A DNA stretch of 64,000 nucleotides, taken from contig JADGAZ010000017.1 in NCBI GenBank assembly GCA_015231755.1, positions 48,891 to 112,890 of the forward strand, in the 5' to 3' direction. Source of the DNA: Magnetococcales bacterium (GTDB lineage Bacteria > Pseudomonadota > Magnetococcia > Magnetococcales > Magnetaquicoccaceae). Shown one piece after another: positions 1 to 64,000 of this stretch. Both the position numbers and the translations under genes were made by a program. The first letter of the stretch is position 1; every line of letters begins with the position of its first letter. A model generated the notes under the pieces. That model was given only the letters and a program-made list of their open reading frames with translations. It did no database searches and was not told where the DNA came from.

Positions 1-56
1 GCAATCTGCGGAGTGTCAGGTCTGATCCTGATGCGCAACCAAAGAAGGAGCTTTCG

Positions 57-3000
57 TTGTTGGACAGGCTCATTGAGAAGTTGACCGAAGTGCCGTTCCG
101 GACCAAGTTGATTTTGATCTTGCTGTTTCCGATGGTGGCCGTTTTTGTGTTCATTGCTGCCGGGATCGCCGAGAAGACCCATCAATTCAACAGCATGAAA
201 CGCATGGAACAGATTGTCAATCTGGCCATCACGATCAGCGGTTGTGTGCATGAAATCCAGAAGGAACGCGGCATGAGCGCCGGATTTCTCGGGAGTCATG
301 GGAAGAATTTCAAGGGTGACCTGTTCGCCCAGAGAATCGAAGTCAACAAACAAATCAAGATTTTTGAACAATTGTCCAACGAGGTCATTCTGAGAAAAAT
401 TGGTCCTGAGACCCATGAGTATCTGGTTTCGGCATTGGGAGACTATGCGCACCTGGAAGTCATCCGTGAACAGGTGGATCATTTTGAACTGACCAGTTAC
501 GAAGCCATCCTTTTTTATACAAGAATGAATGCGGATTTCTTGAGAATCATCCGCGCATTGTCGGATATTTCGCCCACGGCCAGGATCGCGGCCATGACGT
601 ACAATTACAATACGTTCTTGCAGGGAAAGGAACTCTCCGGCATAGAAAGAGCGATTGTCGCCAGCACCTTGTCGAGCAAACAGTTCGAGCCAAAGATGTA
701 TCGGCGCTTCAAGGAGGTGGTTTCAGAGCAGGAAATCTTGTTCCGGCTCTTTCGGGGCATGGCGAACAATCAGGATCAGCAGTTGTTCGATGAGATCATG
801 GCCGATCCGTTCGTGAAGAAAGTCCAGGAGATGCGCGATGTCATATCAAGTAAGGGATATGACAGCTCGTTGTATGCCTTGTTGGGGCAGTTGAATCAAA
901 GCATGGGCCTGAGCGGCATTTATCACTCCATCAAGAATTTGATGATCCGGGGATCGTTGTACGGCGCTCCGGATGCTTCCTACCATCCCGAGGCGTGGCA
1001 GGATCACTACAGAAAGCAGTTCGAGACCCATTATCAAAAAATAGGCAAAGTCGTCCACACCATCCAATCTTTGCCCGCCACGGAAATCGATCGCGTGGAG
1101 CGTGAGGATGTCGAGATCATCTGGCAAAACATCCAGGCGTACCGCAAGAGCATCGATGGGATCATTGCGTTGCAGAAACAGGGCAAAACGTTGCGGGAGA
1201 TTGATCAGGATGTGCGCTCCGGCATCAAGATTGATGATCGTCCCGCGGAAGAGGCCATGGGGCGTCTGGTGCAATTCAGTCTGGGTGGACAGTTTGGCAT
1301 TGATCTGTACGACTGGTTTAACGCCATGACCATCAAGATCAATCAATTGAAAAGGGTGGAAGATCATCTGGAAACGGATATGATCCAGGAAACAGAGGAT
1401 CTGAAGCATACCGCCAGACAGGCCTTGACCGGTTATGTGCTTTTTTGTCTGTTTGTGATCGCCGTTTCCTTGGGATTTGGATTGTTGATCGTCCGCAGTC
1501 TCAAGAACAAGACCGAAAAAATCTTTCACGTAAGCCGTGAGGTCGTTTCCGGGCAGTTGTCATCACGCATTCCAGTGGAGACCGATCAATTCATGGATGA
1601 ACTGGATTTGATCGCCCAGTCCATGAATGACATTCTGGACAGCCTGGAAAAAAACATCCAACTCAAGCAGCAAAGCATGGATGCGCTGCAACTCAGTGAA
1701 ATACGGGTGCGTTCGGTTTTGGAAACTGCTGCCGATGCCATTATTGCCTTGAATGAACACGGTATTGTCGAAGATATCAACATCGCCGGAAGAGCCTTGT
1801 TCGGATACGATGGGTTCAAGCGCAAGGATTTCGAGATTGTTGGCAAACCTTTCGTAAACCTGGTGACCGGCTCCAGCAGAAAGATGTTGCAGCAAACGCT
1901 TCAGGCGGTTTTGCAGGATGGGGAATCCCGTGTCATCGGCGAAAAGGGCGATTTCAACTGTTTACGGTCCAATGGCGCGTTGTTTCCCGCCAAGTGCTCT
2001 CTGGCCATCTGGACCATGAATCACACACAATATTTCACCTTGATCCTGAACGATATCAGCGAGCACATCGCCAATCGCAGAAAAATAGAACGTGCCTTGG
2101 ATCTGCGTTCTGCCACTTCCGAAATTTTGCAACAATCGTTGCAACCCCTGACCTTGCAGGAGTTGCTGAGTCGGGCGTTGGACATCATTCTGGATGTGCC
2201 CTGGCTGGGAGTGGCACAAAAGGGCGCCATTTTTCTGTATCGTGAATCCACGGCGCAACTGGAGATGGTGGTGCAGAAATCCTTGTCCCCGGAGCTGATT
2301 TCCTTGTGCGCGACCGTGCCCCTTGGACATTGTTTGTGCGGCAGGGCCATGGCTTCCGGTGAGGTGGTGATGAGTCATGGTCTGGATGAGCGTCACGAGA
2401 TCAGATTTGATGGCATGACGCCTCATGGTCACTATTGCGTGCCGATTCAGTCGAATCGTACCAACTTTGGTGTGTTGAATGTCTATCTGGTGCAAGGACA
2501 TGTGTTTGATGATGAAGAAGTCGTTTTCCTGATCAATATCGCCTATACCCTGGCCAGTCTGATTTCCCGACGCAAAGCCGAACAGAAAATCATTCAACTG
2601 TCCCGGGCGCTTGAACAGAGTCCGGTTTCGATTGTCATTACAAGCAATCAGGGGAGTATCGAGTATGCGAACAAGAGTTTCACAGATTTGACCGGTTATT
2701 CCTATGAAGATGTGTCCGCCCGAAACATACTGGAATTGAAATTTGCCGATGATGTCTATGCTCATCAGATCTTTGACAAAGTCATGATGCATGGCCTGGA
2801 CTGGTCGGGTGAATTGCACAGTCGCAAGAAAAACGGCGAACGGTTCTGGGAGTCCATTTCCTTCTCGCCGGTGATGGATATGGAAAACCAGATCACCCAT
2901 TACATCTTTGTCAGTGAGGATGTGACCGATAAGAAATTGTCGGAAGAGATGCGGAATCAATTGCTGATCAGTCTGGATTCCAAGGTAGAGGAGCGCACCC

Positions 3001-3800
3001 GGGAACTGAATCAGAAAGTCAAGGAACTGGAAAGAACCCGTCACGAGTTGATTGAAAACGAAAAGATGGCTTCCATGGGACGACTGGTGGCGGGGATCGC
3101 CCACGAGGTCAACACGCCGATTGGCGTCGCCTACGGCGCTTCCACCCAATTGATGGAAGAGACCCACACCCTGGTCGCCATGCTGGAACAGGAGGAGGTG
3201 GATGAAGAGGCGTTTTTGAATTCCGTCAAAATTGTCGATGAGGCGTCGTCACTGGTGGTGCGCAATTTGATACGGGCCTCCGAGTTGATTCACAGCTTCA
3301 AACGGGCCTCCATCGATCAGGCCTCCGACGCGGTACGCACCTATTCGGTATCCGAGGTGATTCACGATGTGCTGATGAGTCTGAGCAACCATTTCAAAAG
3401 GACGACGATTGCCATTCGGGTGGAGTGTCCGGATGAGCTGAAAGTGGTGGGTGTCCCTGGATATTTGTACCAGATTCTGACCAATCTGCTGATGAACAGT
3501 CTGACGCATGGATTTGCAAAGGGCACGCTGCCCGGCAACATCACCATCCGCTGTTCCGGTCGTCAGGAATGGATCGATTTCAGTTATGAGGATACCGGTA
3601 TCGGCATGTCCGAAGCGGCGCGGAGCCAGGCCTTTGAACCTTTTTTCACCACCGCCAGAGGAAGTGGCGGGAGCGGATTGGGATTGTATGTGTGTTATAA
3701 TCTGGTCACGACCAAATTGCAGGGAACGATTGCCATATCGAGCGTGCCGGGGCAGGGGGTGCGGTTCGATTGTCGGTGGCCCATCAGACTGGAAAGATGA
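57..3800 (+). CDS. Sensor histidine kinase, NIT-HAMP-PAS-GAF-PAS-HATPase
   Basis: A membrane histidine kinase of 1247 residues. A first membrane segment lies near residues 18-40, followed by a periplasmic NIT (nitrate/nitrite-sensing) domain with the family signature QKERGMSAGFL near residue 72. A second membrane segment is near 460-480, then HAMP, PAS (about 543-670), GAF (about 680-838) and PAS (about 845-962). The kinase core has phosphoacceptor His1016 in GIAHEVNTP and ATP-binding DTGIGMS and GSGLGLY boxes. The TTG start at 57 is chosen because AAGGAG sits six bases upstream. The GAF carries Cys759, Cys761 and the H790-C794 motif shared with two other kinases here. The gene lies directly upstream of a REC/HD-GYP regulator, its likely partner. 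Nitrate or nitrite as ligand is inferred from the NIT family only. Confidence 0.93.
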   Translation: MLDRLIEKLTEVPFRTKLILILLFPMVAVFVFIAAGIAEKTHQFNSMKRMEQIVNLAITISGCVHEIQKERGMSAGFLGSHGKNFKGDLFAQRIEVNKQIKIFEQLSNEVILRKIGPETHEYLVSALGDYAHLEVIREQVDHFELTSYEAILFYTRMNADFLRIIRALSDISPTARIAAMTYNYNTFLQGKELSGIERAIVASTLSSKQFEPKMYRRFKEVVSEQEILFRLFRGMANNQDQQLFDEIMADPFVKKVQEMRDVISSKGYDSSLYALLGQLNQSMGLSGIYHSIKNLMIRGSLYGAPDASYHPEAWQDHYRKQFETHYQKIGKVVHTIQSLPATEIDRVEREDVEIIWQNIQAYRKSIDGIIALQKQGKTLREIDQDVRSGIKIDDRPAEEAMGRLVQFSLGGQFGIDLYDWFNAMTIKINQLKRVEDHLETDMIQETEDLKHTARQALTGYVLFCLFVIAVSLGFGLLIVRSLKNKTEKIFHVSREVVSGQLSSRIPVETDQFMDELDLIAQSMNDILDSLEKNIQLKQQSMDALQLSEIRVRSVLETAADAIIALNEHGIVEDINIAGRALFGYDGFKRKDFEIVGKPFVNLVTGSSRKMLQQTLQAVLQDGESRVIGEKGDFNCLRSNGALFPAKCSLAIWTMNHTQYFTLILNDISEHIANRRKIERALDLRSATSEILQQSLQPLTLQELLSRALDIILDVPWLGVAQKGAIFLYRESTAQLEMVVQKSLSPELISLCATVPLGHCLCGRAMASGEVVMSHGLDERHEIRFDGMTPHGHYCVPIQSNRTNFGVLNVYLVQGHVFDDEEVVFLINIAYTLASLISRRKAEQKIIQLSRALEQSPVSIVITSNQGSIEYANKSFTDLTGYSYEDVSARNILELKFADDVYAHQIFDKVMMHGLDWSGELHSRKKNGERFWESISFSPVMDMENQITHYIFVSEDVTDKKLSEEMRNQLLISLDSKVEERTRELNQKVKELERTRHELIENEKMASMGRLVAGIAHEVNTPIGVAYGASTQLMEETHTLVAMLEQEEVDEEAFLNSVKIVDEASSLVVRNLIRASELIHSFKRASIDQASDAVRTYSVSEVIHDVLMSLSNHFKRTTIAIRVECPDELKVVGVPGYLYQILTNLLMNSLTHGFAKGTLPGNITIRCSGRQEWIDFSYEDTGIGMSEAARSQAFEPFFTTARGSGGSGLGLYVCYNLVTTKLQGTIAISSVPGQGVRFDCRWPIRLER

Positions 3801-3846
3801 TGCGGGAGTGGGAGTGAAGCGGTCCTTTTGAGTGCGGAGCGGGTTC

Positions 3847-5367
3847 ATGTTGCAAAAAAATATCAGATTCAAAAACAGATCCCTCAATCGGGAGGAGACC
3901 TCTGGGGATTCCATGGTTCCCTGGCCGGTTCTGGTGGTGGACGACGATTCGGATATCCTGGCCATAACCCGACTGAATCTCAGAAATTTTACCTTCGGGG
4001 GGCGTGGTCTGGAGTTGATCACCGCAGCCTCGGAGGCCGAAGCCAGGAGTCTGCTCGCCACGACACCCGGTTTTGCCTTGGCCATCATCGATATCGTCAT
4101 GGAGACGGACGATGCGGGTTTGCAGTTGGTGCAATTCATTCGGGAAGATCTGGGTGACGACAAGATGCGACTGGTCATTCGCACCGGTCAGCCTGGTTAC
4201 GCGCCGGAGCGATACATCATCGACAATTTCGATATCGATGATTACAAGGAGAAAGGGGATCTTTCCGCCCAGAAATTGTATACCACGGTCCGTTCCTGTC
4301 TGAAATCCTATCGGGATTTGATGACGATCGATGCGGCCCGCAGGGGGTTGGAAACGGTTTTGCAGGCCACTCCGGCCATTTATCTGCATTCTTTGGATTC
4401 GTTTGAGGGATTTTGTTCGACCATCTTTGCCCGGATTTTGAGTGTGTGCGCCCTGGAAAGCGGGGGAAAGGCGAGAGTGGTCAAAGGGTGTCTGGCCGTG
4501 CCGGAGCAGGGCGGATGGGTTGCCAAGGCCGGAATTGGCGCCGAATGCGATGACGCCTTGTTGCGGCGTGCCCAGGAGCAAACCGGGGCAACCGAAACCC
4601 TGTTGCCCCTCCAGATGCACGATCGGCTCATCGGTTTGGTGTATCTGGAGCACGCGCATCCGTTGGATCCATTGGTCACGCATTTGTTGCATATTTTCAT
4701 CCGTCAGGTTGAGGCGGCCTTGCAGGTGTTGCGGGCCCAGTTGGACCTGCGGGAGGCAAATGTCGCCGCGCTGCAAATGTTGGCGGAAGCCGCCGAGGTC
4801 AAGGATTCCGAAACCGGCGAGCATGTGTGTCGGGTGATGGCCTTGACCCGGCAATTGACCCTGGCCATGGGCCTGGGTGAAGAACGGGCCGAGGCGTTTG
4901 CCACCGCCAGCCAGTTGCATGACGTGGGCAAAATTGGCATACCCGACAGGATTCTCAACAAATCGGGTCCGTTGGATCCGGATGAGTTTGCCGTCATTCG
5001 TACCCATGCCCGTGTGGGGGGCGTGATCATTAAAGATGAAAAGAATTTCCGCATCGCCCGGGAGATCGCCTTGTACCATCACGAAAAATGGGATGGCACC
5101 GGCTATCCGCACGGATTGCAGGGGGAGTCGATTCCGTTGCCCGCCCGTATTGTGTCGGTTGTGGATGTGTTCGATGCGTTGGTGAATCGCAGACCCTACA
5201 AGGATCCTTGGGGTGTGGATGCGGCGGTGGAGGAGATCCGGCGGTTATCCGGGGTGAATTTTGATCCCCAGGTGGTGGAGGCCTTTTTGCGTCTGGTCGC
5301 ACAGGGTGGAATTCCGGGTGCCGGCTCCCATGCGCTTTGTCCAACCCGACAGGTCGGGCCGGGCTGA
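3847..5367 (+). CDS. Response regulator REC-DUF3369-HD-GYP (predicted c-di-GMP phosphodiesterase)
   Basis: A cytoplasmic response regulator of about 506 residues. The N-terminal receiver domain has acidic pocket VVDDD and phosphoacceptor Asp82. The middle is a DUF3369 (GAF-like) domain. The C-terminal HD-GYP domain has His358-Asp359 in HDVGKIGIPD and Gly-Tyr-Pro at 419-421. HD-GYP domains hydrolyse cyclic di-GMP, and the metal and substrate residues appear intact. The ATG at 3847 is preferred over an in-frame GTG at 3832 because GGAG lies seven bases before it. It follows the sensor kinase by 46 bases, so both are probably one transcript. A paralogous kinase/regulator pair lies near 56.3-60.4 kb. 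Confidence 0.92.
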   Translation: MLQKNIRFKNRSLNREETSGDSMVPWPVLVVDDDSDILAITRLNLRNFTFGGRGLELITAASEAEARSLLATTPGFALAIIDIVMETDDAGLQLVQFIREDLGDDKMRLVIRTGQPGYAPERYIIDNFDIDDYKEKGDLSAQKLYTTVRSCLKSYRDLMTIDAARRGLETVLQATPAIYLHSLDSFEGFCSTIFARILSVCALESGGKARVVKGCLAVPEQGGWVAKAGIGAECDDALLRRAQEQTGATETLLPLQMHDRLIGLVYLEHAHPLDPLVTHLLHIFIRQVEAALQVLRAQLDLREANVAALQMLAEAAEVKDSETGEHVCRVMALTRQLTLAMGLGEERAEAFATASQLHDVGKIGIPDRILNKSGPLDPDEFAVIRTHARVGGVIIKDEKNFRIAREIALYHHEKWDGTGYPHGLQGESIPLPARIVSVVDVFDALVNRRPYKDPWGVDAAVEEIRRLSGVNFDPQVVEAFLRLVAQGGIPGAGSHALCPTRQVGPG

Positions 5368-5481
5368 AAATCGACAGGGGATGTGCGCACGCATCCTGGG
5401 CTGGGATGCAACAGAGCAGGAGTCAGAATTTTGGAGAAGCGGATTGGACGTGGATTGAATCGGATGGGGGGTGAGGATGAG

Positions 5482-5557
<76 letters not shown>

Positions 5558-5596
5558 AAACGGTTCGAAAAATGCGTGTATCGCGCCGTGCCCATT

Positions 5597-5626
5597 CGTA
5601 TACACGATTGCGGTATGGCGTGTCAA
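5597..5626 (-). promoter_or_regulatory. Sigma-70-type promoter of tRNA-Phe
   Basis: On the minus strand there is a perfect -35 TTGACA (5621-5626), an 18-base spacer, and a -10 TATACG (5597-5602). The predicted transcription start lies about 30 bases before the tRNA 5' end. Confidence 0.75.
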
Positions 5627-5642
5627 TGGTGCTTTTTGTCGT

Positions 5643-6620
5643 TTACAGGCCAAAACGGTTGCGAATGGCGCGCCGGTAGCGGGAACGGCTCCAGCGCAAC
5701 CACAGACTCCTCCAGGCGACCCAGATGTCAGCCGGGGGATAGCCCGGTTGCACACCGGAAGGTGCCCCCTGATCGCATCCGCGACACAGGGTCATGTTGC
5801 GATCCCGGTTTGCCAGGCGTTGCCGGTATTCCACCAGAGCCGGGGCGTTGATCACCTCGGGCAGGCTTTGGGTGCGCAGGTCCGCGACCACTACCTCGAA
5901 GCGCCAATCCATGTTGCACAACAGGATCTGCCCCAGATAGTTGATATGCACCCGTCGGGTCGGACGTTCACACCCCAGGGCCAGGGGCAGCGCCACCGGA
6001 TCCGGTCGCTGGGAGGTGACGTGACCGGCCCAGTTTTTCAGGGTGAATCCGCCGCCGTGAAAGGCCCGCACCCGCACCATGCGCCATTGGGATTTGGGAC
6101 CGGTGGGAGGGTGACGCCACTGGTTCCAGTACCAGACGGGACCGCCATCAAAAGGGGTGTGCAGCAGTTTTTGATTGAGTTCGGCTAACTGGGCGGGGGA
6201 GTCGTAACAGTTGATCAGGATTTCGTTGAGGCCGTGGTCGAACAGTTGACCTAGCCGTTCGATTTTTTTCAAGGCGTCTCCGTTGCTTTCCATGCGAATG
6301 AAAACACCGGGGAGGCGTTGACGGAACAAGGCGATAATTTCCAGGATTTTCTTGTGCATCAGAGGCTCGCACATCAGATGCAGCCCGATCGTCTTGGAAA
6401 ATCCGATGGCTTCCAGTTGCGCGACGATGCGTTCCACCGTGGCCATCTCCATCCCTTGTTTCGGGGTTTCAAAGGTTCCTGAAGGGCAAAAGGAACAGGA
6501 GCGATTGCACCAGGAGGCGATCTGAATTTCCACTTGATCCACATCGTCCATGTGTATCAATCCGGTGTGGACGGTTTGGTCGAATTCACGTAACATGTTC
6601 AAACCTGTTGTGTCGGTCAT
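5643..6620 (-). CDS. Radical SAM/SPASM protein
   Basis: About 325 residues from the ATG at 6620; further in-frame ATGs upstream would add up to 17 residues. The radical SAM [4Fe-4S] ligands are seen in CNRSCSFC (CxxxCxxC). A C-terminal SPASM-type auxiliary cluster region includes the Cys of GCERPTRR, LLCNMDW and CRGC. Such enzymes cleave S-adenosylmethionine to start radical chemistry on peptides, sugars or other small molecules; no substrate can be assigned. It is divergent from a glycosyltransferase and polysaccharide deacetylase pair, so a role in modifying a surface glycan or its precursor is possible but only inferred from the neighbours. Confidence 0.88.
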   Translation of the reverse strand: MTDTTGLNMLREFDQTVHTGLIHMDDVDQVEIQIASWCNRSCSFCPSGTFETPKQGMEMATVERIVAQLEAIGFSKTIGLHLMCEPLMHKKILEIIALFRQRLPGVFIRMESNGDALKKIERLGQLFDHGLNEILINCYDSPAQLAELNQKLLHTPFDGGPVWYWNQWRHPPTGPKSQWRMVRVRAFHGGGFTLKNWAGHVTSQRPDPVALPLALGCERPTRRVHINYLGQILLCNMDWRFEVVVADLRTQSLPEVINAPALVEYRQRLANRDRNMTLCRGCDQGAPSGVQPGYPPADIWVAWRSLWLRWSRSRYRRAIRNRFGL

Positions 6621-6757
6621 GGAAAAAAAACAATGCCTCGGCATCATGGAGTGGTTGGTCCACTTTGGCAAGGCTCCCGCGATCCGGCAGGCAGGCTGGA
6701 GCCGGCAAAGAGTGGATTTCCGTATCCGAAGGGATGAGAAAGGGTGTGGAGTGACGT

Positions 6758-7810
6758 ATGAAGATCAGTATCGGGATGAAGCTTCAGCCCGGTCCCTGGG
6801 GAGGCGGCAACCGCTTTGGCGCGGTCTTGACCGATTATCTGCGCCGTCACGGCCATGAGGTGAGCCATGACCTGGCGGCGGACGATCTGGATGTGATCCT
6901 GCTGGCCGAACCGGATCGCAAGTTGCGCATCTCGGCTTATGATCATGCGGATATTTTACGTTATTTGTTGTTTGTCAATCGTCGTGCGCTGGTGGTGCAT
7001 CGGATCAACAACAGCAGCGAGGCCCGTGATGATCCGCAGAAACGCTTCAACCGGTATCGCCTGCACGCCAACCGGGTGGCGGATCATACCGTGTTCGTCA
7101 GCCAATGGGTGCGGGAGTGTTATCGGGACGCCGGATTTGGAGAGCGTCCCCATACGGTGATTCTCAATGGGGCGGACCAGCGGTTGTGGCGTCCCGCCCC
7201 GGAAAGTCATGCCGGGGAGCGCGTACCCTTGCGGATTGTCACCCATCATTGGAGTATGAACCCCAATAAAGGCTGGCAGGTCTATCGGCAACTGGATGCG
7301 CTGCTGGGGGGTTCTTCCTGGTCGGAACGGTTGCAATTCACTTATATTGGTCCTTTGCCCAAGGGGGTGACGCTGCAACACGGGCGTCATGTGGCTCCCA
7401 TCACCGGACAGCCTCTGGTGGACGAATTGCGGAGTCATGATCTTTATCTCACGGCCTCTCTTTGGGAGGCTGGACCCAATCATGTGTTGGAAGGAGCATT
7501 GTGCGGATTGCCTTTGCTCTATCTGGAGAGCGGTTCCATGCGTGAATATTGTGCCGGATTCGGTCTGCCTTATACCCCGGAAACCCTGGAAAATGTCCTG
7601 ACCCGCATGATCGGGGAACGGGATCAGTGGGCCGCCCGCATGGCAGGGTTTCCCCTGACGGCGGAGCGGATGTGTGGGGATTATTTACGGTTGTTTGAAA
7701 CGCTGGTGGCGGAGCGGCAGACGGTGCTTGCCAAACGTCGTTTCGGTTCTTCCTGGAGTTGGGTGATTCAGACCCTGTTGAATCGTCATCGGCGGGTTGA
7801 CGCGCCATGA
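6758..7810 (+). CDS. Glycosyltransferase, GT4-like
   Basis: 350 residues. The N-terminal half has a GNRFGAVLTDYLRRHGHEV segment typical of the acceptor-binding half of GT-B glycosyltransferases. The C-terminal half carries the nucleotide-sugar motif WEAGPNHVLEGALCGLP with the EX7E spacing of GT4 enzymes. It probably moves a sugar from an activated donor onto a glycan or lipid at the cytoplasmic face of the membrane; donor and acceptor are unknown. The stop codon overlaps the start of the deacetylase gene by four bases (ATGA), implying translational coupling. Confidence 0.85.
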   Translation: MKISIGMKLQPGPWGGGNRFGAVLTDYLRRHGHEVSHDLAADDLDVILLAEPDRKLRISAYDHADILRYLLFVNRRALVVHRINNSSEARDDPQKRFNRYRLHANRVADHTVFVSQWVRECYRDAGFGERPHTVILNGADQRLWRPAPESHAGERVPLRIVTHHWSMNPNKGWQVYRQLDALLGGSSWSERLQFTYIGPLPKGVTLQHGRHVAPITGQPLVDELRSHDLYLTASLWEAGPNHVLEGALCGLPLLYLESGSMREYCAGFGLPYTPETLENVLTRMIGERDQWAARMAGFPLTAERMCGDYLRLFETLVAERQTVLAKRRFGSSWSWVIQTLLNRHRRVDAP

Positions 7811-8901
7811 TGCGTGACAGGAGCAGCATGCCGGCTGATCCATGGCGCTGGTTGGGGGTGCAAGAGGCCATTGAATCGGTCAAGCCGGTGACCTTGCGGG
7901 CACCCTGGTGGTTGCGTTTTGGCCAGCAGCAACGCTTGCCTGTGGATCGTTTTCTGGTGCCTCCGCCTGGAGTTTACATTCTGGTTTATCACAGCGTCGT
8001 GGATCCGGAGAATCGACAGGGGTGGGAGCATCATTATCGCAAAGGCGAGGTGACGATCCAACGTTTTGTCAGGCAACTCGATATCCTGAGCGAAATGATG
8101 ACCCCTCTGCCGTTGAGCGCGGTCCCCGGTCTTTGGGATCAGGGAGGGCCGGATCGTCCCTATTTCGTGGTTACCTTCGACGACGGGTTGAGCAACAATT
8201 TGCGTCTGGTCCACGGACTGGTGCGGGAACGGGGTATCTGTCCTACGGTGTTTGTGTGTGGCGCCTATGCCAGCGGGGAGGTGTTTTATCGGATTCTGGC
8301 GTCGATTCTGGTGCATACCGGATTGGCCGAAGCTCTGGCCCAGGCTTTGCGTGCGATCATTCCCGATGTCTCTTGGAGCCAGGATCCGGAAACGTTGTTC
8401 AGTCAGACCAAGCGGCACTACCGGATCGATCTCACGGAACAGGCGGTGGAGCAGGTGTTCACCACCCATGTGGGGCCGGCGGTGGACCTCAAGGCCCACA
8501 TGGATGTGGAAGAGGTGCGGCAGTTGCATCGTGAAGGATGGGAGATCGCCAATCATACCCTGGCCCACCGCATTCTGTCCGCCATGAGCCTGGAGAGTGT
8601 GGCACGGGTTGTCCAGGACAATGCGGATTTCTGGCAGCGCGCCCAGATCCCTTTGATCCCGTTTCTGGCCTACCCCGTGGGCCGGGCCGATGATGTGAGT
8701 CCGATGGTGCAACAATTCATGCGTACCATGCCCAATCTGCACGGCATTTATGCTGGAGGTGGCGTGAATCTTTACAAGAGTCGTGCCGAATGGTTGCGGT
8801 TTTCGTTGGGTATGGCCGAAAGCCGGGAGCAGGTTCTGGAGTCTTTGCGGGTCGAAGTGGCCCGCACAAAAGCGGCTTTTATACACATGAATGGTGGATA
8901 A
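7807..8901 (+). CDS. Polysaccharide deacetylase (NodB-homology) family protein
   Basis: 364 residues. The NodB-type catalytic motif 1 is VVTFDDG (about residue 119-125) and motif 2 is NHTLAHR, supplying the Asp and two His that bind the metal in carbohydrate esterase family 4. No N-terminal signal peptide is apparent, so it may act in the cytoplasm or on a lipid-linked intermediate. It overlaps the upstream glycosyltransferase by four bases. Together they look like a two-gene unit for sugar transfer and deacetylation. The exact substrate cannot be read from the sequence. Confidence 0.87.
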   Translation: MMRDRSSMPADPWRWLGVQEAIESVKPVTLRAPWWLRFGQQQRLPVDRFLVPPPGVYILVYHSVVDPENRQGWEHHYRKGEVTIQRFVRQLDILSEMMTPLPLSAVPGLWDQGGPDRPYFVVTFDDGLSNNLRLVHGLVRERGICPTVFVCGAYASGEVFYRILASILVHTGLAEALAQALRAIIPDVSWSQDPETLFSQTKRHYRIDLTEQAVEQVFTTHVGPAVDLKAHMDVEEVRQLHREGWEIANHTLAHRILSAMSLESVARVVQDNADFWQRAQIPLIPFLAYPVGRADDVSPMVQQFMRTMPNLHGIYAGGGVNLYKSRAEWLRFSLGMAESREQVLESLRVEVARTKAAFIHMNGG

Positions 8902-8978
8902 TAATGCGTTGCGATACCATTCGTTTACGTGACAATGGTTGAATATACATTTTTTTTGATCTGCCCATTGATCAGCGC

Positions 8979-9007
8979 TTGACCGGATCGCGCCAGGGTG
9001 GTAGAAA
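8979..9007 (+). promoter_or_regulatory. Probable sigma-70 promoter of the nuo operon
   Basis: TTGACC at 8979-8984 and TAGAAA at 9002-9007 are separated by 17 bases, in the 192-base gap before nuoA. A transcript starting near 9014 would have an 80-base leader. nuoA has GGAG ten bases before its ATG. Confidence 0.6.
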
Positions 9008-9093
9008 TCCGCTCGACGCAACGCTAAAGAAGGTGGTCGAAAGGCCTGTGTCGTCAAAAGCGAGATCGGAAACCCGCTTGGAGAATTACCGCA

Positions 9094-9450
9094 ATGCTTG
9101 AGAACTACTTTCCGATTCTGGTCTTCCTGGCCATTGCTGGTGGCTTGGCCGTCGTCATGCAAGGACTCTCCTTTGTGCTGGGGCCGCGCAAGCCCGACGC
9201 CAAGAAACGAGCCCAATACGAATGCGGTTTTGCTCCGTTGACCGCCGTTCGCATCCCATTCGATGTGCGTTTCTATCTGCTGGCCATACTTTTCGTGGTG
9301 TTCGACATCGAAGCCGCGTTTCTGTTTCCATGGGCCGTGGCTTTCAAGCAGCTCGGCTGGATCGGCTTTGTGGAGATGATACTCTTCCTGCTGGTTCTCC
9401 TGGTGGGATATGCCTACGTCTGGAAAAAAGGGGCGCTGGAATGGGATTGA
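9094..9450 (+). CDS. nuoA: NADH-quinone oxidoreductase subunit A
   Basis: 118 residues with three membrane helices. It carries the conserved [10 protein letters not shown] segment between helices 1 and 2 (the mobile loop near the quinone site of complex I) and the acidic [12 protein letters not shown] segment in helix 2. It is the first gene of a complete nuoA-N operon for the proton-pumping NADH dehydrogenase. Its 3' end overlaps nuoB by ten bases. Confidence 0.96.
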
Positions 9451-9989
9451 ACGAACAGTTTGTCCAGGGCGTGGCCCAGGAAGTGGGAGAGCGGGGATTT
9501 CTGCTCACCTCGGTGGATACCTTGGCCAACTGGGCCCGTACCTCGTCCATGTGGCCCATGACCTTTGGATTGGCCTGCTGCGCGGTGGAAATGATGCACG
9601 CCGGCGCCAGCCGCTATGATCTGGATCGCTTCGGCATCGTCTTTCGCGGCTCTCCCCGTCAATCCGACGTGATCGTGGTGGCCGGCACCCTCACCAACAA
9701 AATGGCCCCGGCGCTGCGCAAGCTCTATGATCAAATGCCGGAACCCCGCTGGGTGATCTCCATGGGATCCTGCGCCAATGGTGGCGGCTATTATCATTAT
9801 GGCTATTCCACGGTGCGGGGCTGTGATCGGGTCTTGCCGGTGGATGTCTACATTCCCGGCTGTCCCCCCACCGCCGAGGCTTTTTTCTACGGGGTGTTGC
9901 AGTTGCATAAAAAGATCCATCGCACCCATACCGTCTCTTCGGGATGGGGTGCGAACGGAGTCCGTCGCGCCAACACGCAAGCAGGGTGA
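9441..9989 (+). CDS. nuoB: NADH-quinone oxidoreductase subunit B (cluster N2)
   Basis: 182 residues from the ATG at 9441, which lies inside the end of nuoA. The reading frame is open further upstream, but that part has no similarity to the family. It carries all ligands of the terminal [4Fe-4S] cluster N2: the tandem Cys46-Cys47 in LACCAVEMM, the Cys of MGSCAN, and the Cys of [10 protein letters not shown]2 passes electrons to quinone at the junction with NuoD. Confidence 0.96.
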
Positions 9990-9993
9990 TCCG

Positions 9994-10545
9994 ATGAGTC
10001 CCGAGACCCTCGACAAACTCGAAGCAACCATGGCGGAACGTTTTCCCGAACTGCCCCGGGAAAAGCGGTCCGATGCCTTGATCGTGCGTGTGGAACCGGA
10101 TCGGCTGGTGGACACCATGACCCGGTTGCGGGATGATCCGGAACTGGATTTCAAGCTGATGATCGATCTGGCTGGTGTCCATTATCCGGAGCGGGAACAA
10201 CCGTTGGAAGTGGTGTATCAACTGTTGTCGGTCTACAAGAATCATCGCTTGCGGGTCAAGGTCGCCACCAGCGAAGGCGTGGCGGTGCCTTCGGTGATTC
10301 CGGTCTGGAGTTGCGCGGACTGGTACGAGCGGGAGGCGTATGATTTGCTGGGCATTCTCTTTTCCGGCCATCCGGATCTGAGACGCATCCTGAACGACTA
10401 TGATTTCGATGGCCATCCGTTGCGCAAGGATTTTCCGGTCACAGGCCGGGTTGAGGTGCGCTATGACGAGACCTTAGGCCGCATTGTCCGGGAACCGGTT
10501 GCCCTCGAACGGGTCAACCGCGAACCCTACCGCCACACTCTCTAG
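9994..10545 (+). CDS. nuoC: NADH-quinone oxidoreductase subunit C
   Basis: 183 residues from the ATG at 9994, four bases after nuoB. It carries the NuoC signature [20 protein letters not shown] and the end RKDFPVTG, which support the peripheral-arm scaffold role. It is encoded separately from nuoD, unlike the NuoCD fusion of enterobacteria. Open frame upstream of 9994 overlaps nuoB and is not part of the gene. Confidence 0.96.
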
Positions 10546-10556
10546 GAGCCGAGACG

Positions 10557-11747
10557 TTGGCGATGGAAACCCAATCGACAGAATTTCTCAATTATACGGT
10601 CAACTTCGGTCCCCAGCATCCGGCGGCTCATGGTGTGCTGCGTCTGCTTCTGGAACTGGACGGCGAAGTGGTGGAACGGGCCGATCCCCACATCGGATTT
10701 TTGCACCGGGGAACGGAAAAACTCCTGGAACACAAGACCTATCTTCAGGGCGTGCCCTACTTCGACCGTCTCGACTACATGTCGATGATGTCCGAGGAGC
10801 ATACCTGGGTGCTGGCGGTGGAAAAGCTCATGGGACTTCAGGTTCCCGAGCGCGCCCAGTACATCCGGGTGATCTTCGCGGAGTTGACCCGCATTCTCAA
10901 TCATCTGCTCTTTCTGGGCGCCCATGGCCTGGATGTGGGTGCCATGACCATGTTCATTTACTGTTTCCGGGAACGGGAGCGGATCATGGACATGTACGAG
11001 GCGGTGTGCGGGGCGCGCATGCACGCGGCCTACTTCCGTCCCGGTGGCGTCTCCAAGGATTTGCCGGATGGACTGGCGGAAAAGATTCAGTCGTTCACCG
11101 ATGATTTTCCGTCCAAGATCGATGAATACGAAACCCTGTTGACCAACAACCGCATCTGGAAGCAGCGGCTGGTGGATATCGGGGTGGTGACAGCCGCCGA
11201 AGCGTTGGATATGGGTTATGTCGGACCGATGCTGCGGGGATCGGGCATCGCCTGGGATCTGCGCAAGGCCGAGCCTTATGACGCTTATGATCGGGTGGCC
11301 TTCGATATCCCGGTGGGCAAGAATGGCGACAGCTATGACCGGTATCTGGTGCGGGTCGAAGAGATTCGTCAGAGCAACCGTATCATCCAGCAGTGCCTGA
11401 AGCAGATGCCAACCGGTCCGGTCAAAACCGAGAATTTCAAGAGTTCGGTGCCGTACCGCAAAGAGATGCAACAGGGCATGGAGTCCCTGATTCTGCACTT
11501 CAAGCAGTTCAGCGAAGGGTTCGAGGCTCCGGTTGGTGAGGTCTATGTGGCCACCGAATCCCCCAAGGGAGAATTCGGGGTCTACATCATTTCCCACGGT
11601 GGCAACAAACCCTATCGGGTGAAGATCCGCGCTGCCGGTTTCAACCATTTGCAATCCTTGAAGACCATTCTGAAAGGACACATGTTGGCCGATGTCACCA
11701 CCATCGTGGGGACCATCGACATCGTGTTTGGTGAAATCGACCGGTGA
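10557..11747 (+). CDS. nuoD: NADH-quinone oxidoreductase subunit D
   Basis: 396 residues; the 49-kDa subunit that forms the quinone cavity with NuoB. Family landmarks include [15 protein letters not shown] near the N-terminus, [12 protein letters not shown], and the C-terminal AGFNHLQSL and DIVFGEIDR. Two starts compete: TTG at 10557 with AGGAG eight bases upstream, and ATG at 10563 with the same site 14 bases away. Spacing favours TTG. The arginine next to the conserved histidines near the N-terminus is of the kind methylated in mitochondria by the NDUFAF7 homologue, and such a homologue is encoded just after this operon. Confidence 0.96.
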
Positions 11748-11823
11748 TCGGCCATAACCGGACCTGTGGAAGTTTCAAGGTCTGGTCGGGTGTTATCGAC
11801 CTTTGCACGAGGCGTCGCGTTTG

Positions 11824-12336
11824 ATGAACGAGCGGAGTACACTATCCACGGGAGTCACGCCCCGGTTTTCCGAGGAGTCGCTGCGACAGATCGAAGTGAT
11901 CTTCCAGCGCTATCCGGCCGATCGGCGGCAATCAGCGGTCATGCCGATTCTCCATCTGGCCCAGCGGGAGTTCGGCGGTTGGCTCTCCCGGGAAAGCTTG
12001 GATTATGTGGCGGAACTGGTGGGCATGCCCCCGATCCGGGTGTACGAGGTGGCCACGTTCTACACCATGTACAACCTGAAGCCCGTGGGACGTTATCACA
12101 TTCAGGCCTGTACCAACATCTCCTGCTGGCTGTGCGGTTCGGATCAGGTCATGGATGCCCTGAAACGCAAACTCAAGCTGGCGGCAGGTCAGACCAGCGA
12201 AGACAAACGGTTCACCCTGGCCGAGGTGGAGTGCCTGGGGGCGTGTGTCAACGCGCCGATGATGCAGATCAATGACGATTACTATGAAAATTTGACTGCC
12301 GACAAGGTGGTCGAAATCATCGACCGTCTCCCTTGA
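11824..12336 (+). CDS. nuoE: NADH-quinone oxidoreductase subunit E (cluster N1a)
   Basis: 170 residues from the ATG at 11824; an in-frame TTG at 11803 is possible. The thioredoxin-like [2Fe-2S] domain is shown by CTNISC and the later CLGAC, giving the four Cys ligands of cluster N1a. It partners NuoF in the NADH dehydrogenase module. The 76-base gap after nuoD is the largest early in the operon. Confidence 0.95.
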   Translation: MNERSTLSTGVTPRFSEESLRQIEVIFQRYPADRRQSAVMPILHLAQREFGGWLSRESLDYVAELVGMPPIRVYEVATFYTMYNLKPVGRYHIQACTNISCWLCGSDQVMDALKRKLKLAAGQTSEDKRFTLAEVECLGACVNAPMMQINDDYYENLTADKVVEIIDRLP

Positions 12337-12383
12337 CCTGCGGCCATGCAAAACACGGCGGACTCCACAACGGATAACATCCC

Positions 12384-13646
12384 ATGAAGATCGTCTATCA
12401 GAATATTCACCTCGCCAACAGTCACACGATGGCCGTTTACGAAGCCAACGGGGGCTACAAGGCGTTGCTCAAGGCCATCGAACTGGGCAGCGACGAGGTT
12501 ATCGAAGAGGTCAAACGCTCCGGCATCCGGGGTCGGGGTGGCGCGGGATTTCCGGCGGGCCTCAAATGGTCCTTCATCCCCAAGAACGATCCTCGTCCCA
12601 AGTACCTCACCTGCAACGCCGACGAAGGCGAACCGGGCACCTGCAAGGACCGGGACATCATCCGCTACGATCCCCATCGTCTGATCGAAGGGATGATCAT
12701 CTGTGGCTTCGCGGTCGGAATCCAGCAGGGATACATCTACATTCGCGGTGAGTTCTACCGGGAGACGGAACGGCTTCAGGCCGCCATCGACGAAGCCTAT
12801 GCCAAAGGCATTTTGGGTGAGAATGTCTGTGGCAAGGGGGTGCGTTTCCATCTGGCAATCCATCGGGGTGGCGGGGCGTATGTGTGCGGCGAGGAGACGG
12901 GACTGATCGAGTCCATCGAGGGCAAAAAGGGTCAACCCCGCCTCAAGCCTCCGTTTCCAGCCAATATCGGTCTGTATGGCTGTCCTACGGTGATCAACAA
13001 CGTCGAAACCCTGGCCTCCATTCCCACCATCATTGAGCGGGGCGGGACGTGGTACGGCGGGTTGGGTGTGGCCAAGTCCAGTGGCACCAAGATTTTTTCG
13101 GTTTCCGGGCATGTCAACAAGCCCGGAAACTACGAAGTCGAACTGGGCATTCCCCTGAAAACCTTGCTGGAAGACCATGCCGGCGGCGTGCGTGGCGGTT
13201 GGAGCAATCTCAAGGGGGTGATTCCCGGCGGTTCCTCCTCTCCGATTCTGCCTGCGGAAGTGTGCGCCACCATTACCATGGATTACGACTCCCTGGGCAA
13301 GGCGGGCACCATGCTCGGCTCCGGGGCGGTCATTGTGCTCGACAAGTCGGTCTGCATCGTGCGGGCGGTTGCCCGGCTGTCGCGTTTTTACCGGCATGAG
13401 TCCTGTGGCCAATGCACACCGTGCCGCGAAGGGACCGGCTGGCTGGCGCAAATCATGACCCGCATGGAAGCGGGTCAAGGCACCCTCGAAGACATCGACC
13501 TGTTGCAAGACATCTGCGCCAACATCGGGGGCAAGACCATCTGCGCCCTGGGGGACGCGGCGGCAGGACCGGTGATGGGTGCAATCCGGGCGTTCAAGGA
13601 AGAGTTCATCTACCACGTGGAGCACGGCCGCTGCATGGCGGGATGA
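12384..13646 (+). CDS. nuoF: NADH-quinone oxidoreductase subunit F (FMN, NADH, cluster N3)
   Basis: 420 residues. The glycine-rich NADH-binding loop is [14 protein letters not shown]. The FMN site is [13 protein letters not shown]. The N3 [4Fe-4S] ligands lie in [12 protein letters not shown] plus a later Cys in GKTICALGD. It oxidises NADH and feeds electrons into the chain of clusters in NuoE, NuoG, NuoI and NuoB. Confidence 0.97.
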
Positions 13647-13662
13647 GGAGCAAGCTTGCAAA

Positions 13663-16059
13663 ATGCCTACTCTGATCATCGACGGGAAGGAAATTGATGT
13701 CAAGCCTGGGACCTCCATCATGGAGGCCGCCAAGCTCCTGGGCATCTTTATTCCCCATTTTTGCTATCATCCCAAACTTCCCATCGCGGGCAACTGTCGC
13801 ATGTGCCTGGTGGAAGTGGAGAAAATGCCCAAGCCGGTGATCTCTTGCGCCATGCCGGTGAGCGAAGGCATGGTGGTGAAGACCGAATCCGACATGGTGC
13901 GCAAGGCGCGCCAGGGCGTTCTGGAATTTTTGCTGATCAACCATCCGCTGGATTGTCCGGTGTGCGATCAGGGCGGGGAGTGTACCCTCCAGGATCTGGC
14001 CATGAAATATGGTCCGGACCGCTCCCGCTTCCACGATCACAAACGTGAGGTGCCCAATTACGATCTGGGCCCCATCATCGAAACCGAGATGAACCGCTGC
14101 ATCCATTGCACCCGCTGCATCCGTTTTTCCGAGGATGTCTCCGGCGTCGAGCAGATGGGGGCGGTCTATCGGGGCGATCACATGCGGGTCGGACCGTTTG
14201 TGGACGCCATCCTGGATTCGGAATTGACCGGCAATCTGGCCGAAATCTGTCCGGTGGGCGCCTTGAATCTCAAGCCGTTCCATTTTCAGGCCAGAGGCTG
14301 GGAACTCAAGCATGCCGATGGGGTGTGTCCCCACTGTTCCGTGGGCTGTCATACCCGGGTGGATCATCTGGATGGTCGCATTCTGCGGGTCATGTCCCGC
14401 ACCTGGAACGAAGGCAACGAAACTTGGCTGTGCGACAAGGGCCGTTTCGCCAGCGATGGTCTGGGCGTCGAGCGTCTGTTGGCCCCGACGATCCGTGCGG
14501 ACAAGGCAAGCCAGCCGAAGAAGGTCAGTTGGCCCGAGGCGCTGGATCAGGCGGCCGCCATCTTGAAGTCGGTCAAACCCGAGGAGGTGGCGGGGTTGGC
14601 TTCCGACGCCATCCAGGGTGGAGAGGAGTTGTATGCCTTCCAGGAGTTCATGCGTCAGGTGGTGGGTACCCCCCATCTGGATCACCGGTTGCGTCAGCGG
14701 GATTTCAGCGGAGATGAGTTGGCCTTGACCCGGGCCGATCTGTTGATGAATACCCCTCTGTCCGATCTCAACGGCGCGGATGCCATTGTGCTGGTGGGGT
14801 GCGATCCCCGTTTTGAAACGCCGATCTTGAATCTGCGTCTGCGTCGCGCCACTCAGGGTGGAGCCCGTGTGATCGCGATTCATCCCAAGCGTTTGAACAG
14901 CAATCTGCTGAATCTGACCCAGCTTGTCGTGGCGCCGGGGGGAGAGGTGGCGCGTCTCAATCAGGCGCTGCTGGCCCTGGAAGCCAACGATGAGCAGGAT
15001 CCGGTGGCGGTTTTGCTGAAGTCGGCCAAAAAGCCGGTGATGATCCTGGGGGAGCATGCCATTCACCATCCGGAAGCCGAGGCTTTGCGCCGTCTGAGTG
15101 TGGCGCTGCTCGACAAGGTGGGTGCAATCGGTGCCCACTGGAATGGATTCAATCGGGTATCTGGCCGGGGCAACAGCGCGGCGGCCCAGGATCTGGGTGT
15201 GGTGCCCCATCGTGGGCCTGGATACACCCGTCTGGATGGGGTCGGCCTGAATGCCGCGGGCATCCTGGAAGCGGCTGCAGCTGGCCGGGTGAAGGTGCTG
15301 TTCTTGTTGGGTGTGGATCCCATCGCAGAGGCGTTGGATCAGGATCTGGCCAGGCGGGCCATGGAGAAGGCCCGGGTGATCCATCTGGGGGCGTTCGACG
15401 GCACGGCGGCGCAAATGGCCGAGGTGGTGCTGCCCGGATTGGCGCCGGGAGAAAAGCCCATGACCTTGACCAACGGCGAAGGCCGTGTGCAACGCAGTGC
15501 CCGTGCGGGGAATGGTCCTTTGGAGGCCAAAGAGGATTGGCGTATTCTGCGGGGCTTAAGCGATCGTTTTTCCGCTCCCCTGGGTTACAACGATCTGGAA
15601 GCCCTGCGCAAAAAGATGGCAGCCAGCGATCATCGGTATGATCTTTCCAAACTGGGGCCGGGCGAGTCGCCCCGGGCCTGTGATCACAGCCCGGTGACCA
15701 AAGGTTTGCCCGTGACCGTGAACGGCGCAGATGGGGTCGGCGGCATTCGACTGGTGCTGGACTCCTCCTTCTACCGGGATGATCCGGTGGCGTGGCGCTC
15801 CAAGGTCATGGCCAAGCTGGCCCGGGATGGACGGTTGCGGATTCATCCGGACGACGCCGCTGGCATGGCGATTGTTCAGAATGGTTTGGTTCGGGTGCTG
15901 CACGGGGAAAAGCGGGTCGAAATTCGGGCCGAGTTGGACAAGAATGTACCCCATGGGGTGGTTTTTGGCGACTTTGGACCGGGTGAAAGCTCCTTGCGCG
16001 GGTTGTGCGATTACACCAGCGGTTTCCCGAAAGTGAGCCTGGTCGCCTTGCCCGGATGA
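13663..16059 (+). CDS. nuoG: NADH-quinone oxidoreductase subunit G
   Basis: 798 residues from the ATG at 13663. The N-terminal [2Fe-2S] cluster N1b is bound by Cys34, Cys45, Cys48 and Cys62. N5 uses a His plus Cys in HPLDCPVCDQGGEC, and N4 uses CIHCTRC with a later CPVGAL. Beyond these, Cys222-x2-Cys225-x3-Cys229-x27-Cys257 matches the ligand set for the off-pathway cluster N7, which mitochondrial-type subunits lack. The C-terminal part is a molybdopterin-oxidoreductase-like fold without evident cofactor. Start codons further upstream fall inside nuoF and are rejected. Confidence 0.96.
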   Translation: MPTLIIDGKEIDVKPGTSIMEAAKLLGIFIPHFCYHPKLPIAGNCRMCLVEVEKMPKPVISCAMPVSEGMVVKTESDMVRKARQGVLEFLLINHPLDCPVCDQGGECTLQDLAMKYGPDRSRFHDHKREVPNYDLGPIIETEMNRCIHCTRCIRFSEDVSGVEQMGAVYRGDHMRVGPFVDAILDSELTGNLAEICPVGALNLKPFHFQARGWELKHADGVCPHCSVGCHTRVDHLDGRILRVMSRTWNEGNETWLCDKGRFASDGLGVERLLAPTIRADKASQPKKVSWPEALDQAAAILKSVKPEEVAGLASDAIQGGEELYAFQEFMRQVVGTPHLDHRLRQRDFSGDELALTRADLLMNTPLSDLNGADAIVLVGCDPRFETPILNLRLRRATQGGARVIAIHPKRLNSNLLNLTQLVVAPGGEVARLNQALLALEANDEQDPVAVLLKSAKKPVMILGEHAIHHPEAEALRRLSVALLDKVGAIGAHWNGFNRVSGRGNSAAAQDLGVVPHRGPGYTRLDGVGLNAAGILEAAAAGRVKVLFLLGVDPIAEALDQDLARRAMEKARVIHLGAFDGTAAQMAEVVLPGLAPGEKPMTLTNGEGRVQRSARAGNGPLEAKEDWRILRGLSDRFSAPLGYNDLEALRKKMAASDHRYDLSKLGPGESPRACDHSPVTKGLPVTVNGADGVGGIRLVLDSSFYRDDPVAWRSKVMAKLARDGRLRIHPDDAAGMAIVQNGLVRVLHGEKRVEIRAELDKNVPHGVVFGDFGPGESSLRGLCDYTSGFPKVSLVALPG

Positions 16060-16122
16060 TCGGGCCGTGGGGGTCGGACAGGATGCGGTATTGTGGCGTT
16101 TCAAGCGTGGACCGGGGACAAA

Positions 16123-17166
16123 ATGCCTGAATTTCTGAATCCAATCTTGGGAACCATCCATGGCTACGGGGTAGGACTCCTGGGAGCCACCTTGTGGACG
16201 GTGGTTTGGACCGTGATCAAGATCGTGATCCTTCTGGCTCCGGTACTGTTCATGGTCACCTACATCACCCTGGCGGAACGCAAGATCATCGGGTTCATGC
16301 AGGTGCGTTATGGACCCAACCGGGTGGGCTTCTGGGGGATTCTGCAACCCCTGGCGGATGCGGCGAAACTGCTGTTCAAAGAGTTGCTGCTGCCGGAAAA
16401 GGCGGACAAGGTCATCTTTCTGCTGGCCCCGGCCCTGACCCTGGTTCCGGCCTTGATCGCCTGGGCGGTGATTCCCTTTGCGCCGGGTCTGGTGCTGGCG
16501 GATATCAACATCGGCATTCTCTACATCCTGGCCATCTCCTCGTTGGGGGTGTACGGCATCATCATGGCAGGATGGGGCTCCAACAACCGCTTCAGCTTTC
16601 TGGGCGGATTGCGTTCGGCGGCCCAGATGGTCTCTTATGAAGTCTCCATGGGCTTCACGCTCATTCCGGTGGTGCTGCTTTCGGGAAGTCTCAACCTCAC
16701 CGACGTGGTCAATGCCCAAAAGAGTGTCTGGTTCGTGGTGCCGTTGTTGCCCATGTTCGTGATCTATTTCATCTCCGTGGTGGCCGAGACCAACCGTGCC
16801 CCCTTCGATCTGCCCGAGGCCGAAGCCGAACTGGTGGCCGGGTTCATCACCGAATATTCCGCCATGAGTTCCGGACTGTTCTTCATGGGTGAATACGCCA
16901 ACATGATCCTGGTGTCGTTCATGGGATCGATTCTCTTTCTGGGCGGTTGGCTGCCCCCGGCCCAGTTCCTCTCCTTCATTCCGGGGATCATCTGGCTGGG
17001 CATCAAGGCGGGATTGTTGCTGTTCGTCTTTTTGTGGATCCGGGCTACCTTTCCCCGCTACCGTTATGATCAACTCATGCGTCTGGGCTGGAAAGTGTTC
17101 CTCCCCATCTCGCTGTTGTGGATCTTTGTCACCGGACTGGGTGTGCTTCTTTTCGGCAAGGCGTAA
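16123..17166 (+). CDS. nuoH: NADH-quinone oxidoreductase subunit H
   Basis: 347 residues from the ATG at 16123; an earlier in-frame GTG at 16093 would add ten unsupported residues. It is a polytopic membrane subunit at the junction between the hydrophilic arm and the proton pumps. It carries [20 protein letters not shown] and the acidic loop [20 protein letters not shown] that lines the quinone entry channel. Confidence 0.96.
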
Positions 17167-17178
17167 GGAGACGCTAAG

Positions 17179-17673
17179 ATGGGTTTGAATTTCAAGGCGT
17201 TGGCGGATACGTTCGCCTTAAGGGAGTTGGCTGCGGGCATGGCCGTCACCTTGCGGCACATGTTCAAGCCCCACATCACCATTCAATACCCCGAGGAGCG
17301 CACGCCGCTTTCTCCCCGGTTCCGGGGCGAACACGCCCTGCGACGGGACGAGGCGGGCAAGGAGCGCTGTGTGGCCTGCAAACTGTGCGAGGCCGTCTGT
17401 CCGGCCCAGGCGATCTATATCGAGATCGACCCCACCAGTGTGGCCGAACAGCGGTTGACCAAGGTTTACAGCATCGACGAAACCAAGTGCATCTTCTGTG
17501 GTTTTTGTCAGGAGGCCTGTCCGGTGGATGCCATCGTGCTGGGGCCGAATTTCGAGTTTCATGGATACAAGCGCGAGGATCTCTTTTATGACAAGGCCAA
17601 ACTCCTGGCCAACGGCGAGCGTTGGAAAAAGGAAATCGACGCCAACCTGGCCGCAGATGCCAAGTACCGTTAG
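17179..17673 (+). CDS. nuoI: NADH-quinone oxidoreductase subunit I (clusters N6a/N6b)
   Basis: 164 residues. Two ferredoxin-type [4Fe-4S] motifs, [12 protein letters not shown] and [12 protein letters not shown], bind N6a and N6b. An N-terminal amphipathic stretch anchors the subunit to the membrane arm. It starts 12 bases after nuoH with GGAG upstream. Confidence 0.96.
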
Positions 17674-17689
17674 GTGGAGTGCATAGATC

Positions 17690-18286
17690 ATGGCAGCGGA
17701 TCTCGTGTTTTATTTTTTTTCGGCCATCACCGTGGGGGCAGCCCTGGGGGTGATTATCAGTCGGAATCAGGTCCATTCGGTCCTGTTTCTGATTCTGGCC
17801 TTTTTCAACACCGCCGGACTTTTTGTCCTGCTCCAGGCGGAGTTTCTGGCCGCTCTGTTGGTCATCGTCTACATGGGCGCTGTGGCCGTGTTGTTCTTGT
17901 TTGTGGTGATGATGCTCGACGTGGATTTCGAGGAGTTGCGTCGGGGCGCCTTGCAGCATCTACCCATGGGAATCGCTGTGGGTGCGGTGCTCGCAGTTGA
18001 GTTTGCCTTCATTCTCAATGGGGTCCATGTGGACGGACCGGCCCAGGCCGCTGGAGTCCCGGTCACGAATACCGTGGCCATTGGTCAACTGCTGTATACC
18101 CGCTTTCTGTTGCCCTTCGAGATCGCCTCGTTGATTCTGCTGGTGGCCTTGATTGGCGCGGTGGTGCTGACCTTGCGGAAGCGCAAGGGGGTCAAGCGTC
18201 AGGATATCTCCAATCAGGTCGCCCGTACACGGGAAGAGGCTGTCAAACTGGTCCAGGTCGCCTCGGGTGAGGGAGCCAAGCCATGA
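17690..18286 (+). CDS. nuoJ: NADH-quinone oxidoreductase subunit J
   Basis: 198 residues with five predicted membrane helices. The conserved helix 3 segment [20 protein letters not shown] is involved in coupling. It overlaps nuoK by four bases (ATGA). The C-terminus has a charged tail after the last helix. Confidence 0.95.
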
Positions 18287-18585
18287 GTCTGCATCATTTT
18301 CTGATCCTGAGTGCCATTCTGTTCACCATCGGCATCGTCGGGATCTTTCTGAACCGGCGCAACATGATCATCATTTTGATGAGCATCGAGCTGATCCTGT
18401 TGGCGGTGAATATCAACTTTGTGGCCTTCTCCCACTATCTCGGGGATGTGTCGGGTCAGATCTTCACCTTCTTCGTCATGACCGTGGCCGCCGCCGAAGC
18501 CGCCATTGGTCTGGCCATTCTGGTCGCCTTTTTCCGTAACCGATCCACCATTGACGTGGAAGAGATCGACTCCCTGAAGGGCTAG
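18283..18585 (+). CDS. nuoK: NADH-quinone oxidoreductase subunit K
   Basis: 100 residues and three helices, the usual length. The buried glutamates of the proton path are seen in [11 protein letters not shown] and [13 protein letters not shown]. It starts inside the stop of nuoJ. Confidence 0.96.
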
Positions 18586-18624
18586 AAGTTAAGATACCCA
18601 CCTGAAGCGGGATTTAAGACGACT

Positions 18625-20556
18625 ATGAGCAAGAACCTCCTGATTATCCTACTGCCTCTCGTCGGCTCCATGATCGCCGGGCTTTTCGGACGGCGTTACC
18701 TGGGCAATGCGATGAGCCGTCTGGTCACCATCGCCTGCATGGTGGGTGCCCTGGCCTTGTCGATCCAGGCCTTCCTGGCCATTGCGGTGGGGGATGCCCC
18801 CACGGTCCATGAGCAGATCTTCTCCTGGATCGTCTCCGGGAAGTTCAAGGTCTCCTTCGCCATTCTTCTCGACCGGCTGACCGTGATCATGCTGGTGGTG
18901 GTCAATGGGGTCTCCACCCTGGTCCACATCTACTCTGTGGGCTACATGGAAGAGGATCCGGACCACGCCCGCTTTTTTTCGTATCTCTCCTTTTTCACCT
19001 TTTCCATGCTCATGCTGGTGACGGGTGACAATTTCCTCCAACTCTTCTTCGGTTGGGAAGGGGTGGGGCTGGCTTCTTATCTGCTCATCGGCTTCTGGTT
19101 CACCAAGGAATCCGCCTGCAATGCGGCCATCAAGGCCTTTTTGGTCAACCGTGTCGGCGATTTCGGTTTTGCCTTGGGCATCTTCACCATCTATATGGTG
19201 TTCGGCACTCTGGACTATGCCGAGGTGTTCCGCATGGCCGGAAGCGGGCAATTCCAGCCTACCATGGATTTCCCCCTGTGGGGAGCCGTGCCCACCATCA
19301 CCTTGATCTGTCTGCTGCTGTTCATTGGTGCCATGGGCAAATCCGCCCAGTTGGGCCTGCACACCTGGTTGCCGGACGCCATGGAAGGTCCGACCCCGGT
19401 TTCCGCCTTGATCCATGCCGCCACCATGGTCACCGCCGGTGTCTTCATGGTCTGCCGCGCCTCGCCGCTGTTTGAACTCTCCCAGACCGCTCTCAACGTG
19501 GTGACGGTGGTGGGGGCTTCCACCGCCCTGTTCGCCGCCACCGTGGGTCTGGTGCAAAACGACATCAAGCGGGTGATCGCCTATTCCACCTGTTCCCAGT
19601 TGGGTTACATGTTTTTTGCCGCCGGTGTTTCCGCTTATCCCGCCGCCATGTTTCATCTGTTCACCCATGCCTTCTTCAAGGCGCTGCTGTTCCTGGGGGC
19701 TGGCGCGGTGATTCATGCCATGCACCACGAGCAGGATATGCGCCATATGGGGGGACTGTTCAAGAAGATCCCCATCACCTATGCGGTCATGATGATCGGC
19801 ACTTTGGCCTTGACCGGCTTTCCGTATCTGGCGGGTTTTTACTCCAAGGACGCCATTTTGGAATCCGCCTATGCCGCCCATACCACGGTGGGCACACTGG
19901 CCTGGATCATGGGCATGCTCGCCGCCATTCTGACCACCTTTTATTCGTTCCGGCTGGTCTTCATGACCTTCCACGGCGCCCCCCCGAAGGATCATCACGC
20001 CAAGCATGCCTATGACCACGCCCACGAGGCCCCCTGGTCCATGCGCTTTCCGTTGCTGGTGTTGGCCATCGGCTCCTTGATCTGCGGTGTGCTGGGACAG
20101 ACCATGGTCCATGAAGGGTGGTTCAAGGAGGCGATCTTCATCGCCAAAGGACACGATGCCCTGGCCCACGCCCATCATGTGGCCGCCTGGGTCAAATGGT
20201 CTCCTTTCGGCATGTTCATCATCGGTCTGGCCTTGGCGTGGTTGCTGTATGTCAAAACCCCCACCCTGCCTGCCATCATGGCTGGACATTGGCGCAACAT
20301 CTATCAGTTCCTGCTCAATGCCTGGTATTTCGACCGGCTCTACGATCGTCTGTTCGTGCGTCCCGCACGTCAGATCGGACAAGGTCTGTGGCAGACGGGT
20401 GATGTGACCATCATCGATGGCTTCGGTGTCAACGGCGTGGCCGCCACGGTTGGACGCTTGGCACAGGGGCTCAAGCGGCTTCAGACCGGCTATGTCTATC
20501 ATTATGCCTTTGCCATGGTGATCGGGCTGTTGGTCCTGATCACGGTGTATGCTTGA
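18625..20556 (+). CDS. nuoL: NADH-quinone oxidoreductase subunit L
   Basis: 643 residues; the distal antiporter-like proton pump. Landmarks are FFGWEGVGLASYLLIGFW with the key Glu, KSAQLGLHTWLPDAMEGPTP with Lys and His of the channel, and HLFTHAFFKALLFLGAG. The C-terminal extension, roughly residues 480-643, is the long lateral helix region ending in a final membrane anchor. It is preceded by a 39-base gap. Confidence 0.96.
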   Translation: MSKNLLIILLPLVGSMIAGLFGRRYLGNAMSRLVTIACMVGALALSIQAFLAIAVGDAPTVHEQIFSWIVSGKFKVSFAILLDRLTVIMLVVVNGVSTLVHIYSVGYMEEDPDHARFFSYLSFFTFSMLMLVTGDNFLQLFFGWEGVGLASYLLIGFWFTKESACNAAIKAFLVNRVGDFGFALGIFTIYMVFGTLDYAEVFRMAGSGQFQPTMDFPLWGAVPTITLICLLLFIGAMGKSAQLGLHTWLPDAMEGPTPVSALIHAATMVTAGVFMVCRASPLFELSQTALNVVTVVGASTALFAATVGLVQNDIKRVIAYSTCSQLGYMFFAAGVSAYPAAMFHLFTHAFFKALLFLGAGAVIHAMHHEQDMRHMGGLFKKIPITYAVMMIGTLALTGFPYLAGFYSKDAILESAYAAHTTVGTLAWIMGMLAAILTTFYSFRLVFMTFHGAPPKDHHAKHAYDHAHEAPWSMRFPLLVLAIGSLICGVLGQTMVHEGWFKEAIFIAKGHDALAHAHHVAAWVKWSPFGMFIIGLALAWLLYVKTPTLPAIMAGHWRNIYQFLLNAWYFDRLYDRLFVRPARQIGQGLWQTGDVTIIDGFGVNGVAATVGRLAQGLKRLQTGYVYHYAFAMVIGLLVLITVYA

Positions 20557-20575
20557 ACGGCGGGAGAATTTGGCG

Positions 20576-22057
20576 ATGCTGAGTCTTGTAACATTCCTTC
20601 CGCTTGTCGGAGCCCTGGTCATCCTGCTCGCGATCCGTGATGACGGCGCGGCCCGCAAGACCGCTCTCGGGGTCTCGCTGCTCACCTTTGTGATCAGCCT
20701 GGGACTTTTGAAAGGCTTCGATACCAGTTCGGCCAAGTTCCAGTTCCTCGAAGAGGTGAGCTGGCTGCCCGAGTATGGCATTGCCTATCGCATGGGTGTG
20801 GATGGCATCAGCCTGCCCTTTGTGCTGCTCACCACCTTCCTGACCCCCATCTGCCTGTTGGCATCCTGGGAGTCGGTGCAGAAACGGGTGCGGGAGTACC
20901 TCATGGCCTTCCTGGCTCTGGAAAGCTTTGTGGTGGGCGTTTTTTGCGCCCTGGACTTCATCCTGTTCTATGTGCTGTGGGAAGCCATGCTGATCCCGAT
21001 GTTCCTGATCATCGGCGTCTGGGGTGGACCCAACCGGGTTTACGCGGCCCTCAAGTTTTTCCTGTACACCCTGGCCGGTTCGGTGCTGATGCTGGTCGCC
21101 ATCCTCTCCTTGGGGTATGCGGGTCACACCTTCTCCGTTCCCGCTCTCATGGAATTGCCCTTGTCGTTTGGCTTCCAGGTCTGGCTGTTCCTGGGGCTGT
21201 TCGCCTCCTTCGCGGTGAAGGTGCCCATGTGGCCGGTCCACACTTGGTTGCCCGACGCCCATGTGGAAGCTCCCACCGCCGGATCGGTGATCCTGGCCGG
21301 TATCCTCCTGAAAATGGGTGCTTACGGTTTCCTGCGCTTCTCCCTGCCCATTTTGCCGGATGCTTCCCGCTTCTTCATTCCGTTGATCTTCGGTCTGTCC
21401 CTGGTGGCGGTGGTCTATACCGCGCTGGTGGCCCTGATGCAAAAGGATCTGAAGAAATTGGTGGCCTACTCTTCGGTTTCGCACATGGGCTTTGTCACCA
21501 TCGGCATCTTCGCTCTGAATCAACAGGGCCTGGAGGGGAGCATCCTCCAGATGGTCAACCACGGTATCGTCTCCGGCGCCCTCTTTTTGGCCGTTGGGGT
21601 GATCTATGACCGGATGCATACCCGTGAAATCGCCCACTTCGGTGGTGTGGCCCACGTGATGCCGGTGTATGCGGTCATTTTCATGATCTTCACCATGGCG
21701 TCGGCGGGTCTGCCGGGCACCAACAGCTTCGTGGGCGAAATTCTCATCCTGCTGGGAGCGTTCATGGCCAACAAGGCGGTGGCCATGGTGGCGGCTACCG
21801 GTCTGGTCTTCGGCGCGGCCTATATGCTGTGGATGTTCAAACGGGTGGTCTTTGGCCCGGTGGGCAACGACGAGGTGCGTGCCATGAAGGATCTTTCGGC
21901 CCGGGAGGTGGCGCTCTTTCTGCCCTTGCTGGTCCTGGTCTTCTGGATCGGATTTTATCCCGGACCCTTCCTGAACCTGTTCCACGCCTCGGTGGAACAT
22001 CTGCTGACGCAAGCCGCCGTGGTCAAGACCGGTGCGGTGGCGGTGGCTTCATTCTAA
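20576..22057 (+). CDS. nuoM: NADH-quinone oxidoreductase subunit M
   Basis: 493 residues from the ATG at 20576, supported by GGGAG nine bases upstream. An earlier ATG at 20549 overlaps nuoL and lacks a ribosome site. This antiporter-like pump has the motifs FYVLWEAMLIPMFLIIGVWG, KVPMWPVHTWLPDAHVEAPT and MVNHGIVSGALFL. Confidence 0.95.
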   Translation: MLSLVTFLPLVGALVILLAIRDDGAARKTALGVSLLTFVISLGLLKGFDTSSAKFQFLEEVSWLPEYGIAYRMGVDGISLPFVLLTTFLTPICLLASWESVQKRVREYLMAFLALESFVVGVFCALDFILFYVLWEAMLIPMFLIIGVWGGPNRVYAALKFFLYTLAGSVLMLVAILSLGYAGHTFSVPALMELPLSFGFQVWLFLGLFASFAVKVPMWPVHTWLPDAHVEAPTAGSVILAGILLKMGAYGFLRFSLPILPDASRFFIPLIFGLSLVAVVYTALVALMQKDLKKLVAYSSVSHMGFVTIGIFALNQQGLEGSILQMVNHGIVSGALFLAVGVIYDRMHTREIAHFGGVAHVMPVYAVIFMIFTMASAGLPGTNSFVGEILILLGAFMANKAVAMVAATGLVFGAAYMLWMFKRVVFGPVGNDEVRAMKDLSAREVALFLPLLVLVFWIGFYPGPFLNLFHASVEHLLTQAAVVKTGAVAVASF

Positions 22058-22100
22058 ATCGATCTGCACGGTTTCATCCATACGGGGAGCATGCAAGAAA

Positions 22101-23540
22101 ATGCCAGTCCAAATGCCGGATATCAACCTGGTTACGATGCTGCCGGAGATCCTGATCGGGATCCTGGGTCTGGTGGTGTTGCTTAAAAGTGCCTGGGGGG
22201 ATGAAAATCGGGGTGGCAAACTGGTCATGATGGCCATCGCCGGAGTGGCCGCCGCTGCCGCTATCACCTTGGGATCGGGCAATGGCTCCTCTTTTGGTGG
22301 CTTTTTCATCAATGATCCCTTTGCCCGCGCCATGAAGCTTTTGATGTTTCTGGCCACGGGATTGGTGTTGTTCATGTCCATGGAGTTCATGAAGCGTCAC
22401 AAGTACGATGGCGGGGAGTATCAGGTGCTCACCCTCATGGCCCTGCTTGGTGGCATGATCATGGCCTCTGCCGGGGATTTCATCGTTTTGTATCTCGGCC
22501 TGGAGTTGATGTCCCTTTCCATCTATGTGCTGGCGGCTTGGAATCGGGATGATGTGCGTTCCAACGAGGCGGGTCTGAAATATTTTGTCCTGGGCTCCAT
22601 GGCCTCCGGATTTTTGCTGTATGGCATCACCCTGATCTACGGCACCACCGGCACCACCTTGTTCACCGGTGTGGCCACGGCCCTGGGTCACGGCCATATC
22701 ACCTCGGCCACGGTGCTGGGTGTGGTGCTGGTGCTGGCCGGCATGAGCTTCAAGGTGGCTGCCGCCCCGTTCCACATGTGGGCTCCGGATGTCTACGAAG
22801 GCGCCCCCACTTCGGTCACCGCCTTCATGGCTGTGCTGCCGAAAGTGGCCGCCTTTGCCGCCATCTTCCGGGTGCTGCTGATCGCCTTCCCGTCGCTTCA
22901 CAGCCATTGGAATCCCCTGTTGCAGTTGGTGGCCCTGCTCTCTTTGGCGGTGGGCGCCATTGCCGCCATCGCCCAGACCAATATCAAGCGCATGCTGGCT
23001 TACTCTTCCATCGGCCATGTGGGCTTCATCCTGCTGGGGCTGACCGCCCATAGCGGATTGGGCTATCAGAGTGTGGTGGCCTATCTGGCCATCTACATCT
23101 TCACCAATGTGGGTGCCTTTGCCGTGATCCTGCTGCTCAATCGGGCCGGGGTGGGAGATGGCATCGAGGATTACAAGGGACTGGCCCACAAACGGCCCAT
23201 GGTGGCCTTCCTGATGGCGCTGTTCATGTTCTCCATGGCGGGCATTCCGCCCCTGGCCGGTTTCATGGGCAAGCTGTATGTGTTCATGGCGGCGATTCAG
23301 TCCGACATGATGGCTTTGGCCATCGCCGGCGTGCTGTTTTCGGCCATTGGTGCCTTTTATTATCTGCGCATCGTCAAGTTCATGTATTTCGATCAACCGG
23401 CGGATGGCGCCTTTGTCATGACTCTCGATTTTCCCGCACGGGCAATTCTGACCGTGACGGGTGTGATCATGCTCTTCTGGGGACTCTTTCCGGGTGCGTT
23501 GCTGGCCTGGAGCGCGGCGAGCATCAAGGTGTTCTTGTAA
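22101..23540 (+). CDS. nuoN: NADH-quinone oxidoreductase subunit N
   Basis: 479 residues from the ATG at 22101; the open frame further upstream overlaps nuoM. It is the third antiporter-like pump, with YLGLELMSLSIYVLAAWNR, FKVAAAPFHMWAPDVYEGAP and KRMLAYSSIGHVGF. It is the last gene of the operon, followed 28 bases later by a strong terminator. Confidence 0.95.
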   Translation: MPVQMPDINLVTMLPEILIGILGLVVLLKSAWGDENRGGKLVMMAIAGVAAAAAITLGSGNGSSFGGFFINDPFARAMKLLMFLATGLVLFMSMEFMKRHKYDGGEYQVLTLMALLGGMIMASAGDFIVLYLGLELMSLSIYVLAAWNRDDVRSNEAGLKYFVLGSMASGFLLYGITLIYGTTGTTLFTGVATALGHGHITSATVLGVVLVLAGMSFKVAAAPFHMWAPDVYEGAPTSVTAFMAVLPKVAAFAAIFRVLLIAFPSLHSHWNPLLQLVALLSLAVGAIAAIAQTNIKRMLAYSSIGHVGFILLGLTAHSGLGYQSVVAYLAIYIFTNVGAFAVILLLNRAGVGDGIEDYKGLAHKRPMVAFLMALFMFSMAGIPPLAGFMGKLYVFMAAIQSDMMALAIAGVLFSAIGAFYYLRIVKFMYFDQPADGAFVMTLDFPARAILTVTGVIMLFWGLFPGALLAWSAASIKVFL

Positions 23541-23565
23541 GCCAGGACAGGGCGTCCACGATCTG

Positions 23566-23601
23566 AAGAGGTCTGGAGAAGCACTTTCCAGACCTCTTTT
23601 T
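23566..23601 (+). terminator. Rho-independent terminator of the nuo operon
   Basis: A 12-bp perfect stem, AAGAGGTCTGGA at 23566-23577 with its complement at 23587-23598, has a 9-base loop and runs into a T tract ending at 23601. It separates nuo from the methyltransferase gene. Confidence 0.92.
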
Positions 23602-23627
23602 CATTTTCCGGTGTCGTGATTTCGGGT

Positions 23628-24779
23628 ATGGCTGCACACTCCATTCTGGCGTCCCTCATACGGCAGGAGATGATGGCAAACGGTGGGGTGATCCCGTTTC
23701 ATCGTTTCATGGCGCTCGCGCTTTATCATCCCGAGCATGGCTATTACATGTCGGGGCGCACCCGTGTTGGTCGGGGAGGGGATTTTGTCACGGCCCCGGA
23801 GTTGACCTCTGTGTTCGGCGAATTGCTGACCCTGCAATGCATCGAGATTTGGCAATACCTGGGGTCTCCGTCACGTTTTCAGGTGGTGGAGATGGGGGGA
23901 GGCAGCGGGCGACTGGCTTTGGATCTGTTGAATACCGCCCGTCGGTTTCCCGCCTTTTTTGCCGCTTTGACCCTGTGCATGGTGGAAACCAGTCCGGATT
24001 TCACCGCCCGGCAGCAACATTTGTTGCAAGAAGCCGGCTTCGGGCCGGAACGGGTGATATGGCTGATTGACCTGCCGGAGGTGGTGGAACAGGGGGTGAT
24101 TCTGGGCAACGAGTTTCTCGACGCCTTGCCGGTCCACTGGGTGGAGAGGACGCCGGACGGTTTGCGGGAGATCGGGGTGGGTGTCGATGGGGATGGGGCG
24201 TGGCAAACCCGTCTGATGACCCCGATCGCTCCGCTGGAGGCGGATTGTTTCGAGCGTTTGGGCATCGATCTGCCGGTGGGCTTCAAGGCGGAGGTGGGGT
24301 TGCAGGCCGAGGCATGGATGGAACGGGTGGGGCGGGTGTTGCGGCGCGGCGTGGTGTTGATGATCGATTACGGCGAGGCGGGGCGGGATCACTTTTCCGG
24401 CAGGCGTCCGGAAGGCACCCTGGTGGGGCATCGGGATGGGGAACGGGTGGATGATCCGTTGCGGCATGTGGGGGAGATGGATCTGACCGCCCATGTGGAT
24501 TTTTCCGCCATGGCCCGCGCCGGGGCCAGGGGCGGTTTGGAAGGGTTGGGTTTTACCACCCAGGGGTGGTTTTTGATGGGGTTGGGCATTCTGGAGCGGT
24601 TGGAGATGGCCTCCAGAACAATGACACCAGAAGCGGTCGATGCCTTGCGCAAGGTGGCCATGCGCTTGTTGCTGCCGGACGAGATGGGGGAGCGTTTCAA
24701 GGTGCTGGCCATGGGTCGGGGGTGTGATGCCGGGGTTTTGTCGGGATTTCGGTTGAATGATCAGCGGCAACGATTATAG
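23628..24779 (+). CDS. MidA/NDUFAF7-family SAM-dependent methyltransferase
   Basis: About 383 residues from the ATG at 23628; an in-frame GTG at 23616 is an alternative. It has the family N-terminus with FHRFMALALYHPEHGYYMSG and FVTAPELTSVFGELL, then the SAM-binding loop VEMGGGSGRLALDLL, and a later LGNEFLDALPVHW. Eukaryotic NDUFAF7 (MidA) dimethylates an arginine of the NuoD-equivalent subunit during complex I assembly. Its position right behind nuoN is consistent with the same role here, though the terminator between them implies separate transcription. Confidence 0.88.
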   Translation: MAAHSILASLIRQEMMANGGVIPFHRFMALALYHPEHGYYMSGRTRVGRGGDFVTAPELTSVFGELLTLQCIEIWQYLGSPSRFQVVEMGGGSGRLALDLLNTARRFPAFFAALTLCMVETSPDFTARQQHLLQEAGFGPERVIWLIDLPEVVEQGVILGNEFLDALPVHWVERTPDGLREIGVGVDGDGAWQTRLMTPIAPLEADCFERLGIDLPVGFKAEVGLQAEAWMERVGRVLRRGVVLMIDYGEAGRDHFSGRRPEGTLVGHRDGERVDDPLRHVGEMDLTAHVDFSAMARAGARGGLEGLGFTTQGWFLMGLGILERLEMASRTMTPEAVDALRKVAMRLLLPDEMGERFKVLAMGRGCDAGVLSGFRLNDQRQRL

Positions 24780-24846
24780 AATGTTTCGTTGAGAATGGGG
24801 TGTCATCGAATCGGAGTCTGGTCAAGAGGGTGATAAGGGACAAGTC

Positions 24847-25638
24847 ATGGGTATCCTGAAGGGAAAGCGTGGTTTGATTTTTGGTCTGGCCAACGAGCGC
24901 AGCATCGCCTGGGGAATTGCGCGCGCCTGCCATCGGGAGGGGGCGGTGTTGGGTTTCAACTATTTGGGAGATGCGCTGGAAAAGCGGGTGCGTCCTTTGG
25001 CGCAGGAGTTGGGATCCGATTTTGTGATGCCCTGCAATCTCAATAACGACGAGGAGATCGATACGGTCTTCAAGGAGGTCGAATCCCGTTGGGGTGGGGT
25101 GGATTTCCTGGTTCACTCCGTGGCCTTCGCCAAGAAGGAGGAGCTGGACGGCTACTATTACGACACCTCCCGCGAGGGATTCCGCATTGCCATGGAGACC
25201 TCGGTTTACTCCTTGACCGCGTTGTGTGGCCGGGCCGCGCCGCTGATGCAAAACGGGGGATCGATCATTACCTTGACCTATCTGGGAGCCGAGCGGGTCA
25301 TGCCCCATTACAACGTCATGGGGGTGGCCAAGGCGGCGCTGGAGGCGAGCGTGCGTTATCTGGCGGTGGATTTCGGACCCAAGAACATCCGGGTGAACGC
25401 CATTTCCGCAGGACCGATCCGCACCCTGGCTGCGGCAGGCATCGGGGATTTCAAGCACATCCTCAACTGGAACCGGGAAAACGCGCCGATGCGGCGTAAT
25501 GTCACCATCGAGGAGGTGGGGGAGTCGGGATTGTATCTGCTGTCCGACATGAGCAGCGGTGTGACCGGCGAGGTGTTGCATGTGGATGCGGGATATCACG
25601 TGGTGGGCATGAAAGCCGTGGATCACGACGCGCCATGA
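24847..25638 (+). CDS. fabI: Enoyl-[acyl-carrier-protein] reductase (NADH), FabI
   Basis: 263 residues; a short-chain dehydrogenase fold. The N-terminal [13 protein letters not shown] is the FabI nucleotide site. Catalytic Tyr and Lys are in [13 protein letters not shown] with the Y-x6-K spacing of Fab[15 protein letters not shown] is the substrate-loop segment. It reduces enoyl-ACP in the last step of each fatty acid elongation cycle. It lies ten bases upstream of aroC, so they are probably co-transcribed. Confidence 0.95.
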
Positions 25639-25648
25639 GGATGGTCTG

Positions 25649-26734
25649 ATGTCGGGCAATGGGATCGGGATGCTGTTTCGGCTGACCACCTTTGGCGAAA
25701 GCCATGGGCCGGCCTTGGGTGGAGTGGTGGAGGGGTGTCCGGCGGGCCTGCCTTTGTGCGAGGCGGATTTGCAGGGGGATCTGGACCGTCGGCGTCCGGG
25801 GCAGAATCGATTTACCACCGGGCGGCGGGAGCCGGATCAGGTGCGGATTTTGTCCGGGGTGTTCGAGGGGGTGACCACCGGTACCCCCATCGGTCTGATG
25901 ATCGAAAATACCGATCAGCGTTCCCGGGATTATTCGGCCATTCAGGATCTGTTTCGTCCCGGGCATGCGGATTACGTCTATTGGCGCAAGCACGGGGTGC
26001 GGGATTATCGGGGGGGGGGACGGGCCTCGGCCCGGGAGACGGCGATGCGGGTGGCGGGGGGAGCGGTGGCCCGCAAGCTGTTGGCGACGGTGGGGGTGCG
26101 GATACGCGGCGCCTTGATCGCCATGGGGGAGGAACAGATCGACCGTTCCGCTTGGGATTGGGATGAGGTGGGGCGCAATCCGTTTTTTTCGCCGGATGCC
26201 GGGGCTGTGGAGCGTTTCGCCGTCTTGCTGGACGGGGTGCGCAACGCGGGGGATTCGGTGGGGGCAGTGTTGGAGGTGGTGGCCAGCGGTGTGGGTGTGG
26301 GTTGGGGGGAACCGGTGTTCGACCGTTTGGACGCGGACTTGGCCAAGGCGCTGATGGGTGTCAACGCGGTCAAGGGGGTGGAAATCGGCAGTGGCATGGA
26401 AATGGGGGCGGGTCGAGGCTCGCAATTGGCCGACGAGATGTTTCCGGATGGGCAGGGGGGGGTGACCTTCGGGAGCAATCATGCGGGTGGCATTCTGGGG
26501 GGCATGAGTACCGGACAGGAAATCGTGGCCCGTGTGGCCCTCAAGCCCACCTCTTCGATCCGCATTCCGCGGCGGACTGTGGATGTGAGCGGGCAGGCGC
26601 GGGAAGTGATCACCGAGGGGCGGCACGATCCGTGTGTGGGGATCCGGGCGGTACCGGTGGTGGAGGCGATGGTGGCCTTGACCCTGGCGGATCACTGGTT
26701 GCGTTGGCGCAGCCGGGAAGGGTGGCGTTTGTAA
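25649..26734 (+). CDS. aroC: Chorismate synthase
   Basis: 361 residues, the usual length. The three family signatures are present: [18 protein letters not shown], the [17 protein letters not shown] stretch, and [16 protein letters not shown]. It converts EPSP to chorismate using reduced FMN, the last step of the shikimate pathway. A shikimate kinase for the same pathway lies at 34.4 kb. It ends 106 bases before the convergent FHA gene, with a hairpin between them. Confidence 0.96.
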
Positions 26735-26755
26735 CTATTGAAAAAAAGAAGGGGT

Positions 26756-26775
26756 CTGGGGGATTCCTCCCCCAG
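26756..26775. terminator. Hairpin between convergent aroC and FHA gene
   Basis: CTGGGGG at 26756-26762 pairs with CCCCCAG at 26769-26775 around a six-base loop. On the minus strand it is followed within nine bases by a run of seven T, so it could end transcription of the FHA genes. On the plus strand there is no immediate T run. Confidence 0.45.
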
Positions 26776-26839
26776 GACTTTGACCGTTCATCTTAAAAAA
26801 AATCTTTTTCAAAAACAATCCAAACCGCAAGACACAATT

Positions 26840-27196
26840 TCATCCCTCCTTGTTTTCATTTTCTGGCTTCGTTTCATCCGGTTGCATCTCTTGGGCATAC
26901 CAGAAAACCAGTGTGTATTTCCCGAGACCGATCCGATCGCCATGCTTGAGTCCATGTTCCTGGATTTTGGTGCCATTCACCGAAATGCCGTTTTTGCTGC
27001 CCAGATCCTTCAAAAGATAGCGGTCTTCGGCGACCCGCAGGATCTGGGCATGAGTGCGGGAGACGGGAATGTAGTGCAAGGAAATGTCGTTGACCGAGGC
27101 GCGACCGATGGTGACAATCTCCTTGTCCAGGTGATAATCCCGGACCAGCACACCATTTTCCAGCAGGACGATCCTGGGATGTCCGTCGTTTGACAT
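26840..27196 (-). CDS. Small FHA-domain protein
   Basis: 118 residues that are almost entirely one forkhead-associated domain. Key phosphothreonine-binding residues are recognisable in TIGRASVNDISL, VSRTHAQI and DLGSKNGISVNG. FHA domains bind phosphothreonine peptides, usually in Ser/Thr-kinase signalling, type VI secretion or cell-wall regulation. No kinase or phosphatase gene is next to it. It starts one base after the stop of another FHA gene, so the two are co-translated. The C-terminus is acidic and probably disordered. Confidence 0.88.
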   Translation of the reverse strand: MSNDGHPRIVLLENGVLVRDYHLDKEIVTIGRASVNDISLHYIPVSRTHAQILRVAEDRYLLKDLGSKNGISVNGTKIQEHGLKHGDRIGLGKYTLVFWYAQEMQPDETKPENENKEG

Positions 27197-27197
27197 A

Positions 27198-27665
27198 TCA
27201 GGCCGCCTGCCTTAAAAGCCGTTTCCAGGTCCAGCGGGGCCGGACCAGGGGATCGGTGGTCAGGGGGCGCACGGCCAGCAGGGTTTGACCCACCCGGATG
27301 AGGCTTCGATCCGGCAGGGGCATGGCCATCACCACCTTGAGCCATGGGGTGTGATCCGCTTCCGGGGCATGGAGATGGGTGCCGTTGGTGCTGCCCAGAT
27401 CTTCGATCATCCAGAATCCCTTGGGATGCAGAAAGATCCGGCAATGGTTGCGGGAGACCCGATTGTCCTGCAACGCGATGCGTACGCAGTTGGGGGGCAG
27501 GGGATGATCCAATCCGGCGCGTCCGATGACATATTCGGGCCGCTCCTGGAGGTGATAGTGGAAGTCATACCCGCTGCAATCCGGCTCCTGAATGTGGAAC
27601 AGAATCTGCGGGACGGTGGCTGTCCCCGAATGGCGCGAGCGGCCTGATAACCGATTCATGGTCAT
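27198..27665 (-). CDS. FHA-domain protein
   Basis: 155 residues from the ATG at 27665, with AGGAAA just upstream; a second ATG at 27659 is equally plausible. A central FHA domain is shown by YVIGRAGLDHPL, VSRNHCRIFLH and EDLGSTNGTHLH. A basic, Trp/Arg-rich C-terminal tail follows. It precedes the 118-residue FHA gene with one base between and is divergent from the large AMP-ligase fusion, so a shared control region lies at 27666-27770. The phospho-partner is unknown. Confidence 0.85.
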   Translation of the reverse strand: MTMNRLSGRSRHSGTATVPQILFHIQEPDCSGYDFHYHLQERPEYVIGRAGLDHPLPPNCVRIALQDNRVSRNHCRIFLHPKGFWMIEDLGSTNGTHLHAPEADHTPWLKVVMAMPLPDRSLIRVGQTLLAVRPLTTDPLVRPRWTWKRLLRQAA

Positions 27666-27770
27666 GGTTTCCTGTGTGATGGAGAGTGCTCCTTTGTTTG
27701 GCGTAACTAGCAAAAGATGTACCATTGGCAAGATGTGCGACATTTTTCCCATCGAACCCGGTGATGCCCG

Positions 27771-30254
27771 ATGATCGAGGCCTTTTTCAAGAGTCTGGAA
27801 GGGCCAAAGCGGCCTTTGTTCTGGCTGCATGGCACGGTGGATGGGCCGGTGGAGGCGGTGGATTCGAGCCGTTTTCTGCACGAGGCGCGTCGTTGGGCTT
27901 GGCGATTGCGTCAATCCCCCGAGCCGGTGGTGGGCATTTTGGGGCGCATGACTTTTTCGATGACGGCGGCCTGGTTCGGGGCGATTCTGGCGGGGCGCTT
28001 GCCGGTTTTTTTGTCCCATCCGAGCCGCAAGATCACCCCGGAAGAGTACGCCCGCAAACTGGCCAACTATCGGGAACGGTTCGGCGGATGCGTGATGGTG
28101 GGGGAGGCGGTGGATCGGGGGGTCTGTCCGGAATTGCTCTCGGATGCGGATCTGCGGTTGGATCCGGTGCCTGAAGTCGTGCCTTGGCCGTCATGGACGC
28201 CGGATCGACCGCTTTTTTTGCAGTGCAGTTCCGGGACTACGGGGCTGCAAAAGGCGGTGGCCATCACTTCGGCCATGTTGACCGCCCAGGTGCAAGCCCA
28301 TGCCCAGGCCTTGAAACTCGATCCGCGGCACGACCGGATGGTCAGTTGGCTGCCTTTGTATCACGACATGGGACTGGCCGGGGTGTTTCTGCCCGCGCTG
28401 CTCACCGGCACTCCCTTGCATCTGCTGGATACCTTTGAATGGTCGGCCAATCCGGCCTGGCTGTTGGCGGTGATCGAACGGCAACGGGGTACCTTGTGCT
28501 GGTTGCCCAATTTTGCCTTTTCGTGGCTGGCGCGGGTGGGTGGGTGCTTCGATCTGGGTGCGATGCGCGCCTTCATCAACTGTTCGGAGCCGGTTTCGTC
28601 GGGGGCGTTTGACCGTTTTGTCGCGGCGTTCGGGGTGAAAGGGGAGCAGTTGGCGGTCTGTTACGCTTTGGCGGAAAATGTCTTCGCGGCCACGTTGACC
28701 CCGTTGGGCGCTCCTCCCGGTGTGCTGGTGTTGGACCGGGCCGCTTTGGCGCGGCGACAGGTGCAGGTGCGGGGCCGGGGAGTGGCGGGTGGTGGTGTCG
28801 CCAACGATCAACCGGAAACGCACACGGTGGTATTTGGCTGCGGGGCGTCCTTGCCGGGGGTGTCGATTCGCATCGTCTGCCGTTCGGAAGAGGAGCAGGT
28901 AGGGGAGATTTTGTTGGCCGGTGGGGGGGCGGTGGGGGGCTATCACGGTCAGCCCCCGTTGCGGGAGGATGGCTGGTTTCCCACCGGGGATCTGGGGTTT
29001 GTGCGAGACGGGGAGCTGTATGTCACCGGACGGATCAAGGATCTGATCATCCAGAATGGCAAGAATATCCATCCGGCGGATCTGGAAGAGGCTTTGGGAC
29101 GTTTTCCGGAGGTGCAACCGGGGCGGGTGGTGGCTTTGGGGCGCATGGACGCGGAGGTGGATTCCGAGCGGATTGTGGTGTTGTGCGAGCCGGCGCAGGA
29201 TTTGACCCCGGAGGCGCAACGGCAGTTGCGGATCCGTTTGCAGCAGGCTCTCGATTCCTGGTTCGACATCCGTTCCGAGGTGGATTGCGTGCCGCGCCAT
29301 TGGCTGAAAAAGACCTCCAGCGGCAAGCTGGCCCGTCTGGAGAATCTGCGCCGTTACGAAAGCGCGCTGAATACCGAAATCCAGTTGATCGGAGACAGCC
29401 ATGTGCGGATTTTCTGGAGTGGTCCCACCAGCCATCACAACCGGTATCGGCGCATTCATGCCCATTGGCTGGGATTGATCTGGTCGGAAAACTGGCAGCA
29501 GACCTTGCCATTTTTTTCCAATCTGGTGGGGCGCATGGGGCCGACGGATGTGTTGATTTTGGCCTGTGGCGAGCCGGAGTGCCGCTCGATCTTTCCGCAG
29601 GATCCGGATCCGGAAGCGCGCATTCTGCGGTCGGTGGGGGCGTACCGGGAGTGTCTGACGGTGTTGCGTCGCCTTTGGTCGGGGCGGATGGCCTTCATGA
29701 CCGGGATTCCCACCCATCCGTTGAACATCGACAACGGCGATGCCCAATGGCCCATCCGGGGTACTCCCGAGGTGCGTTATCATTGGCAGGCTTTATTCTA
29801 TCGGCGCATGCGGGCGCTTTGCACCGAACTGGTCATCCATTTCATCGATGTCTGCACTCCGCTGCTGGGTGCCGACGGGCGCATGGATCCATCCCTGTTG
29901 TGTGACAAGGCCCATCTGGATCCGGTCCACGAGGGGGTGATTCTCAAGGCCATACAGGAGCGTTTTGGACATCTGGATCTTTCGGCCAACGATCCGGCCC
30001 CGGAAGATCGCCTTTGGGACGGCAGTTATGATCACTATGTCGCGTTGATGCGTCTGAAAGTGCGGTCCTTTTACCCCATGATCGAAGAGTCGGACTGGTC
30101 GAAGTTGATCTCCGGCGGGGTGTTGGACTCATTGAGTCTGGTGGCGTTGATCGCCATGTTGAATCGGACGTTTCGTTTTCAACTCGATCCGGCCACTTTG
30201 CGGCGCGAGGATTTTGAATCCATAGACAGGATCTGGGAGCGGTTTGGGCCATGA
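27771..30254 (+). CDS. AMP-ligase/SGNH hydrolase/acyl carrier protein fusion
   Basis: 827 residues with three modules. Residues 1 to about 530 are an acyl-adenylating enzyme resembling fatty acyl-AMP ligases: P-loop S153-SGTTG, SWLPLYHDMGLAGVFLP, GWFPTGDLGF, and C-terminal catalytic Lys519 in SSGKLAR. Residues about 538-740 look like an SGNH/GDSL hydrolase, with block I GDSH at 541-544 and block V Asp717-x-x-His720. Residues about 745-827 form an acyl carrier domain with the phosphopantetheine site Ser787 in VLDSLSL. It could activate a fatty or hydroxy acid, hold it on its own ACP, and transfer or release it. The neighbours suggest acyl decoration of a glycan or small molecule; product unknown. 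Confidence 0.85.
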   Translation: MIEAFFKSLEGPKRPLFWLHGTVDGPVEAVDSSRFLHEARRWAWRLRQSPEPVVGILGRMTFSMTAAWFGAILAGRLPVFLSHPSRKITPEEYARKLANYRERFGGCVMVGEAVDRGVCPELLSDADLRLDPVPEVVPWPSWTPDRPLFLQCSSGTTGLQKAVAITSAMLTAQVQAHAQALKLDPRHDRMVSWLPLYHDMGLAGVFLPALLTGTPLHLLDTFEWSANPAWLLAVIERQRGTLCWLPNFAFSWLARVGGCFDLGAMRAFINCSEPVSSGAFDRFVAAFGVKGEQLAVCYALAENVFAATLTPLGAPPGVLVLDRAALARRQVQVRGRGVAGGGVANDQPETHTVVFGCGASLPGVSIRIVCRSEEEQVGEILLAGGGAVGGYHGQPPLREDGWFPTGDLGFVRDGELYVTGRIKDLIIQNGKNIHPADLEEALGRFPEVQPGRVVALGRMDAEVDSERIVVLCEPAQDLTPEAQRQLRIRLQQALDSWFDIRSEVDCVPRHWLKKTSSGKLARLENLRRYESALNTEIQLIGDSHVRIFWSGPTSHHNRYRRIHAHWLGLIWSENWQQTLPFFSNLVGRMGPTDVLILACGEPECRSIFPQDPDPEARILRSVGAYRECLTVLRRLWSGRMAFMTGIPTHPLNIDNGDAQWPIRGTPEVRYHWQALFYRRMRALCTELVIHFIDVCTPLLGADGRMDPSLLCDKAHLDPVHEGVILKAIQERFGHLDLSANDPAPEDRLWDGSYDHYVALMRLKVRSFYPMIEESDWSKLISGGVLDSLSLVALIAMLNRTFRFQLDPATLRREDFESIDRIWERFGP

Positions 30255-30415
30255 GTGAACACGATGGCGATTTTTTATCGGGAGATGGTGGCATTTCATC
30301 GGCCACGATTCTGGGGATGGTTGAAACCATCGTTGCCCCTTTTCATCCCAGAAGAATTGTGGAATTTTGCCATATCACGGCGCCATCCACGACCCACTCC
30401 CCCATCACGAGGTGA
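30251..30415 (+). pseudogene. Truncated nucleotidyltransferase (MNT)-like remnant
   Basis: A 54-codon frame starts in the stop of the AMP-ligase fusion (ATGA). Its residues 20-37, ILGMVETIVAPFHPRRIV, resemble the helix and strand before the GSRARG active site of MNT-type nucleotidyltransferases. The resemblance stops at codon 37, and the rest runs antisense into the end of the carbamoyltransferase gene. It looks like a 5' fragment cut off by recombination. The identification is by eye only. Confidence 0.4.
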
Positions 30416-32073
30416 TCCAGACCCATGGTCTGAAAGGCGGACAAGGCCTCTTGGGGGGTGTTGACCAGGGGGGCGCCGTGGGGGTTGAAGCTGGTGTTGA
30501 GCAGCACGCCGAATCCGGTGCTCTCCTGCATGGCCGCCAGCAGGGCGGCAAAGGGACCGGGGGCGTCGTCGGCGACCATCTGGGGGCGGCAGGTGCCGTT
30601 GGGTCCGATCACGCCCGCCAGCGCGTTTTGGAATTCGGGGCGGACGTGGTAGAGACTGGTCATGCAGCGGTTTGGCGGACCGTGGTGATCCGCCAGCAGT
30701 CGCGCCGCCTCGCTGTCGCGCATGGCAGGGCAGAAGGGTTGATACCAGGCCCGTTTCTTGAGACGCAGGTTGAGGGTATCCCGAATGCCCGGCAGGTCGG
30801 GACGGGCCAGCACGCTGCGTCCTCCCAGGGCGCGGGGGCCATACTCCATGCGGCCCTGGAACCATCCCACGATGCGACCCGCGGTGAGCAGGCGGGCGGC
30901 TTCGGCCACGGGATCGGTCAGATGGCGATGGGGCAGGCCGCTGTTTTTCACCGCACGGGCGATGGTCTCCGGAGTCTGTTCCGGTCCCAGGTGCAGATCC
31001 GTCAGCCAATCCGTTCGGGGAGAGCCTGCCAGACACACCGCCCCCACCGCCAGTCCCCCGTCTCCCATGTGGGGAAAGACATGACACACCTCCACCCCGG
31101 GCAGAGCGCGGATGCGTCCATTCAGCCGCACATTGGCGAATACCCCTCCGGCGAGGGCCAGTCGTTTGGCTCCGGTTGCCTGCAGGGCGTTGGTGACCAG
31201 GGTGACCACCCAGTGTTCCAGGGCCTGTTGGGCCATGGCCGCGAAGGGTTCGCAGGCTTGATGCCAGAACAGCCGACGCAGTTGCCGCAGCTGTCCGCTG
31301 GCGTGGTGACGGGCCTGGAAATCGACTCCCGAGACCTGGATCCAATCCCGCAGGGGGTTGTTTTCCGGTTGGATCAGGGGGGCGTAGTCCGCCAGGGCCA
31401 TGACTTTGCCTTCGTCTTCGAGTTCCCGCAGGTGGAGCAGATTGGTGACCTGCTCGAAAAAGATTCCCGCCGAATTCCGGGCCGCGATGGAGGCGATGGG
31501 GGTGAGTTGCCCCTGATGAAACCGATGCATACTGCCGGAACGGCCATCGCCCACACCGTCCAGGGTGATGACCAGGGTTTCATCCAGCCCCAGTCCGTGG
31601 GCGGCGGCGGCGGCGTGACAGCGGTGGTGGTCGAACAGCGTCAGGGGGCGGTGGGCCAGTCCCAGAGGTTTCAAATCCCTTTTCAAGGCGAGGGTGGAAA
31701 GCCAGCGGGTTGCCGGGTTGCCGGGCCATTCCGTGAGGTGGTATTTGGCCCAGCGGGTCAACGGATCCAGGGGGGAGGGGGCGGCCAGACGGCGGCGCAG
31801 TCGGTAGTAACGCTCTTTGCTGGCGGGCCACAGCCGGGCGATGGTTTTGGCCGGATCCGTGGTGCAGCCCACCACCCGGTGGACCTGATCCGGTTCGATC
31901 TGGCCTTGTCGCAGGCAGGCGAGGATGGATTGGCGGGGAAAGGCGATTTCCAGTTTGCGCCGGGTCAGCCGTTCCTCGTTGACCGCGCAGACCAGACGGC
32001 CATCTTGCATCAAGGCGGCTCCGGAATCGTGTCCATCCCAGATGCCGAGAATGTTTTTTCCGGAGTCGTTCAT
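30343..32073 (-). CDS. Carbamoyltransferase (NodU/CmcH family)
   Basis: 576 residues from the ATG at 32073. The N-terminal Kae1-like domain opens with ILGIWDGHDSGAALM and has the metal-binding LFDHHRCHAAAA; LVITLDGVGDG follows. The C-terminal carbamoyltransferase domain has GRMEYGPRALGGRSVLARP and LNTSFNPHGAPLVNTP. Such enzymes move a carbamoyl group from carbamoyl phosphate onto hydroxyls of sugars or antibiotics via carbamoyl-adenylate. It overlaps the upstream glycosyltransferase gene by four bases. The last few residues lie at a recombination-like junction with a nucleotidyltransferase remnant on the other strand, so the native C-terminus may be altered. Confidence 0.92.
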   Translation of the reverse strand: MNDSGKNILGIWDGHDSGAALMQDGRLVCAVNEERLTRRKLEIAFPRQSILACLRQGQIEPDQVHRVVGCTTDPAKTIARLWPASKERYYRLRRRLAAPSPLDPLTRWAKYHLTEWPGNPATRWLSTLALKRDLKPLGLAHRPLTLFDHHRCHAAAAAHGLGLDETLVITLDGVGDGRSGSMHRFHQGQLTPIASIAARNSAGIFFEQVTNLLHLRELEDEGKVMALADYAPLIQPENNPLRDWIQVSGVDFQARHHASGQLRQLRRLFWHQACEPFAAMAQQALEHWVVTLVTNALQATGAKRLALAGGVFANVRLNGRIRALPGVEVCHVFPHMGDGGLAVGAVCLAGSPRTDWLTDLHLGPEQTPETIARAVKNSGLPHRHLTDPVAEAARLLTAGRIVGWFQGRMEYGPRALGGRSVLARPDLPGIRDTLNLRLKKRAWYQPFCPAMRDSEAARLLADHHGPPNRCMTSLYHVRPEFQNALAGVIGPNGTCRPQMVADDAPGPFAALLAAMQESTGFGVLLNTSFNPHGAPLVNTPQEALSAFQTMGLDHLVMGEWVVDGAVIWQNSTILLG

Positions 32074-32765
32074 GGGCGTCCGCTGAAAAAAAGATCCCGG
32101 ATCAGCACGTAACCATAGCGGATCCAGACCCGGGAGAGCCGGATTTTGGAGGTTCCGAAGATGCGGGCGTGCTCGTGGCTGGGCACTTCGGCGAGGCGAT
32201 AGTTTTTTTGCAAGGTTTTCATCACCATTTCCTGTTCGATGGTGGTGATGTCCTCGTGCAGATCGAGTGACCGCAACACCGGGAGGCGCAGGGCGCGAAA
32301 GCCGTTCTGGCTGTCGCTGAGGCTCACCCCGAAGCGCCAGTTGATGCATGCGGTGATGAAGGCGCTGCCCGCCAGCCGGAAAAACTCCTGGAACGACCCG
32401 TGCAATTCGCTGGATCCTCCGGTGAGCCGGGAGGCCTGCACATGGTCGGCTTGGTTTTCGAGCAGGGGTCGCAGGAGTTTGGGAATGTCCGCCACGTCGT
32501 GGGAGCCGTCGGCGTCGATGAAGACCACCAGTTCGGTTGCGATGAACGGGATGATGGCGCGGATGGCGTAGCCTTTGCCCGCTTTGGGAATGGAGATGAC
32601 CCGCGCTCCGGCCTGGGCGGCCAGGGTGGGGGTGCCGTCGTTGGACAGGGAGTCGGCTACCAGCACGTGAGGCGTGAGTTTGCGGCAGCAGTGGACCATT
32701 TCCGCGATGGTTTCCGCCTCGTCGCGGGTAGGGATGACGATGGTGAAGGGAATTGGCGCATTCAT
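32070..32765 (-). CDS. Family 2 glycosyltransferase (DPM1/DolP-mannosyltransferase-like)
   Basis: 231 residues from the ATG at 32765. A GT-A fold is shown by IVIPTRDEAETIAEMV, the metal-binding VVFIDADGSHD, and SDSQNGFRALR, a pattern typical of polyprenyl-phosphate glycosyltransferases. No C-terminal membrane segments are evident. It overlaps neighbours by four bases on both sides, so it is the middle gene of a tightly coupled three-gene operon. It probably transfers a sugar to a lipid carrier that the partner enzymes modify. Confidence 0.9.
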   Translation of the reverse strand: MNAPIPFTIVIPTRDEAETIAEMVHCCRKLTPHVLVADSLSNDGTPTLAAQAGARVISIPKAGKGYAIRAIIPFIATELVVFIDADGSHDVADIPKLLRPLLENQADHVQASRLTGGSSELHGSFQEFFRLAGSAFITACINWRFGVSLSDSQNGFRALRLPVLRSLDLHEDITTIEQEMVMKTLQKNYRLAEVPSHEHARIFGTSKIRLSRVWIRYGYVLIRDLFFSGRP

Positions 32766-33871
32766 GGCGGGGGGCGTCCACGGAACAAAGGGTGCACAAG
32801 ATTGCCCAGAATGGTGGGCAGGGCGTCGCAGGGGGTCCAGCAGCCTGGACAGCCGTTCTGGGCGATGGTCTCCAGGGTGTGGCGGGCCGGAGCGCTGGCC
32901 AGCAGGGCGTTCAAGTCGCAGGCGTGATCCCGCAGGTGGCCGATGGGTCGATCCCAGATGCTGCATGGAAAACAGGTGCCGTCCGGCGCGACGAACACCG
33001 AAGAGGTCAGGGCGCGACAGGGCATGGGATGGCGTATTCCCTGGATGAAATCCAGGGCGGATGTCAGATAGCGGCTCTCCAGAAAAGCGACGGGATCCGG
33101 CCACAGGCGACGTTTCAGGGTGAGAAATCCGTTGATTTCGTCCCGGAACGCCTGCCGGTTTGTCTCCGACAGCACCGGTCGGTGCAGGTTGCCGTAGTAG
33201 TGGGCCGAGTGGTGGGCGAGGTTGAGATGCCAGATTTTGGGATCCGCCTCCGGAAATCGTTCCCGGACCGCTTGCATGGTGCGGGTCAGGGTACCCACCG
33301 TGTCGTCGGAGAGGGTGAAACCGAAAAACAGTTGCAGCTTAGGATGCGGATGGCGCTGGAAATGGTGATACACCTCCAGGCAGTGACGCCAGTTGCCCGG
33401 TACGCCCCGCAGGGTGTCGTGCTGTTCCGGGGGGCCGTCGAGGCTCAAGGTGATGGTCAGCAGTGGCGGATCCAGGGCCAGGATGTCTTGGATGCGCTGG
33501 ATGGTCAACGCGGGGGAGACGGCGTTGGTGGGCAGATGCAGGTGATAAAGCCGGGGAGAGTGCCGCAACGCCATGGCCGTCAGGGCGGGCAGGTCGGGCC
33601 GCAGGAACGGTTCGCCGCCGGTCAGATCGATCCAGTGAAAACCGGGATATTTTTTGAAGAAGGTTTCGATTTCCGCCAGACCGAGGGGATCCGGGGGCTC
33701 GGACTGGTTCCAGATGTCGCAATGCAGACAGCGGGAGTTGCAGCGTCGGGTGACCACGAAGGTCAGTTTGTAGGGGGTGCGGGGTCGGTCCAGGTTGGAG
33801 CGGGCGATGGCGTGGGCAAGATGCAGGGATCGCAAAAGGCTCAAGTCAGGATCCGGACCCGGTGAGGACAA
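32762..33871 (-). CDS. Radical SAM protein with C-terminal auxiliary cluster region
   Basis: Up to 369 residues. Radical SAM ligands are in TRRCNSRCLHC, and LTGGEPFLRPDL is the SAM-binding GGE motif. The C-terminal part has many cysteines (MPCRA, GTCFPC, CPGCWTPC) typical of a SPASM/twitch auxiliary cluster. The start is uncertain: the longest frame begins with TTG at 33871 without a clear ribosome site, and internal starts cannot be excluded. It is the first gene of the operon with the glycosyltransferase and carbamoyltransferase. The substrate is unknown. Confidence 0.87.
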   Translation of the reverse strand: MSSPGPDPDLSLLRSLHLAHAIARSNLDRPRTPYKLTFVVTRRCNSRCLHCDIWNQSEPPDPLGLAEIETFFKKYPGFHWIDLTGGEPFLRPDLPALTAMALRHSPRLYHLHLPTNAVSPALTIQRIQDILALDPPLLTITLSLDGPPEQHDTLRGVPGNWRHCLEVYHHFQRHPHPKLQLFFGFTLSDDTVGTLTRTMQAVRERFPEADPKIWHLNLAHHSAHYYGNLHRPVLSETNRQAFRDEINGFLTLKRRLWPDPVAFLESRYLTSALDFIQGIRHPMPCRALTSSVFVAPDGTCFPCSIWDRPIGHLRDHACDLNALLASAPARHTLETIAQNGCPGCWTPCDALPTILGNLVHPLFRGRPPP

Positions 33872-33902
33872 GGGATGGGGAGCGCATGGATCAAGAAAAA
33901 TT

Positions 33903-33976
33903 TGGAGCGGGTGAGGAGAATCGAACTCCCGCCTTAAGCTTGGGAAGCTTAGGCCCTACCATTAGACGACACCCGC
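33903..33976 (-). tRNA. tRNA-Gly (anticodon CCC)
   Basis: The reverse complement folds as a 74-base tRNA with encoded CCA. The acceptor stem is GCGGGTG/CACCCGC with discriminator T. The anticodon stem is TAAGC/GCTTA with loop TTCCCAA giving anticodon CCC, and the T loop is TTCGATT. A short T5 run follows CCA. The promoter is at 34013-34041. Confidence 0.96.
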
Positions 33977-34012
33977 TTGGGTCAACACTATGGAGTCTGG
34001 ACGAACGAAGTG

Positions 34013-34041
34013 ATTCTAGGCGATTTTCCGCAGCGGGTCAA
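34013..34041 (-). promoter_or_regulatory. Sigma-70-type promoter of tRNA-Gly
   Basis: On the minus strand, -35 TTGACC (34036-34041), a 17-base spacer and -10 TAGAAT (34013-34018). The predicted start is about 30 bases before the tRNA. Confidence 0.75.
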
Positions 34042-34134
34042 CCGGCAAATTCGTGGGGGTCCGGTCCGGGAAAAAAGTGTCGCCGGTGGCCAAAAGGGGT
34101 TTTCATTCGTGTCGGATCCGGGTAAAAATGACGC

Positions 34135-34392
34135 ATGGATACGAAAATCACCCCTCCGCACTCCGCCAATTGGCTCGACCGGCTCTCCTGGCCCATGCTG
34201 CTGCTGTTGGCGGCGTGGCTGGCCGTGGCGCCGGTGGTTCCGGAACCCCATCTGATCGAAAAGATCCGGATGCTGTTTTCCGGTACGCTGTCCCGTCCCA
34301 TCGATATTTTTGATCTATTTCTGCACGCCACCCCTGTGGTTTTGGTGGCGCTCAAGGCTTACCGTCAGTTTCAGGGCCGCCATCAGGAATGA
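34135..34392 (+). CDS. Small membrane protein of unknown function
   Basis: 85 residues. One clear membrane helix (about 21-37, SWPMLLLLAAWLAVAPVV) is followed by an amphipathic segment with RMLFSGTLSRPIDIFDLFLHA and a second weaker hydrophobic stretch (about 66-76). I recognise the general pattern of a small conserved inner-membrane protein but no function. It overlaps the shikimate kinase start by four bases, so they are co-translated. Confidence 0.7.
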   Translation: MDTKITPPHSANWLDRLSWPMLLLLAAWLAVAPVVPEPHLIEKIRMLFSGTLSRPIDIFDLFLHATPVVLVALKAYRQFQGRHQE

Positions 34393-34937
34393 ACATCGTG
34401 CTGATCGGACCGCGGGGTGTGGGCAAGTCAAGCGTATGCCGCGCCCTGTCCCGATTGTCTCAACGTCCGGTGCTGTCCACCGATCTGCTCATCTCCTACG
34501 AAAATCAGGGCCGTTCCATTCCGGAGATCCTGCGGGCCAACCAGGGGGACTGGCGGTATTTTCGCGATCTGGAGTTTGCCGTGGTGGAGAAGGTCTCCTT
34601 TTTGGACGAGGTGATCATCGACGCCGGTGGCGGTGTGGTGGTGGATCTGGACGCGGCGGGAGACGAAATCTACAGCGAACGCAAAATGAACGCCTTGAAG
34701 CATCACGGTTATGTGGTCCATCTGACCGGCGATCCGGCCCGTCTGGCCGCCCGCACGGCCTGGGATTCCAACCGGCCCCCCTTGAGCGTCGTGCATTCCG
34801 AAGAGGCGATCATGCGGCGACGTGAACCGTTGTATCGCCGGGGGGCCGATGTGACCATCGATACCACCCATGCCCGTCGTCTGGAATTGGCCCAATATAT
34901 CCTCAATCATCTGCCGGCCTCGGTCCAGCCGGCGTGA
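34389..34937 (+). CDS. aroK: Shikimate kinase
   Basis: 182 residues. The Walker A loop is IGPRGVGKSSV near residue 5-15. STDLLISYENQGRSIPEI matches the shikimate-binding Asp and the helix after it, FRDLEF carries the substrate Arg and Glu, and DAGGGVVV is the Walker B-like GGG loop. NRPPL is the lid Arg. It phosphorylates shikimate in the pathway that chorismate synthase at 25.6 kb completes. Residues 74-98 differ somewhat from typical AroK, so a related small-molecule kinase is a weaker alternative. Confidence 0.87.
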   Translation: MNIVLIGPRGVGKSSVCRALSRLSQRPVLSTDLLISYENQGRSIPEILRANQGDWRYFRDLEFAVVEKVSFLDEVIIDAGGGVVVDLDAAGDEIYSERKMNALKHHGYVVHLTGDPARLAARTAWDSNRPPLSVVHSEEAIMRRREPLYRRGADVTIDTTHARRLELAQYILNHLPASVQPA

Positions 34938-34941
34938 GGTG

Positions 34942-35808
34942 TCAGGTCGTGGTGTGATCCGGCGTGTCGGGGATGCCCCGGTGGGCCAGAAACGATGCGA
35001 TGAGGTGCTGTTTTTCTCCCTGGCTTGCATGAATGGCGTAGATCCGATGTCGGCTTGCCGGTGCCCCTTCCACCGCAAACAGTCGGCCCGCCTGCAAATC
35101 CGCCTCCACCCGTTGGCGTGGCAGATGGGCCGAACCCCCAAAGGTCAGCAGCCATTCGTAGGCGATGCGGGTGTGGCTGGTGGTCAGAACCGGGCGGATG
35201 CCACCGGTTTCGGCCCGGTGGGTCTCTTGTTGGAACCTTCGGCCCCAGTTGAGCTGGATATGGCCACCGGTCAAGGCGGCATGGGTGTTCAGTCCGGGCC
35301 GTGAGGCCACCAGTTGCAGCTCCAGAGGGGCCAGCTCCTGAATGCGGAAATCCCGGCTTTTGGGAGGATCCAGGAGAATGCCCAGATCCACGGTGCCGTT
35401 GGAGACCCCCCGCGCCAGAGCCTCTTCGTCCAGATGTTCCCCCTGTATCGTCACCGGGTTGCCGGCCCGACGCCAACCGGTCAACCACTCGGGCAGCGGG
35501 TGATCCCACAGGGTGGCCCCGGCTCCGATGATCAGGTGCGGATCCGGACGTTTCTCCCCCTGAGCCATGCTGCGGGCCTCTTCCCACAAGGCGAGCATCG
35601 CCTCGGCAGAAGGCAGAAAACGTTGCCCCGCCGGGGTCAACTGGATGTCGTTGCGTTTGCGGATGAACAGCGTGACCCCCAGGGTCTCTTCCAACTGCTT
35701 GATCCGGGTGCTGATCGCCGATTGGGTGATGAACAGACTGCGGGAGGCGCGACCGAAATGACGGGTACGATGCACTTCCAAAAAGGTGCGCAACTGGTCG
35801 ATGTCCAT
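34942..35808 (-). CDS. LysR-family transcriptional regulator
   Basis: 288 residues from the ATG at 35808; the frame stays open to 35880 but the earlier part does not resemble the family. The winged helix-turn-helix is in the first 60 residues (HFGRASRSLFITQSAISTRI, then LEETLGVTLFIR). A periplasmic-binding-like effector domain follows. It converges on the shikimate kinase gene and is divergent from the small secreted protein genes, whose promoter region it could control. The effector is unknown. Confidence 0.93.
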   Translation of the reverse strand: MDIDQLRTFLEVHRTRHFGRASRSLFITQSAISTRIKQLEETLGVTLFIRKRNDIQLTPAGQRFLPSAEAMLALWEEARSMAQGEKRPDPHLIIGAGATLWDHPLPEWLTGWRRAGNPVTIQGEHLDEEALARGVSNGTVDLGILLDPPKSRDFRIQELAPLELQLVASRPGLNTHAALTGGHIQLNWGRRFQQETHRAETGGIRPVLTTSHTRIAYEWLLTFGGSAHLPRQRVEADLQAGRLFAVEGAPASRHRIYAIHASQGEKQHLIASFLAHRGIPDTPDHTTT

Positions 35809-35966
35809 GGGTATCGGGTTCTTGGGCGAGGGTGCGTTGAAGAGGGATGGTCGAAGATCCTGGAGCATGATATCATGCATCCGGCTTCTGTGAATGGAAA
35901 ATTCAGATCGTGACGATCTGTGGAACCTGATTGACGAAAATTATGGCCTCCGGGTCAATTTTTTCT

Positions 35967-35995
35967 TTTACATTCTTAAGGTTCGTTTCTATTTT
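35967..35995 (+). promoter_or_regulatory. Candidate promoter of the secreted-protein genes
   Basis: TTTACA at 35967-35972 and TATTTT at 35990-35995 are 17 bases apart, in an AT-rich part of the 255-base gap between the LysR gene and the secreted-protein gene. Confidence 0.4.
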
Positions 35996-36063
35996 TTGCT
36001 GTTTGACCACGCCAGGGCGTGGCCGATCATTGTGGTTCTTTCATCGATCGCGGAGCATCGGGA

Positions 36064-36552
36064 ATGTGCATCTTCAGACTCCTTGGCATCACCGGCGCGC
36101 TGGGTTTGATGTGGATGGCGCCGGGTTCGTTGCTGGCGGCCAATGCCACCGGAGCCGCTCCTGATCCCAGGCAGACTTGTGAACGTTATGCCCAAGAGGA
36201 CGGGGTGCTGCCGAATCGCAAGGAGGCCTATCTGACCCAGTGTCTGCGTGATCTGGCCATGGATCGGGCCTATGAAGAAGAGGATTCAAGCCAGGAATCC
36301 ATCGATGAACTGTTGGATCCAACCATCAAGCCGGCTGCGGGCAAACCTGCTGCGCCGGCCAAAGCGGCGGGTCAGTCCGCCACCTCGGCCAAGGGGTCAG
36401 CCGGCGCCAAAACCACGGCTCCGGCCCCGGTCAAGGCTCCGCCCTCGGCCCAGTCCGCCGCTCCGGCCAAGTCATCGGCCAAACCCGCCGCTTCGGCCCA
36501 GTCCTCCGCCCCGGCCCAGTCCGCGGTGCCGGCTCAACCGAAGTGGCCTTGA
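36064..36552 (+). CDS. Small secreted protein with C-x20-C motif and Ala/Pro/Ser-rich tail
   Basis: 162 residues from the ATG at 36064. An N-terminal signal peptide (MCIFRLLGITGALGLMWMAP then a small-residue cleavage site near SLLAANA) points to export. A short conserved segment has two Cys 21 positions apart within CERYAQEDGV and KEAYLTQCLRDL. The remaining half is low complexity, rich in Ala, Pro, Ser and Lys, and probably spans or binds the envelope. The next gene shares the same layout and motif, so they are paralogues. I do not recognise a family or function. Confidence 0.78.
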   Translation: MCIFRLLGITGALGLMWMAPGSLLAANATGAAPDPRQTCERYAQEDGVLPNRKEAYLTQCLRDLAMDRAYEEEDSSQESIDELLDPTIKPAAGKPAAPAKAAGQSATSAKGSAGAKTTAPAPVKAPPSAQSAAPAKSSAKPAASAQSSAPAQSAVPAQPKWP

Positions 36553-36607
36553 TTTTTTCGAGTTGTTTTTCATATCGCGACATCAGTGTCAAAAGGAATG
36601 GTTCATC

Positions 36608-37063
36608 ATGAGCGAGAAATTCAAACTGTCCGCGCTGTTGGCCGGTTGTTTCCTGTTGGGTGCCTCTGCGGTCGGCGCGGCTGAGGCGATCCCCTCCGAT
36701 GAGGAGTTGGTCGCGCAGTGCAAGCAGTTCGCCGTCGAGGATCAGGTGCCGGCCAAGGAGGTGGACGCCTATGTGACCCAGTGCGTTCTGGACCTCAAGG
36801 AACAGTATCTGCCCATTGGCGGGACGGACAATCCGATCTTTTCACCCCCCATCGATCCCAAGGATCTGACCAAATCTCCCGCGGCCCCGACTGGTACGGC
36901 TCCGACCCCCGCAGCGGCTCCCGCTGCTGGTGCGGCGTCGACCCCGGCTGCGGCCCCGGCTGGCGCGGCGACGGCTCCGGCCAAGGCCCCGGCTTCGGCA
37001 GCCCCGGCCAACAAGGCTTCCGCCCCGGCCGCTCCGGCTGCGGCGACACCACCGGCCCGTTGA
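36608..37063 (+). CDS. Paralogous small secreted protein with C-x20-C motif and Ala/Pro tail
   Basis: 151 residues from the ATG at 36608. The signal peptide is MSEKFKLSALLAGCFLLGAS with cleavage near GAAEA. The mature part has CKQFAVEDQV and VDAYVTQCVLDLK, matching the upstream protein in Cys spacing and in the ED, AY and TQC residues. The tail is Ala/Pro/Thr-rich. It lies 55 bases after its paralogue. The function is unknown; a periplasmic role with one internal disulphide is inferred. Confidence 0.78.
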   Translation: MSEKFKLSALLAGCFLLGASAVGAAEAIPSDEELVAQCKQFAVEDQVPAKEVDAYVTQCVLDLKEQYLPIGGTDNPIFSPPIDPKDLTKSPAAPTGTAPTPAAAPAAGAASTPAAAPAGAATAPAKAPASAAPANKASAPAAPAAATPPAR

Positions 37064-37132
37064 GGGTGTGACGGGAGTTTTTGGGTTGTTTGCAGAGCGC
37101 TTTCGGTCGGGATCGGGTCGGACCGTGGGCGC

Positions 37133-39454
37133 TCATCCGAGGCGTCTGACCACCTCCAGGCGTGTGATCGCCTGGGCGGCTGACAACTCATGGGTGACGC
37201 GCATCACCACCCCCCGATAGGCGGTGCCGAACCAGCCGTCATGGGCTTCGATCCCTGCTCCGGGTAGAATTTCTGGCCGATGGAGCAGGGTCAGCCCCAC
37301 CTTTTGCAGCCTTTCTCCGGCGTCCAGTTCCGCGGCGCCCCGGGCCTGCAACGCCACCATCGCCGACAGCAGCGGTGATGCCACCTCTCCGGCGTGCCAG
37401 GGGGGACCGTCACCCCGTTCCATCCTCCGCTCCAGTCCCTGGGATTGCACCACCTCTCCACGGGCCGAGAACAGAGCCGGAAACGATTCCGTTCCCGCCA
37501 GCGTCTCGGGCGCCTTGAAAGGATGGCAACCCGTGAGAGCCAGGGTGACCCGCAGTCGGGCCAGGGCCACACCGGCGCGGGTGGCGGTGACCGTGCGTGC
37601 GTCCCGTTCCAGCGTCAGCTCCCCCAGATCGTTGCCCAGCCACTCCACCTGATCGATCCGTGTCACCGGACGGGGCAACACTGCCCGATTGGATCCCGAA
37701 AAATGCAACGTCTCGCTGCGGGTGCGCCAGATGGGTTCGTCGGGCATCCAACGGCCCGTCGAACCCGTCACCTCCCGCAAGGCCACCCCCGGTGAGGCCA
37801 GGGTCACCAGTCGCACGGTCTGGTCCGGCGCGAAACGGTTGCGGGTGTCGATTGCCGGATCGATCTCCAGCCACAGGCCCGGAGACTGAAGTTCCGGGGT
37901 CTGCTCCCGCACGGTGATGCGGTTGATGCCGGTGCCGAAGCTCCCCTCGTGGCGACTTTCCAACAGGTCCGTGGCATCGGTCAGGATGTGGTCCGGGGGA
38001 TCCTGTTCCCACTCCGGCACCGGACGGGGATAGAGGGGTTCCAGCACCACCGTGCCGTCCGGTCGGGAGCGCACCACCCCTCCCACCGCCTGGGCGACGC
38101 GGCGGGCCACCTCCATGGGAGGGCTCTCGCGTACTTGCAGGCGACCCGCCGGCAGACGCCAGGAGGGCAGCTTCCAGATCACGGCGGCGTTCAAGGCCTG
38201 CTCCACCGCGTCTCGCGCCCACACCGGTTGATCCCAACTGCGGGTGAGGGGCAGGGCGTGGGGCGATTCGTGACGGGCCGGCAGACCCAGGGCGGTAATG
38301 ATCCGTTCCGTGTGGCCGGGACCGGTGCGGATCAAGCCCTTGTGGGCCACGAACAGGCGAAAGCGGGTCTCCCCCCAGGTCAGATCCAGGGGTTGATCCG
38401 CTTGCGCCGCGCCGAACACGGCATCGTCGGCCACCACCAGATGGGCCACCCAGGCTACCCGATCCGGAGACCAGGAGAGGGTGCCTCGGACCAGCGCCAG
38501 CGTGATGTCGTTCCAGGCCACGGCGGGCAAGGCTGGGGTCAACCGCGGGATGGAGGAGAGCAGATCCCGGCAGGTGGTGAGGCGGGCGCAGACGGGATTG
38601 TGTGCCAGCAGGTCGAACAGCCGGATCCGTTGCGCCGGAGGGGCGCTGGTGGTGTCGGCCCGGGGCTGGATGTGGCCCTGGTCGAGCCGGTGACGCAGGG
38701 ACCAACAGGCGGCATGTTCAGCGTCGAGGGTATCGTATCGGGGGTGTTGCAGGCGGGATTCCAACTGGATCATCCAGGTTTGGATGCCATGGGTTGCCAC
38801 GTTCAGGCTGTGGGGCTGCGTCAAGGAGCCTTCCAGCACGAAGCCGTGGCATTGGGCATGGGCGTGGGAGAGCAGATGGACAAAGGGATGGCCCTGTTCG
38901 GTTTCGATGCCGATGCCAAAGCCGTGTGTCCCCCGACCATGGGTGAATAGACCCAGATCGTGGCAGGAGAGGCGGTGGGCCATCAGGATCAGGCCATAGG
39001 CGTGGGGGTGCTGGCGGATCACCGTAGGCTGGGCCGGAGGGGGCAGGGTGAAGCTTTTCCAGATTCCACCGTTCCAGGAGGTGATGTTGCTCCAGGAACC
39101 TTGTTCGTGCCAGGTGGTGCCATCGTCCGACCATTGACACTGGAATGCCTGGGGGGCCTGAGTCGAATAGCGGGGCAGCATCCACAATTCCCCCACCGAT
39201 ACCGGATTGCCGGCCCCGAAATCATAGCGGAACCAGGAAGCCACGCCGGGACTGCCATTGTTCCAGTAGTTGCTGGTGTTGTTGTCGAACAGTTTGATGG
39301 CATCCTGATCCGCGTGGCTGGCGGAGGCCGTGCCGCCGGAACACAGATCCACGCTTCCCCCGGCAACGCGCATTTCCACCTCGTACAAGGAGATGAGCAT
39401 GTTGCTGCCCGAGGTGGATTGGGTGATGTAAACACGCCAGTAGCGGTGAGCCAT
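37133..39454 (-). CDS. Phage tail/baseplate-like protein with N-terminal discoidin-like domain
   Basis: 773 residues. Residues 1 to about 140 resemble an F5/8 type C (discoidin) carbohydrate-binding domain: an opening YWRVYITQS, then AIKLFDNNTSNYWNN and SWFRYDFGAGNPVSV. The long remainder resembles phage baseplate-hub or tail-tip proteins in size and position, though I cannot name a family with certainty. It is the last gene of the minus-strand phage-type cluster, six bases after its neighbour, where receptor-binding proteins usually sit. The ATG at 39454 is preceded by GGAG. Confidence 0.65.
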   Translation of the reverse strand: MAHRYWRVYITQSTSGSNMLISLYEVEMRVAGGSVDLCSGGTASASHADQDAIKLFDNNTSNYWNNGSPGVASWFRYDFGAGNPVSVGELWMLPRYSTQAPQAFQCQWSDDGTTWHEQGSWSNITSWNGGIWKSFTLPPPAQPTVIRQHPHAYGLILMAHRLSCHDLGLFTHGRGTHGFGIGIETEQGHPFVHLLSHAHAQCHGFVLEGSLTQPHSLNVATHGIQTWMIQLESRLQHPRYDTLDAEHAACWSLRHRLDQGHIQPRADTTSAPPAQRIRLFDLLAHNPVCARLTTCRDLLSSIPRLTPALPAVAWNDITLALVRGTLSWSPDRVAWVAHLVVADDAVFGAAQADQPLDLTWGETRFRLFVAHKGLIRTGPGHTERIITALGLPARHESPHALPLTRSWDQPVWARDAVEQALNAAVIWKLPSWRLPAGRLQVRESPPMEVARRVAQAVGGVVRSRPDGTVVLEPLYPRPVPEWEQDPPDHILTDATDLLESRHEGSFGTGINRITVREQTPELQSPGLWLEIDPAIDTRNRFAPDQTVRLVTLASPGVALREVTGSTGRWMPDEPIWRTRSETLHFSGSNRAVLPRPVTRIDQVEWLGNDLGELTLERDARTVTATRAGVALARLRVTLALTGCHPFKAPETLAGTESFPALFSARGEVVQSQGLERRMERGDGPPWHAGEVASPLLSAMVALQARGAAELDAGERLQKVGLTLLHRPEILPGAGIEAHDGWFGTAYRGVVMRVTHELSAAQAITRLEVVRRLG

Positions 39455-39460
39455 GGGGGA

Positions 39461-40555
39461 TCACTCCGGTTGGGGCTGGAAATGGAGAACGTCGAAACCG
39501 GTGGCGGGACTTTGTTCCAGGGTGGCGATCTGGTTGACGTGGATGTCGGGCCAGTGTCCGGTGTTGTAGGTGAACCGGTCGCTGTTCCAGAGCAGCCGAT
39601 GGGTGCGGATATACGGATCCCCGAACAGATTCCCGGGCCGGATGCCCGCCAGGGTGATCGCGTCGCTGAAAAAACTGCCGGGAGAGGTGGAAAACGGTAT
39701 GGTGGCCCCATAGCCAAAGCTGGTGGTGACCTGTATCCGGGTGGCGTACCAGAGGTTGGAGCAGGCGCCCATTCCCAGGATCAGGACCAGATTGGCATAG
39801 ACGGTTTGGATCCGATCGTTGGGAGAGCCGGGAGGGTGGAGGGGTGGGGTCATGTTTGCGATGGTTTGCCGGGGCATGTAGAACTCGATGTCGGGGCATT
39901 GGATATTGAATTCAAGGGCATAGGTCCAGCCGGTCAAGGCGTGGTTGGGAGACCAGGTGACCGCCAGGAGGGGAAAACGAAACCGTGCCAGGGCATTGCC
40001 GTTGCCGATGGCGTAGCTTGCGGTATAAGGCACGCTGGAGTGGACCGTGGTATGATGGATGGTGGTGTAGAGGTCCGGATGAATCACAGTGGTGAGGGTC
40101 TCCCAGAAGGGAATCCGGATCAGATGGTGTCCCGGAGGCATCAACAGGGGATCCGGGCTGTCGGCGTAGCGACGGGGATGGATGGTTTCCAAGGAGCGTT
40201 CGCCCTCGGTGACCAGATACACTTTGAAGTTGTGGATGGGCCGGTCCAGAAATTTTTGCAACACCGGCAGGTTGAAGGTGATGGTATAATAGGGTGCGGC
40301 ATGGCTGAAGCGGGTGATCAGACCGGTGGCGGCTTCGGTGAAGCCCAGTTTCGGGTCGGCCCAGGAGTTGCCGTGGAACAGGAATTCCCAGTTTTCGTCG
40401 TAGAGGATCATCCCCATGCCCTCTTCGGAATCAGGGGTGAATTCCAGGCCATCGTCCCGCAGGACGCGCAGATGAAAGGTGGTGGCCGGAAACGAAAAGG
40501 CGATGATTCGTTCGAACGGGCCGGGGTCGATGAGGGGCAGGGCGGCGTCGGACAT
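39461..40555 (-). CDS. Phage-cluster structural protein, unknown family
   Basis: 364 residues. No signal peptide, membrane segment or enzyme motif is seen. The composition is rich in aromatic residues, Pro and Thr with many predicted beta strands, as in tail-fibre or baseplate proteins. Its start is 37 bases after the upstream gene and its stop is six bases before the discoidin-domain protein. I do not recognise a family; assignment to the virion rests on position and composition. Confidence 0.6.
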   Translation of the reverse strand: MSDAALPLIDPGPFERIIAFSFPATTFHLRVLRDDGLEFTPDSEEGMGMILYDENWEFLFHGNSWADPKLGFTEAATGLITRFSHAAPYYTITFNLPVLQKFLDRPIHNFKVYLVTEGERSLETIHPRRYADSPDPLLMPPGHHLIRIPFWETLTTVIHPDLYTTIHHTTVHSSVPYTASYAIGNGNALARFRFPLLAVTWSPNHALTGWTYALEFNIQCPDIEFYMPRQTIANMTPPLHPPGSPNDRIQTVYANLVLILGMGACSNLWYATRIQVTTSFGYGATIPFSTSPGSFFSDAITLAGIRPGNLFGDPYIRTHRLLWNSDRFTYNTGHWPDIHVNQIATLEQSPATGFDVLHFQPQPE

Positions 40556-40592
40556 GGGGATGGGTGGTTCCTGTGGTGTTTGAGGGGGTCGG

Positions 40593-41693
40593 CTAGGGGG
40601 AACTGGAAAAGCGCAGGGTCAATTCCGGACAGCAACCGCTGGGGGTGTTGTTGTCGCAGATGCCGCCATCGGCCCGTTTGAGTTTCATGACCAGTTCCAC
40701 GGGTCTGGCCACGTCGATGAAGAGTTCGGGATTGTCCGGGGCGAAGATGCGCTCCGTGCGCACCACCCGGGACTCCTCCACGTAGTGGAATTTGGGGGCG
40801 TTTTGGGTTTCGACGCAGTTGCGTACCGCGATCATCTCCTGTTGGGTGAGCAGCGCGTTGTGGGGCTGGATGAGATTTTTGCACCGGTCCCAACAGGTTT
40901 TTCCCGGCATGGGCACATAGCGATAGCCGCTGCCTTCCGGGGTGAACGGCTCGATGGAACGGGTGCGGAAACCGGATTGGGATCCGGCCTGGGCGGGCCA
41001 GAAATCCCGATTGAACGACAACTGATCGGCGGCGTCGGGTCCCATGGCGATCACCCGGACCATGGGAGTGACGGCGTCGTGGATATTGCCCGCCAGCCAG
41101 GCGAGCTTCATTTCCCGGAACCATTCGGGGGGCAGTTGGGAGGCTCCGGTGTCGTAGGCGATCTCATACAGGGAAAAACCCGGCGCGTACTCCACCACCA
41201 AGGCTCCGGTCACCGCCTGGGGATGGTGGAATGTGCCGGACTCCGGATCGAAATCCGGCAGGGGGCACTCCTGTCCCTGCGGGTCGTAAAAGTGGGTGTG
41301 GTCGAGGATCCGGGCCTGGGGACGGTCGTGAAAATAGCGCAGCCGACGGGAGTGGCTTTGCACCCAGACCAGGGTTTCCACCAGAGGATCATGGCGGCGT
41401 CCCAGAGGGGTGGGGGTGCCGCCGTGGACCATGAGCCGGGTCCGGGCGGCTGCGGCGTCGGAGCAGTAGAGCCGTATCCGTTTGAGTCCGGGACTCTCCT
41501 GGATCAAGGCCTCGTCGAGCCAGTCGGCATACTCTTCGAGGGCGTGGGTGCGGGTCCAGGAGGGGACCGTGGCGGGTCGGACCTGTACCGGCACCGATCC
41601 CAGGTCTGCGCTCAGACGCAGCTCGAAGGGTTCATGGCCGCTTTGGGCGTGGGGCGAAAAATCCAGACGCAATTCGGCGTTCAGGGTGGTCAT
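40593..41693 (-). CDS. Phage-cluster protein, unknown family
   Basis: 366 residues from the ATG at 41693. The N-terminal half looks beta-rich and the middle aromatic. The C-terminal third has several cysteines (KTCWDRCKNL, GGICDNN, SGCCPEL), unusual for a cytoplasmically assembled virion part. It overlaps the upstream gene by four bases (ATGA), so the two are co-translated. The function is not recognised. Confidence 0.6.
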   Translation of the reverse strand: MTTLNAELRLDFSPHAQSGHEPFELRLSADLGSVPVQVRPATVPSWTRTHALEEYADWLDEALIQESPGLKRIRLYCSDAAAARTRLMVHGGTPTPLGRRHDPLVETLVWVQSHSRRLRYFHDRPQARILDHTHFYDPQGQECPLPDFDPESGTFHHPQAVTGALVVEYAPGFSLYEIAYDTGASQLPPEWFREMKLAWLAGNIHDAVTPMVRVIAMGPDAADQLSFNRDFWPAQAGSQSGFRTRSIEPFTPEGSGYRYVPMPGKTCWDRCKNLIQPHNALLTQQEMIAVRNCVETQNAPKFHYVEESRVVRTERIFAPDNPELFIDVARPVELVMKLKRADGGICDNNTPSGCCPELTLRFSSSP

Positions 41694-42718
41694 GCGCTCT
41701 CTCCGCTGATGGCCACGATCACCTTGTTGCCGGAGCGGCTGTTGGCACCCGCCGGAACCGTGCGTTTTTCCCAGATGGCGATGGCCGCCGGATGGGTGGT
41801 CCAGGTGATGGAATCTCCGCTGGCCCAGGTGCCGCCCCAGGGGGGAGATCCGCCGGTCAGGGTGAAGTAGGGACGGTTGAAATTCGGATTGTTGGGGGCG
41901 AAGGCGCTGCCGATGGAGCCGCTGCCCACGGTCCCCAGGCTGCTGCCCGCGCAGGAGAACTGAGTGGCGTTGGAGAAGGTGAGGGTCCAGGTCTCTTCCA
42001 CGGTGCCGATGTGGTCGCACCGGACCGGGTATTGACCGTCGTTGTAGGTACCGGCGCTGGTGGACTTCTGCCAGCCGCTGACCGCGGCGGCGATGTCGGC
42101 GCCCTCCAGCACCGAGGCGACCCGGGTGGCCGAGGCGGCATAATTGAATCCCAAGGTGGTTCCTGCGGCCAGGGTCAAGGTGGCGAGGGTGCCGTTCCAA
42201 CTGACCCCGTTGACCGTGGCCAGACGCAACAGCTCCGCGTTGCCGCTCACCGCGTCCACGCTGGTTTTGTCGGCAATGCGGATCAGGTCGCCGTTTTGGA
42301 AAATGGCCTGTCCGCTTCCCTGGTTGCCCGCTTCCACGGCCACCGTGATGGTCGTGTCGCCGCTCAGGGCATTGGCGTCCAGATCCCCGGCCCCGTAGCA
42401 ACGGGTGTAGCCGCTCGCCTGGGCCTGGGTATCGGTCTGGGTTCCGGCCATGAGTACCACGTTGTCGTCACCGGGGGTGTGGGTTTCGATGAAGACCCGG
42501 GGTGACAGCAGGGCCAGATCGTCGTCGTTGGCGATCTTGATGAAGGTTTTGCGGTATTTGACCGAGCCGGCGGTGCGTTCCGCCTGGGGCACGTCGGGCC
42601 AGACGTTGTTTTTGACCCCGTCCGGGATCTCGTTGGCCGACATGGGACCGCCGTTGCTGTTGCCGTCGTTGACGGTTTGCGATTTGTACCACTTGATTTC
42701 ATTGGTCTGGATGGCCAT
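41690..42718 (-). CDS. Phage-cluster structural protein, unknown family
   Basis: 342 residues from the ATG at 42718, with GGGAG upstream. The N-terminus (EIKWYKSQTVNDGNSNGG) and the alternating Thr/Ala/Ser/Gly-rich beta pattern suggest a tail or surface structural protein. Two Cys pairs may occur. It is separated from the upstream 121-residue gene by a perfect 14-bp hairpin and overlaps the next gene by four bases. No family is assigned. Confidence 0.6.
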   Translation of the reverse strand: MAIQTNEIKWYKSQTVNDGNSNGGPMSANEIPDGVKNNVWPDVPQAERTAGSVKYRKTFIKIANDDDLALLSPRVFIETHTPGDDNVVLMAGTQTDTQAQASGYTRCYGAGDLDANALSGDTTITVAVEAGNQGSGQAIFQNGDLIRIADKTSVDAVSGNAELLRLATVNGVSWNGTLATLTLAAGTTLGFNYAASATRVASVLEGADIAAAVSGWQKSTSAGTYNDGQYPVRCDHIGTVEETWTLTFSNATQFSCAGSSLGTVGSGSIGSAFAPNNPNFNRPYFTLTGGSPPWGGTWASGDSITWTTHPAAIAIWEKRTVPAGANSRSGNKVIVAISGESA

Positions 42719-42746
42719 GGGCCTTGCTCCCGTTCCTGAACGATGG

Positions 42747-42787
42747 AAAGACAAGGGGGGAATGGAAATGGACCCCCCCTTGTCTTT
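42747..42787 (-). terminator. Long perfect hairpin inside the phage cluster
   Basis: AAAGACAAGGGGGG at 42747-42760 pairs perfectly (14 bp) with 42774-42787 around a 13-base loop. On the minus strand it ends in TCTTT only, so it could act as a terminator, an attenuator or a processing/RNA-stabilising structure between head-type and tail-type genes. Confidence 0.5.
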
Positions 42788-42818
42788 TGGATGAATGTGG
42801 ATGGGTTGCGGATCGGAT

Positions 42819-43184
42819 TCACACCCGCAGCAGCCGGATGGTGGCGGTGAAACGGTCGTGCCCCGGCCACAAAGGGGTCACCGCCAGGGCGGGAGGGGTG
42901 TCGTGGCGGAACATCACGTGACCACTCCACTCCTCCCAGGTCAGGATGAAGGAGGCCCCGGCCTGGGCTGCCAGCAGGGCCAGGGCCTCCACGGTGGGAC
43001 GATCCAGCCAGGCCGCGTCGCTCTGGGCCACCAGGGTGACGGGAATGCCACCGGTCAGGTTTCTGGCCCAGATCACCGGTTTTCCGCCCAGAGTGCGGAC
43101 CACCGTCTGTTCGACGGGCGCGGCATCGTGGCGGTCGCTCCACACCAGACCGTCGGGCAACACCACCTCCCCGAGCTGTTTCAT
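42819..43184 (-). CDS. Small phage-cluster protein, probably tail-associated
   Basis: 121 residues starting MKQLGEVVLPDGLVW. A repeated beta-strand pattern without catalytic motifs is consistent with a tail completion or adaptor protein. It follows the gp37-like gene by 26 bases and precedes the long hairpin. No family is recognised with certainty. Confidence 0.6.
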   Translation of the reverse strand: MKQLGEVVLPDGLVWSDRHDAAPVEQTVVRTLGGKPVIWARNLTGGIPVTLVAQSDAAWLDRPTVEALALLAAQAGASFILTWEEWSGHVMFRHDTPPALAVTPLWPGHDRFTATIRLLRV

Positions 43185-43210
43185 ATTTCATTCTCCTTGA
43201 ATGCGAGGCG

Positions 43211-43651
43211 TCAGGGGCCGCTTGCCACGACCACCCGTGTGGCAAAACGCAAGGGAAACAGGGCCACCCCCCCGGTCACGAGTGTCCCGGGGGTGGTGGT
43301 GACCCGAAACGGGCCGTGATCCGGTCCGGGTCGCCATCCCACCAGAGCGTGACAGACCTGCCACAACAAAGGTCCGGCTTCCCGCCGTTCCCCTGCGCCC
43401 CGGTCCGCCTCCCGGCTATTGCGCACCGCCACCACCACCAGCCAACGTTGTTCCAGGGCCTGTTCCGGTCCTGCGTTGACCAGGGGTTCATGACCGTCGA
43501 ACAGCACATAAAGCGCCGGGGTGGTGCCGGTTACTACCGGGATTTCCTCCAGGTTGCGCGCTCCGCACACCTGCCGAAAGGTCGGAATGCAGACGCGCAA
43601 CCGTTCCAGAATGGGGTGTTCGGCTGCGAACAGATCCTCCATGTCAGGCAA
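43211..43651 (-). CDS. Mu gp37-like phage protein
   Basis: 146 residues. Its size, its position right after a gp36-like gene, and an N-terminal pattern with AAEHPILERLRVCIPTF match the gp37-type tail terminator or neck proteins of Mu-like phages. It overlaps the upstream gene by eight bases. The assignment is supported mainly by gene order. Confidence 0.6.
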   Translation of the reverse strand: MPDMEDLFAAEHPILERLRVCIPTFRQVCGARNLEEIPVVTGTTPALYVLFDGHEPLVNAGPEQALEQRWLVVVAVRNSREADRGAGERREAGPLLWQVCHALVGWRPGPDHGPFRVTTTPGTLVTGGVALFPLRFATRVVVASGP

Positions 43652-44144
43652 ACCCCCGCAGCGTCTGATGGTCGAAAACCCGCAAGGCCGCGTCGCAAGC
43701 CGGTGCTCCGGCTCCGATCACCGCACCTCCCACGATGCCCGTTCGGCCTTGGGCCAGATCCTGAAGCCAGGTCATGGCCTGGGTGTATCCGGCGTTCACC
43801 GCGTCTGGAGCCCGGTCGTGATGCAACAGTCGGCGGGCGATGGCCCCGCAGATCCGGGGCAGGGGGCTTTGGGCGACCTGCCCGGCGGATAGCGGCAGGG
43901 CGTGGCGCAAGGCCAGATGGGACTCCACCAGCCGGGTGGCGTCGGACAAGGCCCGTTGGATCGCCGTCATTCCCGCATCGGCGGCGGCGATCTCTTCCGG
44001 AGTGCAGTCGTCGCGGTTTTCCTGGGCAATGGTTCGGCGCATCAGTTCCGGCGTGACCGGAGGATGATCCTCCGGCACCGCCACCTGAGCCAGCTCCCGG
44101 GCCCCGAACCAAAGCAGCAACTCCATGGCTGTGGCGTGGTTCAT
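43644..44144 (-). CDS. Mu gp36-like (DUF1320) phage protein
   Basis: 166 residues. Features of DUF1320 neck proteins are seen: an N-terminal Asp/Glu-rich helix with MELLLWFGARELAQVA, AIQRALSDATRLVESHLA in the middle, LPRICGAIARRLLHHDR, and a C-terminal helix. These proteins sit at the head-tail joint. It overlaps genes on both sides. Confidence 0.72.
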   Translation of the reverse strand: MNHATAMELLLWFGARELAQVAVPEDHPPVTPELMRRTIAQENRDDCTPEEIAAADAGMTAIQRALSDATRLVESHLALRHALPLSAGQVAQSPLPRICGAIARRLLHHDRAPDAVNAGYTQAMTWLQDLAQGRTGIVGGAVIGAGAPACDAALRVFDHQTLRGFA

Positions 44145-44398
44145 GGGGTTTTCCTCCCGGTGTTTCTGGAGGAGGCCCTGCTCTTGCCGGTGGGCAGGGA
44201 GGAGGCGGTCTGTCCCTGTCCTGGTGCCGGTTCGCGCCGTTCCGGTTCACCAGGAATCGGTTCCAGCGGGGAGACGGCCTGGATGGCCACGGCCCTGTCG
44301 GCGGCAGCCGCGGCCATGGGTACGATGGCGCCAGGGGCGTAGCTCACGCCGTCGTGATGCAAGGGGGTCAATACCCGGAAGCTGGCCATGGGGGTCAC
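44141..44398 (-). CDS. Small phage protein, gp35-like
   Basis: 85 residues. An N-terminal segment FRVLTPLHHDGVSYAPG resembles the small FluMu-type domain encoded between capsid and gp36 genes in Mu-like phages. The C-terminal half is low complexity, rich in Ser, Arg and Pro. It overlaps the major capsid gene and the gp36-like gene by four bases each. Confidence 0.6.
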   Translation of the reverse strand: MTPMASFRVLTPLHHDGVSYAPGAIVPMAAAAADRAVAIQAVSPLEPIPGEPERREPAPGQGQTASSLPTGKSRASSRNTGRKTP

Positions 44399-45321
44399 GC
44401 CGGATTACGGATCAGAAAGCCGGAGAGAATGCCGGTGAGTACCGGCACCCGCTCGTAGGTCACGGGATAGATCCAGCTTTTGGCGTTGTTTTCGTAGTAG
44501 GGCCGTTCCACCAGGGGGTGACCCTGCATGGTGTAGGTGTAGCCGAAGGAGGGATCCTCCATGCCCGAGGATTTGGCCGGGGTGTAGGCCAGAATGGCGT
44601 GATTGCCCCAGATGTCGATATCCTCGCCGGTGTCGTTGAAGGCCACCGCCTTGCCCACCACCACGGTTTGCAGATCCCACAACGCGGCGAGCATGTCCGG
44701 GGTCACGGAGTCCCGGCTGGTGTATTTGAAACGGTCCACCACCTGGGGATGGCTCTTGAGGGCCGAAAAGGCCTGGGCCGACAACAGCAGGGTATTGGGA
44801 TAGATCCCCACCGAGGAGCGCACCGCCTCCCGGGCGTTGTCGATATCGCCGGAGGGATTGGAGGCGCCATCGCTCCACTGGTCCGTGCCGGAGAGGGTCA
44901 CCTTGTGGTTGTTGTCGTAGTGGTCCGGATTGGTGGCCAGGTTGGCCTGGTCGTATTCCAGGGTCAGGGAGAGGGCCCGCAGGGCGCCGGCGATGGAGCG
45001 TTGCGCCAGATCGACACCGGGAGCGCGGCTGGCGTCCCGCTGGTATTCCCGGGGCACCTGGGCCTCCAGGGAGTCTTGCACCAACGCGAAACTCTTGCCC
45101 AGAAAGCCGAACTGGATGCGTCGGGTGGCGGCGCCCGGAGCGCGTCGCACCTGATACAGCTTGAAACTCTCCCGACCGAACTCCAGCACCTGACCGCCGG
45201 AGACCTGAACGGGCACCTTGGGAAAAAGTACCTGACCCACATGTTCGGCGTGGCGATAGCCCTGGGCGATTTCGGTCAAGACCGGGTCGATGACCCGTAC
45301 CTGATTGGGGGACATAAGCAT
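44395..45321 (-). CDS. Phage major capsid protein
   Basis: 308 residues, HK97-fold type by length and pattern. The N-terminus MSPNQVRVIDPVLTEIAQGY is followed by a capsid-like order of strands and helices, with ALRALSLTLEYDQANLA (helix), TLLLSAQAFSALKSHP and NHAILAYTPA. The first ATG (45321) has AGGAG ten bases upstream. It is the most recognisable structural gene of the cluster, between DUF2190 and the gp35-like gene. Confidence 0.8.
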   Translation of the reverse strand: MLMSPNQVRVIDPVLTEIAQGYRHAEHVGQVLFPKVPVQVSGGQVLEFGRESFKLYQVRRAPGAATRRIQFGFLGKSFALVQDSLEAQVPREYQRDASRAPGVDLAQRSIAGALRALSLTLEYDQANLATNPDHYDNNHKVTLSGTDQWSDGASNPSGDIDNAREAVRSSVGIYPNTLLLSAQAFSALKSHPQVVDRFKYTSRDSVTPDMLAALWDLQTVVVGKAVAFNDTGEDIDIWGNHAILAYTPAKSSGMEDPSFGYTYTMQGHPLVERPYYENNAKSWIYPVTYERVPVLTGILSGFLIRNPA

Positions 45322-45379
45322 GGAAACAGCACTCCTGAGTGAAGGATAAAAGTTAAAGTATGGGAAATGGTGGCCGGAT

Positions 45380-45799
45380 TTAGCGGCGCAACAGGATTTC
45401 GATGAACTCCCCGGCTCCGGAGGCCGGTTGCAGGGCGTCGCCGAGGACGAATTCCGGGGGATCGCCGCCTTCCAGGATGGGGCCGTTGGCCGCCGAACTG
45501 GTGACCGCCGTAGCCCCCGCCGCCAGACGCAGGGTGCTGGTGGCGGGGATGACCCGTCCCTGGGTATCGGCGATCAGGGGGGCGCCCAGGGTGATGGGCG
45601 CGCCGGATTCGGCCACGGCGGTGCCATGGGTGACCACGGCCAGGGCGCTGTTCTGGGTGGCGGCGGTCATGGCGACCCCCATGGGTTTGCCGCCCTGGAC
45701 GGCGATCACCGCCCCGTTGAAACCTACGGCGCGACAGGCGGAAACGGCACTGCTGGCCATGACGGTCAGGGTGAGAACGGAAATGCTTTGTTGGCTCAT
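45380..45799 (-). CDS. DUF2190-family capsid decoration/stabilising protein
   Basis: 139 residues from the ATG at 45799, with AAGGAG nine bases upstream. Typical DUF2190 pattern: GAPITLGAPLIADTQGRVIP followed by AAGATAVTSSAANG and a hydrophobic strand at the C-terminus. Members decorate or stabilise phage heads and are encoded next to the capsid gene, as here. Confidence 0.75.
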   Translation of the reverse strand: MSQQSISVLTLTVMASSAVSACRAVGFNGAVIAVQGGKPMGVAMTAATQNSALAVVTHGTAVAESGAPITLGAPLIADTQGRVIPATSTLRLAAGATAVTSSAANGPILEGGDPPEFVLGDALQPASGAGEFIEILLRR

Positions 45800-45816
45800 G
45801 TCGAAGGCTCCTTGGG

Positions 45817-46842
45817 TTACGCGCTCACGGCCAGGGCGGCGGTGAGGTAGTCGGTTTGATGGGAATGGGCATAGGCGAGAATCCGGGCATGGTGTTTCAG
45901 CCCGTCGGAGTCGGCGGCGTAGCCGTCCGGAACCTGAAAACGAACCTCGGTTGCGCCGGGACGGGTGGCCGGGGCGTGTTCGGCGAAGAGCACCTGGGGG
46001 GGCAGTTCCTTGAGAAATCCTTCGAGAAAGCCGCGGTGTCCCTGGTCTTCGGCGAAGGCGACCACGCCGGAGTCCGACAAGAACACCAAAAAGGCGATCA
46101 GACCGTCGCGATAACGGGGCAGAATGCGTCCTTCGGCGATCAGGGCGTCCACGAACGTGGCGGCGTTGTTTTGTTTTTGTTCCTGTTCGGCCTTGCGCAG
46201 CGTTTCTTCGCGCAGGGCGAGCAGATCGGTCTGTTCGGCGAAACGGGCTTCCCGGGCCGCCAGTTCCTGTTCCTGACGGGTCAGTTGTTCCTGGCGGTGT
46301 TGCCAGTTTTGTTGTTCTTCGGGGGTGTTGTGCATGCCAGACTCCATGAGAGGTTGAGGCGTGGCGGAAGTGATCCACGCCGTGGGAGGGGCCAATCCTT
46401 CGCCCACGGCCACAGCCGTCGGGCCGTTGGGCTCGTGGAACGAAACCGGGGGCAATCCCTTGATCGCCGGAGGCTGGGCGCCGAGCAGTCCCACATGGCG
46501 CGGATAGTAAACGCCGGGTAAGGGATTGCCGGGTCCGTCCGGGGTGTAGAAACTGACCGACACATTGCGATATCGCCCTTCGTTCACCAGGGTGATCACC
46601 GCGGGATCCAGATCGGTCAGGGTGGCCATGAGGGTGCCTGCCTCCAGCGACAGGGCAGTCACCCATCCCCAGGCCGGGGTGTCGTGACGCGGGTGTCCGA
46701 TGACCAGCGGCGCTTTCCACAAGGCCGGGTCATAGGCTGCGACCGTGCGTTCCAGGTCGGCATCGGTGATGATCAGGGTCGTTCCGCTCATGTCGGCGTG
46801 ACGACCAGACTTGAAAATGGCAATGATATGAGGTGCGTTCAT
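45817..46842 (-). CDS. Phage prohead protease/scaffold-like protein
   Basis: 341 residues from the ATG at 46842; open frame upstream is not part of it. The N-terminal domain, with KAPLVIGHPRHDTPAWGWV and RYRNVSVSFY, resembles head maturation protease or peptidase proteins encoded before capsid genes. A Gln/Glu-rich coiled coil (about 180-230) follows, as expected for a scaffold. A catalytic residue set cannot be assigned by eye. It is the first gene of the minus-strand cluster. Upstream on that strand there is no terminase or portal gene. Confidence 0.7.
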   Translation of the reverse strand: MNAPHIIAIFKSGRHADMSGTTLIITDADLERTVAAYDPALWKAPLVIGHPRHDTPAWGWVTALSLEAGTLMATLTDLDPAVITLVNEGRYRNVSVSFYTPDGPGNPLPGVYYPRHVGLLGAQPPAIKGLPPVSFHEPNGPTAVAVGEGLAPPTAWITSATPQPLMESGMHNTPEEQQNWQHRQEQLTRQEQELAAREARFAEQTDLLALREETLRKAEQEQKQNNAATFVDALIAEGRILPRYRDGLIAFLVFLSDSGVVAFAEDQGHRGFLEGFLKELPPQVLFAEHAPATRPGATEVRFQVPDGYAADSDGLKHHARILAYAHSHQTDYLTAALAVSA

Positions 46843-47013
46843 GGACCGGCAGTATGGGCGGACCCCGGGGAAAAGATCATGCGCAGCGGTTCGGCATTTT
46901 TTTTTCCAATCGTTTTTCCGTGCCTGTGTGATAGAATTGTTCCGGTGGCGCGACTCTTTCGGGGGGAAGGGAGGCCGCCAGGGATCATTCTCCAAAAAAT
47001 GTGCGAGGGCTTT

Positions 47014-47526
47014 ATGGGTCAATCTCACGATCAGGTTCTCTCGGAGCAGGAAATCGAATTGGACAACCCGATGGGTGCAGTGGAAGAGTTCACCATCAGC
47101 CAGGATTGGAACGCCGAACGGACCAACGAATACGAACTGTGGGCGGAAATGCCCGGACAATGGGGGCATCAACGCCTTTGGGTCGCTTTCCACGAAGAGA
47201 CCGGTTATCTGCAATTCAATGCCTACATGAACTTGAAAATCCCCCAGCGTTTCATGGCCGTGGCCGCCCAGACCATCACCCTCATGAACGAACGGGTGTG
47301 GCTGGGCCACTTTGAAATCTGGAACGAGGAACGGACTCCCGTGTTTCGCGTGGTTCTGCCGTTGCGGGGTGCGGAACTGCGTCCCGAACAACTCGAAGAC
47401 ATCATTGCCGCCATCGAAGAAGAGACCGAACGGTTTCATCCGGCCTTGCAATGGGTGGTCTGGGGCGGCAAAAGCCCGGAAGAGGCCATCGCCGCCGCCA
47501 TGGTGGATACCGAAGGCGAAGCCTGA
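47014..47526 (+). CDS. YbjN-family protein
   Basis: 170 residues from the ATG at 47014, with GAGGG four bases upstream; an ATG at 46999 has no ribosome site. The YbjN fold (similar to type III secretion chaperones) is suggested by an acidic N-terminus, LWVAFHEETGYLQFNAYMNL, and FRVVLPLRGAELRPEQLE. Family members influence motility and stress traits, but no biochemical role is established. It is divergent from the phage cluster and upstream of the liv operon. Confidence 0.72.
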   Translation: MGQSHDQVLSEQEIELDNPMGAVEEFTISQDWNAERTNEYELWAEMPGQWGHQRLWVAFHEETGYLQFNAYMNLKIPQRFMAVAAQTITLMNERVWLGHFEIWNEERTPVFRVVLPLRGAELRPEQLEDIIAAIEEETERFHPALQWVVWGGKSPEEAIAAAMVDTEGEA

Positions 47527-47720
47527 AACGCTTCATTCCGGTCCAGGGTTGACCTCCTGACCGGGGCGGAAGGTTGTCATTCTGCCCGGTGCGGGTCGGT
47601 TGTTTCGCCCGGGTCGCAAGCGGTCCTTTTTCGTCCGGTTTGGATGGGTCATCCCGCTCAGGTGGGGAATCCGCAGACTGGCTGCAACGTACCATTCAAT
47701 CTCTTGGGGGGAGTGTCGGC

Positions 47721-48857
47721 ATGAAACGATTGGAAAAATACGCGCGCGGAAAGGGCTTGGCCCGCTTGGTTTTCGCCTTGGTGTTCGGTTGTGTCGCTTC
47801 GGCGCAGGCGGGAACGGTCAAGATCGGTGTGGCCGGTCCCCTGTCGGGCGCCCAGGCCGCCTTCGGTGAACAGTTCTGGCGCGGCGCCGAACAGGCCGCC
47901 AAGGATATCAACGCCCAGGGGGGCATCAACGGCGATACCATCGAACTGGTCAAGGGGGATGACGCCTGCGAACCCAAACAGGCCGTGGCCGTGGCCAACC
48001 GTTTGGTGGACTTCGATCACGTGACGGCGGTGGTGGGACATTTTTGTTCCTCTTCCACCATTCCGGCCTTCGAGGTCTACGCCGAGGCGGGCATTCTCTC
48101 CATGACCCCGGCCTCCACCAATCCCATGGTCACGGAACGGGGATTGTCCACGGTGTTTCGCACCTGTGGCCGGGATGACCAGCAGGGGGTGGTGGGGGCG
48201 GAGTTCGTGGTCAAACAGCTCAAGGCCCAGCGGGTGGCGGTGCTCCACGACAAGGATACCTATGGCCAGGGTCTGGCCGACTCCATGAAGGCCCATCTGG
48301 CCACCCTGGGACTCAAAGAGGTGCTGTACGAAGGCCTGACCCGGGGCGAGAAGGATTTCAACGCCCTGGTCACCAAACTGCGCTCGGTCAAGGCCGACGC
48401 GGTCTACTTCGGCGGTCTCCACAGCGAGGCCGGACCGCTGGTGCGTCAGATGCGGGAACAAGGACTCAACGTGCCCCTGATTTCCGGTGACGGCATCATG
48501 TCGGAAACTTTCGTCACCTCCGCGGGTGGACCCAAGTTCGTCGAGGGGGTCTTCATGACCTTCGGCGCCGATCCCCGCAAGATTCCCTCCGGCAAGACCC
48601 TGGTGGAACAGTTCCGCAAAGGAGGCTACGAGCCGGAAGGCTATACCCTCTACTCCTACGCCACCATGCAGGCCATCGCCCAGGCCATGCGCGCCACCCA
48701 GTCCCGGGAAGGGGTCAAACTGGCCGCCTGGCTGAAAGCCAATCCCGTGGAGACCGTCATGGGCACCAAGTCCTGGAACGCCAAGGGGGATTTGAAGATT
48801 TCGGACTACGTCATGTACCGCTGGACCCCGGCGGGCAAGTACGAAGAGGTTCAATAA
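47721..48857 (+). CDS. livJ: Branched-chain amino acid ABC transporter, periplasmic binding protein
   Basis: 378 residues. An N-terminal signal peptide ends near VASAQAGTVKIGVAGPLSG. This is followed by the Leu/Ile/Val-binding fold (peripla_BP_6) with SFAPAT-like SMTPASTNP and ADAVYFGGLHSEAGPLV. Two cysteines may form a disulphide. It delivers amino acids to the LivHM permease. It is the first gene of a complete liv operon; the 194-base gap before it has no convincing promoter by eye. Confidence 0.93.
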   Translation: MKRLEKYARGKGLARLVFALVFGCVASAQAGTVKIGVAGPLSGAQAAFGEQFWRGAEQAAKDINAQGGINGDTIELVKGDDACEPKQAVAVANRLVDFDHVTAVVGHFCSSSTIPAFEVYAEAGILSMTPASTNPMVTERGLSTVFRTCGRDDQQGVVGAEFVVKQLKAQRVAVLHDKDTYGQGLADSMKAHLATLGLKEVLYEGLTRGEKDFNALVTKLRSVKADAVYFGGLHSEAGPLVRQMREQGLNVPLISGDGIMSETFVTSAGGPKFVEGVFMTFGADPRKIPSGKTLVEQFRKGGYEPEGYTLYSYATMQAIAQAMRATQSREGVKLAAWLKANPVETVMGTKSWNAKGDLKISDYVMYRWTPAGKYEEVQ

Positions 48858-48869
48858 ACGGGGCCGTTC

Positions 48870-49793
48870 GTGAGTTTTCACATTCTCGTCCAGCAGGCGG
48901 TCAACGGGCTGGTCTTGGGATCGGTCTATGGCCTGATCGCCGTGGGCTATACCATGGTCTACGGCATCATCGGCATGATCAATTTCGCCCATGGCGATGT
49001 CTACATGATCGCCGCCTACCTGACCGCCATCTTTCTGGCGGCGCTGACCCTGCTGGGGATTCAGTCGCCGCCGTTGATCATCCTGCTGGTCTTGTTGCTG
49101 ACCATCGCTTGCACCGCGCTGTATGGCTGGAGCGTGGAACGCATCGCCTACAAGCCCCTGCGCCACTCCACCCGTCTGGCCCCGCTGATTTCCGCCATCG
49201 GCATGTCATTGATTCTACAAAATTATGTCCGGTTATCCCAGGGGGCGCGCAGTCAGGGTACCCCCACGCTGATCCATGGCAGCCTGCGTCTGTTTGAAAA
49301 CGGTCCCGATCAATTCGTCCAGATCACCTATGCCCAGATCCTGATCGTGGTCACCGCCGTGATCGGCATGGCTCTGCTGTGGTATTGGATCCAGGCCACC
49401 GCCATGGGACGGGCCTGTCGGGCGGTGCAACAGGATCGGATCATGGCGGCCTTGCTGGGCGTGGATACGGATCGGGTCATCTCCGTGGTCTTTGTGCTGG
49501 GGGCTTCCATGGCCGCCGTGGCGGGCACGTTGGTCACCTTCAATTATGGCTCCTTTGATTTTTTCATCGGGTTCGTCATCGGCATCAAGGCCTTCACCGC
49601 GGCGGTTCTGGGGGGAATCGGCTCCCTGCCCGGCGCCATGCTCGGGGGACTGGTGCTGGGATTGGCCGAGTCGATCTTTTCGGGTTTCGTCAATACCGAC
49701 TACAAGGATGTGTTCGCCTTTTCGCTGCTGGTCTTGGTGTTGATCTTTCGACCCAGCGGTTTGTTGGGCCATCCTGAAGTGGAGAAGGTGTGA
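48870..49793 (+). CDS. livH: Branched-chain amino acid ABC permease, LivH type
   Basis: 307 residues from a GTG at 48870, 12 bases after livJ. Eight or so membrane helices are predicted. The family opening NGLVLGSVYGLIAVGYTMVY and IGMINFAHGDVYMI are present. The C-terminal IGSLPGAMLGGLVLGLAES carries the coupling helix. It forms the channel together with LivM. Confidence 0.95.
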   Translation: MSFHILVQQAVNGLVLGSVYGLIAVGYTMVYGIIGMINFAHGDVYMIAAYLTAIFLAALTLLGIQSPPLIILLVLLLTIACTALYGWSVERIAYKPLRHSTRLAPLISAIGMSLILQNYVRLSQGARSQGTPTLIHGSLRLFENGPDQFVQITYAQILIVVTAVIGMALLWYWIQATAMGRACRAVQQDRIMAALLGVDTDRVISVVFVLGASMAAVAGTLVTFNYGSFDFFIGFVIGIKAFTAAVLGGIGSLPGAMLGGLVLGLAESIFSGFVNTDYKDVFAFSLLVLVLIFRPSGLLGHPEVEKV

Positions 49794-51061
49794 TGGAACG
49801 CATCTCCGGTGGTGGACAGAGCATGGGGTCTGTACTCCGGGAGGCGTTGCTCACCGGATTGATCGCCTTGCTGCTGTTCGCGCCTCTGACCGGGGTTTCC
49901 CTCTCCGGATATACCCTGGAAGGCCACTGGCAGCGCCCCTTGTGGCTGGCGGGCTGGGTGGTTCTGGGTCGGTTTGCGCTGGGGTGGTTGCTTTCCCGCA
50001 GGCGCCACGTGGTGGCTCACGCCAGACCGCACAGGAGGCCTTCCCTTCTGGCCTCCTGGATCGAGGCCCATCGGACTTTTTTGCTGCTGGCGATGTTCGT
50101 CGTGGCCCTGATCCTGCCCTGGTTCATCGGCAAATATTGGCTCAACGTGGCCATCCTCGCCTGGATCTATGTATTGCTGGCTTTGGGGCTGAATATCGTG
50201 GTGGGGCTGGCGGGCTTGCTGGATCTGGGGTTTGTGGCCTTTTACGCGGTGGGAGCCTATGGTTATGCCTTGGGTTTCAAGTATCTGGATTTGAGCTTCT
50301 GGACCGCGTTGCCCTTTGGCGCGCTGCTGGCGGCTTGTTTCGGGGTGATGTTGGGCTTTCCGGTGTTGCGCATGCACGGGGATTATCTGGCCATCGTCAC
50401 CTTGGGGTTCGGGGAGATCATCCGGCTGGTGCTCAACAACTGGATGGAGTTCACCGGTGGTCCCAATGGGGTACGGGTGCCGTTTCCGTCATTTTTCGGC
50501 ATCGAGTTTGGCCGCAAGGCCCAGCCGGGACATGTCACGGTGCATGAATACTTCAATGTGCCTTTTTCCAACGAATACCGGGACATCTTTTTGTATCTGC
50601 TGTTGATGATCGTGGTGGGGGGGTTGGTGTTCGTCATCCGGCGTCTGCGGCGCATGCCCCTGGGGCGCAACTGGGAGGCGTTGCGGGAGGATGAAATCGC
50701 CTGTCGCTCTCTGGGCTTGCAACCGGTGATGGTCAAACTGTCGGCCTTCGGCCTGGGAGCCATGACCGGTGGGGTGGGCGGGGTGTTCTTCGCCGCCTCC
50801 CAGGGGTTTGTCAATCCCACCTCCTTCACCTTCATGGAGTCGGCCCACATTCTGGCCATCGTCATTCTCGGGGGCATGGGTTCCACCGCCGGGGTGATTG
50901 TCGCGGCGGTGATCCTGACGGTCCTGCCCGAGGCGTTGCGGGATTTCGCCGAATATAGGGGGTTGTTGTTCGGCTGCGCCATGGTCTTGATGATGGTCTG
51001 GCGTCCCCGCGGTTTGATGGGCGCCCGGCGCGCCCGGTTTGATCGTTCCGGGGTGGCCTGA
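49793..51061 (+). CDS. livM: Branched-chain amino acid ABC permease, LivM type
   Basis: 422 residues from the ATG at 49793 (TGATG overlap with livH, GGAGAAGG upstream); a GTG one codon earlier is also possible. The N-terminus has an extra membrane region of about 100 residues before the usual LivM core, which starts near LNVAILAWIYVLLALGLNIV. Core motifs are GLAGLLDLGFVAFYAVGAYG and LGGMGSTAGVIVAA. Confidence 0.94.
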   Translation: MERISGGGQSMGSVLREALLTGLIALLLFAPLTGVSLSGYTLEGHWQRPLWLAGWVVLGRFALGWLLSRRRHVVAHARPHRRPSLLASWIEAHRTFLLLAMFVVALILPWFIGKYWLNVAILAWIYVLLALGLNIVVGLAGLLDLGFVAFYAVGAYGYALGFKYLDLSFWTALPFGALLAACFGVMLGFPVLRMHGDYLAIVTLGFGEIIRLVLNNWMEFTGGPNGVRVPFPSFFGIEFGRKAQPGHVTVHEYFNVPFSNEYRDIFLYLLLMIVVGGLVFVIRRLRRMPLGRNWEALREDEIACRSLGLQPVMVKLSAFGLGAMTGGVGGVFFAASQGFVNPTSFTFMESAHILAIVILGGMGSTAGVIVAAVILTVLPEALRDFAEYRGLLFGCAMVLMMVWRPRGLMGARRARFDRSGVA

Positions 51062-51062
51062 C

Positions 51063-51935
51063 ATGGCCTCCTTGCTGACGGTCCACGATCTGACCATGCG
51101 GTTTGGGGGGGTGCTGGCCTTGAACGGTGTCGGCTTCGATGTGCGGCGTGGCAGCGTCACCGCGCTCATCGGACCCAATGGGGCGGGCAAGACCACGGTG
51201 TTCAATTGCCTGACCGGATTTTATCGTCCCAGCTCCGGTGCGATCCGTTTGACGGACGCGGATGGGGTGGCGGTGGATTTGATCGAAATTCTGGGGGGAC
51301 CGTTCCGGCGCCAGGATTTGGTCTCTCCAAGGGCTTTCGGGCGGCGACTGTATTACAAGATGTTTGGCGGCGCGGCGCTGGCGGCGCGGGCCGGGGTGGT
51401 GCGGACCTTTCAGAACATTCGTCTCTTCAAGGAGATGACCGCTTTTGAAAATCTTCTGGTGGCCCAGCGCGCCCGGGTGAACAACAATCTGGTCGCCGGA
51501 CTGCTTTCCACCCGCGCCTATCGGGACGCGGAGGCCGAGGCGGTGGAACGGGCTTGGTATTGGTTGGACTTTTTTCGTCTGGCCGATGAGGGCAATCGTT
51601 TGGCCGGGGAGTTGGCCTATGGGCGGCAGCGGCGTTTGGAGATTGCCCGGGCCATGTGCGTGGGACCGCGTTTGTTGTGTCTGGATGAACCGGCAGCCGG
51701 ACTCAATCCCAACGAAACCCGGGAGTTGTCCGAATGGATTCTTTCCTTGCGGCGCGGTCATGGGGTGACGGTCTGTCTGATCGAACACGACATGGGGTTG
51801 GTGATGGAGATTTCCGATCAGGTGGTGGTGTTGGATCATGGTCAGGTGATCGCCTCGGGTCGGCCGGAAAAGGTGCGGGACAACCCGGTGGTGCTGGAGG
51901 CCTACCTGGGGGTGCCCGAGGAGGAGGGGTCGTGA
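51063..51935 (+). CDS. livG: Branched-chain amino acid ABC ATPase, LivG type
   Basis: 290 residues from the ATG at 51063. Walker A is GPNGAGKTT, the signature region is ELAYGRQRRLEIARAM (LivG-type ABC signature), Walker B is LLCLDEPAAGLNP, and the switch His is in IEHDM. It is about 30 residues longer than usual because of an insertion between Walker A and the Q loop (around DLIEILGGPFRR to KMFGGAAL). It shares a GTGA overlap with livF. Confidence 0.94.
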   Translation: MASLLTVHDLTMRFGGVLALNGVGFDVRRGSVTALIGPNGAGKTTVFNCLTGFYRPSSGAIRLTDADGVAVDLIEILGGPFRRQDLVSPRAFGRRLYYKMFGGAALAARAGVVRTFQNIRLFKEMTAFENLLVAQRARVNNNLVAGLLSTRAYRDAEAEAVERAWYWLDFFRLADEGNRLAGELAYGRQRRLEIARAMCVGPRLLCLDEPAAGLNPNETRELSEWILSLRRGHGVTVCLIEHDMGLVMEISDQVVVLDHGQVIASGRPEKVRDNPVVLEAYLGVPEEEGS

Positions 51936-52645
51936 ACCGTCCGGCGATTTTGGAGTTGCGTGGCGTGGATGTGGCCCATGGACGCAGTGCGGTGTTGCAC
52001 GGGGTGTCGTTGACCGTGGGAAGAGGGGAGATCGTGACCCTGATCGGGGCCAACGGCGCGGGGAAATCGACGTTGCTGATGGCGATTTTCGGTCTTCCAT
52101 CCGCATCCCGGGGGGAGGTGTTGTTCGATGGTCAGGAGATCACCCGACTGCCCACCCATCGCATCGCCCGGTTGGGCCTGGCCCAGGTGCCGGAGGGCCG
52201 ACGGATCTTTCCGGGCATGACCGTGCTGGAGAATCTGGTCATGGGGTCCATGGTCGGGGAAAAGGACGAGGCGGCCCTGGCGCGGATTTACGCCTTGTTT
52301 CCCATTTTGCGGGAGCGCGGTGGCCAGCGGGCCGGAACCCTTTCCGGGGGCGAACAACAGATGCTGGCCATCGGACGGGCGTTGATGAGCCGTCCGCGCA
52401 TTCTGTTGCTGGATGAACCCAGTCTGGGTTTGGCGCCATTGATGATCCGGCGGATCTTTCAGGCGTTGCGGGAGATCGTGGCGGAGGGAACCACCTTGTT
52501 TCTGGTGGAGCAGAACGCCAACCAGGCGTTGCGGCTGGCGGACCGGGGGTATGTGCTGGTCAACGGGCGGATTGTGTTGGAGGGGAGCGGTATGGCGTTG
52601 CTGGCGGATCCCGAGGTGCGGCGGGCCTATTTGGGGGGGCATTGA
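51932..52645 (+). CDS. livF: Branched-chain amino acid ABC ATPase, LivF type
   Basis: 237 residues from the GTG at 51932, overlapping livG by four bases. Walker A is GANGAGKST, the signature is LSGGEQQMLAIGRAL, Walker B is ILLLDEPSLGLAP, and the switch region is VEQNANQAL. It powers import with LivG. Its end overlaps the convergent antitoxin gene by 19 bases. Confidence 0.95.
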   Translation: MNRPAILELRGVDVAHGRSAVLHGVSLTVGRGEIVTLIGANGAGKSTLLMAIFGLPSASRGEVLFDGQEITRLPTHRIARLGLAQVPEGRRIFPGMTVLENLVMGSMVGEKDEAALARIYALFPILRERGGQRAGTLSGGEQQMLAIGRALMSRPRILLLDEPSLGLAPLMIRRIFQALREIVAEGTTLFLVEQNANQALRLADRGYVLVNGRIVLEGSGMALLADPEVRRAYLGGH

Positions 52646-52932
52646 CCATGGGTGGCGAGCCACTCCCGCAAGGCGTTGTCGATGCGGGTTTGCCAACCTT
52701 TGCCGGTGTCGCGGAATGAGGTGATCACATCCGGGGAGAGACGGATGTTGAGGGATTGCTTGGGATGGTCTTTGCACGGTCTGCCCCGTTTGGGAGGCAG
52801 CAGGTCATCGATCACGCTTTGGGGGAACAGTGTGGTGAGTACCTCTTGAGCGGGCCGGGCTTGGTGAAAGGGTGCATCGGACCATTCGGGGTTTTCGGCA
52901 TCGATTTTTTCAGGATCGGGTGTGTTGTGCAT
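52627..52932 (-). CDS. brnA: BrnA-type antitoxin
   Basis: 101 residues from the ATG at 52932. The C-terminal ribbon-helix-helix-like region KQSLNIRLSPDVITSFRDTG and WQTRIDNALREWLATH is typical of BrnA/DUF4415 antitoxins, which bind their own promoter and the BrnT ribonuclease. It overlaps the end of the upstream toxin gene. That toxin gene is broken, so this is an orphan antitoxin that may still act as a repressor. Confidence 0.88.
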   Translation of the reverse strand: MHNTPDPEKIDAENPEWSDAPFHQARPAQEVLTTLFPQSVIDDLLPPKRGRPCKDHPKQSLNIRLSPDVITSFRDTGKGWQTRIDNALREWLATHGQCPPK

Positions 52933-53083
52933 GGCGTCGCACCTCCCGGCGGTTGGCTTTGCGCAGGCTGATGATTCCACGATCAAAGCTGAATCCCAGG
53001 CCATTTCCCGTGTTCGTTCGAAAGGAGAGTCCGCGCTCGGCCATGTTGCGTGCGTTTTTGGCTGGATCATCGGTGATGTGCAT
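52910..53083 (-). pseudogene. brnT: Broken BrnT toxin gene (frameshift plus internal deletion)
   Basis: The frame from the ATG at 53083 gives DPAKNARNMAERGLSF, the BrnT start, and ends with ISLRKANRREVRRH, the BrnT end. It has only 57 codons instead of about 90. Between them the next BrnT segment, ERTREMAWDSALIVE, is found in another reading frame. One base has therefore been gained or lost near the TTTCGAA at the SF/ER join. About 40 codons after LIVE are missing. The toxin is very likely inactive. Confidence 0.82.
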
Positions 53084-53121
53084 GGCGCCGGTGGATGAAT
53101 GGCGTGGTTTGGCTTGGTTTT

Positions 53122-53151
53122 ATTGTATCCACATTAAATGGTGAGAGTCAA
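53122..53151 (-). promoter_or_regulatory. Promoter of the brnTA locus
   Basis: On the minus strand, -35 TTGACT (53146-53151), an 18-base spacer and -10 TACAAT (53122-53127), about 35 bases before the brnT start. BrnA-type antitoxins normally repress such promoters. Confidence 0.65.
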
Positions 53152-53184
53152 GCTTTCATCCTATTGGATCGCAAGGAGAGTACG

Positions 53185-53640
53185 ATGACCCGGCGATTGG
53201 CACTCTGGTTGGCCACCTTTTTTGGTTCCGGCTATCTGCCCAAGGCTCCCGGAACCTGGGGTACGGTGGCCGCCGTGCCGCTGGCCATGGTTTCCCAGTC
53301 CCTGGGAACCACCTGGTCCTGGATCATCCTGGGGAGCGTGTGTGTGCTGGGGGTGTGGAGCGCCGGGGTGGCCAGTCGGGTGGTGCAGCGGGAGGATCCG
53401 CCCGAGGTGGTGATCGATGAAGTGGCCGGTTTTTTGCTTGCCATGATCGTCGCGCCCCTGGGTTGGGGTTGGATGTTGGGGGGATTTGTGTTTTTTCGTC
53501 TTTTCGACATCTTCAAACCGTGGCCTGTGGATGCCCTCGAACGTCTGCCGGGAGGCTGGGGCATCATGGCGGATGATCTGGCCGCCGGGGCGTATGCCGG
53601 ATTGTGCCTCTTTTGGATCGCCAGGATTGGGTTGCCATGA
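53185..53640 (+). CDS. pgpA: Phosphatidylglycerophosphatase A
   Basis: 151 residues from the ATG at 53185, with AAGGAG six bases upstream. The family motifs GSGYLPKAPGTWGTV and VVIDEVAGFLLAM, with FRLFDIFKPWP, are present, and there are three to four membrane helices. It dephosphorylates phosphatidylglycerol phosphate to phosphatidylglycerol in the inner membrane. Its stop overlaps the next gene (ATGA). Confidence 0.93.
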   Translation: MTRRLALWLATFFGSGYLPKAPGTWGTVAAVPLAMVSQSLGTTWSWIILGSVCVLGVWSAGVASRVVQREDPPEVVIDEVAGFLLAMIVAPLGWGWMLGGFVFFRLFDIFKPWPVDALERLPGGWGIMADDLAAGAYAGLCLFWIARIGLP

Positions 53641-54788
53641 AGTGTTTGCTGGTCATGCCACGCTGGAGCGAACAAGGCTCTCTGCTTCCGCCTTCGGGAC
53701 GGCCCTATCTGGACCTGTTGCTGGAGTGTTTGGGAGTCGGCGCGGTATCGGTGATGGAACTGGATGAGGATGAACCTTTCGATCCGGCGGAGGTGCCGGA
53801 AGAATATCCTCTCATTTTGGTGCAAGACCATGGCCGGGGCAACCGGTTGCGGCGTTCGTTGTTGTCGAATCTGGGGCTTTCCCTGGGGCTGGAAGGGGAG
53901 GAGTCGGATCGTCTGAAGGTCTTTGGCGCCCACACCTTGAACGATAAACAGGGTCAGGCCGCCGGTTTCGCCCTGCAACGTCGGGGACGCATGGTGGCGT
54001 ATTTCAGCCATTCCATCTGGACGGCCCGCAACGCGCTGGTCAAGGCGCTGCGGGGTTTTCTCGGCGGGGAAGGTTCCCTGGCCCGGCGCAATCGGGAAAC
54101 GGTTTGCTGGATGGTGGAAGGCGCGGGTGAACCCCTGGATCTGGGGGCGTATCTGGTGGGGGATGCCTTTTCTTTGTGCAAGGTGCGCAATCTGCCCAAT
54201 GGTGATGCCGGATTGTTGATTCCCGCCATCATGGGGGAGGAGTTCAAGGCCCGGGTCCGGGCCGGACTGGGCAATCGCATTCAGTCGTACACCCCCCGTC
54301 CTGTGGAAGAGTTGCTGGGAGAGCGGTTGATCAAGTCCGGCCTGAAGGTGACCACGGCGGAATCATGTACCGGCGGCTTGATCGCTGCCCGGTTGTCGGC
54401 GATTCCGGGGGCGTCGTCTTATCTGGATATGGGACTGGTCAGTTATGCCAATGCCGTCAAACAGCAGTGGCTGGGCGTGGATACGGCGCTGCTGGAAACC
54501 CACGGAGTGGTCAGTCGCGAAGTGGCCATGGCCATGGCGGTGGGGGCCATTCAGGCCAGTGGCGCGGACTTGTCTGTGGCGGTGACCGGCATCGCCGGAC
54601 CGGATGGAGGAACCCCCGGCAAACCCGTGGGCACGGTTCATCTGGCGGTGCGTGATCGTCAGGGGCAAACGTTGGAACACCGTGGATTTTACGTCGGCAA
54701 CCGGGATCGGGTGCGTTGGCAGGCGAGTCAAACCGCCTTGCACCTGCTGCGGCGGATGGTGACGGCTCAAGGACAGGAGAAACCGTGA
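53637..54788 (+). CDS. CinA-like protein with PncC (nicotinamide-nucleotide amidase) domain
   Basis: 383 residues. From about residue 222 to the end is a typical CinA C-terminal/PncC domain: LKVTTAESCTGGLIAARL, YANAVKQQWLGV, and VAVTGIAGPDGGTPGKPVG. PncC hydrolyses nicotinamide mononucleotide to recycle NAD. The N-terminal 220 residues are in the place of CinA's MoaB-like pyrophosphatase domain, but its usual opening and GTELL motif are absent. Only weak CinA resemblance is seen around residues 100-145. The start overlaps the pgpA stop, and the stop overlaps the start of the next gene (TGATG). Confidence 0.85.
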   Translation: MKCLLVMPRWSEQGSLLPPSGRPYLDLLLECLGVGAVSVMELDEDEPFDPAEVPEEYPLILVQDHGRGNRLRRSLLSNLGLSLGLEGEESDRLKVFGAHTLNDKQGQAAGFALQRRGRMVAYFSHSIWTARNALVKALRGFLGGEGSLARRNRETVCWMVEGAGEPLDLGAYLVGDAFSLCKVRNLPNGDAGLLIPAIMGEEFKARVRAGLGNRIQSYTPRPVEELLGERLIKSGLKVTTAESCTGGLIAARLSAIPGASSYLDMGLVSYANAVKQQWLGVDTALLETHGVVSREVAMAMAVGAIQASGADLSVAVTGIAGPDGGTPGKPVGTVHLAVRDRQGQTLEHRGFYVGNRDRVRWQASQTALHLLRRMVTAQGQEKP

Positions 54789-56257
54789 TGGATCATCGGA
54801 AGCGTGTGGCCCGGGCATGGCTGGGTGGGGCGATCGTGTCGCTGGCAGTCTGGGTGTCCGGGGTGGAAACCGTCTGGGCCTTTCATCCGGATGACGTGGA
54901 TCGGCGGCGCTATGTGCTCAAAAACCGCAAGGAAGAGGTGATCGGTGGCAACTATTATCGCCATCGGGTCACCCCCAACGATACCATGATCATCTTGGCC
55001 AGAGACAACCATCTGGGTTTCAACGAGATCATGCTGGCCAATCCGGATCAGGATCCCTGGAGTCCACGGGTGGGCAGCAAGATTCGTCTGGATTTTCGCA
55101 AGGTATTGCCTGGACTCAACAATCCGGCCCGGATCGTGGTCAATCTGCCGGAGATGCGGGTGTATCATTTTCGTGGCGACCGGGTCGAAACCTATCCCAT
55201 CGGTGTGGGACAGGAGGGGATGATGACCCCGCGGGTGCGCACGGCGGTCACGGGCAAGATGGCCGATCCCATCTGGCGTCCCCCGGCGTCGATCCGCAAG
55301 GAGGATCCCAATCTGCCCGAGGCCATCTATCCCGGCCCCCGCAATCCCCTGGGCACCCATGCCATCTATTTGAGTTTGCCCGCCTACCTGATGCATGGCA
55401 CCAACCGTCCCCTGGGGGTCGGTCGCCGGGTGAGTCACGGGTGCATTCGTTTGTATCCGGAAGATATTGTGGCCTTTTTCCCCAATGTCAACACGGGTGA
55501 CACCGTGGCCATCGTCAACGAACCCGCCAAGGCGGGCTGGCGTGACGGGGAGTTGTATCTGGAGGTCTATCCGATTCTCGCGGACCTCAAGCACGAAGGC
55601 AACGAACGGGAGTGGGTCACCAAGGCCATCAAACAGGCTTTGGCCCGGCGGCCCGATTTGCAGGTAACGGTGGATTGGCGTCTGGCCGAACGTATGGCCG
55701 ACAACGCGGATGGTCAGTCCCGCCGGGTGGGGGTGGCGACCAATGCCCCTGTCAGCGCCGAGGCGCGGGAGGCCTATATGACGGTTCCCGAAATTCCCGA
55801 GGAGCAGACCATTCCGCCAGGGGGATTGCGTCTGCCCAATCTGGAGCAACTGGACCGGGAAGATGGCAATCCCGCCGCCATTCGCATCGATCAGCCCGTG
55901 CCAGCGGTGCCGTATCGGTCCCCGGTTCCCCAGTCCGCAGAACCGAAAACGTTGTCTCCGGCCAAGCCTTCATTCGGTGCTCCGATACCCGCTCCCGCGG
56001 CTCCCGGTTCCTCTCCGCCGTTTCCGCCGGAGCCGGATCCGGAAGTCGGGGGCGGTGGCGCTGGTGCCGGTGGTGGCGAGCCGATGCCGCCGTTGTCTCC
56101 GGAACCGACCATGGACAACGAACCGGATCCGTTGCCGATGAGCGAACCGGAACCCGCCCCCATGCCGGAGCCGCCGCCCACGTCGTGGCCCCCGGAACTG
56201 CCGCCGGAATTGCCTCCGGGGGTGGAGCCGCGCCTGCCGGGCGATGGCACGCTCTGA
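54788..56257 (+). CDS. L,D-transpeptidase (YkuD/ErfK) with LysM-like region and Pro/Glu-rich tail
   Basis: 489 residues. A signal peptide (to about residue 35, ending ETVWAFHP) leads to a LysM-like segment, HRVTPNDTMIILARDNHLG. The catalytic YkuD domain has nucleophile Cys219 and His217 in VSHGCIRLYPED, with the upstream His in LMHGTNRP. These enzymes form 3-3 cross-links in peptidoglycan or attach lipoproteins to it. The last 130 residues are low complexity, rich in Pro, Glu and Gly, and could span the cell wall. It is translationally coupled to the CinA-like gene. Confidence 0.93.
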   Translation: MDHRKRVARAWLGGAIVSLAVWVSGVETVWAFHPDDVDRRRYVLKNRKEEVIGGNYYRHRVTPNDTMIILARDNHLGFNEIMLANPDQDPWSPRVGSKIRLDFRKVLPGLNNPARIVVNLPEMRVYHFRGDRVETYPIGVGQEGMMTPRVRTAVTGKMADPIWRPPASIRKEDPNLPEAIYPGPRNPLGTHAIYLSLPAYLMHGTNRPLGVGRRVSHGCIRLYPEDIVAFFPNVNTGDTVAIVNEPAKAGWRDGELYLEVYPILADLKHEGNEREWVTKAIKQALARRPDLQVTVDWRLAERMADNADGQSRRVGVATNAPVSAEAREAYMTVPEIPEEQTIPPGGLRLPNLEQLDREDGNPAAIRIDQPVPAVPYRSPVPQSAEPKTLSPAKPSFGAPIPAPAAPGSSPPFPPEPDPEVGGGGAGAGGGEPMPPLSPEPTMDNEPDPLPMSEPEPAPMPEPPPTSWPPELPPELPPGVEPRLPGDGTL

Positions 56258-56296
56258 TGGAGCGTTGGCTCCATCCCGGCTGCCCAGGGAGGCCGG

Positions 56297-58750
56297 ATGG
56301 TCAGGCATCTGCGTTTTAAGAGCAAGATCACTTTCTTTTTTCTGCTGATCCTGGCGGCATTCGTGGTGAATGCCGTCCAGGCCGTTTTGCACTACCAGAC
56401 CAACACCTCCTCTTGGAAACGGGATCATCTGACCCGTCAAACCAGTATCCTGATCCACGAAATCACACAGAACGCCGATTATGTCCATCGGGAGGTGGAA
56501 TATTTTCTGCGCACCAAGGATCCCAAGTCCGGGGAACGGGTGGTGACCTTGTTGCAGGAGATGTTTCCCCGCTTGCAGGAGCTGGATGGGTTGCGCGTCA
56601 TGCCGGACGATCACAGTTCGGAGTCTGTGCAGGAACGGATTCGGGTGCAGTTGGAACTGTTTCGGCGCATTCAGGCCAAGCTGCTTGAAATCGGTTTGAA
56701 TGAGGAGTCCGGGGAACACGGTCGCATCCGCGCCCGGATCCATCGGATCGAAGAGCTTTTGCAAGACGAAAATGCTTTTGAGCTGCTTGCTTCCATGTTG
56801 CAACTGCGGCGTCATGAAAAGGATTTCATGGAACGCAAGCAGATTGTCTATCTGGAAAGGTTCAATGCTGAGGTGGCGCGGTTCGGGGAACTGCTGTACC
56901 GCTGCCGGCTGCAACCGGCGGAGCGCAAGGAGATTCAAGAGTCGTTTCTTCCCTATAAGCATGGATTTTACACCATTGCCAGCGAATCCCTGGTGGTCAG
57001 TCAGTGGATCGAGCAATACCGGCTTCAGGTGCAAGAGACCGAACGGGGGATGCAGGATCTGTTGGCCGCGCTGGAGCAGGTCTATAAAATGCACGATGTG
57101 GCGCAAAGCGCTTTGCTGTTTGACCAGTTTTTGCGTTCGCAGATCACATTTTTCTTGATTCTGTTGGGCATCGGTCTGTTGCTGGTCTGGTTTCAGTATG
57201 ACCTGTTGCACGCGGTCAACGCCTTGAGCGCCACGGCCCGTCGGGTGGCCGAGGGGGGGGATTATCGGATTGATGTGTGGCGTCGGGACGAGGTGGGGGA
57301 GTTGGCCCGTTCCCTCCAGATCATGCAGGAGAGTTTGACCTCCCGTCATCGCGACCTGGAAGAGACGGTCAAGGAACTCAAGGAAAGTGAACAGGAAAAT
57401 GCCCGGGCCTTGGATCGGCGTTCCGCCATTTCCACCATTTTGCAACAGTCGTTGTTGTCGCTGACCCTGGAGGAGATTCTGGACAAGGCGTTGCAGGTGG
57501 TTTTGGAGATCCCCTGGCTGGGTGTGGAGAAACGGGGGGCGATTTTTCTGTTCAACGATGTCACCGGACGATTGGACCTGACGGTACACCGTGCCCTTTC
57601 TTCAGAGTTGTTGGATTTGTGTCGTTCGATTCCCTTGGGATACTGTCTGTGCGGTCGGGCCGGGGCGGAGCGGGAGGTGGTGATGAGTCACAACCTGGAT
57701 GGCAGGCATGACATCCGTTTCGAGGGCATGACGTCCCATGGTCACTACTGCGTGCCGATTCTGTCGGATCAGCATCTGTTGGGGGTGTTGAATGTCTATC
57801 TGGCCACCGGACACGTTTATGACGATGACGAGATCGTCTTTTTGCGCAACATCGCCAACACCCTGGCGGGTCTGATTTCCCGGCGGCGGGCGGAACAGGA
57901 ACTCACCCGTCTGTTGGCCACGCTGGATGCCAAGGTGCTGGAACGCACCCAACGGCTCAACGAAAAGATCCGGGAGTTGGAAAATACCCGCCATGAGTTG
58001 ATCGCCCAGGAGAAACTGGCCTCGTTGGGGCGTCTGGTGGCGGGAATCGCCCACGAGGTGAATACTCCCATCGGTGTGGCCTATTCCGCCGCCACCCAGT
58101 TGCTGGAGGAGTCCCGTTCCATCGCGGCGATGATGGCGCAAGACGCGGTGGATGTGGATGCCTTGATGACCGGCATCGGCATCGTGGAGGAGGCGTCGGT
58201 GTTGGTATCCCGCAATCTTCAGCGGGCCGCCGAGTTGATCCAGAGCTTCAAGCGCGCTTCCATCGATCAATCCTCGGAGGCGGTGCGGGAGTACCGGGTG
58301 GGCGATGTGGCCCGGGATGTGTTGATCAGTCTGCGCAACGCCTTCAAGAAGACCCAGATCGATATCGGTCTGGAGTGCCCGGAAACGTTGCGGGTGATGG
58401 GCATTCCCGGTTATCTCAACCAGATCCTGACCAATCTGCTGCTCAACAGCCTGACCCACGGTTTCGAGGCGGGAGAACGTGCCGGGCGGATCGATCTGCG
58501 TTTTGTGGTGCAGGGGCGCACGTTGGAATTCACCTATACCGATACCGGTGTGGGCATGTCGGAAGAGGCCAGGAGTCGGGCGTTCGAGCCGTTTTTCACC
58601 ACCAATCGGGGAGCGGGGGGGAGCGGTCTGGGTTTGTATATTTGTTATAATCTGATCACCACCAAGCTCCGGGGCACCATTGGGTTGGTGAGCGAGTCGG
58701 GGGAGGGGGTGCGTTTCGAGTGTCGCTGGCCCATCGAGATCCGGGGATGA
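56297..58750 (+). CDS. Sensor histidine kinase, HAMP-GAF-HATPase
   Basis: 817 residues. Membrane segments lie near 10-30 and 280-302 and flank a helical periplasmic sensor without the NIT signature. A HAMP, a GAF (about 375-530) with Cys450, Cys452 and the H481-C485 motif, then a kinase core with phosphoacceptor His586 in GIAHEVNTP and an ATP site (DTGVGMS, GSGLGLY) follow. GAF and kinase parts are close to those of the kinase at 0-3.8 kb, so the two are paralogues with exchanged sensors. It is followed by a REC/HD-GYP regulator, its likely target. Confidence 0.93.
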   Translation: MVRHLRFKSKITFFFLLILAAFVVNAVQAVLHYQTNTSSWKRDHLTRQTSILIHEITQNADYVHREVEYFLRTKDPKSGERVVTLLQEMFPRLQELDGLRVMPDDHSSESVQERIRVQLELFRRIQAKLLEIGLNEESGEHGRIRARIHRIEELLQDENAFELLASMLQLRRHEKDFMERKQIVYLERFNAEVARFGELLYRCRLQPAERKEIQESFLPYKHGFYTIASESLVVSQWIEQYRLQVQETERGMQDLLAALEQVYKMHDVAQSALLFDQFLRSQITFFLILLGIGLLLVWFQYDLLHAVNALSATARRVAEGGDYRIDVWRRDEVGELARSLQIMQESLTSRHRDLEETVKELKESEQENARALDRRSAISTILQQSLLSLTLEEILDKALQVVLEIPWLGVEKRGAIFLFNDVTGRLDLTVHRALSSELLDLCRSIPLGYCLCGRAGAEREVVMSHNLDGRHDIRFEGMTSHGHYCVPILSDQHLLGVLNVYLATGHVYDDDEIVFLRNIANTLAGLISRRRAEQELTRLLATLDAKVLERTQRLNEKIRELENTRHELIAQEKLASLGRLVAGIAHEVNTPIGVAYSAATQLLEESRSIAAMMAQDAVDVDALMTGIGIVEEASVLVSRNLQRAAELIQSFKRASIDQSSEAVREYRVGDVARDVLISLRNAFKKTQIDIGLECPETLRVMGIPGYLNQILTNLLLNSLTHGFEAGERAGRIDLRFVVQGRTLEFTYTDTGVGMSEEARSRAFEPFFTTNRGAGGSGLGLYICYNLITTKLRGTIGLVSESGEGVRFECRWPIEIRG

Positions 58751-58859
58751 GAAGAGGCATCGGCGGAAGGGTATGGGGTGTTTGATCTTGATATGAGTCA
58801 ATTTTTATGTCGGCGTCATGCGGCATGCATTTTATTCTATTGTCGATTGAAAATTGAAA

Positions 58860-58888
58860 TTGACGGCATTGGCGCTATTTGTTAGGCT
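58860..58888 (+). promoter_or_regulatory. Candidate promoter of the second HD-GYP regulator
   Basis: TTGACG at 58860-58865 and TAGGCT at 58883-58888 are 17 bases apart in the AT-rich 182-base gap. A start near 58895 would give a 38-base leader. Confidence 0.35.
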
Positions 58889-58932
58889 TTCCGTTACAGA
58901 ATGTGACTTTTTCTCTGTCCATCGGTGACGCC

Positions 58933-60420
58933 ATGAACGCCGAAAAGCGAATCCTGCAACTCAAGGGCAAGACCACAACCGTCCCCACGGAGGGGTCGGG
59001 TCCGCCCCCCTGGCTGGTGCTGGTGGTGGATGACGATCCGGATGTGATCGCGATCACCCGATTGAATTTGCGAAATTTTTCTTTTGGTGGTCGTCCTCTT
59101 TCTCTGATCTCCGCCTCTTCCGCCATCCAGGCCCAGGAGATTCTCCAGACCACCCCGGGATTTGCCCTGGGACTGATCGATGTGGTGATGGAGCAAGATG
59201 ACGCGGGCTTGCAACTGGTGCGTTTCATCCGCGAAACCCTGGGAGACCAGCGGATCCGTTTGGTGATCCGGACCGGTCAGCCGGGACTGGCGCCGGAACG
59301 CTACGTGATCGATCACTTTGATATCGATGATTATAAAGAAAAAAGCGAACTATCTGCCCAGAAGCTTTATACCACCGTGCGCTCCGCCCTGAAGTCCTAT
59401 CGGGATTTGACCACCATCGATCTGGCCCGTCATGGATTGGAGACCATTCTGGGGGCCGCTCCGCAGATGTATCTTCATCCGTTGGACTCCTTCGAGGCGT
59501 TTTATTCCGGGGTGTTTACCCAGATTCTGGGCCTGTGTCATCTGGGGGCCCACAGTTCGGTGCGCATTGCCAACGGCTTTTTGGCCATGTTCAACAAAAA
59601 CGAACTCACCATCAAGGCCGCGGTGGGCCACGCCCGTCTGGAAAAAACCACCCCCCCGGTGCAAGAAAACATCTCCGCCGAAGAGACGCTCATCCCGTTG
59701 CGGATTCGGGATGAGGATATCGGCATGCTCTATCTGGAACATGGTCAGGCTCTGGATCCTTTGGCGGTGCATCTGTTGCGGATTTTTACCGGTCAGGTGT
59801 GTGTGGCGTTGCAGTCGTTGCGGGTGCAACTGGAGTTGCGTGCGGCCCACGCCTCGGCCATCCAGATGCTCTCCGAGGCGGCGGAAGCCAAGGATATCCA
59901 TACCGGGGAACACATCCAACGCATCGTCACTCTGACCCGCCAGCTCTCCTTGGCCATGGGGCTGTCATCCGAAATCGCGGAGTTATACGCCGAGGCCAGT
60001 CAACTGCACGACATCGGCAAGATCGGCATTCCGGACCGGATTCTCAACAAACCCGGTCCCCTGGACAAAGTCGAGTTCACCGAGATCGCCGCCCATCCCA
60101 CCATCGGCGGCATGATCATCAAGGATGAAAAGAATTTTCGTCTGGCCCGTCAGATCGCCATGTATCACCACGAGAAATGGGATGGCAACGGCTATCCCGA
60201 AGGGTTGCGTGGCGAGGCGATTCCCCTGGCGGCCCGGATTGTCTCGGTGGTGGATGTGTTCGATGCTTTGGTCCATTGTCGCCCCTACAAGCGTTCCTGG
60301 AGTGTGGCGGATGCGGTGGCGGAGATCCGTCGTTTGTCGGGCACCAGCTTTGATCCGACGGTGGTGGAAGCCTTTGGTCGGCTTTACGAAGCCGGGATGT
60401 TTGACCATTTGGCCCAATAG
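58933..60420 (+). CDS. Response regulator REC-DUF3369-HD-GYP
   Basis: 495 residues from the ATG at 58933; upstream in-frame starts add residues without similarity. It has a receiver domain with Asp83, a DUF3369 domain, and an HD-GYP domain with His359-Asp360 (HDIGKIGIPD) and Gly-Tyr-Pro at 420-422. It is predicted to hydrolyse cyclic di-GMP. It is a close paralogue of the regulator at 3.8 kb along its whole length. The gap from the kinase is larger (182 bases) and may hold its own promoter. Its last 37 bases overlap hemD on the other strand. Confidence 0.92.
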   Translation: MNAEKRILQLKGKTTTVPTEGSGPPPWLVLVVDDDPDVIAITRLNLRNFSFGGRPLSLISASSAIQAQEILQTTPGFALGLIDVVMEQDDAGLQLVRFIRETLGDQRIRLVIRTGQPGLAPERYVIDHFDIDDYKEKSELSAQKLYTTVRSALKSYRDLTTIDLARHGLETILGAAPQMYLHPLDSFEAFYSGVFTQILGLCHLGAHSSVRIANGFLAMFNKNELTIKAAVGHARLEKTTPPVQENISAEETLIPLRIRDEDIGMLYLEHGQALDPLAVHLLRIFTGQVCVALQSLRVQLELRAAHASAIQMLSEAAEAKDIHTGEHIQRIVTLTRQLSLAMGLSSEIAELYAEASQLHDIGKIGIPDRILNKPGPLDKVEFTEIAAHPTIGGMIIKDEKNFRLARQIAMYHHEKWDGNGYPEGLRGEAIPLAARIVSVVDVFDALVHCRPYKRSWSVADAVAEIRRLSGTSFDPTVVEAFGRLYEAGMFDHLAQ

Positions 60421-61151
60421 TCGGTCAAGGCCCGAATCATACCCTCTCCATCGTTGCCGGTGGCGGTCAGATCCACCCGTACCCCCCGGCTCGACAACGC
60501 CTGGGCGGTGAGGGGACTCAAGGCGGCGATCAGCGCCTTTTCCGGCAGACTCGCTGGACCTTCCGGCAGCAGATCCAGAAACAGATCCACCGTGCGGGGA
60601 CTGAAAAAAGGCAGGGCATCCACCTCCGGCAGACGCTGAAGGATTCCTTCCGGGAGTCGCGTTACCGGCACGCTGCGGTAGACTGTGATGGTCTCGACCT
60701 GTCTGCCGGCTTGTATCAGCACCCGGATGAGTTCTTCCCGTCCATCCTCGGCCCGGGGAAACAAAAATGACCGGGCGTCGGGAAACCGTTCCAGCACGGT
60801 TTTTCCCAGCGTCTCCCCCCCCATGGGCCGATCCGGCACCTGCACTGTCCACCCCTGATCTTCCAGCAGGCGCGCGGTTTTGTTGCCCACGGCAAACAGG
60901 GGCGGTGGCCTGACGCCTTCCGGCACCGCGGCGGCAAAGGTCCTGGCTCCGTTGGCGCTGGTGAGCAGCACGGCGTCGAATCGGTTCAACGCGGCCATGG
61001 CCTGCTGAAAAGGGACGGGATCTTCTGTCGGTTGGATGGTCATCACCGGCGCCAGCAGTGGCACGCCACCGTGACGGAGGATCAAATGGGCGCTTTCGCT
61101 GGCCCCCGGTTCCGGACGGGTGACGAGGATGACGCGATTGGCCAGATTCAT
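60384..61151 (-). CDS. hemD: Uroporphyrinogen-III synthase
   Basis: 255 residues with the two-domain HemD pattern: VILVTRPEPGASESAHL at the N-terminus, AVLLTSANGARTFAAAV, GRQVETITVYRSVPV, ALPFFSPRTVDLFLDLL and AALSPLTAQALSSRGVRV. It closes and inverts ring D of hydroxymethylbilane in haem synthesis. It stands alone, without hemC next to it. Its 3' end overlaps the end of the convergent HD-GYP gene by 37 bases, and it is divergent from the hybrid kinase. Confidence 0.93.
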   Translation of the reverse strand: MNLANRVILVTRPEPGASESAHLILRHGGVPLLAPVMTIQPTEDPVPFQQAMAALNRFDAVLLTSANGARTFAAAVPEGVRPPPLFAVGNKTARLLEDQGWTVQVPDRPMGGETLGKTVLERFPDARSFLFPRAEDGREELIRVLIQAGRQVETITVYRSVPVTRLPEGILQRLPEVDALPFFSPRTVDLFLDLLPEGPASLPEKALIAALSPLTAQALSSRGVRVDLTATGNDGEGMIRALTDYWAKWSNIPAS

Positions 61152-61383
61152 GGCGGAAGCCTTGGAGAGTCGGGTGGATGAGGGAGAATTGCATCTTGGC
61201 GGATTGGGGTGATTTTTTCAAGATGATGAGCGTTTGTTCGTTGATGTTGCGGCGTTTTACACTTGACCTAGGGCGTGCGGCGTTTCATGGTGATGGGTGC
61301 CGCCGTATCTTTTGCATGGCGGGGATTGGGGAGTGGCATCCCGGGATTTTTTCCGGTTTCGGCTCAACTTGAATGTCATTGGC

Positions 61384-64000
61384 ATGAGTGGAAAACGCCC
61401 TTTGAAGAGATACTGGTTGGCAATCCAGACCCATGGAATACTGCCTTTCTTTTTGTGGACGCTGCTGCTTTTTGGTCTTTGGGTATGGAATCTTCACACC
61501 ATCAACGGCATGGTCTCTTACCCTCTGGGGAGTCCGAACGGTTCCGCGTCTTCTGGGGGGGGCGGGGTTGCGGCGGTGGCGGCGTGGGAATTCAAGACCG
61601 GAGTGGTGCATCTTCTGGTCTGGATGGTGGGTGTCGGTGTGCTGTACCTGTTCAAGGGGCGGCGCGACAAAGCCCAAAAGGCCACGCAGGAGCGTTACGA
61701 GACCGTGGTTGCGGAAAAGGATGTGGTCAAGGCCAACAACCGGAAACAGTACTCCCTGCTCAAACAATTGCTGGATCAGACCAAACAGCTCTCCCAGCAC
61801 AACGCCTATCTGGAGCAGCAGGGGAAGATTCGCGCCATCATCAACCGGTTGTTGATGGATTCCCTGGACTCCTTGTCGCTGAAGGAACATCTCGACGAGG
61901 CCATTTTTCTCATCACCTCCATTCCCTGGCTGGGATGTCAGATCCGGGGGGCGATTTTTTTGTGGGATGAAGGGCGGCAGGAGCTGTATCTGGCGGCTCA
62001 ACGCGGTCAGCCGGAACCGCTTCTGGAGCGTTGTGCCCGGGTTCCTTTGGGGTATTGTCTGTGCGGCAAGGCGGCCCAGACCCGCATGCCGGTCTACTCT
62101 CCCCATCTGGATGCGGGACACGAGATCACCTATTATGGCATTACCGATCATGGGGATTATTGTTTGCCGATTCTGGGGGGGGAGCGGCTGATCGGCGTGC
62201 TCAATCTGCGGGTGGACGCCGGATATCATTTTACCGACGATGACAAGCTGCTGTTGCAACCCATCGTCAACACTCTGGCGGGACTGATCATCCGCTGTCA
62301 GCAGGAAGAGGAACTGGCCCAGGCCAAAAAGAACGCCGAACTGGCCACCCAGGCCAAAAGCGCCTTTCTGGCCAACATGAGCCATGAAATCCGTACCCCC
62401 ATGAATGCCATCATCGGTTTGAGCCATTTGTGTCTTCAGACCGAATTGACCGGCAAGCAACAAGATTATCTGTTCAAGGTTCACAATGCCGCCAACTCCC
62501 TGTTGCGCTTGATCAATGACATTCTCGATTTTTCCAAGATCGAGGCGGGCAAGCTGGAGATGGAGCGGGTGGAGTTCGCCCTGGAGGATGTGCTCAACGG
62601 GGTGGTGGCCATGATCACGGTGAAAACCATGGAAAGTGATCTGGAATTGTTGCTGGATGGGGATCTGAAGGCTCCCTCCCATGTGATGGGGGATCCGTTA
62701 CGGCTGGGGCAGATTCTGACCAATCTGGCCAACAATGCGGTCAAGTTCACCGAAACCGGGGAGGTGGCCATTGCCACCCGGGTGGTCGCAGAGACCGCAA
62801 CCGAGGTGACCATCGCGTTTTCGGTACGGGATACGGGCATCGGCATGACTCCGGAACAGATGGAAAAGCTGTTCAAGGAGTTCAGTCAGGCGGATACCTC
62901 CACCACCCGCAAGCATGGGGGCACCGGGTTGGGATTGGCCATTTCCCGGCGTCTGGTGGAGATGATGCAGGGTGAAATCCGGGTGGAAAGCACCCTGGGC
63001 GTGGGCAGTCGGTTTGTGTGTACGGTACCGTTCGGCAAGTCGGAACGGGTCGCGGAACCGGTCTTGCCATTGATCGGAGAGTTGGCGGGATTGCGGGTGC
63101 TGGTGGTGGATGACAACGCGGGCGCTCTTGAGATCATGTGCGCCTGTCTGGAATCCTTGGCGTTCCGGGTCACCGGGGTGGACAGTGGCGCTTTGGCCTT
63201 GGAAATCCTGATCCGGGCGGAGCAGGCCGGAGAGCCTTTCGGGCTGGTCATGATGGATATGACCCTGCCGGAGCCGGATGGCATGGAGGTGGCCCGACGG
63301 ATTCGGCAGGAGGATCAAATTCAGGTGGTGCCACGGGTGATCCTGGTCACCTCCCACGGGTGTGAGCAACATTTTCTGCGCACCGAGGAGAATGTGACCC
63401 TGGATGGTTTTTTGGTCAAGCCGGTCAACCGGTCTGCGTTGATCGATTCCATTTTGCGTGCGTTTGGCCATGCTCCGGATTCGGGGCGGGATCTGTTGAA
63501 TCAGGCGGATCATCAGGTGATGCAACAGGTGGTCGGCGCGCATCTGCTGTTGGCCGAGGACAACGAGATCAACCAGCAGGTGGCCCGGGAACTGTTGGCC
63601 CAGGTGGGGGTGACTCTGACCGTGGTGGAGAATGGTCAACAGGCGGTGGAACGGGTGGCCCAGGCCCATTTCGACGGCATTCTGATGGATTTGCACATGC
63701 CGGTGATGGATGGTCTGGACGCCACCCGGGCGATTCGTCGTCAGGGGGGGTGGGGGGAGGAAATTCCCATCATCGCCATGACCGCCAATGCCATGGTGCA
63801 GGATCGGGATGCCTGTCTGGCGGCGGGCATGAACGACTATATCGCCAAACCGGTGGAGCCCAGAATCCTGTATGCCCAGGTGGCCCGCTGGATCCATCCC
63901 GATCCGGCCCGGCGGGCCGCAGGAGCGGTCGATGCCGCGTTGATTGTGTCTGTTGGCGCGGACCCATCGGATTTACCGGAGTTGCCGGGTCTGGATACCG
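61384..64000 (+). CDS. Hybrid sensor histidine kinase, GAF-HisKA-HATPase-REC-REC (partial, runs off the edge)
   Basis: 872 codons are open from the ATG at 61384 to the right edge with no stop. Two membrane segments (about 18-38 and 77-95) precede a coiled coil. A GAF domain (about 145-310) has Cys225, Cys227 and H256-C260. The HisKA has phosphoacceptor His334 in [11 protein letters not shown], and the HATPase has GTGLGLAI. Two receivers have Asp625 ([13 protein letters not shown]) and Asp769 ([13 protein letters not shown]). An Hpt domain may follow outside the window. A TTG four codons upstream of the ATG cannot be excluded as start. The GAF is of the same type as in the kinases at 0-3.8 and 56.3-58.8 kb. 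Confidence 0.92.

Follow-up and report, generated by a model that had tools for sequence, protein, structure and literature searches.

A Magnetococcales protein that joins a fatty acyl-AMP ligase, an atypical SGNH domain and an acyl carrier domain on one chain, with a possible role in acyl transfer

What is the function of an adenylating enzyme that carries both its own acyl carrier and an SGNH domain? A gene of this kind lies at 27771..30254 on the forward strand of the window, the 64,000-nucleotide stretch of DNA analysed here, which comes from uncultured Magnetococcales, an order of magnetotactic cocci. The original prediction described three modules, in an unusual order, forming a self-contained machine that activates an acid, loads it onto its own carrier and esterifies or edits a substrate. 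The open reading frame begins with ATG and encodes 827 amino acids within exactly these bounds. The predicted motifs SSGTTG (residues 153-158), Lys519, GDSH (541-544), DPVH (717-720) and Ser787 were all found at the positions given, and the ligase, SGNH-fold and carrier assignments were recovered by profile searches, PDB sequence searches and Foldseek. AlphaFold modelled the whole protein with a pLDDT of 89 and the SGNH-carrier part with a pLDDT of 92.6. A chance origin of the reading frame is ruled out by the match of the ligase part to PF00501 (E=3.8e-33), the full-length homologues and the confident AlphaFold models. Therefore, the arrangement of ligase, SGNH domain and carrier, in this order on one chain, is nearly certain. 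Among the papers searched, none joined a fatty acyl-AMP ligase (FAAL) with an SGNH domain and none described this order.

The ligase occupies residues 1-532 (27771..29366, +), to which the PF00501 match belongs. The top NCBIfam models for this part were fatty acyl-AMP ligases, the best at 4.6e-70, with none of the listed models reaching its curated cut-off. The E. coli fatty acyl-adenylate ligase EcFAAL (3PBK) was the closest solved relative both in sequence (1.1e-49) and in fold (Foldseek, 6.4e-38), although it has no SGNH domain. The ANL fold is present with its P-loop and catalytic lysine. In the P-loop SSGTTG (28227..28244, +), five of the six residues are invariant in 22 aligned rows, and T156 is replaced by Ser in one row; Lys519 (29325..29327, +), in the motif KTSSGK, is invariant in the alignment. 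A variable segment at residues 332-356 (28764..28838, +) is a candidate for the place of the FAAL-specific insertion: FAAL structures align straight across it, whereas CoA-ligase structures split there. Judged from sequence and model, the AMP-ligase of the original prediction can thus be named more sharply as a FAAL, with FAALs rather than CoA ligases as its top NCBIfam and PDB matches. Since the ligase is of the FAAL type, the predicted receiver of the acyl group is a carrier rather than CoA.

Such a carrier is found at the C-terminus of the same protein (residues 746-827; 30006..30251, +). PF00550 was recognised in 9 of 10 homologues (best 6.9e-6), and the PDB matches of this domain were D-alanyl and peptidyl carrier proteins (4.9e-8 to 4.3e-7). 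The domain is helical and contains the motif LDSL with Ser787 (30129..30131, +), the predicted phosphopantetheine site; D786 and S787 are invariant in all 24 homologues. Together, these observations bear out the carrier identity proposed originally. Phosphopantetheinyl transferase (PPTase) genes are present in the host genome.

The middle module (residues about 535-745; 29373..30005, +) is more divergent. PF13472 (Lipase_GDSL_2) matched below threshold in 11 of 12 homologues (best 2.9e-4), scoring 15.5 bits against a gathering score of 32.9, and a profile of the domain gave only marginal matches to PAF acetylhydrolase among PDB sequences. Foldseek on the model confirmed the SGNH fold, with SGNH esterases at E 1e-6 and a probability of 1.00; the nearest folds were sialate O-acetylesterase, isoamyl acetate esterase and PAF acetylhydrolase. 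The active site was examined in an alignment of 24 homologues from at least two phyla. As originally proposed, block I is GDSH (29391..29402, +), and its nucleophile Ser543 is invariant (24/24). The catalytic dyad had been placed in DPVH (29919..29930, +), which we reject, as column 717 contains D, A, K, Q, N, I, H or S and column 720 contains H, Y, L, W, F or R. Instead, D712-x-x-H715 (29904..29915, +) is invariant in all 24 and aligns with the D-x-x-H of PAF acetylhydrolase. G568, by its position a candidate for the block II glycine, is also invariant. Block III reads GEPECR (residues 600-605; 29568..29585, +; invariant in 24/24), so that Pro602 occupies the position of the oxyanion-hole Asn in every member. 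By its sequence, the SGNH domain is atypical in having lost this Asn, and catalysis at Ser543 is therefore not assured. PatB, a well-studied SGNH transferase, retains the block III Asn (PMC12148441). The loss looks like the mark of a wider SGNH group, since two distant relatives read GEVDV (L078) and GEIDCR (L093) in block III. Of the other weak matches, which include L091, L089 reads GQVD. Four more (L087, L088, L090 and L092) were set aside: they are SGNH proteins, but their block III has the usual GxN form and is not of the GE type.

The three-module order was also found in other genomes, namely in 21 further Magnetococcales genomes and two metagenome-assembled genomes (MAGs). Including the host, the protein is encoded in 22 of the 48 Magnetococcales genomes searched, and the 21 other copies are full-length homologues with 43-93% identity. 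In the same genus, 10 of 11 genomes carry the gene, while none of seven genomes of the sister genus in the same family does; further carriers are scattered across seven other Magnetococcales families. When 84,980 species genomes were scanned, one Myxococcales MAG and the unassigned MAG RI_285 were added, all remaining records being from Magnetococcales. Some copies have additional domains: TPRs at the N-terminus (Myxococcales), a type-11 methyltransferase at the C-terminus (RI_285) or an FkbM domain at the C-terminus (L026). No homologue of the SGNH-carrier part was found in phages or plasmids. Distances between homologues in the FAAL part and in the SGNH-carrier part correlate at 0.93. In the FAAL tree, a single supported branch groups the fused FAALs and separates them from four standalone ones of Magnetococcales; the tree carries a long-branch attraction warning for L055 and L031, and their exact placement was not used. 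The distance correlation and the single branch indicate that the two parts have evolved together and that the unit is old and was inherited whole.

We looked for a pathway in the gene neighbourhood, and this approach failed. In the host, complex I, fabI and aroC genes lie on one side of the solitary gene and a convergent group on the other. The adjoining gene, a carbamoyltransferase (30343..32799, −), is its neighbour in seven loci of the same genus and is given as context only; together with a GT2 and a radical SAM/SPASM gene it makes up the run at 30343-33871 (−). Cytochrome bc1 genes are among the neighbours in five other homologue loci. Since no neighbour is kept across families, no pathway can be read from the context. 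Farther along the window, 37133-39454 (−) encodes a large protein in which hardly anything besides an F5/8 type C domain was recognised. No PKS/NRPS gene was recognised beside the gene in the host or in the homologue loci examined, whose neighbours were annotated in part. Ketosynthase (KS) and condensation domains do occur in the host genome on another contig (C13 of G000), which has two NRPS/PKS domain groups (4658-20670 and 103451-119828) and a PPTase gene at 26608. No MBOAT gene was detected in the host genome, which is 97.8% complete. WcbI was not detected there either, in a search that gave no match in any control genome.

More can be learned from relatives in which the modules are separate. 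In another Magnetococcales family, one locus (L031, 7187-11738, +) has genes for an ACP, a FAAL, an MBOAT protein (PF03062, 1.6e-18) and an SGNH protein in a row; the SGNH gene product has a hydrophobic segment at its N-terminus. This operon contains the components of the Dlt pathway, except that DltA is replaced by a FAAL, and by analogy it would be a Dlt-like set that carries a fatty acid. Other MBOAT/SGNH pathways are without such a carrier protein (PMC12148441). In sister families, standalone FAAL genes lie directly beside WcbI-type genes (L032, 220-3459; L033, 6682-10186; L034, 8303-11832; all −), which were identified by PF18588 in L032 and L033 and by sequence similarity in L034. WcbI has been proposed to act in acyl transfer in capsule polysaccharide biosynthesis (PMC4104973). 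It differs from the SGNH module in having another fold and Cys for Ser and in being unfused. For WcbI-like enzymes, the acyl donor that is missing so far might be a carrier together with a FAAL.

Among the standalone SGNH relatives, the two most informative ones are found in glycan loci, which offers a lead to function. Both resemble the SGNH module in having GDSH, G-E in block III and a late His, but neither has a FAAL or an ACP, and they are remote (about 19% identity for L078, E 0.003 for L093). The L078 protein is encoded beside a polysaccharide-type ABC exporter, a GT2 protein and a sulfotransferase. The L093 protein, which also has a TPR partner, is encoded beside flagellin, GT41, TPR-sulfotransferase and GT41-FkbM proteins. 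This region (2554-13910), where the TPR-SGNH protein reads GDSH and GEIDCR, looks like a flagellin glycan-modification locus.

From these data we propose, tentatively and with slightly less than even confidence, that the protein is a soluble self-loading acyl-transfer enzyme. With ATP, the FAAL domain would adenylate a fatty acid, or a related one, to acyl-AMP and then transfer the acyl group to the phosphopantetheine arm at Ser787 of the protein's carrier domain. From there the acyl group would pass to Ser543, working with His715 and Asp712, and finally, still inside the cytoplasm, to a hydroxyl on a sugar, a glycan or a glycoconjugate precursor. For the first two steps, the required domains and residues are seen in the sequence and the model, and the reactions would follow those of their families. 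In the third step, transfer over hydrolysis and a glycan acceptor are suggested by genome context. No membrane or signal segment was found in the FAAL or SGNH parts when hydrophobicity was measured over 19-residue stretches; the peak of 2.05, in the stretch from residue 779, is the site helix of the carrier. The self-contained machine of the original prediction thus stands as far as its three modules on one chain are concerned, while esterification is only plausible beside editing or an inert scaffold.

The closest analogy is the Dlt pathway, in which an adenylating enzyme (DltA), a carrier (DltC) and an SGNH acyltransferase (DltD) work with DltB, and DltC is among the PDB matches of our carrier domain. 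DltD is an SGNH enzyme established as a carrier-fed O-acyltransferase (PMC12148441). However, the Dlt proteins are separate, transfer D-Ala rather than a fatty acid, need the MBOAT protein DltB and act outside the membrane, as does the known carrier-fed SGNH acylation in general (PMC12148441). A Dlt-type MBOAT partner is present in L031 and was not detected in the host genome. By this analogy, the enzyme may work like a one-chain, membrane-free Dlt counterpart without the MBOAT step. In its most specific form, the proposal would be a cytoplasmic soluble O-acyltransferase that uses fatty acids without CoA or MBOAT, attaches them to a glycan or glycoconjugate ahead of its export and has an active site working without the block III Asn; we regard this as possible but rather doubtful in all its details.

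The SGNH relatives in glycan loci, the Dlt-like and WcbI-linked split versions and the members bearing methyltransferases were counted in favour of transfer. On the other side, the nearest matches in fold are hydrolases, the relatives in glycan loci are remote and the other weak matches are ordinary SGNH esterases. Acyl thioesters are substrates of some SGNH hydrolases, among them TesA. The SGNH domain might then be a thioesterase that frees the fatty acid after partner enzymes, for example a methyltransferase, have altered it on the carrier. The esterase folds would fit this, as would the methyltransferase domains fused or adjacent in L025, L026 and L051 (FkbM or type-11 in some members). Nevertheless, no acyl-modifying enzyme is kept next to the gene, loading and release without tailoring would waste ATP, and the standalone SGNH relatives are in glycan loci, so we consider release unlikely.

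We give still less weight to a domain that is no longer catalytic and acts as a scaffold or binding module, presenting the loaded carrier to an acyltransferase encoded elsewhere. The invariant Pro602 in place of the Asn would be explained, and FAAL-ACP didomains, with ligase and carrier on one chain, are already described (PMC11837247). But Ser543, Asp712 and His715 would hardly be invariant in 24 of 24 homologues over at least two phyla if the domain were inert, and the genome search detected no MBOAT that could do the transfer in its stead. It is similarly improbable that the protein is a starter-loading module supplying an NRPS/PKS line encoded at another site in the genome, with the SGNH domain in an editing role. 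FAALs usually act with PKS/NRPS (PMC8460268, PMC11837247), a survey found typical bacterial FAALs always in this context (PMC8460268), and the FAALs treated in a review, whether standalone, didomain or multidomain, belong to PKS/NRPS settings; KS and condensation domains are also present in this genome. However, those clusters are on a different contig from the gene, and no homologue locus examined had a recognised PKS/NRPS gene. The FAAL-ACP didomains of hapalosin (HapA), nocuolin (NocH) and ambruticin (AmbG) likewise combine the ligase with its cognate ACP in a single polypeptide (PMC11837247), but they have no intervening SGNH domain and are located in PKS/NRPS clusters, unlike the Magnetococcales gene.

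If the protein is an acyl-transfer enzyme as proposed, its conservation in one-protein form in many Magnetococcales, and its presence in one or more other phyla, would suggest that FAALs have a role in the modification of surface glycans or lipids. Moreover, the enzyme is compact, and both loading and transfer could be addressed on a single purified protein.
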